Below are positions 1-25,202 of a stretch of 25,202 nt of DNA, piece after piece. Source of the DNA: Baffinella frigidus. Taxonomy: Eukaryota > Cryptophyceae > Cryptomonadales > Baffinellaceae. The translations under genes and the position numbers were made by a program. A model generated the notes under the pieces. It was not told the DNA's origin and ran no database searches. It saw only the letters and a program-made list of their open reading frames with translations. The stretch is taken from contig MU646320.1 of the NCBI GenBank assembly GCA_026770585.1, forward strand, positions 1,255,572 through 1,280,773, in the 5' to 3' direction. Every line of letters starts with the position of its first letter. Position 1 is the first letter of the stretch.

Positions 1-152
1 AGCCACCCTGTATCCCCTCCTCACGAGCCTCTGCACTGGAGAGCGAAACGCGATCCGAAAGCAAAAATGCTTTCTCTGCAGTCCTTTCTACGGAAGGGCA
101 TGTCGTTGGCATATGTTGGGAGAAATTAAAACCTAAAGGACCTAAAGGACGG
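1..152 (+). repeat. Repeat family A, 3' end (copy A1)
   Basis: The window opens inside a family A copy. It runs from the segment containing CCTGTATCCCCTCCTCACG through GATCCGAAAGCAAAAATGC and TATGTTGGGAGAAATTAAAA into the (CCTAAAGGA)n tail. The same order of motifs recurs at 1240-1392, 1880-2020 and 2515-2665, and in reverse at 8595-8760 and 11010-11170. No coding potential is evident. Confidence 0.85.
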
Positions 153-175
153 GGGGGCTAAAGGACGGGGGGGCT

Positions 176-280
176 GATGTGATCCGAAAGGAAGCACGGC
201 CTTTCTGCAGAATACGTTCCGGTGTCCGCCTATGTTGGGAGCTCGAAGAACCTAAAGGACCTAAAGGAAGGACCTAAGGG
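176..280 (+). repeat. Repeat family B (copy B1)
   Basis: A unit of about 95 bp: GATGTGATCCGAAAGGAAGC, then CCTTTCTGCAG, then GTTCCGGTGTCCGCCTATG, then TTGGGAGCTCGAAGAA, then the CCTAAAGGA tail. Family B resembles the 3' end of family A (shared GATCCGAAAG, TATGTTGGGAG and tail), so the two probably share an origin. Other copies are near 2772, 4478, 4797, 4932 and 5029, and in reverse at 10895-10990. Confidence 0.85.
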
Positions 281-281
281 C

Positions 282-788
282 GGATTCTATGTGCTTTTTT
301 AATTCGCGAAATACGTAATGCAAAGTCACTTATTGACTTTGAGTTATTTCGAATCTGAGCAATTATTCAGGAAAAGCGCAACGTTTCAGCCATAAAACAG
401 TATTGAGACGGGAATCATGTTGAAACGCAACGTTTCGTTAATTGCATTATGTTTTCTTGGTAGAGCGTTTGCGGTAATTGTTGTCCGTTTTGAAAGTGCG
501 ATTTTCCGGTTTTCCGGTTTTCATTTGCTCCCCCCCCCGATTCATTTGTACCAGAGAAGTGTCCATTTAAAACATTCAACGACCTTTACAACATTTTAAA
601 AAACCGTAAAACCGGAAAATCGCACTTTCAAAACGGACAACAATTACCGCAAACGCTCTACGTTTTTTTATGCAATTAAAATCGCAACGTTTCATTATGT
701 ATCACACAATTCGATCTCAAAGTGGCCGTAAAACGTTTTAGGGCAACTTTGCATTGTGTATTCTGTATTTTGTCATCACATAGAATCC
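282..788. mobile_element. Fold-back (MITE-like) element, about 507 bp
   Basis: A long imperfect inverted repeat. The ends read GGATTCTATGTG on the left and CACATAGAATCC on the right. The inner arms (about 422-520 and 598-694) pair closely, for example AAAGTGCGATTTTCCGG against CCGGAAAATCGCACTTT. The spacer is AT-rich and has no plausible gene. The element sits inside a (CCTAAAGGA)n tail, so it inserted after that repeat. One end of a related copy is at about 3160-3304. Confidence 0.8.
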
Positions 789-890
789 AGCCTAAAGGAC
801 CTAAAGAACGGTGGTGTTGGGAGAAATTAAAACCTAAAGGACCTAAAGGACCTAAACCTAAAGGACCTAAAGGACGGACCTAAACCTTTT
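789..890 (+). repeat. Resumed (CCTAAAGGA)n tail and family A 3' scrap
   Basis: Directly right of the fold-back element the CCTAAAGGA tail resumes, including a GTTGGGAGAAATTAAAA stub typical of the family A 3' end. This supports insertion of the fold-back element into an older tail. Confidence 0.7.
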
Positions 891-959
891 ACTTGGTTAC
901 AATTAACTCTGCTGACTCCCACTGACGCTTCGAAGTACATTAGGATAAACCACGCTTAG

Positions 960-1392
960 ATTGCCCTTAACTTTGCAGACTTACGTCAACCGGGACAAAC
1001 CCCTGCACAACCACATTTCTCCCCTTTCATCTCTTGGTGTCTGACTTATCACACACCACACACCACACACCACACACCACACACCACACACCACACGCCC
1101 ACACAATCCCTCTCACCTTGTGGGGTATCCGTGGTTGAAACTCTTAAACTTCAACCATGGGATACCATGAGCCTCATGAAGGCTGACTTGGGTTCGGTGT
1201 GTGTGCGAGCGCGATCCTTTTGGATTAACTCAAACACCCCAAGAGAGCCACCCTGTATCCCCTCTTCACGAGCCTCTGCACTGGAGAGCGAAACGCGATC
1301 CGAAAGCAAACATGCTTTCTCTGCAGTCCTTTCTACGGAAGGGCGTTCGTTGGCGTATGTTGGGAGAAATTAAAACCTAAAGGACCTAAAGA
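960..1392 (+). repeat. Repeat family A (copy A2), includes 43-nt hairpin 1124-1166
   Basis: A nearly complete family A copy. The 5' part (TTGCCCTTAACTTTGC, then a CACAACCACATTT segment) is followed by the 43-nt hairpin bounded by GGTATCC and GGATACC, then GACTTGGGTTCGGTGTGTG, the GATCCGAAAG segment and the CCTAAAGG tail. Short open frames across it are not conserved between copies, so I do not call a gene. Confidence 0.85.
1052..1096 (+). repeat. (CACACCA)n heptamer microsatellite
   Basis: About six tandem copies of a 7-bp unit lie inside copy A2, where the other A copies have a C-rich segment of the type CACCTCACCCCCCCACA. Confidence 0.9.
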
Positions 1393-1599
1393 GGAGGAGG
1401 AGGGGAAGAGAAGAGGAAAAGAGAGAAGGGGGACGGAGGACACAACGGCAAGTAGATGAGCAGGCACCGAGCGGGGGTGGCGAGTGAAAAGAGCCCTATG
1501 GAAAGGGTGGGGGGATGGACTGTGTTTGATTATGTTACTGTTGCGTCTTATTTTTGTGTTTTTGCTTTTTGTTTTTGCTCTACCAATATCTTGACGGAA
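1393..1599. other. Spacer without recognised gene
   Basis: A purine-rich stretch (GAGGAGGAGGAGGGG and similar) is followed by T-rich sequence. I see no domain, splice-supported exon or RNA gene. Confidence 0.5.
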
Positions 1600-2032
1600 T
1601 GTTGTTGCTTCTGACCTCTGAATTGCCCATCACAGTTCTGACGTGTATACATTGGGGGAAACTCCCACACAACCACATTTTTCTCATTTGCATGTTTGGT
1701 GTCTAACTGTTCACACCTCACCCCCCCACACAATCCCTCTCACCTTGTGGGGTATTCGTGATTGAAGCTCTTGAACGTCAATCATGGGATACCATGAGCC
1801 TCATTAAGACTGACTTGGGTTCGGTGTGTGCGGCGAGAATGTATCTTCTTGGTCTAACTCAAAGCACCCCAAGAGAACCACCCTGTATCCCCTCCTCACG
1901 AGCCTCTGCACTGGAGAGCGAAAGCAGTCCTTTCTACGGAAGGGCGTGTCTGCAGTCCTTTCTACGGAAGGGCGTGTCGTTGGGCTATGTTGGGAGAAAT
2001 TAAAACCTAAAGGACCTAAAGTGGGTGAACCT
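1600..2032 (+). repeat. Repeat family A (copy A3), hairpin 1751-1793
   Basis: Same architecture as A2. The hairpin arms read GTGATTGA and TCAATCAT, a paired change relative to GTGGTTGA and TCAACCAT in A2. The 3' end contains a short tandem duplication of CAGTCCTTTCTACGGAAGGG (about 1926-1977). Confidence 0.85.
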
Positions 2033-2159
2033 AAATCTATCGTGGGGAGGCAGTGTGTAAAGTGGCGAACCCGACCGAGTCTGTTGATGGCATGGGCTGA
2101 CACCGACAATCCTGTTTAAGTAAAACGAAATATCGAAATAACGAAAAATAACGAAAATA

Positions 2160-2680
2160 AATTGTGTTGCTGTTGTCTTTCTGACACTTGGCTAAACTTA
2201 GCCTGGCTAACTTTCACTGACACATCAGAGCCAAACACGTTGACTCACTGTACATCGGGGGAAACCCCCTACAAATGCACTCTTTGTCTGACCTTTTTAT
2301 CCCTTCGTCTTTGGTGTCTGCCTGATCTCACCTCACCCCCCCACAAAACACGTCTCACCATTTGGAATTCTCGTTTCCTCTGGGGTATCCGTGATTGAAA
2401 CTCCTATGTTCCAACCATGGGATATCATGAGCCTCATAACGGCTGACTTGGGTTTGGTGTGTGCGCGAGCCTGTGCCTCATTGGCCTTTAGAACTCAACC
2501 ACCCCAAGAAAATCACCTACTATCCCCTCCTCACGAGCCTCTGCACTGGAGAGCTCATCGCGATCCGAAAGCAAAAATGCTTTCTCTGCAGATCTTTTCT
2601 ACGGAAAGGCGTGTCGTTGGGCCATGTTGGGAGCATTTAAAACCTCAAGGACCTAAAGGACCTGAAGCCTAAAGAAGGCA
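2160..2680 (+). repeat. Repeat family A (copy A4), hairpin 2384-2426
   Basis: The longest forward A copy, starting near TGTTGCTGTTGTCTTTCTGAC. It runs through TACATCGGGGGAAACCCCC, the 43-nt hairpin region, and the GATCCGAAAGCAAAAATGC and CATGTTGGGAGCATTTAAAA segments, and ends in CCTCAAGGACCTAAAGGACC. Confidence 0.8.
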
Positions 2681-2689
2681 CCACCCCCG

Positions 2690-2760
2690 TTAACACCCAC
2701 CCACGTTACACACGTCAGCACCCACGCACGTCAACACCCACGCGCGTCATTTCCTGAAGG
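2690..2760 (+). repeat. Degenerate CACGCGTCA-type minisatellite
   Basis: Loose repeats of about 14-18 bp with cores such as CACCCACGCACGTCAACA. The same core occurs at 10280-10345, 10493-10600 and 11513-11625. Confidence 0.6.
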
Positions 2761-2771
2761 ATCCAGGGGGG

Positions 2772-3095
2772 CTTGATGTGATCCGAAAGGAAGCATGGCC
2801 TTTCTACAGAACAAGTTCCGATGTCCGCCTATGTTGGGAGCTCGAAGAACCTAAAGGACCTAAAGGATGTTTTCCCTGCAAATCCTTTCTACGGAACGGC
2901 GTGTCGTTGGCATATGTTGGGAGAAATTAAAACCTAAAGGACCTGAAGGGTCTGCAGAACTAACGAACTTTCTACGGAAGGGCGTGTCGTTGGCATGTGT
3001 TGGGAGAAATTAAAACCTAAAGGACCTAAAGGAACCAGTTCCGGTGTTCGCCTATGTTGGGAGCTCGAAGAACCTAAAGGACCTAAAGGACCAGG
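2772..3095 (+). repeat. Stacked 3' ends of families B and A
   Basis: Four truncated 3' ends in series: B at about 2772-2865, A at 2864-2945, A at 2950-3030 and B at 3031-3093. Each has its own TATGTTGGGAG (or near variant) and CCTAAAGGA tail, a run of 5'-truncated copies inserted tail to tail. Confidence 0.75.
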
Positions 3096-3097
3096 TT

Positions 3098-3150
3098 GGA
3101 TATTCCGTACATTGGGGGAAACCCCTACACAACCACATTTTCTCATTCGA
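3098..3150 (+). repeat. Family A internal fragment
   Basis: TACATTGGGGGAAACCCCTA and CACAACCACATTTTCTC match the 5'-middle part of family A only. Confidence 0.65.
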
Positions 3151-3159
3151 GCTCGAACT

Positions 3160-3304
3160 CGCAACGTTTCGAGATGATTCCCGTCTGAAAACTGTTTTAT
3201 GGCTGAAGCGACGTGGTTTGCATGAAAATCTGCTCGTAATAAATCAAAGTCAATAAAGTGACCTTCAATTGTATTTCGCGAATTCAAAACATAGATTCCG
3301 CCCT
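3160..3304 (-). mobile_element. Detached end of the 282-788 fold-back family
   Basis: The reverse complement follows 282-430 in order: GGCGGAATCTATG, then TTCGCGAAATAC, TTATTGACTTTGA, CAGCCATAAAACAG and GACGGGAATCAT. Only one arm is present, so this is a solo end or a truncated copy. Confidence 0.7.
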
Positions 3305-3510
3305 AAGGCTTTATTTTACAGCTCAAATATCATATTCACCCTCTTTTCAGGCGTTAGAAGCCTTAATAAGCGGGACAGTCTTGTTTCGAAAATAAAATGG
3401 AGTCAAAACATGCCAAAGCGCACAGGACACAGCCATTGGAACCGGTCCTCCTAGCCCCCTCTACTGAGCCTCCCAAAACCGCCTTTTGATATCGGCCTAA
3501 CCTAATAGGG
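3305..3510. other. Spacer without recognised gene
   Basis: AT-rich then mixed sequence between two inverted-repeat elements. No repeat family or gene recognised. Confidence 0.4.
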
Positions 3511-3664
3511 TAACGTCCTGAAAACCGGGTAGTTAGGCATACAGTATTGCCTACCGTAGGCCGTAGGGCTCCTAGGACGTAATGTTTCGTAGGGACCCCC
3601 CTAGACCCCTACGGCCTACCGTAGGCAATACCGTAGGTTTAACTACCTGGTTTTCAGGACGTTA
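3511..3664. mobile_element. MITE-like inverted repeat, TACCGTAGGC family
   Basis: A 154-bp element with perfect 16-bp ends, TAACGTCCTGAAAACC and GGTTTTCAGGACGTTA. Inner arms contain TTGCCTACCGTAGGCCGTAG and its complement. Partial relatives with the same left-end motif (GGTAGTTAGGC or GTAGTTAGGCCTACGG) are at 13748-13860 and 20018-20144. Confidence 0.85.
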
Positions 3665-3975
3665 GCCTATGAAACCCTGGTTGTAAACAGGATGCATGTC
3701 AACTTCCCCCAAACAATTCGTGTGGAAATTGGAGCCAGGGCCATTATTCAAGGCCCTAACCAAATTTCCAAAATTTATAACCTGTCCATCCTGGTGAAAA
3801 TGAGATGCCTTTGATCTTTGTGGTCCCGAGGCGGGCCCGTCGGCACCTCGATTGGAAGCTCTCAACCATAACTTCTGAAACCCCAGTGCCGATTTCACTT
3901 TTCTCGACGGTTCTGGAATCCTCACGGCGCATTTAGTTTTCCACACCCTTCCACCACTCCTCGCAAAACCCTGCA
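3665..3975. other. Unassigned low-copy segment; 3821-3924 recurs at 9127-9224
   Basis: Contains GGTCCCGAGGCGGGCCCGTC and, about 75 bp on, TTTCACTTTTCTCGACGG followed by TTCTGGAATCCTCA. Both motifs recur in the same order and orientation at 9127-9224, and the GGCGGGCCCGTC core again at about 6922. A 94-codon minus-strand frame (3662-3946) spans it, but its stop falls in the adjacent MITE and I recognise no domain. It may be a repeat or part of a decayed gene. Confidence 0.45.
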
Positions 3976-4159
3976 GGACCTAAACCGAAAAGGTTTCTAT
4001 TTTGGGGAGAAGAGCCAAAGCACCAAAGGGGTTGATGGCTCCCGGGCGCGCAGGTACACGGCGCGGCAGATGCGTGGGCGCAACGGGGCACGCGCGAGCG
4101 CGCGCGGCGGTGCTACTGGGATTTTTCGGGAGGATGCTAACACTTTTTTGGTGACTTGC
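3976..4159. other. Spacer with very GC-rich block
   Basis: The block at about 4037-4120 is GC-rich (GCACGCGCGAGCGCGCGCGG) between AT-richer flanks. It contains CCAAAGCACCAAAGGGG, which recurs just after the candidate exon at 4697-4750. No gene recognised. Confidence 0.4.
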
Positions 4160-4460
4160 TGCTGTTGTTTCTGACGCTTGGATTGCCCTTAATTTTGCTG
4201 TCTTCCGTACGTTGGGCGAAACCTCTACACACACACCTTTCTGTCTCCCCTAACTTTGCTGATATCCGTACATTGAGGGAAACCTCTGCATTTGTTTGGT
4301 TTGACATCTGAGGTATCCGTGGTTGGAGCTCCTAGGAGCCTAACGAGGGATACCATGGGCCTTCAGCCGACTTGCTGGTCCTGGTGTGCGTGCCAGCATG
4401 TTCCGTTTTGGCCTTACTCAAACGCCCAATGAGGATACCCTTTAGCCGGTTTCTGCCGCA
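4160..4460 (+). repeat. Divergent family A copy (A8), hairpin 4312-4354
   Basis: The 5' segment (TTGCCCTTAATTTTGCTG, then CCGTACGTTGGGCGAAACC) is present twice in tandem. It is followed by a diverged 43-nt hairpin and GCCTTACTCAAACGCCCAAT. A reversed fragment of the same divergent type (GGCTAAAGGGTATCCTCATC) lies at about 9980-10003. Confidence 0.65.
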
Positions 4461-4477
4461 ATCCTTCTGCACCGGGG

Positions 4478-4575
4478 GGCCTGATGTGATCCGAAAGGAA
4501 GCATGGCCTTTCTGCAGGATAAGTTCCGGTGTCCGCCTATGTTGAGAGCTCGAAGAACCTAAAGGACCTAAAGGA
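4478..4575 (+). repeat. Repeat family B (copy B4)
   Basis: A full B unit from TGATGTGATCCGAAAGG to the CCTAAAGGACCTAAAGGAC tail. Confidence 0.8.
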
Positions 4576-4696
4576 CGTCAGCCCTCTGAGATCAAGGCCA
4601 GCGAGGGGCTGGGCGCCGAAGCTGGACAACTCATCATACGCACAGCTGGAAGGCGCGACGGATGCGCCTTCGGAGAAAGGGGCTGGGTCAGACCTG

Positions 4697-4750
4697 CATG
4701 GGTTGGGACGAGGAGCTCATCCTCAAGAATGAGGTGGACGTGGCCTTCGA
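4697..4750 (+). CDS. Candidate first coding exon, possibly of the TRAF-like gene
   Basis: An ATG opens 18 codons, MGWDEELILKNEVDVAFD, ending exactly at a canonical donor (GAT|GTGAGT). The sequence lies in one of the few non-repeat islands of the left half. TRAF and RING ligases often begin with a short acidic leader of this kind just before the RING cysteines; that comparison is from general knowledge and is weak. It ends in phase 0, matching the phase-0 start of the TRAF exon at 11804, but about 7 kb of repeats lie between and I found no RING exon there. A second frame through the same island (about 4610-4732) is also open, so the call is tentative. Confidence 0.33.
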
Positions 4751-4796
4751 TGTGAGTGTAATACAAAGCACCAAAGCACCAAAGGGGAACAAAACT

Positions 4797-4890
4797 GATG
4801 TGATCCGAAAGGAAGCATGGCCTTTCTGCAGGATAAGTTCTGGTATCCGCCTATGGTGGGAGTTAAAAGAACCTAAAGGACCTAAAAGAA
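4797..4890 (+). repeat. Repeat family B (copy B5)
   Basis: A full B unit with variants (GTTCTGGTATCCGCCTATGG, GGGAGTTAAAAGAA) and a short CCTAAAGGA tail. Confidence 0.8.
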
Positions 4891-4931
4891 GCCCCTTTAG
4901 CCGGTTCTGCCGCGATCCTCTGTACAGGGGG

Positions 4932-5110
4932 GCTTGATGTGATCCGAAAGGAAGCATGGCCTTTCTACTGGACAAGTTCCGGTGTCCGCCTATGTTGGGA
5001 GCTCGAAGAACTTCAAGGACCTAAAGAACAAGTTCCGGTGTCCGCCTATGTTGGGAGCTCGAAGAACCTAAAGGACCTGAAGGACCTAAAAGGACCCAAG
5101 GACCTCAAGG
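4932..5110 (+). repeat. Two repeat family B copies in tandem (B6, B7)
   Basis: A full copy (4932-5025) is followed by a 5'-truncated copy (5029-5110) whose tail is expanded into six variant units (CCTGAAGGA, CCTAAAAGGA, CCCAAGGA, CCTCAAGG). Confidence 0.8.
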
Positions 5111-5134
5111 GCGTGGTCTAACCCTCGCATACTC

Positions 5135-5176
5135 TGGGGAAACTACCCCGTGTAGGATGACCCGAGTGACTTGACA
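5135..5176 (+). repeat. Half of the 13901-13976 hairpin element
   Basis: CTCTGGGGAAACTACCCCG followed by TGTAGGATGACCCGAGTGAC matches the left arm and loop of the complete hairpin at 13901-13976. The right arm is absent here. Confidence 0.6.
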
Positions 5177-5190
5177 CAAGTCACATCCAC

Positions 5191-5294
5191 TATCCCTTAA
5201 GTGCCCAGGAGGCGCATACGCCCTACCGTAGGGCCCTAGGACCAGCCTAGGACCTCAGGCCCCCAAATTTGGAGGCCTGGTCACTTAAGGGATA
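5191..5294. mobile_element. 104-bp MITE, TATCCCTTAAGTG ends (copy 1)
   Basis: Perfect terminal inverted repeats TATCCCTTAAGTG and CACTTAAGGGATA. A second copy in reverse orientation at 23969-24072 has the same 104-bp length and shares the inner motifs CCTACCGTAGGG and CCAAATTTGG. The end motif alone is tandemly repeated at 13614-13704. Confidence 0.85.
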
Positions 5295-5436
5295 AGGAGA
5301 GAGGAGCCTCGAGCCAGTTCGTGGTCGAAACCTGGCCTACATGCGGATCACCCTCTGTGAGCCTCGGTCAGACAGGTAGCGAGCCTCGGCCATGGGCCAG
5401 GTCGCGAGTAGCCGGTTCTGCCGATTTAATCCCGTC
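5295..5436. other. Spacer with GAGCCTCGG repeat
   Basis: The stretch GTGAGCCTCGGTCAGACAGG, then TAGCGAGCCTCGGCCA, then GGGCCAGGTCGCGAG (about 5357-5409) is repeated at 7908-7960. No gene recognised. Confidence 0.5.
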
Positions 5437-5575
5437 GAGTATCCATAATGAATACGATTTTGGTGTATCTTAGCGGTAGAAATAAGACAGTCATATATCT
5501 AGACTTCATTTAGAGCCTCAAGATGCACGAGAATCGGATCGGAGATCCCCGAAATCGTATTCATTATGAATACTC
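5437..5575. mobile_element. Fold-back element, 139 bp
   Basis: Inverted ends GAGTATCCATAATGAATACG and CGTATTCATTATGAATACTC (one mismatch) enclose about 90 bp of AT-rich spacer. Single copy in this window, coding nothing obvious. Confidence 0.8.
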
Positions 5576-5696
5576 GTCCGGATGAGATTCCCCCCGCGCC
5601 GGAAGATTGGATGCTTGAAACAAAGCCGAGCCTGCCTGCTCAAAGGGTTGGTTTCCGCCTATGGTGGGAGCTTTTAAACCCTGAATATCGCCTCTT

Positions 5697-6736
5697 TCAA
5701 AAGTAGGGTTTAGGGATGAGTGTTGGGGTTTAAAGTTTAGGGGTAAGGTATTAGATTTGGGGTTGAGGTTAATCAGTGTTTGGGATTTGGGGCTTAGGGT
5801 TCAAGGTGCAGGGTTTCGAGTTTAGGGTCTGGGGTTTAGGTTCAAGGTTTAGGGTTTAGGGGTTAGGGTACATAGTGTATAGGGTTTAGGTTCTAGGATT
5901 TAGGGTGTAGGGTATAGGGTACAGGATTTAGGGTTTGGGGTTTGGGTTTGAAAGTTGAGGGTTGACGGTTCAGGGTTTAGGGTTTAGGGTTTAGGGTTTA
6001 GGGTTTAGGGTTTAGGGTTTAGGGTTTAGGGTTTAAGGGTTCAGGGTCTAGGGTTCAGGGTTAACAGTTTGAAGTTGCGGGTTTAGGGTAGTGTGGCCGA
6101 CGAGAAACATCGGCCAGTCTTATAAACATCAGTTTTTGTTGAAAACTGAAACTGGCTGGGGTTTTGGATCTTTCTCAGTGTTTCAACAAATAAACTGGCC
6201 AGATACCACGTTTGTTGGTTTAAAACACTGATTGGCAGCCTTTGTTTGTACTCGTCGGACACACTAGTTCAGGGTTTGTAGTTGGGGTGTCAGGTTTAAG
6301 TTTTATGGGGCGGGGTGCAGGGGTCAGGGTTGAGGGTTTGGGTTTTCGGTTTTTATATTGACAGGGTTTGGGGTTTAAGTTTCAGGGTTGAATGTTTGGG
6401 GTTTAGAGTTGAGGGTTTAGGGTTTAGGGTTTAGGGGTTGGTTTGGGTTTGGCTTTTAGGGTTGATGTGAAGTATTCAGGGTTGAGGGTGCAAGATTAAA
6501 GGTTTAGGGATTTGGGTTTAGGGTTTAGGGTTTAGGGTTTAGGGTTTAGGGTTTAGGGTTGAGGGTTGAGGGTTGAGGATTGACGGTTGAGGATTGACGG
6601 TTGAGGGTTCAGGGTTCACGGTTCACGGTTTAGGGTTTAGGGTTTAGGGTTTAGGGTTTAGGGTTTAGGGTTTAGGGTTTAGGGTTTAGGGTTTAGGGGT
6701 TAGGGTTTAGGGTTTAGGGTTTAGAGTTTAGGGTAG
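5697..6736 (+). repeat. Degenerate interstitial TTTAGGG array
   Basis: About 1 kb of TTTAGGG-like heptamers with perfect blocks at about 5975-6035, 6514-6556 and 6627-6690 and many variants between them. The G-rich strand is on plus throughout. It is interrupted by a MITE (6091-6263). This is interstitial, with normal sequence on both sides, not a chromosome end. Confidence 0.9.
6091..6263. mobile_element. TA-flanked MITE inside the TTTAGGG array
   Basis: Ends GTGTGGCCGACGAG and CTCGTCGGACACAC, each bordered by TA (GGGTA| and |TAGTT), which fits a TA target duplication of the Tc1/mariner kind. It splits the heptamer array. The interior contains AACTGGCCAGA, also seen in the flanking region at about 6785 and 6828. 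Confidence 0.75.
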
Positions 6737-7065
6737 AACCGTTTTTTTGAGCGGGCTGATCTGAATAACGGTCATCTCAGAAATTCTAACTGGCCAGAGA
6801 TCCTTAGGATTTCCCTTACGCCCAGAATTCTAACTGGCCGGAGATGATTTTGAAAAAGACTTGTAAGGGGCCCTCACAATTTTAAGTCTTTTTGTAAAGC
6901 GCGAAATTGTTTTTTCGTGAGGCGGGCCCGTCATTCAAACGGCCATTACTCCTCGACCCCTGGGCCAAATCAATTGATCTTTGGATGGACTTCCTAGGAT
7001 AGTGTCTTCTTTCGATCTGTGTAAATACTTCCTCCAGATAAAGTTTCACCCGGATTTACTCAGCC
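6737..7065. other. Unassigned segment with short repeats
   Basis: Holds a direct repeat of AATTCTAACTGGCC (about 6783 and 6826), a weak hairpin AAAAAGACTT/AAGTCTTTTT (about 6853-6894) and the GAGGCGGGCCCGTC motif shared with 3825 and 9135. No gene recognised. Confidence 0.45.
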
Positions 7066-7105
7066 AGTGCTAGACACCGGGAGGGCTGCGCAGAAGCCGC
7101 TTATG

Positions 7106-7167
7106 CTCTCTCTCTCTCGTTATCTCTCGCTCGCTCGCTCGCTCGCTCGTTCGCTCGCTCGCTCGCG
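7106..7167 (+). repeat. CT then CTCG microsatellite
   Basis: A TCTC run grading into (CTCG)n with one TTCG interruption. Confidence 0.9.
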
Positions 7168-7211
7168 CGCAAGCAGCAGCAGACATTCGTACGGCGTCGA
7201 TCCTGTTTGTT

Positions 7212-7451
7212 TTACTCATCATCTGCCTGCAGGAGCACGATTTTCCGGACTGCCCTTACAAGCACATTCTGCTGTTGTGTGAATTGGATCTTACGTGTGC
7301 CTACTCTCGCCCCCTGTGCAGATGCGGCGATCCTCGGTCTGAACCGAACCCAGACCTCTGCTAAGCATCCGAGGTCGTCGATCTTCTGGAAGTCGGCCTT
7401 TTTCCCTGCAAAGTGGTTCTGATCGTCTGCCTCAAAAGTGCCAGTCGGCAA
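7212..7451 (-). CDS. Unrecognised open frame, 79 codons; doubtful gene
   Basis: A minus-strand ATG-to-stop frame in a non-repeat island between the CTCG microsatellite and the next heptamer array. The product is mixed charged/hydrophobic (for example KADFQKIDDLG and VLVRAVRKIVLLQADDE) with no motif I recognise. A plus-strand alternative is also possible: CTGCAG|GAG at about 7236 looks like an acceptor. It could be an exon of an unknown gene or chance. Confidence 0.22.
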   Translation of the reverse strand: MPTGTFEADDQNHFAGKKADFQKIDDLGCLAEVWVRFRPRIAASAQGARVGTRKIQFTQQQNVLVRAVRKIVLLQADDE

Positions 7452-7474
7452 TCCGAATAACTTCTCGCCTGGTT

Positions 7475-7640
7475 GAGGGTTTAGGGTTCAGGGTTTAGGG
7501 TTTAAGGTTTAGGGTTTAGGGTTTAGGGTTTAACGTTTAGGGTTTGGGGTTTGGGGTTTGGGGTTTGGGGTTTGGGGTTTGGGGTTTCGGTTTTTTTTTC
7601 TCGGGTTTCGGGTTTCGGGTTTCGTTTTTTTTGCCCCCCC
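7475..7640 (+). repeat. Heptamer array: TTTAGGG, then TTTGGGG, then TTTCGGG
   Basis: Three heptamer variants occur in sequential homogeneous blocks (about 7480-7540, 7540-7586, 7600-7628), ending in T-rich and C-rich runs. Confidence 0.9.
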
Positions 7641-7710
7641 CCAAAACGCGGTTGGTTTTAGCACGTGGGCAAATTGGTCTTGTAATCAATACATGTCAAC
7701 TCTCTCACTA

Positions 7711-7828
7711 CAGGGGCACCTCGCTGATAAGAAACCGCCCCCCCCCCAGGACCCTGCAGAAGGACCATGCCTATGGTCCCATGGTGGTCCTGGGGGGGGT
7801 GCGCTTTCTTATGAGCGAGGTACCCCTG
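7711..7828. mobile_element. TA-flanked MITE, CAGGGGTACCTCGCTC family (copy 1)
   Basis: 118 bp from CAGGGGCACCTCGCTGATAA to TTATGAGCGAGGTACCCCTG, bordered by TA on both sides. The whole element folds back on itself (GAAACCGCC against a GCG-TTTC arm, CCCAGGACC against GGTCCTGGG). Related copies are at 13225-13340 and 13376-13494. Confidence 0.85.
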
Positions 7829-7904
7829 TAGGTTCTTTGAATTCCCACCGTAGGCGGACACTGACACTGTTTCTGCAGGATGGCCCTGCTTTGTTTCAGG
7901 CATC

Positions 7905-7965
7905 AATGTGAGCCTCGGTCAGACAGGTAGCGAGCCTCGGCCAAGGGCCAGGTCGCGAGCCTCTA
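7905..7965 (+). repeat. GAGCCTCGG repeat (second copy)
   Basis: Matches 5350-5409 closely and directly follows a short relic of family B in reverse (GAATTCCCACCGTAGGCGGAC at about 7840-7860). Confidence 0.6.
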
Positions 7966-8145
7966 GTTGACTGATGTGAAGGGTCAATGAACTCAGCTTT
8001 GGTCTCAGCTTGTGTTGCCACACGGCCTTGCGGGACGCCTCTCGACCCAAGCGGGGTCTCAATCAAGCCCCTCGGAGCTGAGGATCGCAGCAGAACGTAC
8101 CTAGCACGACTGAGCTTACCCCAAGTACAGTCGACCTATTGCACT
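7966..8145. other. Spacer without recognised gene
   Basis: A 79-codon plus-strand frame starts at 7987, but I see no domain, and it runs into the palindromic repeat that follows. Confidence 0.4.
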
Positions 8146-8149
8146 TATA

Positions 8150-8271
8150 TAAGTTATAAGTTTAAGTACACTTATATAAGTTATAAGTGTACTCGGGGTG
8201 AGCTCAATTATAACACTTATAATTGAGCTCACCCCGAGTACAGTCGGGTGAGCTCACCCCGAGTACAGTCG
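8150..8271. repeat. Palindromic cluster with a perfect 25-bp-arm hairpin
   Basis: The core 8189-8241 is a perfect hairpin with two 25-bp arms around a 3-nt loop (CAC). The arm tip is GTACTCGGGGTGAGCTC. The arm end GAGCTCACCCCGAGTACAG is repeated again directly downstream (to 8271). Upstream, CTTATATAAGTTATAAG is duplicated. Confidence 0.9.
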
Positions 8272-8590
8272 ACCAATTGGCCCGAAGGGGGTCTTAGTAC
8301 GTGGTCATGCTGGTCTTGGAATCAATTTATATGACCCTCTGTTCTCCGGATCCGTGAATTCGCGTTGTATTGTACTCGACAGTTGCAGCCCTCTTTTCGA
8401 CAAAAAGGCCCGCCGGAGGCTCATAACCGCAGGAAGCAAAATGCCACCTTCGAGTAACGTGACTCCCACCAAGGGGTAAACCCCCCTTGCTCCCACTTCA
8501 TGTGCGGGCCGATGCCGTCCCCCAGGACTGGGGTTGTCTTACTGGGGTTGTCTTACTCCCAGTTGAGAAGAGGACTCCACCCGCTGTCCT
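8272..8590. other. Unassigned segment
   Basis: Includes a 17-bp tandem pair CTGGGGTTGTCTTACTG near 8525-8560. The start (GTCTTAGTACGTGG, then TGGTCTTGGAATCAAT) resembles 7655-7691. No gene recognised. Confidence 0.4.
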
Positions 8591-8935
8591 TTAGTGTTGT
8601 CCTTTAGGTCCTTTAGGTCCTTGAGGTTTTAATTTCGCCCAACGTATGCCAACGACACGCCGTTCCGTAGCAGGGATCTGCAAAGAAAGCATGTTTGCTT
8701 TCGGATCGCGTTTCGCTCTCCAGTGCAGAGGCTCGTGTAGAGGGGATAACGGGTGGTTCTGTTGGGGTGAGTGAAGGTATACCGACTGGTTCCCATGCTC
8801 ACACACACACCGAACCCAAGTCAGCCGCTATGAGGCTCATGGTATCCCATGGTTGGAGCATGAGATTTCCAACCACGGATACCCCACAAGGTGAGAGGGA
8901 TTGTGTGGGGGGGTGAGGTGAAATCATGCAGGTCC
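8590..8935 (-). repeat. Repeat family A, inverted (copy A9), hairpin 8841-8883
   Basis: Reverse-strand copy: TCCTTTAGG tail, then TTTTAATTTCGCCCAACG, the GATCGCGTTTCGCTCTCCAG segment, CACACCGAACCCAAGTCAG and the 43-nt hairpin. It ends near CACAAGGTGAGAGGG. Confidence 0.85.
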
Positions 8936-9004
8936 TTTAGGTGCAAAAGTCTGGTTTAAAAACGAGGGTAGAGAAGCAGGGCTTTTGCGTAGGGACATGA
9001 TCTT

Positions 9005-9100
9005 CCCGTGCCTAATCCAAAATTCTGAGAACGCATTTGTGAAACAGAATGAAAAGTTCGTCCACAAATGTGTTTTCACATTTTTGGATTAAGCACGGGA
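9005..9100. mobile_element. Fold-back element, 96 bp
   Basis: CCCGTGCCTAATCCAAAA on the left pairs with TTTTGGATTAAGCACGGG on the right (one mismatch). Inner arms CATTTGTG and CACAAATG also pair. Confidence 0.8.
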
Positions 9101-9783
9101 GGGCACTCACAACGAGGATTCGCGGCGTTTCCTGGTCCCGAGGCGGGCCCGTCGGGCTCTCGATTGGATGTAACTTTTGACCCCCTGCGCTCATTTCACT
9201 TTTCTCGACGGTTCTGGAATCCTCAACAGGTCCTCTTCAATTCCGCTGAATGAATCTGGGGCATCAGAGGCCCGCAAACATACTCAAAACATGACTCCCC
9301 AAAAACCACCGCATCTGGGATTGCACACCCTTCCCCCCCTCCTCGCAAAAACCTTGTTCCAACAAAGATGCTCAGGTTTTCAAGGCCTACACCCTTGCGA
9401 GATTTTTTTTTTGGTTTAAGCTGGGGCAGAAAAGTTGGAGGCATCATAGTCCGTCACATTGGAGCCATTTCTGGATTTCCCGCTAAATAACCTGTTTGTG
9501 CTTCTCCACCCTCTAGACTAAAAACCAGATTTAAAAACCAGATTTGGTTTTGCCTGTCACCCCCAAAAAGAATCCCCGCGATGACCAAGGGGATATGCAA
9601 GATGGGGAGAGCACCACCGAGAAATCGAGGTTTTGCTTTTTGACTTTTGGCGAAGAGAAACAGGGCACAGAATCAACTTTACACATAACCAAGGGTCTGG
9701 AATTGGAGCCGTTGTCAATAAGTGGATGTTTAGGCCCCCCTGCACAGATCTTGCCAGTGGGGCTGTTTGAAAGGATGCTGCCC
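9101..9783. other. Unassigned low-copy segment
   Basis: The longest stretch of the left half without a clear repeat family. 9127-9224 duplicates 3821-3924, and 9517-9549 has a short direct repeat AAAAACCAGATTT. Plus-strand frames near 9177-9419 and 9544-9825 lack motifs; the second has no ATG at its start. It may include decayed exons, but I cannot name any. Confidence 0.4.
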
Positions 9784-9882
9784 GCGTGCGATGTCCGATC
9801 GCAAATCAGAGATCATCAGTCTTGAGTTCTCTCAGAGATCTCAAGACTGATGATTTCAGATTTTCGATCGGACATCGCACGC
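9784..9882. mobile_element. Fold-back element, 99 bp
   Basis: Perfect 18-bp ends GCGTGCGATGTCCGATCG and CGATCGGACATCGCACGC. Inner arms ATCATCAGTCTTGAG and CTCAAGACTGATGAT extend the stem almost to the centre. Confidence 0.9.
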
Positions 9883-9920
9883 TCCGGAAAACCTTTCAAA
9901 CGTATCTGAACCAAGACCAC

Positions 9921-9946
9921 ACCTAACGTGTTTAAACACGTTAGGT
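9921..9946. repeat. Perfect 26-bp palindrome
   Basis: Two perfect 13-bp half-sites of ACCTAACGTGTTT with no spacer. Confidence 0.95.
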
Positions 9947-9959
9947 AAACACGGAAAAC

Positions 9960-10194
9960 CCTCAAAAAAAAACCCAAACCGGCTAAAGGGTATCCTCATC
10001 GGGCATGTGAAGGTTCCAAAGAGGAACGAGCTCTCATCACACACACACTCAGGATAAAGCAAGCATGCAAAATGTGGTTTAATCACCCAGTTGTGTTAGC
10101 ACCCACCCTCATTAGCATCCGCCACCGTTAGCACTGTCAAACACCCATCCATTATGGCGCCTAACGGCATTCACGCGTCACGTTAGGTGTAATG
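9960..10194. other. Spacer with family A scrap
   Basis: 9977-10010 is a reversed fragment of the divergent A8 type. The rest has loose GTTAGCAC repeats. No gene recognised. Confidence 0.4.
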
Positions 10195-10445
10195 GGTTGG
10201 GGGTTAGGAGTTGGGGGTTAGGGATCAGAGGTTAGGGGTTAGGGGTTGGGGAATTGGGGTTAGGTGTTAGGGATTAGGGGCAAGTCACGCGCGTCAGAGC
10301 CAATCCACACGTGTTAGAGCTAACCCACTCGTGTCAATGCCCGCCAACACGAGTCAGTTAGTGTTTAGTGTTTAGTGTTCAGTGTTTAGTGTTTAGTGTT
10401 TAGTGTTTAGTGTTTAGTGTTTAGTATTTAGTTTGTAGTGTTTAG
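10195..10445 (+). repeat. Degenerate GGGGTTA array, spacer, then (TTTAGTG)n
   Basis: 10195-10275 is a degenerate GGGGTTAGG block. 10278-10345 carries CACGCGTCAGAGCC-type minisatellite units. 10364-10445 is a fairly pure TTTAGTG heptamer array. Confidence 0.85.
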
Positions 10446-10454
10446 TGCAACTTG

Positions 10455-10793
10455 AGAATAGTCGGTCGACCAGAGTGAGGCAGAGCTAGAAAAACGCGTG
10501 AGAGTCAACCCAGACGCGTCAGAGACAATCAGAGCCAGCCCACACCCGTTAAAGTTCACCCAAACACACGCATCAAAAAACCCGCCACACACGTCAGAGC
10601 CTTTTCAGCGTGAAGCCGCGTCCGTTCACCTGCCCGAAATCGTTCAGCCTCAGATCACACGGGCCGTTCGCACCGCACGCGCGCGCTCCTCGTGGAGCGC
10701 GCTCGTCCAGCGCGCCATTCCGCCACGCCTTTCATCTGTGCGCATGATTAGCTGTTCAGCATCACGTTCAGCCCTCCTTGGACGCGCTGCTCA
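10455..10793 (+). repeat. Upstream copy of the TRAF exon's 5' flank
   Basis: A direct duplicate of 11476-11803: GTCGGTCGACCAGAGTGAGG, then CGTCAGAGCC minisatellite units, then GCCGCGTCC, CAGCCTCAGATCACA and GTTCAGCATCACGTTC, up to GCGCTGCTCA. Similarity stops at the point where the downstream copy has its CAG splice acceptor. Confidence 0.85.
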
Positions 10794-10894
10794 TTCAACG
10801 TGTTGACCCCTGCAGATTAGTTCCTCGAAATCCGGAGCAGCACCGCCGTATGCGCGCGCGTGCTCCCATTCGAGCGTCATGCAAAATCTGGTTC

Positions 10895-10990
10895 TTTAGG
10901 TCCTTTAGGTTCTTTTAACTCTCAGCATAGGCGGACACCGGAACGTATCCTGCAGAAAAGCCGTGCTTCCTTTCGGATCACATCAGGCCC
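10895..10990 (-). repeat. Repeat family B, inverted (copy B8)
   Basis: Reverse B unit: TTTAGGTCCTTTAGG tail, CATAGGCGGACACCGGAACG, CTGCAGAAA and CCTTTCGGATCACATCA. It lies between the two copies of the TRAF flank. Confidence 0.8.
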
Positions 10991-11004
10991 CCCGTTGCAG
11001 AAGG

Positions 11005-11410
11005 ACTTTAGGTCCTTTAGGTCCTTTAGGTTTTAATTTCTCCCAACATATGCCAACGACACGCCCTTCCGTAGAAAGGACTGCAGAGAAAGCATGTTTG
11101 CTTTCGGATCGCGTTTCGCTCTCCAGTGCAGAGGCTCGTGAAGAGGGGATACAGGGTGGCTCTCTTGGGGTGTTTGAGGAGTCCCAAGTGGGAGCACGCT
11201 CGCGCACACACCGAACCCAAGTCAGCCATTATGAGGCTCATGGTATCCCATGGTTGGAGTATAAAAGCTCCAGCCACGGATACCCCACCAGGTGAGATGA
11301 ATCATGGGGGGGGGTGAGGTGAGATCAGTTAGACACCAAAGATGAAAGGAGATAAATGTGGTCAGGTTGAAAATTTGGGATTTCTCCCAATGTACAATGA
11401 TTGATCGTTA
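11005..11410 (-). repeat. Repeat family A, inverted (copy A10), hairpin 11242-11284
   Basis: The best-preserved inverted A copy, extending to TTCTCCCAATGTACAATG (reverse of the TACATTGGG segment). The CACCAGGTGAGATG after the hairpin resembles a splice donor, but no exon is evident. Confidence 0.85.
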
Positions 11411-11411
11411 C

Positions 11412-11475
11412 GAGCCCTTTAGGTCCTGGATCCTTTAGGTCCTTTAGGGTTTAATTTCTCCCAACATAGCCCAAC
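11412..11475 (-). repeat. Family A 3' end scrap, inverted
   Basis: A TCCTTTAGG tail followed by TTTAATTTCTCCCAACATAG, ending where the TRAF flank copy begins. Confidence 0.7.
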
Positions 11476-11803
11476 GAATAGTTGGTCGACCCGAGTGAGG
11501 CAGAGCTGGAAAAATGCGTCAGAGCCAATCCAGATGCGTCAGAATCAGAGCCAATCCACACTCGTCAAAGCTGACCCCAACGCGTCAGAGCCCGCCACAC
11601 GCGTCAGAACCCGCCACACACTGCAGAGCCTTCTAAGAGTGGAGCCGCGTCCTCCCACCTGCCCGAAATTATTCAGCCTCAGATCACAAGGGCCGTTCGC
11701 ACCGCGCGCGTGCGCTCCTCGTCCAGTTTGCCATTCCGCCGCGCCTTCCACCTGATAAGCCGTTCAGCATCACGTTCGGCCCCTCCCCGGGCGCGCTGCT
11801 CAG
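11476..11803 (+). repeat. 3' end of the intron before the TRAF exon; downstream copy of a direct duplication
   Basis: Matches 10455-10793 with small indels. It ends at CTGCTCAG, the inferred splice acceptor of the exon that starts at 11804. The pair brackets inserted A and B repeats (10880-11475). Confidence 0.8.
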
Positions 11804-12808
11804 AGCAAGCCAGAGCTGGTGGCGCGCCTGGAGGAGGACCGCGCGGGTTGCGGGTGGAAGGGCAGGGTGGGGGACCTGGCCACGCACCTGCTGGAGGAGT
11901 GCGAGTGGGCGCCGGTGAAGTGCCCCAACAAGGGCTGCGCGGAGTCGCCGTTTCGCAAGGATCTGCCCACCCACACTGCGACCTGCGGCGAGCTCCTATC
12001 GTCATGCAGCCACTGCACGATGACGTTTCAGCGCCGGTCGCTCGCGGAGCACGAGGGCCTCTGCCCTCTTGCCATCATCAAGTGCCCTAACGAGGGCTGC
12101 AGCGTCAAGCACATCAGGGGTTCCATGAACCGGCACCGCGCGAAGTGCGAGCACGAGGAGGTCACGTGCCTGTGCCCGGGGTGCGACGCGCGCCTCCTCC
12201 GGAAGGACACGCGTCAGCACGTGAGGGATCGGCACCTGCAGTCGGCAGTTGGGCTGCTGGAGAGCGCGTGGAGCCAGAACGCTGTGCTGGAGGGCCGGGT
12301 CGCGGCGTCAAACGCTGCGCGCAAGGGGTTGGAGCAGAGGTCGTCGGACGAGAATGCAGGGCTCCGGGCCACGGCAGAGAGCGAGCAGCGTTACGCGGCA
12401 GCGTCGCCGACGTCGTGGGCGTTCAACTGGCGCGCTGACGACGGCTGGGGGCCCGGCGCATTCGACTCCGAATTCCACGAGTTCGGGCAGGTGGTTCCCG
12501 GGTTTTGCGTCTTTCATCTCAGCGACAAACCCGAACACTCGCACTTCATCGGGTTCGGGATTACGGGGATCGACGTCAAATGCAGGGTGCATGCGACGTT
12601 CTCCATTCTCGATAATCGCGACGCCACCCTCCGTGAAGTCCAGGGTCTTGGGACTGCCGCAGCGCCCGTCGAAATCGAATCGTACGATCCTGAGTTTAGT
12701 GGCACGTACTTCACGCCGACGGCGGAGGAGAAGGCGCAGTCGGTGCGCGCGGACGGGAGCATCAGGCTGCGCGCGGTCGTGCGCCTCTTCTTCGACGACA
12801 CGGCGTAG
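11804..12808 (+). CDS. TRAF-like zinc-finger protein, 3' terminal exon
   Basis: A 334-codon open exon ending in TAG. Start: an in-frame TAA lies at 11756-11758 and no ATG follows before the conserved region, so the protein must be entered by splicing; CTGCTCAG|AGC at 11804 is the best acceptor. Numbered from that first codon, five TRAF-type Cys/His fingers are visible: C16-H28-C33; C40-C45-H57-C61; C68-C71-H83-C87; C94-C99-H111-C115; C122-C127-H139-H144. A helical Ala/Glu/Arg-rich linker (about 147-200) precedes a TRAF/MATH-like beta domain (about 203-334; WAFNWRADDGW, HFIGFGITGIDVKC, RLRAVVRLFFDD). TRAF proteins are usually cytosolic adaptors or, with an N-terminal RING, ubiquitin ligases. 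The RING or leader would be on upstream exons; 4697-4750 is a weak candidate. GC is much higher than in the flanks, as expected for coding sequence. Family assignment is firm; its pathway is unknown. Confidence 0.85.
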   Translation, partial: SKPELVARLEEDRAGCGWKGRVGDLATHLLEECEWAPVKCPNKGCAESPFRKDLPTHTATCGELLSSCSHCTMTFQRRSLAEHEGLCPLAIIKCPNEGCSVKHIRGSMNRHRAKCEHEEVTCLCPGCDARLLRKDTRQHVRDRHLQSAVGLLESAWSQNAVLEGRVAASNAARKGLEQRSSDENAGLRATAESEQRYAAASPTSWAFNWRADDGWGPGAFDSEFHEFGQVVPGFCVFHLSDKPEHSHFIGFGITGIDVKCRVHATFSILDNRDATLREVQGLGTAAAPVEIESYDPEFSGTYFTPTAEEKAQSVRADGSIRLRAVVRLFFDDTA

Positions 12809-13224
12809 GCGTGGAGGAGGAAATGGGGCGGCGGGAGGGAGGGGCGGGACTGAGCAGAGGATTGGAAGGCGAGAGCGCGTGGACGGTGCGGGGTTGGGGG
12901 TCGGGGGGGGGCAGCGGGGCAGCGCCGAAAGCGGGACGGGAGTTGGTGGGGTAGAGGAGTTGATTGACAGGGGCATGCAGGAGAGTAGATCTACGACAGG
13001 CAAAAAATCGTTCTCATCTCCCGCTAAAACCGACCCCCCCCTCCTCCCCCTCCCCCTTATGCCAGCCCCCGTGCCAGCCCTGGCGATGGTTGCAAATGGG
13101 CTGCCTTTGCAACCAAGCGTCGTCCCACCTATCCTCCTGGCTCGGCGCGGTTGTGTTTAACAATTTATTAAAACCCTCTTTCCCTCAGGGCGTCCTGTGT
13201 TCATCCCGTCAAGCATCAGAGCTA
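12809..13224 (+). other. 3' flank / probable 3' UTR of the TRAF-like gene
   Basis: G-rich just after the stop, then a C-rich segment. A small hairpin lies at about 13087-13113 (GGTTGCAAA with TTTGCAACC). I see no AATAAA signal. A long plus-strand frame (12249-13160) and a minus-strand frame (12308-13003) here are shadows of the GC-rich exon. Confidence 0.55.
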
Positions 13225-13340
13225 CAGAGGTACCTCGCTCATAAGACCCCCCCCCCCCCCAGGACCACCATAGGGCCCTAGACATAGTCATACGGTAGGG
13301 TCCTAGGAGGGGGCAGTTTCTTATGAGCGAGGTACCCCTG
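13225..13340. mobile_element. TA-flanked MITE, CAGGGGTACCTCGCTC family (copy 2)
   Basis: CAGAGGTACCTCGCTCATAA on the left and TTATGAGCGAGGTACCCCTG on the right, with TA on both sides. The centre (TAGGGCCCTAGACATAGTC) differs from the other copies while the ends are conserved. Confidence 0.9.
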
Positions 13341-13375
13341 TACTCGGAAGCGCAAGCTGGCAACACCCAAGCCTA

Positions 13376-13494
13376 CAGGGGTACCTCGCTCATAAGAAAC
13401 CGCCGTACCCTAGGATGCTACACTAGGACCATGCCTAGGGTCCTATGGTGGTCCTAGGGGGGGGGGGCGGTTTCTTATGATCGAGGTACCCCTG
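13376..13494. mobile_element. MITE, CAGGGGTACCTCGCTC family (copy 3)
   Basis: 119 bp with conserved ends and inner GAAACCGCC/GGCGGTTTC arms, just 35 bp from copy 2. The left border is TA; the right is TG, so one target base has probably changed. Confidence 0.9.
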
Positions 13495-13613
13495 TGAAGC
13501 TCGTGATGCGAGCGAGAGACGTATCACTTTCGAGGCTAGCAGCCTACATGCTCCTAGTTACATGTGGGCCTACCAGTATGGGCTTACAACCTGCTAGGGA
13601 TCAAATTTACCCT

Positions 13614-13704
13614 CTGGCCACTTGAGGGATGGCGTCTGTGGCCACTTAAGGGATGGCGTTTGTGGCCACTTAAGGGATGGCGTCCGTGGCCACTTAAGGG
13701 ATGC
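13614..13704 (+). repeat. 24-bp tandem repeat made of the TATCCCTTAAGTG MITE end
   Basis: Four units of TGGCCACTTAAGGGATGGCG with a variable CTGT/TTGT/CCGT spacer (first unit CTTGAGGG). CACTTAAGGGAT is the terminal motif of the 104-bp MITE at 5191-5294. Confidence 0.85.
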
Positions 13705-13747
13705 ACGTTCGGCCGTCCAGGCGTCGCCTAGCTTCCCAGACCCGAGA

Positions 13748-13860
13748 TTTCATAGGCTAACGGACTAAAAATGGAGTAGTTAGGCCTACGGAATTGCCTA
13801 CCGTATGCCGGAGGGCTCCTATGACCAAAAAGTCCAAGGATTTTGGCCTACAGTAGGAGG
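13748..13860 (+). mobile_element. Truncated TACCGTAGGC-family element
   Basis: Carries GGCTAACGGACTAAAAATGG, GTAGTTAGGCCTACGGAATT and GCCTACCGTATGCCGGAGGG like the left half of 3511-3664. The matching right end is missing. Confidence 0.6.
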
Positions 13861-13900
13861 CCAAAGTCATCTCCCGCGACGGGCCCGTCCAGGATCCGTT

Positions 13901-13976
13901 CTGGGGATACAACCCCGTGTAGGATGACCGGAGTGACTGAACAACCCGGCCATCCTACACGGGGCTGTATCCCCAG
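13901..13976. mobile_element. Compact hairpin element, 76 bp
   Basis: CTGGGGATACAACCCCGTGT then AGGATG pairs with CATCCTACACGGGGCTGTAT then CCCCAG (one mismatch) around a 24-nt loop. A lone left half is at 5135-5176. Confidence 0.85.
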
Positions 13977-13995
13977 ATCCGTACTCACAGAACTC

Positions 13996-14064
13996 TCATC
14001 GTCCGACGCCTTTTGCCTCTGGACCGAGGACTGAGCGTCGGACGGTCGAGAAGGCTTCCGAGGC
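13996..14064 (-). CDS. Possible terminal exon (E10) of the RhoGEF-like gene
   Basis: Minus strand, acceptor CGGCAG|GCC, then 22 codons beginning ASEAFSTVRRSVLG and a TGA. Entering in phase 0 from E9 gives a short tail after the PH domain. A canonical donor (TCT|GTGAGT) sits just past the stop in another frame, so an internal exon read differently is also possible. The assembly gap lies between this and E9. Confidence 0.3.
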   Translation of the reverse strand, partial: ASEAFSTVRRSVLGPEAKGVGR

Positions 14065-14098
14065 CTGCCGTTGCACGCGGTAGCAGTCAGAGCACTTT

Positions 14099-14243
14099 AT
14101 GGTGTAGGGTGTAGGGTGTAGGGTTAAGAGTGTAGGGTGTAGGGTGTAGGGTGTAGGGTGTGGGGTGTGGGGTGTGGGGTGTGGGGTGTAGGGTGTAGGG
14201 TGTAGGGTGTAGGGTGTAGGGTGTAGGGTGTGGGGTGTAGGGT
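14099..14243 (+). repeat. (TGTAGGG)n / (TGTGGGG)n heptamer array, runs into gap
   Basis: A nearly pure TGTAGGG array with a TGTGGGG block in the middle. The array reaches the assembly gap, so its true length is unknown. Confidence 0.95.
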
Positions 14244-14870
14244 NNNNNNNNNNNNNNNNNNNNNNNNNNNNNNNNNNNNNNNNNNNNNNNNNNNNNNNNN
14301 NNNNNNNNNNNNNNNNNNNNNNNNNNNNNNNNNNNNNNNNNNNNNNNNNNNNNNNNNNNNNNNNNNNNNNNNNNNNNNNNNNNNNNNNNNNNNNNNNNNN
14401 NNNNNNNNNNNNNNNNNNNNNNNNNNNNNNNNNNNNNNNNNNNNNNNNNNNNNNNNNNNNNNNNNNNNNNNNNNNNNNNNNNNNNNNNNNNNNNNNNNNN
14501 NNNNNNNNNNNNNNNNNNNNNNNNNNNNNNNNNNNNNNNNNNNNNNNNNNNNNNNNNNNNNNNNNNNNNNNNNNNNNNNNNNNNNNNNNNNNNNNNNNNN
14601 NNNNNNNNNNNNNNNNNNNNNNNNNNNNNNNNNNNNNNNNNNNNNNNNNNNNNNNNNNNNNNNNNNNNNNNNNNNNNNNNNNNNNNNNNNNNNNNNNNNN
14701 NNNNNNNNNNNNNNNNNNNNNNNNNNNNNNNNNNNNNNNNNNNNNNNNNNNNNNNNNNNNNNNNNNNNNNNNNNNNNNNNNNNNNNNNNNNNNNNNNNNN
14801 NNNNNNNNNNNNNNNNNNNNNNNNNNNNNNNNNNNNNNNNNNNNNNNNNNNNNNNNNNNNNNNNNNNNNN
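14244..14870. other. Assembly gap (627 N)
   Basis: A run of N bounded by a heptamer array on the left and a GA microsatellite on the right. Open frames crossing it are artefacts. Confidence 1.
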
Positions 14871-14926
14871 GAGAGAGAGAGGGGGGGGGGAGAGAGAGGT
14901 AGCGAGAGAGAGAGAGAGAGAGAGAG
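14871..14926 (+). repeat. (GA)n microsatellite
   Basis: A GA run with a G-run interruption, directly after the gap. Confidence 0.9.
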
Positions 14927-14949
14927 GATAGGACAGCTGCAGCAGTCAG

Positions 14950-15104
14950 CCACACACCGGGCTACGAAGGGATTTCGTCAATAACCCATGCGTGAATAGT
15001 CACCATACGGTAGGCAATCGGTAGGGACACAGGGTTATTCCTAGGGCTGTCCCAACGGAAAGTCGCTCGATTTTGGCCATATTTCCCCTTCGTAGGTTGT
15101 GTGG
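14950..15104. mobile_element. Inverted-repeat element, CCACAC ends (copy 1)
   Basis: The left end CCACACACCGGGCTACGAAG pairs with the right end CTTCGTAGGTTGTGTGG. It shares internal order with 15258-15414: ACGGTAGGCAA, GGGACA, then AACGGAAAGT. Confidence 0.65.
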
Positions 15105-15114
15105 AGAGATGCAG

Positions 15115-15250
15115 CTGCGCGCAGGTTCCCGCGGCAACCGTGCTTCTGAGTGTCCCTTGAGGACGCGCCCGTTCTATCCCCCAGGACGCGCCCGTACTAA
15201 CCCAGGACACGGTTGCCGCGAGAACCTGCGCGCAGGTTCCCACGGCAACC
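15115..15250. repeat. GCGCGCAGGTTCC inverted and direct repeat cluster
   Basis: GCGCGCAGGTTCCCGCGGCA and ACCGTG (left) pair with CACGGTTGCCGCGAGAACCT (right). A third, direct copy follows. GGACGCGCCCGT is duplicated in the loop. The cluster sits between the two CCACAC elements. Confidence 0.75.
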
Positions 15251-15257
15251 GTGCTGC

Positions 15258-15414
15258 CCACACAGCGGGCGTCGAAGGGATTCGTGAACAACCCAGAAGC
15301 GATACGACCCTACGGTAGGCAAAACCCGCAGGGACATAGTTGGGTTCCTACGGGTAAGGTAACGGAAAGTGGGCCCGAAATGGGCCGAACACCCCTTACT
15401 AGCCCGCTGTGTGG
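15258..15414. mobile_element. Inverted-repeat element, CCACAC ends (copy 2)
   Basis: Perfect 13-bp ends CCACACAGCGGGC and GCCCGCTGTGTGG; 157 bp, against 155 bp in copy 1. No gene inside. Confidence 0.8.
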
Positions 15415-15439
15415 GGTGGGCACTCTGGCTTCTGCCTTC

Positions 15440-16317
15440 TGGTCTTCACGCCCAGGGGGTACGAGTCATGCAACAGGTCACGCGCCAGATCACGTCCATA
15501 GTTTGTACCGGTCACGTCCCACATCACGACCATAGTCTGTACGGGCCACGCTCCACAACACGTCCATGGTGAAGACGGGATGGGGAGCGCACGTCCAAGG
15601 TGTAGGGGTGGTGGAGGTCGTGCAACAGGTCACGTCCAATATTTGTACTGGTCGCGTCCCACACCACGACCATACTCAGTACGGGTCACGACTAGTGTTT
15701 GTACGGGCCACATCCCTCATCACAACCATAGCCAGTACGGGTCACGACCAGTGTTTGTACGGGTCACGCCCCACAACACGTCTAGAGTGAGTACGGGATG
15801 GGGAGCGCACGTCCAAGGTGCAGGGGTGGTGGAGGTCGTGCAACAGATCACGTCCAGAGTTTTTACGGGTCAAGCCCCACAGCACGTCCAAGAGTGAGTA
15901 GTCACATCTGGTGTTTGTACGGGTCACGCCCGACATCACGTCCAGAGTGAGTACGGGATCAGGAGCGCACGTCCAAGGTGTAGGGATGGTGAAGGTCGTG
16001 CACCAGGCCACGTCCAATATTTGTACGGGACGCATCCCACAACACGTCCAATAGTGAGTAGGGGATGGGGAGCTCACGTCCAAGGTGTAGGGGAGGTCAC
16101 GTCCAACATCACGTCGAAAGTCTGTACGGGATCCGGGATCGGGATGGGGTGCGCACGTCCAAGGTGTAGGGGTGGTGGAGGTCGTGCAACAGGTCACATC
16201 CAGTGTTTGTACGAGTCGCGTCCCACATCGTGTCCAAAGTCAGTACGGGTCGCGTCCGGTTTTGTACGGGTCACGCCCGATATCGCTTCCAAAGTCAGTA
16301 GGGGATGGGGTGCGCAC
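15440..16317 (-). repeat. Array of exon E9 3'-half ghosts and intron start
   Basis: On the minus strand, at least five copies of the last part of E9 with its donor (CACGACCTCCACCACCCC, TACACCTTGGAC, then |GTGCGC). They lie at about 15588, 15807, 15966, 16072 (donor GTGAGC) and 16151, with a decayed copy near 15455. Between them are degenerate GACGTGATGTGGG / GTACAAAC units derived from the intron start. None contains the 5' part of E9. Confidence 0.8.
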
Positions 16318-16392
16318 GTCCAAGGTGTAGGGGTGGTGGAGGTCGTGCTCCAGCTCTTCTGCCGAAGACGTCATGTCTGCGATCCACTCCGC
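16318..16392 (-). CDS. RhoGEF-like gene, exon E9 (PH C-terminal helix)
   Basis: 75 nt, phase 0 at both ends. Acceptor GGTCAG|GCG, donor GGAC|GTGCGC. It encodes AEWIADMTSSAEELEHDL and seven more residues. The Trp of AEW is the near-invariant PH Trp, placed directly after E8's SSPADK as in classical PH domains (A-S-S-x-x-x-K-x-x-W). Confidence 0.78.
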
Positions 16393-19300
16393 CTGACCAC
16401 ACATCTGAATTTCAGATCGAGGCCAAAGTAGCTCCTGTTGAGGTCGACATCGCTCGCATGGCCATACTCTGTAAGACCCTTACACAGTTAGATGCAAGAG
16501 GTGGTGCTCGAGCTCTTCTGCCGAAGACGTCACGTCTGCGTAGGGTTTGGGGTTTGGGGTTTAGGGTTTGGGGTCTGGGGTTTAAGGTTTAGCTCTGTCT
16601 GGCCAGGGCACACAAAGCAATTTCAGATACGAGTCTTGTTTCAATTTTTCTACCAGAGGTTTCGGACGCAGGTAAAAGCCTGGACGTGGAAAGGACGAGG
16701 AGCTGCGTTTCACCGGGGAGCACACACTTATCTCAGAAAACGAGTTCTAAAACTCGTTTTCTTAAGTCAATTTCCCTACAAATTTGTCAACTTATGCGGA
16801 GAGTAAAGAATGAGTTGACGAATTCGCAGGGGAATTGACTTAAGAAAACGAGTTTTAGAACTCGTTTTCTGAGATAAACACGCATTTATCACCACGCAAT
16901 TATCAGTTACACGATAGGATGGCCACGCCAGAGGACTCGAGGGTAACGACTGTCTTATCTTGGCCAGATCTGGCGAAAGCGACTTTGAGAATCCTTCGGG
17001 TTTCCACTGGAAGATGTCAAAAGTGGATGTTTCGAGGCCTCTGGCGTGGGGAGGACCTTGTCGGCCGAGCCGCCGGCAAAGCTAGGTCTACACACAATTA
17101 TCAATTACCCGCGGTTTACACATAATTATCAGTTACACGATAGGATGGAGGAGGACCTTGTCCGCAGGGGAGGAGGCGCCGACGAAGAGGTGCCACCCGG
17201 CTGCCGAGCAGTCACGCAGCAAGGCTACTCTACCGGTGGACTTATTGGGACGTGACTCGGTACACAATGTACAATAGATGGCTTTAAAGCCCATTTGAAA
17301 CAATTATTGCAATGCTTAAGGGGGAGGGAGGACCTTGTCGGCAGGGGAGGATGCGCCGACGAAGAGATGCCACCCGGCCGCCGCCACGATCCGGATCACA
17401 TTATCTCCCTGTGGGATTCAAGGGTTGGAATTTAGGTTGAGGGGGTAGGTTTGTGGTTTAGATTCGCAGGGTTGTGGTTTAGATTTGTGGATAAGATTTA
17501 TGTTCTCCTCCTGCTTAGGGTTTAGGGTTTGCGGTTTGAGGTTGGGGTTGGTTAAGGGTGTGGGGTTCGGAGAGATGCCACCCGGCCGCCGCCACGATCC
17601 GGATCACATTATCCCCCTGCTCTAGGGGTTTCGGTTTAGGGTGTAGGTGTAGGGGTTAGGTTTGTGGTTGAGATCCTGATCTCGTTTCCCCCCCGCCGAG
17701 GAGTTGGAGTTGAGGGTTGGTTGAGGTTTCGGGTTTAGATCCTGATCACGTGCTCCCCCGGCTTAGGGTTTTGAGGTTTGGGGTTTCGGGGTTGGGGTTG
17801 GTTAAGGTTTAGGGTCTGACGAAGAGGTGCCACCCGGCTGCCGCTACGATCCGGATCACGTTGCCCCCCTGTGGGATTTCAAGGGTTTGGGTTCAGGTTG
17901 GGGGGTTTGATCCTGACCACGTTCTCTTCCTGCTTAGGGTTTAGGTTTTATGGGTTAGGTTTGTGGTTTAGATCCTGATCACGTTCTCCTCCTGTGCAGG
18001 GTTTCGGGGTTTGGGGTTTCGGGGTTGGGGTTGGTTGAGGTTTAGGGTCTGGCGAAGAGATGCCACCCGGCCGCCGCCACGATCCGGATCACATTATCTC
18101 CCTGCTTTAGGGTTCAGGGTTTAGGGTTTAGGTTGATGGGGTAGGTTTGTGGTTAATACTCGCAGGGTTGTGGTTTAGATTTGTGGTTAAGATTCATGTT
18201 CTCCTCCTGCTTAGGGTTTAGGGTTTAGGGTTTAGGGTTGAGGGTTTGGAGTTGCTTTAGGTTTGGGGTCTGGCCAAAGGTGCCGCCCGGCTGCCGCCAG
18301 GATCCGGATCACGTTGCCCCCCTGCTTCGGGTTAAGGGTTTAGAGTTTAGGGTTTAGGGTTTAGGGTTTAGGGTTTAGGGTTCAGGGTTTAGGGTTTAGG
18401 GTTCAGGGTTTAGGGTTGATGGTTGATGGTTGATGGTTGATGGTTGATGGTGGATGGTTGATGGTTGATGGTTGATGGTTGATGGTTGATGGTTGATGGT
18501 TTCGGGTTTCGGGTTTCGGGAATCGACCAGTCTGTCAGGGTCATTAGGCTCGTCGATCGCCTCGGCGCCTTTAGGGTTTGGTGTTTAGGGTTTAGGGTGC
18601 AGGGCTTAGGTTTGATCGTTTCGGGTTTCGGGTTTCGGGTTTCGGGTTCAGGGTTTCGGGTTTCGGGTTTCGGGATTCGACCAGTCTGTCAGGGTCGTCA
18701 GGCTCGTCGATCGCCTCCGCGCCGAGCAGCGGGATCACCACTTGCGCCTCGTACACCAGCTCGCCGCCCTCGTGGTCGTGTCCGGAGAGGAGGCTCTTCC
18801 GCTTGTCACGTTTGTCGAACATCCCTGCTCGATCGCAGCTCCTGTCAGCATCTGGGACACGACCATGGACACGACCACGCCTCCCACGACTGTTGACTAA
18901 TTCGAGGAGGAGGAAAGCAGTGAAGGGGCTCGCCTGGTGCACCAGGGGAGCCAAATTACGGCATTCCGTACAACCCTACGGTATTGCCTACGGTAGCACC
19001 CTACCGAATGTTGGAAAGAGGTTGACGCCGGACATAGGTCGTCCACGCCCTTGAGGGAGTACAGGGGCTTACAGCGACGCCGACGATGGAGCGCCACCTC
19101 CTAACAACACCACCACCACCACCACCACCACCACCACCTAACAACACCAACAACACACAACCTGAGGCGGCGACGCCGACGCTGCCGTGGCGGGAGCGCT
19201 TGAGCGGCGTCACCGTCCCACCACCCTACGGTATTGCATACCACCCAGCGGTATTGCATACGGTAGCACGCTACGGAATGCTGGAATTAGGCCGTCCACC

Positions 19301-22300
19301 CTGAAAGGAGTAGAGGGGCTTGCCTGGCGTTGACGCTGGAGTTGCAGGGATCGCTTGGGTTTGACTCTTCAGTGAATAGTCTGTGCTGGTAGGAAACACC
19401 ACACACCACCACCACCACCACCACCACCACCACCTCCTCCTCCTAACACCACCAACAACACACAACCTGGGGTGGCGACGCCGACGCTGCAGTGGCGGGA
19501 CCGCTTGAGCGGCGTCACCGTCCCACCACCCTACGGTATTGCATACCACCCTGCGGTATTGCATACGGTAGCACCCTACACAATGCCGTTTCAGGCCGTT
19601 TCAGGCCCAATTCCGGCATTCTGTAGGGTGCTTGGTCCCGCCGCCAGGGTGGCCACCCTGAAAGGAGTAGAGGGGCTTGCCTGGGGCGGCGACGCCGACG
19701 CCTGAGTGGCGGGACCGCTTCAGCGGGGTGACCGTCCCGTCATCCTTCGTCCGCGTGAACACCTTCCGTCAAAAGGGTTCACGGGTTAGGGTCTCGGTTT
19801 CGAGTTTCGTGTTTCGTGTTTCTGGTTTCGGGTTCGGGTTTCGTGTTTCTCATCCTTGGACCGCGTGAACACCTGCAGACACCAAACGGGTTCACGGTTA
19901 TGAATAAACCCTGGTCATAACCACTTACCCTAGACGAACCCTAGGGCGCCGCCGCCTGAGTGTCGGGGATGCTTGAGCGGGGTTACAGTCCCATCGTCCT
20001 TTGTCCAAAGGAGCTCCACCCTAATAGGGTAACTGACCAAAAATGGGGTAGTTAGGCCTACGGGATTGCCTAGGACCTCCTACCGTAGGCCGAGACTTTT
20101 TGGTCCTGGGATCCCTCGGCCTACGGTAGGAGGTCCTAGACAATGCCGTTCGCGTGCACACCTTCCATCCAAAGGGGTCACGGGTTAGGGTCTCGGTTTC
20201 GAGTTTCGGGTTTCGTGTTTCTGGTTTCGGGTTCGGTTTTCGTGTTTCGTGTTCCGGATGTCGGGGTCCGGGGGGGAGGGGTTTCAAGCACCATGGCGCC
20301 AAAGAGAGTGTCGATGAATGCGTATTTCGTGTTGCGGGTCTCGGGTTTCGGGTTCAGGAGGGGACCATGGCGCCGATGAGGGTGCATGATTGGGGGTTGG
20401 GGTTCGGGTTTCGTGTTTCGGCGTTTCGTGGGTGCGGGGTGATGGTTGAGGGGTGATGGTTGAGGGGTCGTGGTTGAGGGTTGAGGGGTGAGGGGCGAGG
20501 GTTGACGGCACCATGGCGCCAATGAGGCGTGTTTGGTGTTTGGTGTTTGGTGTTTGGTGTTTGGTGTTTGTTGTTGGTTTGGGTTTCGGGTTGCCAGTAC
20601 CATGGCGCCAATGAGGGTGTCGTTGAACAGGAAGAAGAGCAGCGCGTCTGCCCCCGTCCACCGGTCCTGCAAGACCAGCCAACCGTTTGAGCACCGATTT
20701 CATACGGAAAAACTTATAATTTATAAAGTGGATCCAATGAAATTTACTACACAAAACGATCTTTGCTAGTAATATTAAAGCAAAAGTGTAGTAATTTAGG
20801 CCAGCCAACCGTGTGAGCTCTTTACTCAATGCTTTGAGCTCTTTTACTGGATCGTTTCGTCAACCGTTTGAGCACCGGTTGAGCCCTTCATAGTTTCGAG
20901 TCACCCCTGTCCACCAGCCCTCACCATTTGACCAAACCGTCGATTCGAGATTTTGGATTTACCCTTGATGTACCCCTGCAGAGACCCCGGATCTGGGGTC
21001 TCTGCAAGGGTAAATCTCAAGTCTAAAATCGATGATTTGGTCAACCCGGAATGGTTGGCGGGTTCTCATGTTCATAGTACCTGGATCTGGTTTTAGATTC
21101 GTAAAGTGGCTCGTTCTGGTACAAATAATAAAACTAACGGGGCTATAAGTGACTTGTAGCCCCGTTAGTTTTATTATTTGTACCAGCACGAGCCACTTGA
21201 CGAATCTAAAACCAGATCCAATCACTATTAATGTACGTTCCGCACAATGCTCTGTGACTCAACGGGCAGAGCCCCGGTCCACCAGTCCTGCAAGGCGATC
21301 CAGCCGCTTGAGCTCTTTGCTCAACGCTTTGAGCTCTTTTACTGAATCGTTTCGTAAAGCAACTCGTGGGTCAGGCCTGTTTGGAGAGATGTCAACTTGA
21401 GGACAGTCGGTGACTCCGAGTGAGGCAGAGCTATAACCTCGGGGCGGCGGTGGTGCTCGACGAAGGGGGTTCAGGGTTCAGGGTCCAGTCGGGTCAATGG
21501 GGTCCAAACGCAATGTGTGTGTTTTTCGTGTTTCATGTTTCGGGGTTTCGTGGGTTTCGTGGGTGAGGGGTGAGGGGTGAGGGGGGAGGGGGGAGGGTTG
21601 ATGGGTAGGTGAGAGGGAACACGCATACACACGCTAGGAGCAGGGTGGCGGCAGACCTGTTTGGAGAGGTGCGGCGGCGCCTGCATCGTCCCCAGCTTGC
21701 GGCTGTTGATCAGTTTGTGGTGTACAACTGTACAACTAACTGTACATCTGTAGACCTGTAGACCTGTAGACCTGTAGACCTGTAGACCTGTAGACCTGTA
21801 CAACTAACTGTACATCTGTGCAACTGTCTGTACAACTGTCTGTACAACTGTACAACTGTACAACTGTACAACTGTACATCTATACAACTGCACAACTGTA
21901 CACCGTAACACGCGGAGCAGGGTAGAGGCAGAGACCTGTCTGGAGAGAAGCGGTCAATTCAGTAAAAGAGCTCAAAGCGTTTCGTAAAGCAACTCGACGG
22001 GCAGAAACCTGTTTGGAGAGGTGCGGCGACCCCGGATCTGGGGTCTCTGCAAGGGTAAATCTCAAGTCTAAAATCGATGATTTGGTCCAACCGGAAGGGT
22101 TGGTGGGTTCTCATGCAGGGTGGCGGCAGAAACCTGTTTGGAGAGGTGCGGCGGCGCCTGCATCGTACACCTGTACAACTAACTGTACATATGTACACGC
22201 GTCTGTTCAACTGTACACCTATACAAGTGTACAACCAACTGTACACCTGCACAACTGCACACCTTAACACGAGGAGCAGGGTAGAGGCAGAGACCTGTTT

Positions 22301-24993
22301 GGAGACCATGTCACTATCAAGTTGCAGAGACCTGTTTGGAGAGGTCCAGTCCGGTCAATGGGGCCCAAACGCGGTGTAGCTGCATACAAATACTAGCAGC
22401 AGGATGGGGCCAGACCTGTTTGGAGAGGTGCAGCGGCTTTACTCAACGCTTTGAGCTCTTTTACTAAATCGTTTTGTAAAGCAACTCGATGGGCAGAAAC
22501 CTGTTTGGAGAGGTGCGGCGGCGCCTGCATCGTCCGCAGCTTGCGGCTCTTGACAAGCCTTCGGTGCGGCTTCAGCAGGTCCGCGGCGAGCGCCCCCGAG
22601 AACTGCGCCATTCACCCCAGTTCACACGCGGGAATTTGCTGACAAGTCTTCGGCGCGGCGTCAGCAGGTCCGCCGCTAGGGGGCCCGAGAACTGCAGAAC
22701 GCGGGGTGTGGATGACAGACGCGTAAATGCGGGGTGCAGGTTACACGTGTGATTTCCCTGACGGTTGATTCTGAGATTCTTTCTCAGAAAGCACGCCACA
22801 CGTAAGCGAGGAGCTTGCGGCTCTTGCCCAGCCTTCGGTGCGGCTTCAGCAGGTCCGCCGCGAGCCGTCCCGAGAGCTGCGCCATTCACCCCAGTTCACA
22901 CGCGGGAATTCGCCGAACACTAATTCTGGGATTCGTTCTCTGAAAGCACGCCAGTCAACGGAGCTTGCGGCTCTTGACCAGCCTTCGGTGCGGCCGGAGC
23001 AGGTCCGCCGCCAGGGGCCCCGAAAACTGCCGAACGCGAGGTGGTGCCACGCCAGACTGCTGGAGGGGGTAGATCCCTTTGGGAACTCCAGTTTTGGCGT
23101 TCGACTATGCCAAAAGTAAACAATTTCCCCTTAGTCCTCTCGGGGAATTGACTTGCGGCGACCCCTTCCATCGCTCTGGCGTGGTGGTATTAGAGCGGTG
23201 TGCAAAGAAGTTGGGCGCATAACTAATAAAAAGTTGGTCAGCGTAGACGATTCTGGTACACAAATGGGCTCTGTTGGATCTCCCGGCCTGAGAAGCGCAG
23301 GCTTTCGGCAACTTTCCGGCAGAGGTCGGCAACTTCCAGCCTGAGTCGGCCACTTTTGCACTGGGGTCGGCAACTTTCGGCGAGGGGTCGGCAACTTTCG
23401 GGGATGGGGTCGGCAACTTCCAGGCTGGGGTCGGCAACTTTCGGGGAGGGGTCCACCTGCGCGGCGAGAGTGACGAGGCGAAAGAGCGCTAGGCAGTCCC
23501 GCCTCCGGTATCTGATAGGGGTTAGGGTTTGGGGTTGAGTGTTTAGGGTTTAGAGTTTGGGGTTTAGGGGTTGGGGTTTAGGGTTTGGGGTTTAGGGTTG
23601 AGGGTTTGGGGTTTAGGGGTTTGGGGTTAGGGGTTAGGGGTTAGGGTTTAGGGTTTGGGGTTTAGGGGTTAGGGTTTAGGGTTTAGGGTTTAGGGTTTAG
23701 TGCAGTCACGCCTCCGATACCTGTTGGGGTTTCGGGTTTCGATTTTCGGTTTTCGGTTTTCGGGATTCGGGTTCCGGGTTCCGGGATTCGGGTTTCAATT
23801 TTCGGTTTTCGGTGTTCGGGATTCTGGTTCCGGTTTTCGGGTTTCGAGTTTCGGGATTAAGAACGCCCCGCATGATGTGGATGTCTACGGCCGGCACCCG
23901 ACCCGAGCCTGCACTTGAGGCAAGAGTGAGGAAGGCGTACACCCTGCACAGTGTCTAGCAACGCCCCCTATCCCTCAAGTGACCAGGCCTCCAAATTTGG
24001 GGGCCTGAGGTCCTAGGCAGGTCCTAGGGCCCTACGGTAGGGCGTATGGGCCTACTGGGCACTTACGGGATAGAGCGTTTTTGCTCAGGTTTCGAGACCC
24101 AATTCCAGCGGAGATCCACTTCGGTGGGGCGAACTTTTTGTCAAGTCGTGTGGTGTGGACCTGAGGGTGCGACCGTTGACTAACCCAGACTGATTTGTAC
24201 TGGGACGATGACTGATCCGAGCAGGGTTAGGGGTGTAGGAGACCTGAGGGTTGCTGCGGCCTTCGGTGGGCCGAACTTTTTGTCAAGTCGCTTCGGTGGG
24301 CCGAACTTTTTGTCAAGTCGTGTGGTCTAAACCCTAAACTTGAAACCCTAGACCCTAAACTCTAAACCCTAAACCCTGGACCTGAGGGTTGCTGCGGCCT
24401 CGACGGCGCTCGCGGCGCAGCGTGCGACCTGGGTTTAGTGTTTAGTGTTCAGGTTTAGTGTTTAGGTTTAGGATTTAGGGTTGAAGGTTCAGGGTTTAGG
24501 GTTTAGGGTTCAGGGTTTAGGGTTTAGGGTTCAGGGTTTAGGGTTTAGGGTTTAGGGTTTAGGATTTAGGGTTTAGGGTTCAGGGTTTGGGGGTTAGGAG
24601 GAAGACCTTGTCTCGAAGGGACCAGAGGCTGGGAGGTACTGCGTCCCGCAGTGCCGTTAGCCCTGCGGAGGGTGGATGGTTGAGGGTGTAGGGGGTGGGG
24701 TTTAGGGTGTAGGGTTGAGGGGGTGTAGGGTGTAGGGTGTAGGGTGTAGGGTGTAGGGTGTAGGGTGTAGGTTGTAGGGCGTGAGGTTTATGGTCTGGGA
24801 TTTAGAGTTTAGGGTTAGGATTTGTAGGGTGTAGGGTGTAGGGTGTAGGGTGTAGGGTGTAGGGTGTAGGGTGTAGGGTGTAGGGTGTAGAGTTCAGGGG
24901 GAGTAGGGTTTACGGTTTATGGATCAGGGTTTCGGGTTTGGGGATACGGTCGAGGACCGGGGACGGAGACTTTAATAAGGTTGAGGCAGTGCT
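16318..24993 (-). CDS. RhoGEF-like protein, 3' part of a gene (exons E0-E9; DH end plus PH domain)
   Basis: Joined minus-strand exons: 24993-24948, 24662-24607, 24428-24382, 23943-23865, 22602-22501, 20666-20601, 19762-19681, 18824-18682, 17408-17334, 16392-16318. They total 771 nt (257 codons) with no stop; all junctions are in phase, every acceptor is AG, and all donors are GT except one GC. Residues about 5-110 resemble the last DH helix and DH-PH linker (LLKSPSP, then LLKPHRRLVKSRKL); about 90-250 form a PH domain, with LLFFLFNDTLIGAM, VYEAQVVIPLLG, WHLFVGASSPADK and the C-terminal helix Trp in AEWIADM. Such proteins activate Rho-type GTPases at membranes. The DH assignment is weaker than the PH assignment. 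The 5' exons are beyond 25202; the end may be at 13996-14064. Introns are 178 bp to about 1.8 kb, filled with exon ghosts, heptamer arrays and fold-back elements. A pseudogene is possible but the intact frame argues against it. Confidence 0.68.
16499..16540 (-). pseudogene. Ghost of exon E9, 5' half
   Basis: Reads GCAG then ACGTGACGTCTTCGGCAGAA and GAGCTCGAGCACCACC on minus. It matches E9 from its sixth codon and lies in the intron upstream of E9, next to a TTTGGGG/TTTAGGG block. Confidence 0.7.
16728..16877. mobile_element. Fold-back element, 150 bp, in intron E8-E9
   Basis: Arms of about 51 bp starting TTATCTCAGAAAACGAGTTC and ending GAACTCGTTTTCTGAGATAA. Each arm also contains its own small palindrome (AAAACGAGTTCTAAAACTCG). 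The centre has GTCAACT/AGTTGAC. Confidence 0.9.
16922..17048. repeat. Short inverted repeat around intron sequence
   Basis: CCACGCCAGAGG and CCTCTGGCGTGG bracket about 100 bp of non-repeat sequence. A direct repeat CAATTATCAGTTACACGATA plus GGATGG occurs at about 16896 and, slightly altered, at 17121. Confidence 0.6.
17057..17210 (-). pseudogene. Two ghosts of exon E8, 3' half
   Basis: 17157-17210 gives CAGCCGGGTGGCACC...GCGGACAAG|GTCCTCC on minus. 17057-17076 gives GGCTCGGCCGACAAG|GTCC. Both keep the donor and lack the exon's 5' half; both lie downstream of E8. Confidence 0.75.
17211..17333. other. Short intron segment
   Basis: Contains the perfect palindrome GGCTTTAAAGCC (about 17280-17291). 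Otherwise unremarkable. Confidence 0.4.
17334..17408 (-). CDS. RhoGEF-like gene, exon E8 (PH strands 6-7)
   Basis: 75 nt, 25 codons, phase 0 at both ends. Acceptor CCACAG|GGA, donor CAAG|GTCCTC. It encodes GDNVIRIVAAAGWHLFVG then ASSPADK, the usual beta6-beta7 strands leading into the C-terminal helix. It is the only complete copy among about seven versions of this exon in the window. Confidence 0.78.
17410..18500 (+). repeat. Heptamer-like intron sequence, ending in pure TTTAGGG then TTGATGG
   Basis: TTTAGGG-related units between the E8 ghosts become pure TTTAGGG at about 18330-18410 and switch to pure TTGATGG at about 18416-18500. The G-rich strand is on plus, so the pre-mRNA would carry the C-rich strand. 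Confidence 0.85.
17569..18320 (-). pseudogene. Four ghosts of exon E8, 5' half
   Basis: Partial copies end (minus-strand 5') at about 17616, 17868, 18099 and 18320. Each starts with a CAG acceptor followed by GGNNGATAATGTGATCC or GGGGGCAACGTGATCC and GGATC...GGGTGGCA, and breaks off before or just after the LFV codons. All lie upstream of E8, separated by heptamer-like repeats. Confidence 0.78.
18528..18569 (-). pseudogene. Ghost of exon E7, 3' end
   Basis: Minus-strand GCGATCGACGAGCCTAATGA then CCCTGACAGACTG|GTCGATTCCC copies the last 14 codons of E7 and its donor. It is downstream of E7, flanked by TTTCGGG and TTTAGGG units. Confidence 0.8.
18570..18681 (+). repeat. TTTAGGG and TTTCGGG heptamers
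   Basis: Intron sequence between E7 and its ghost, mostly TTTCGGG units. Confidence 0.85.
18682..18824 (-). CDS. RhoGEF-like gene, exon E7 (PH strands 4-5)
   Basis: 143 nt: two bases completing a Gly codon, then 47 codons. Acceptor GAGCAG|GG, donor ACTG|GTCGAA. It encodes MFDKRDKRKS, then a basic/acidic loop, VYEAQVVIPLLG and DEPDDPD, typical of the PH strand that ends IPL. The acceptor has a poor pyrimidine tract, but its phase matches E6 exactly. Confidence 0.72.
18825..19056. other. Intron E6-E7, proximal part
   Basis: Contains GACACGACCATG repeats and, at about 18958-19020, a CCTACGGTATTGCCTACGGT segment of the TACCGTAGGC type that recurs at 19220-19285 and 19528-19600. Confidence 0.5.
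19057..19600 (-). pseudogene. Three ghosts of exon E6, 3' half, in tandem units of about 300 bp
   Basis: Minus-strand copies with left edges at about 19057, 19162 and 19467 carry ACGCCGCTCAAGCG...GTCGGCGTCGCC and (in the last two) an AG|GTTGTGTG donor. They lack the first nine codons of E6. Each unit also contains a (CCA)n run (19110-19137; 19404-19436) and a CTACGGTATTGCATACC segment. Confidence 0.75.
19110..19436 (+). repeat. (CCA)n microsatellites, two blocks
   Basis: Pure CCA runs at about 19110-19137 and 19404-19436, at equivalent places in two tandem intron units. Confidence 0.9.
19681..19762 (-). CDS. RhoGEF-like gene, exon E6 (PH loop)
   Basis: 82 nt, 27 codons plus one base. Acceptor ACGGAAG|GTG, donor CCAG|GCAAGC, a GC-type donor. 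It encodes VFTRTKDDGTVTPLKRSRHS and a short Gly/Val/Ala tail, fitting the variable loop after the FLFND strand. It ends with one base, and E7 supplies the missing two. The downstream ghosts carry GT at the same donor position. Confidence 0.65.
19780..20063 (-). pseudogene. Ghosts of exon E6, 5' and middle parts, with TTTCGGG/TTTCGTG units
   Basis: 19850-19872 gives CTGCAG|GTGTTCACGCGGTCCAAGG on minus. 19945-20013 gives an ACAAAGGACGATGGGACTGT copy followed by CCGCTCAAGC. A third 5' stub ends at 20161. All lie upstream of E6. Confidence 0.7.
20064..20144. mobile_element. TACCGTAGGC-family palindrome, truncated element
   Basis: Two arms of about 30 bp, ATTGCCTAGGACCTCCTACC... and ...GGTAGGAGGTCCTAGACAAT, flank a 21-nt loop. 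To the left (20024-20060) is GGGTAACTGACCAAAAATGG then GTAGTTAGGCCTACGGG, as in 3511-3664. Confidence 0.75.
20185..20600 (-). pseudogene. Three ghosts of exon E5, 3' end, in TTTCGGG/TGTTTGG arrays
   Basis: Copies with donor-side edges at 20292, 20366 and 20512. On minus: ATCGACACTCTCTTTGGCGC then CATG|GTGCTT, CACCCTCATCGGCGCCATG|GTCC and CTCATTGGCGCCATG|GTGC. Only the last 5-9 codons are kept. A homogeneous TGTTTGG heptamer block lies at 20531-20570. Confidence 0.8.
20601..20666 (-). CDS. RhoGEF-like gene, exon E5 (PH FLFND strand)
   Basis: 66 nt, 22 codons, phase 0 at both ends. Acceptor TCTTGCAG|GAC, donor CATG|GTACTG. It encodes DRWTGADALLFFLFNDTL and four more residues. The L-F-L-F-N-D-x-L pattern is the hallmark PH beta3 strand of Dbl-family exchange factors. 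Confidence 0.8.
20667..20927. other. Intron E4-E5, proximal part
   Basis: Holds partial copies of the compact E4-E5 intron (GAGCTCTTTACTCAATGCTTT and relatives at about 20815-20860) and an E5 5' relic near 20905-20920. Confidence 0.6.
20928..21044. mobile_element. Fold-back element, 117 bp, in intron E4-E5
   Basis: TTGACCAAACCGTCGATTCG pairs with a right arm ending ATCGATGATTTGGTCAA. The centre has a perfect GCAGAGACCCC/GGGGTCTCTGC stem. A right half only is repeated at about 22022-22085. Confidence 0.85.
21082..21220. mobile_element. Fold-back element, 139 bp, in intron E4-E5
   Basis: Nearly perfect arms of about 64 bp, from TGGATCTGGTTTTAGATTCG to CGAATCTAAAACCAGATCCA, with a very short loop near TATAAGTGACTTGTAG. 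Confidence 0.9.
21271..21400 (-). pseudogene. Ghost unit carrying a whole compact intron between E4 and E5 edges
   Basis: On minus: the E4 3' edge (TCTCCAAACAG) at 21377, an 89-nt intron-like stretch 21376-21288 beginning GC and ending TTGCAG, and the E5 5' edge GACTGGTGGACCGGGGC at 21287-21271. It looks like a relic of the gene before this intron expanded. Confidence 0.7.
21401..21656. other. Intron sequence with TTTCGTGGG and GGGGTGA repeats
   Basis: Starts with AGTCGGTGACTCCGAGTGAG, a relative of the TRAF flank repeat (10460, 11481), then a GAGGGGTGAGGGGTGAGGGG block near 21564-21590. No gene recognised. Confidence 0.5.
21657..22460 (-). pseudogene. Seven ghosts of exon E4, 3' end
   Basis: Copies of CACCTCTCCAAACAG with the following donor GT(T/C)T(C/G) have their edge at 21657, 21936, 22009, 22134, 22295, 22332 and 22416 (21936 slightly diverged). 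The longest (21657-21720) keeps about 20 codons. All are downstream of E4 and lack its 5' half. Confidence 0.8.
21720..21905 (+). repeat. Octamer arrays (TGTAGACC)n and (TGTACAAC)n
   Basis: About seven TGTAGACC units are followed by TGTACAAC units with variants. A second degenerate block is at about 22165-22265. TGTACA makes each unit locally self-complementary. Confidence 0.9.
22501..22602 (-). CDS. RhoGEF-like gene, exon E4 (DH-PH linker and PH strand 1)
   Basis: 102 nt, 34 codons, phase 0 at both ends. Acceptor TGGCGCAG|TTC, donor ACAG|GTTTCT. It encodes FSGALAADLLKPHRRLVK and SRKLRTMQAPPHLSKQ. The LL-x-P-x-R-x-LV-x-x-x-x-L pattern is the usual DH-PH linker and first PH strand. It is the only full-length copy; three 5' and eight 3' partial copies lie on the expected sides. 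Confidence 0.75.
22638..23026 (-). pseudogene. Three ghosts of exon E4, 5' half
   Basis: 22691-22638, 22876-22812 and 23026-22961 each begin with a CAG acceptor and read TTCTCGGG/CTCTCGGG/TTTTCGGG, then GCGGACCTGCT and CCGAAG, stopping around the SRKLR codons. They alternate with GATTCTGAGATTCTTTCTCA-type units. All lie upstream of E4. Confidence 0.8.
23040..23300. other. Intron segment without recognised exon
   Basis: Low-copy sequence. A short inverted repeat CAATTTCCCC/GGGGAATTG lies at about 23121-23149, and GGGGAATTGACTT is shared with the fold-back at 16728-16877. No exon supported. Confidence 0.4.
23301..23448 (-). repeat. 21-bp minisatellite
   Basis: About seven units of GGGGTCGGCAACTTTCGG plus 2-3 variable bases. 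The frame stays open on minus (KVADPSP-like heptads), but this is explained by the 21-bp period. Confidence 0.85.
23459..23513 (-). CDS. Possible alternative exon (E3b) between E3 and E4
   Basis: Minus-strand 55 nt between CTATCAG| and GCGCAG|GTGGAC. A partial 5' copy (ACAG|GTATCGGAGGCG) lies upstream at 23701-23722, as seen for true exons. In one frame it reads YRRRDCLALFRLVTLAAQ and would enter E4 in phase, but E3 then has no matching donor. It could be an alternative or dead exon. Confidence 0.28.
23514..23864 (+). repeat. TTTAGGG/TTTGGGG then TTTCGGG heptamer arrays
   Basis: 23520-23700 is TTTAGGG with TTTGGGG variants. 23725-23855 is a TTTCGGG array with TTTTCGG variants, ending at the E3 donor. 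Confidence 0.9.
23865..23943 (-). CDS. RhoGEF-like gene, exon E3
   Basis: 79 nt: one base completing Arg, then 26 codons (VYAFLTLASSAGSGR, then VPAVDIHIMRG). Acceptor TGTGCAG|G, donor GGGC|GTTCTT. Phases match E2 and E4. It falls where the DH-to-PH linker is expected, but no hallmark motif is present. Confidence 0.5.
23969..24072. mobile_element. 104-bp MITE, TATCCCTTAAGTG ends (copy 2), in intron E2-E3
   Basis: Ends TATCCCTCAAGTG and CACTTACGGGATA. The body is the reverse complement of 5191-5294 with scattered changes. Confidence 0.85.
24100..24381 (-). pseudogene. Ghosts of exon E2 3' end and repeated intron start
   Basis: Edges at 24161 and 24244 keep CCTCAG|GTC (the second also GCCGCAGCAACCCTCAG). 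The unit CGACTTGACAAAAAGTTCG then GCCCACCGAAG occurs three times. A short C-rich-strand heptamer block (CCCTAAA) at 24327-24376 is in opposite orientation to the other arrays. Confidence 0.65.
24382..24428 (-). CDS. RhoGEF-like gene, exon E2
   Basis: 47 nt: 15 codons (VARCAASAVEAAATL) plus two bases of an Arg codon. Acceptor AACCCAG|GTC, donor TCAG|GTCCAG. An Ala-rich helical sequence consistent with the end of a DH domain. Confidence 0.5.
24436..24600 (+). repeat. TTTAGTG then TTTAGGG heptamer array
   Basis: Intron between E1 and E2: a few TTTAGTG units, then TTTAGGG with TTCAGGG variants. Confidence 0.9.
24607..24662 (-). CDS. RhoGEF-like gene, exon E1
   Basis: 56 nt: two bases completing Arg, then 18 codons LTALRDAVPPSLWSLRDK. 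Acceptor CTCCGCAG|GG, donor CAAG|GTCTTC. Other frames would meet a TAA at the start or break E2. With E0 it gives LLKSPSPVLDR followed by LTALRDAV, similar in layout to the LLK-x-TP...L-x-x-A stretch late in DH domains. Confidence 0.55.
24663..24947 (+). repeat. TGTAGGG heptamer arrays
   Basis: Intron E0-E1: two pure TGTAGGG blocks (about 24725-24780 and 24825-24890) with degenerate units around them. Confidence 0.9.
24948..24993 (-). CDS. RhoGEF-like gene, exon E0 (first exon visible)
   Basis: 46 nt, 15 codons plus one base, phase 0 at entry. Acceptor TTCTGCAG|AGC, donor GACC|GTATCC. It encodes STASTLLKSPSPVLD. Just upstream (about 25053-25085) the acceptor region is repeated as GCAGAGCTCTGCAGAGCTC. 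Earlier exons must lie beyond the window. Confidence 0.45.
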
Positions 24994-25002
24994 CTGCAGA
25001 AC

Positions 25003-25049
25003 CATAAACTATAAACCATAAACCGTTAACCATAAACCATAAACCATGA
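25003..25049 (+). repeat. (CCATAAA)n heptamer block
   Basis: AACCATAAACTATAAACCAT and further units: a heptamer in C-rich-strand orientation, upstream of E0. Confidence 0.85.
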
Positions 25050-25085
25050 ATCAGCACTGCAGAGCTCTGCAGAGCTCTCTGCAAA

Positions 25086-25109
25086 GCCCCCCCCCCCCCA
25101 CCCCCCGGC

Positions 25110-25151
<42 letters not shown>

Positions 25152-25162
25152 CCACGTGGCAC

Positions 25163-25202
<40 letters not shown>
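25086..25202. other. Poly-C run, probable sequence or assembly edge artefact
   Basis: Over 100 nearly pure C with a few interruptions (GGCGG, GCCACGTGGCACT). Likely low-quality sequence at a contig end or next gap. Open frames here are meaningless. Confidence 0.7.

Follow-up and report, generated by a model that had tools for sequence, protein, structure and literature searches.

How does an intron come to hold only that half of an exon which faces it? The question is raised by a minus-strand gene in the window, a stretch of 25,202 nucleotides of Baffinella frigidus DNA (contig MU646320.1), whose introns carry partial copies of the neighbouring exons, hereafter called ghosts. Exon limits were taken from the homologous proteins P0001 and P0002. 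In the protein comparison all nine exons E1-E9 match these homologs, E3-E9 form a consecutive stretch in P0001, and homolog support is absent only for E9's final 21 nt and its donor. A tenth segment is tentative; it has no homolog support, and an AG acceptor directly before it was not found.

24607..24663 (-): E1 (GLTALRDAVPPSLWSLRDK), P0002 match, acceptor side uncertain
24382..24428 (-): E2 (VARCAASAVEAAATL), homolog match and DNA search
23457..23511 (-): E3 (YRRRDCLALFRLVTLAAQ), homolog match and DNA search
22501..22602 (-): E4, full exon, homolog match and DNA search
20601..20666 (-): E5, full exon (DRWTGADALLFFLFNDTLIGAM), homolog match and DNA search
19681..19762 (-): E6, full exon, homolog match, followed by a GC-type donor (CCAG/GCAAGC)
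18682..18824 (-): E7, full exon, homolog match and DNA search
17334..17408 (-): E8, full exon, homolog match and DNA search
16318..16392 (-): E9, homolog covers positions 4-54 of 75, donor side inferred
15399..15475 (-): E10, tentative last coding segment with TAG end

The gene had been read as RhoGEF-like, which is not proven. Its own protein has zero matches in Pfam, so no RhoGEF or PH domain lies above the cut-off, and P0001 has only a sub-threshold PH-domain match (E 8.6e-4, 19.6 bits, cut-off 27); neither therefore carries the Pfam RhoGEF or PH match above cut-off by which a RhoGEF (DH-PH) protein would be recognized. The structure predicted for P0001 has a mean pLDDT of 41, and PDB sequence searches returned 0 matches for P0001 and 4 weak matches for P0002. 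In the genome, the spliced protein matches its own locus and its ghosts only.

Each exon with 60-nt flanks was used as a DNA query against positions 14950-25202, and the ghosts were mapped a second time after repeat masking. With the exon limits given by the homologs, 30 boundary-type half-exon copies were mapped in the window gene. Same-strand upstream copies with an acceptor were found for E3 (one, seen in the first DNA search only and gone after repeat masking), E4 (three), E5 (one), E6 (two) and E8 (four), and same-strand downstream copies with a donor for E2 (one), E4 (seven), E5 (three), E6 (two), E7 (one), E8 (one) and E9 (five). They are listed below with exon positions in brackets; the evidence is DNA search, unmasked and masked, except where a line names the unmasked search only or an extent that was shorter on remapping.

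24241..24262 (-): E2 3' half with donor (29-50/47)
23702..23773 (-): E3 5' half with acceptor (-52..19), unmasked search only
22959..23030 (-): E4 5' half (-3..68)
22812..22916 (-): E4 5' half (-39..65)
22640..22695 (-): E4 5' half (-3..52)
22395..22437 (-): E4 3' half (81..123)
22324..22345 (-): E4 3' half (89..110)
22125..22166 (-): E4 3' half (70..111)
21974..22028 (-): E4 3' half (83..137)
21927..21953 (-): E4 3' half (85..111)
21650..21709 (-): E4 3' half (50..111)
21320..21391 (-): E4 3' half (88..161), donor GT changed to GC
21271..21313 (-): E5 5' half (-25..17)
20499..20532 (-): E5 3' half (47..79), DNA search, shorter on remapping
20330..20384 (-): E5 3' half (48..98), DNA search, shorter on remapping
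20279..20318 (-): E5 3' half (40..79)
20147..20221 (-): E6 5' half (-59..15), DNA search, shorter on remapping
19947..20006 (-): E6 internal fragment in upstream intron (11..70 of 82), an exception, DNA search
19850..19897 (-): E6 5' half (-21..23)
19466..19535 (-): E6 3' ghost (14..83)
19161..19230 (-): E6 3' ghost (14..83)
18491..18569 (-): E7 3' half (102..180; 102..145 after masking), DNA search
18278..18378 (-): E8 5' half (-52..44), DNA search, shorter on remapping
18053..18164 (-): E8 5' half (-59..49; longer on remapping), DNA search
17818..17905 (-): E8 5' half (-35..51)
17568..17674 (-): E8 5' half (-54..49)
17150..17206 (-): E8 3' half (26..82)
16498..16540 (-): E9 internal fragment in upstream intron (12..54 of 75), DNA search
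16141..16195 (-): E9 3' half (37..91; longer on remapping), DNA search
16020..16097 (-): E9 3' half (56..132)
15914..16006 (-): E9 3' half (40..132; longer on remapping), DNA search
15754..15849 (-): E9 3' half (37..132; longer on remapping), DNA search
15538..15631 (-): E9 3' half (37..130; longer on remapping), DNA search

Two copies are partial misfits, being internal and without an acceptor (19947-20006, upstream of E6, and 16498-16540, upstream of E9). Neither a wrong-side half nor a full exon copy was found in 14950-25202; four matches were set aside, one to E1 that is weak and distant (17147-17169, E 0.017) and three on the minus strand, of which two are to E10 and one, in telomere-like repeats, to E2. 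The copy numbers given by the sequence-only reading are one higher for downstream E4, E8, E2 and E6, where weaker candidates are visible by eye but below the search threshold.

The half-exon ghosts are real and are confirmed not to be confined to the window gene. A scan of other genes for ghosts on the matching side, suggested from the sequence alone, shows that the pattern recurs in kinesin/TCP1 genes of the same genome. Before selection, same-strand copies were present at 21 of 46 kinesin/TCP1 exons and absent at 25. With looser edges, all 46 exons gave 32 upstream 5' copies, 19 downstream 3' copies and 0 on the wrong side, together with 1 near-full, 11 internal and 6 inverted copies; two kinesin matches that are ghosts themselves (L036 6275-6388 and L037 3753-3875) were excluded from the 46-exon count. 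The stricter mapping covered 19 exons, that is, the 21 copy-bearing exons minus L056:799 (its HMM match extends across an intron) and L049:5780 (internal copy only); the 25 exons without copies were left out, and L049:804, queried again, gave none. Beside these 19 pre-selected exons lie 46 boundary-type ghosts. The window gene and the 19 exons together have 87 copies, comprising 76 boundary-type copies, 11 internal fragments and 0 full copies, and the pattern is present on 14 contigs, the window contig included. All 76 boundary-type copies are on the facing side and 0 on the wrong side, which bears out the strict geometry first described; either half occurring equally on both sides, the outcome that was to refute it, is not observed. 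At their own loci 25 exons have 79 same-strand copies versus 1 inverted copy, and in the control, other loci gave 75 matches in 325 exon-by-locus pairs, many of them probably kinesin homology. It is unlikely that the ghosts arose by chance.

The assembly is rich in N, and 8 of 11 arbitrary stretches were N or masked throughout, although part of that may reflect withheld sequence; this speaks for ghosts created by false tandem joins or collapsed haplotypes. Nevertheless, a single half-exon can have as many as seven diverged copies in the window gene, the same pattern spans the contigs counted above, and inverted matches are few (the 6 and the 1 just given). Identity between the copies and the exon region is 70-100% (median 86%), and 14950-25202 contains no N, which rules out a join of identical reads. 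An assembly artefact is thus extremely improbable.

The copies are in direct orientation, as the same-strand counts show, and the offsets between them are 61-306 bp, with one of 621. In 38 of 82 comparisons between neighbours, the copies occupy 80% or more of the offset, so about half of the pairs lie head-to-tail; the other 44 fill less than 80%, a shortfall that we read as erosion or later changes. The filled fraction is 0.92-1.00 in the E8 upstream array, 1.00 for E7 and 0.98 for L037. Telomere-like repeats contribute to offset filling in some pairs. The unit holds a junction and its intron flank: 76 of the 87 extend to the exon edge on the facing side, and 42 run at least about 10 nt past it. 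These results agree with the earlier proposal of repeated duplication of segments across exon-intron junctions. They do not agree with copies "pushed into" the intron, since the 38 pairs are still head-to-tail tandem units.

The best explanation, with a probability of about 0.8, is recurrent head-to-tail tandem duplication of segments spanning one splice junction. Short direct tandem duplications would arise often in the genome. When the segment runs from an exon into the next intron, the first copy would stay joined to the exon and work, and the second (3' half-exon, donor and intron piece) would land in the downstream intron. When it runs from an intron into an exon, the last copy would work, leaving the preceding copy (intron piece, acceptor and 5' half-exon) upstream. 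The facing-side geometry would require no special element, because junction-spanning tandem units force it topologically. Selection is the most likely reason why duplications within an exon or of an entire exon are absent: being translated or spliced in, they would be purged. Ghost units would be duplicated again to form arrays, and the ghosts would afterwards decay almost neutrally. We infer both selection as the filter and a cause at the DNA level, be it slippage, template switching or unequal exchange.

Four introns contain both ghost types, namely E2-E3 (resting on the E3 ghost of the unmasked search), E4-E5, E5-E6 and E7-E8. In all four, the upstream exon's 3' ghosts precede the downstream exon's 5' ghosts, which is the order predicted by junction duplication. 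The Rogers tandem-duplication model, in which introns are born by duplication of an exonic AGGT segment and ghosts would be relics of that birth, also predicts facing halves, and the relative P0002 carries E1-E5 as a single open frame, so some introns of the window gene may be young. However, the observed order is the reverse of its prediction in 4 of 4 introns; the downstream exon's 5' half was not found by the donor, nor the upstream exon's 3' half by the acceptor; and the 42 ghosts above bring their own junction with intron flank. The model is very unlikely to apply here.

The total lack of full-exon copies could result from purifying selection or from an anchoring of breakpoints in exons. 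Uniform duplication, with unit lengths from the window gene's 31 offsets except that of 621, expects 0.64 full-exon copies per one-junction event, and 0 were observed on 37 exon-sides (P ~1e-8, applying the window gene's ratio to all loci and taking exon-sides as independent, which ghosts within one array are not). If duplications preferentially had one breakpoint inside an exon and their second in the neighbouring intron, introns would grow outward from exon edges and full-exon copies would be lacking without invoking selection. Consistent with such anchoring, the window gene has 12 one-junction exon-sides versus 7 intron-only clusters (expected share 0.17, P 1e-5 under the same independence), an excess not predicted by plain uniform duplication, though exon-sides and clusters are counted differently and 2 of the 7 clusters lie past the gene's 3' end. 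Clusters with exon or ghost sequence also span about 6.2 kb, intervening sequence included, of the gene's about 9.3 kb. On the other hand, at the other gene loci, clusters free of annotated exon sequence are at least as numerous, a count blurred by unannotated exons, and the non-selected stretches L043, L063 and L068 also carry local tandem clusters (6, 4 and 1). Exon anchoring is therefore possible but doubtful.

That ghosts are decayed full copies is rejected, as the missing half is absent in 76 tests (3 have z>3.5, all inside neighbouring ghosts). Insertion of a whole exon copy mid-exon at a single split point is unsupported, and joining of ghost halves by splicing is rejected: a permutation test is consistent with independence between the ends of 5' ghosts and the starts of 3' ghosts (P 0.55 for mean distance and 0.15 for the number of near-coincidences), and GT is not enriched where 5' ghosts end (1 of 46 at offset 0). 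Where 3' ghosts start, AG shows a mild enrichment (9 of 41 at one offset).

Changes private to ghosts number 71 of 1993 at codon positions 1+2 and 62 of 975 at position 3 (ratio 0.56, 0.39-0.76); those private to exons number 3 of 640 and 18 of 313 (ratio 0.08, 0-0.33). Judged from this substitution pattern, private ghost decay appears almost neutral. All ghost-exon differences taken together amount to 4.9%, 6.1% and 21.4% at positions 1, 2 and 3, and the affected codons include 237 synonymous, 124 nonsynonymous and 2 stop changes versus 82, 263 and 11 if all changes were random. The resulting ratio of positions 1+2 to position 3 (0.26, 95% 0.19-0.36) is too synonymous to fit simple dead copies, since at least about 0.5 is expected for one dead and one live copy. 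This result counts against the best explanation, as do the unchanged GC3 given below, the 44 less filled pairs and the 11 internal fragments. CpG mutation as the cause of the third-position excess is rejected, because the excess persists in each parent-base class.

These differences would mostly predate duplication if ghosts and exon were long-separated functional alleles joined by unequal exchange between homologous chromosomes. The ratio is indeed low in every intron-divergence class (0.29, 0.25 and 0.31), GC3 is unchanged (exon 0.838, ghost 0.839), and there are 11 indels in 3803 nt of the exonic part of the copies versus 54 in 2835 nt of the intronic part. Such exchange, however, would demand a very high allelic divergence, estimated at ~0.12-0.15 at synonymous sites; a protein search found no second allele of the gene in the gap-rich assembly, and the private ghost changes appear near neutral. 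We regard it as a rather unlikely alternative.

The coding-like pattern overall could also mean that ghosts are in use, as splice decoys, in alternative transcripts or by recycling into the exon through array contraction, and hence under selection. Splice dinucleotides survive in 38 of 42 ghosts, in line with the first description of largely kept splice sites, and of the four that lack them, L059 probably reflects a mis-set junction. At 91% exonic identity, however, this survival is judged close to neutral decay from a fixed parent site. The near-neutral private changes, the lack of GT enrichment, a frame-breaking gap in 6 of 87 ghosts and the absence of a clear constraint gradient from junction to breakpoint also argue against use, which seems improbable. 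Selection through recycling was judged too weak on paper, as it must beat drift at near-mutation rates, and again no gradient is clear.

Tandem duplication of junction-spanning segments can be compared with known systems. Potato supplies one case, a single junction-crossing tandem duplication in an RdRp gene that gave rise to both a new intron and extra exon sequence (Ma, Lan and Niu 2016, PMC4974935); here there are many events, on both exon sides and in several genes, and the exon is apparently unchanged while the introns only lengthen. Intron gain by duplication of an exonic AGGT segment, with cases in Drosophila (PMC2891723), likewise involves a short exon-derived tandem duplication tolerated as splicing removes one copy, but the present unit includes an existing junction and the ghosts stand in the reverse order. 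Internal tandem repeats (minisatellites) with ~30 bp units alter human paralogs by changing exons or making introns (PMC2812944); these are also variable tandem repeats, some at exon-intron boundaries, whereas the offsets here are 61-306 bp, with the one of 621, and the exon is intact. Introner elements are mobile families common to different genes (PMC9860276, PMC7789003), and like them this process acts on introns genome-wide, but the copies come from the adjacent exon. Searches of the genome with the spliced protein and E7 DNA found no common element in unrelated genes; the E7 query matched only E7 itself, with a sensitivity so low that the local E7 ghost was also missed. Junction-spanning duplication is thus already known as a single case, and in the open-access PMC literature we did not find a genome-wide description of the half-exon ghost pattern or one on this scale.

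Little is documented about where introns get their sequence and how they lengthen, since the source has usually disappeared; here the source of the added sequence can still be read. The ghosts allow one to ask, as in a natural experiment, which junction duplications are tolerated by selection, how splicing picks the real site among near-identical decoys and whether short tandem duplication favours exon edges. They also serve as a warning to gene finders, as intronic exon copies are likely to be annotated as exons. A more speculative proposal still is that recurrent tandem duplication with an anchor at exon edges accounts for most intron growth in this organism, as a distinct mode of growth, and that the arrays swap units with functional exon alleles. 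If this were true, each intron would be a fossil series of the past coding states of its neighbouring exon.

The window (G000:C18:1255572-1280773, G000:C18 being our handle for contig MU646320.1) lies in an assembly of 382 Mb in 1364 contigs, marked as eukaryotic by its spliced genes and a 5.8S rRNA gene. The gene under study runs on the minus strand from ~24663 to 15399. When its spliced protein is searched against the genome, only the gene's own locus and local fragments of the gene are returned. A continuous protein reading is given by P0001 through E3-E9 (54% identity over 82% of query) and by P0002 through E1-E5 (55% identity over 41% of query), with nine exons matched in order. The last 21 nt of E9 lie outside homolog coverage, and the donor side of E6 carries GC instead of GT. 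The RhoGEF label of this gene is plausible but unproven. P0002, a 220-aa frame on a 21.5-kb contig of a relative, spans E1-E5 without introns, which suggests intron gain in the window gene or loss in the relative. In P0003, another protein record, the 3' half of E7 stands behind the repeat-like peptide SLIRNSDPLGPYSRTMPRAL and is possibly an independent half-exon copy; window positions 13184-13264 encode YRGTSLIR-like letters. Other features of the window are:

21071-21231: long and almost perfect inverted repeat inside an intron, MITE-like in shape (80-nt arms, 91% complementary, 1 nt apart)
16728-16877: long and almost perfect inverted repeat inside an intron, MITE-like in shape (68-nt arms, 93% complementary, 14 nt apart)
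22022-22115 and 20977-21070: 94-bp segment found twice in the E4-E5 intron (94% identity); part of it also lies inverted at 20911-20967
11759-12808, plus strand: neighbouring gene, whose open frame encodes a TRAF-type zinc finger (E 4e-12)
1-11500: family of dispersed repeats, occurring in either orientation, around GATCCGAAAGGAAGCATGGCC and CTAAAGGACCTAAAGGA

Arrays of telomere-like TTTAGGG and related heptamers (TTTCGGG, GGGTGTA) fill introns throughout the window, and such arrays also stand upstream of a 5.8S rRNA gene at another locus (L042, 1-1340).

Each exon was aligned with 60 nt or 150 nt of flank to the gene region. The sequence-only reading had claimed that partial exon copies (ghosts) occur only on the side facing the parent exon, and this holds: with 150-nt flanks, all boundary-type copies, 10 upstream and 20 downstream, are on the facing side and none is on the wrong side. 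An additional upstream copy of E3 appears only with 60-nt flanks, and two copies are internal. No full exon copy was found in the gene region by these alignments. Nor is the missing half hidden beyond the ghosts, as the remaining exon scores like shuffled sequence against the next 150 nt (mean z 0.28 in 76 tests spanning all loci); three tests exceed z 3.5, each with its match in a neighbouring ghost. Of the junction-spanning alignments, 19 of 20 retain AG and 19 of 22 retain GT; one miss (at sampled locus L059) probably reflects a mis-set junction. Ghosts share 91% identity with their parents in exonic parts and 80% in intronic parts, and in our judgement the dinucleotides do not clearly survive more often than neutral decay would allow.

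The scan of other genes proposed by the same reading was run, and the half-exon pattern recurs. The scan covered 22 loci with 46 exon matches to kinesin or TCP1, of which 21 have same-strand copies and the other 25 have none. These copies comprise 32 upstream-5', 19 downstream-3', no wrong-side, one near-full and 11 internal or inside, with six further matches inverted; the near-full copy becomes 3' type once the exon limits are corrected. Splice limits were assigned by eye for 19 of the 21 copy-bearing exons. When the nine exons of the window gene are added, 76 copies are facing, 0 wrong and 0 full, with 11 internal, on 14 contigs, and the halves are not equally frequent on both sides; these counts overstate independence, since ghosts within one array are related. 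Protein-kinase loci, mostly with long exons and searched within 1.5 kb, carry same-strand copies in 2 of 30 cases. In the kinesin and TCP1 set, exon matches above ~250 nt (L040, L041, L046, L047, L048) have no same-strand ghosts, the exception being L056:799, a match that crosses an intron. One kinase match (L016, C546:254053-254850) sits in what looks like a 13283-aa open frame, most probably an N run read through (compare the long frames in L043). "Genome-wide" here denotes extrapolation from the kinesin, TCP1 and kinase samples. We found no genome-wide description of half-exon ghosts in searches of the open-access literature. The nearest single example found there is a duplication in a potato RdRp gene that crosses an intron-exon boundary (PMC4974935); two further papers describe related tandem events in Drosophila (PMC2891723) and human (PMC2812944).

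Neighbouring copies are often contiguous head to tail, the alignment filling at least 80% of the offset between them in 38 of 82 comparisons (0.92-1.00 for four E8 upstream units, 1.00 for the E7 unit, 0.83-0.99 for four of five E9 units and 0.98 for sampled locus L037). Duplication of a junction-containing segment would place 3' ghosts of the upstream exon before 5' ghosts of the downstream exon, and this order is seen in all four introns with both kinds. Intron birth by AGGT-segment duplication predicts the opposite order and is contradicted by the one seen. Within an exon, the points where 5' ghosts end and 3' ghosts start fit independent placement (P = 0.55) and thus give no sign of one shared insertion point. 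At 3' ghost starts, taken over all loci, an AG dinucleotide finishes one base into the ghost in 9 of 41 cases, a mild enrichment over the roughly two cases that another offset typically gives.

Under a model of uniform placement (30 of 31 window-gene offsets, median 160, range 73-305), 15% of events are expected to span one junction, 10% a full exon, 0.2% to fall inside an exon and 74% to be intron-only. Full copies number 0 on 37 exon-sides (P ~1e-8 under the window-gene ratio; P = 0.003 for the 12 sides of the window gene alone), and their absence is most simply put down to selective removal of translated or spliced-in duplicates. Intron-only clusters are also scarcer in the window gene than expected: 7 of them stand beside 12 exon-sides with one-junction copies (P = 1e-5 for an expected share of 0.17). 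Duplication breakpoints may therefore favour exons, but this comes from one gene and unlike counting, and is not clear at other loci.

Changes private to single ghosts are near neutral (33, 38 and 62 at 1001, 992 and 975 sites of codon positions 1, 2 and 3), which indicates that ghosts decay; at position 3, GC to AT changes outnumber AT to GC (29 vs 11). Exon-private changes number 1, 2 and 18. The total ghost-exon difference is strongly synonymous (4.9, 6.1 and 21.4% at positions 1, 2 and 3) in every parent-base class, GC3 is equal in ghost and exon, and indels are few in exonic parts (11 in 3803 nt vs 54 in 2835 intronic nt). The private decay suggests that ghosts are dead now, and the total differences suggest that much of the ghost-exon separation arose when ghost and exon were both still coding. 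Such a history might result from unequal exchange between diverged alleles.
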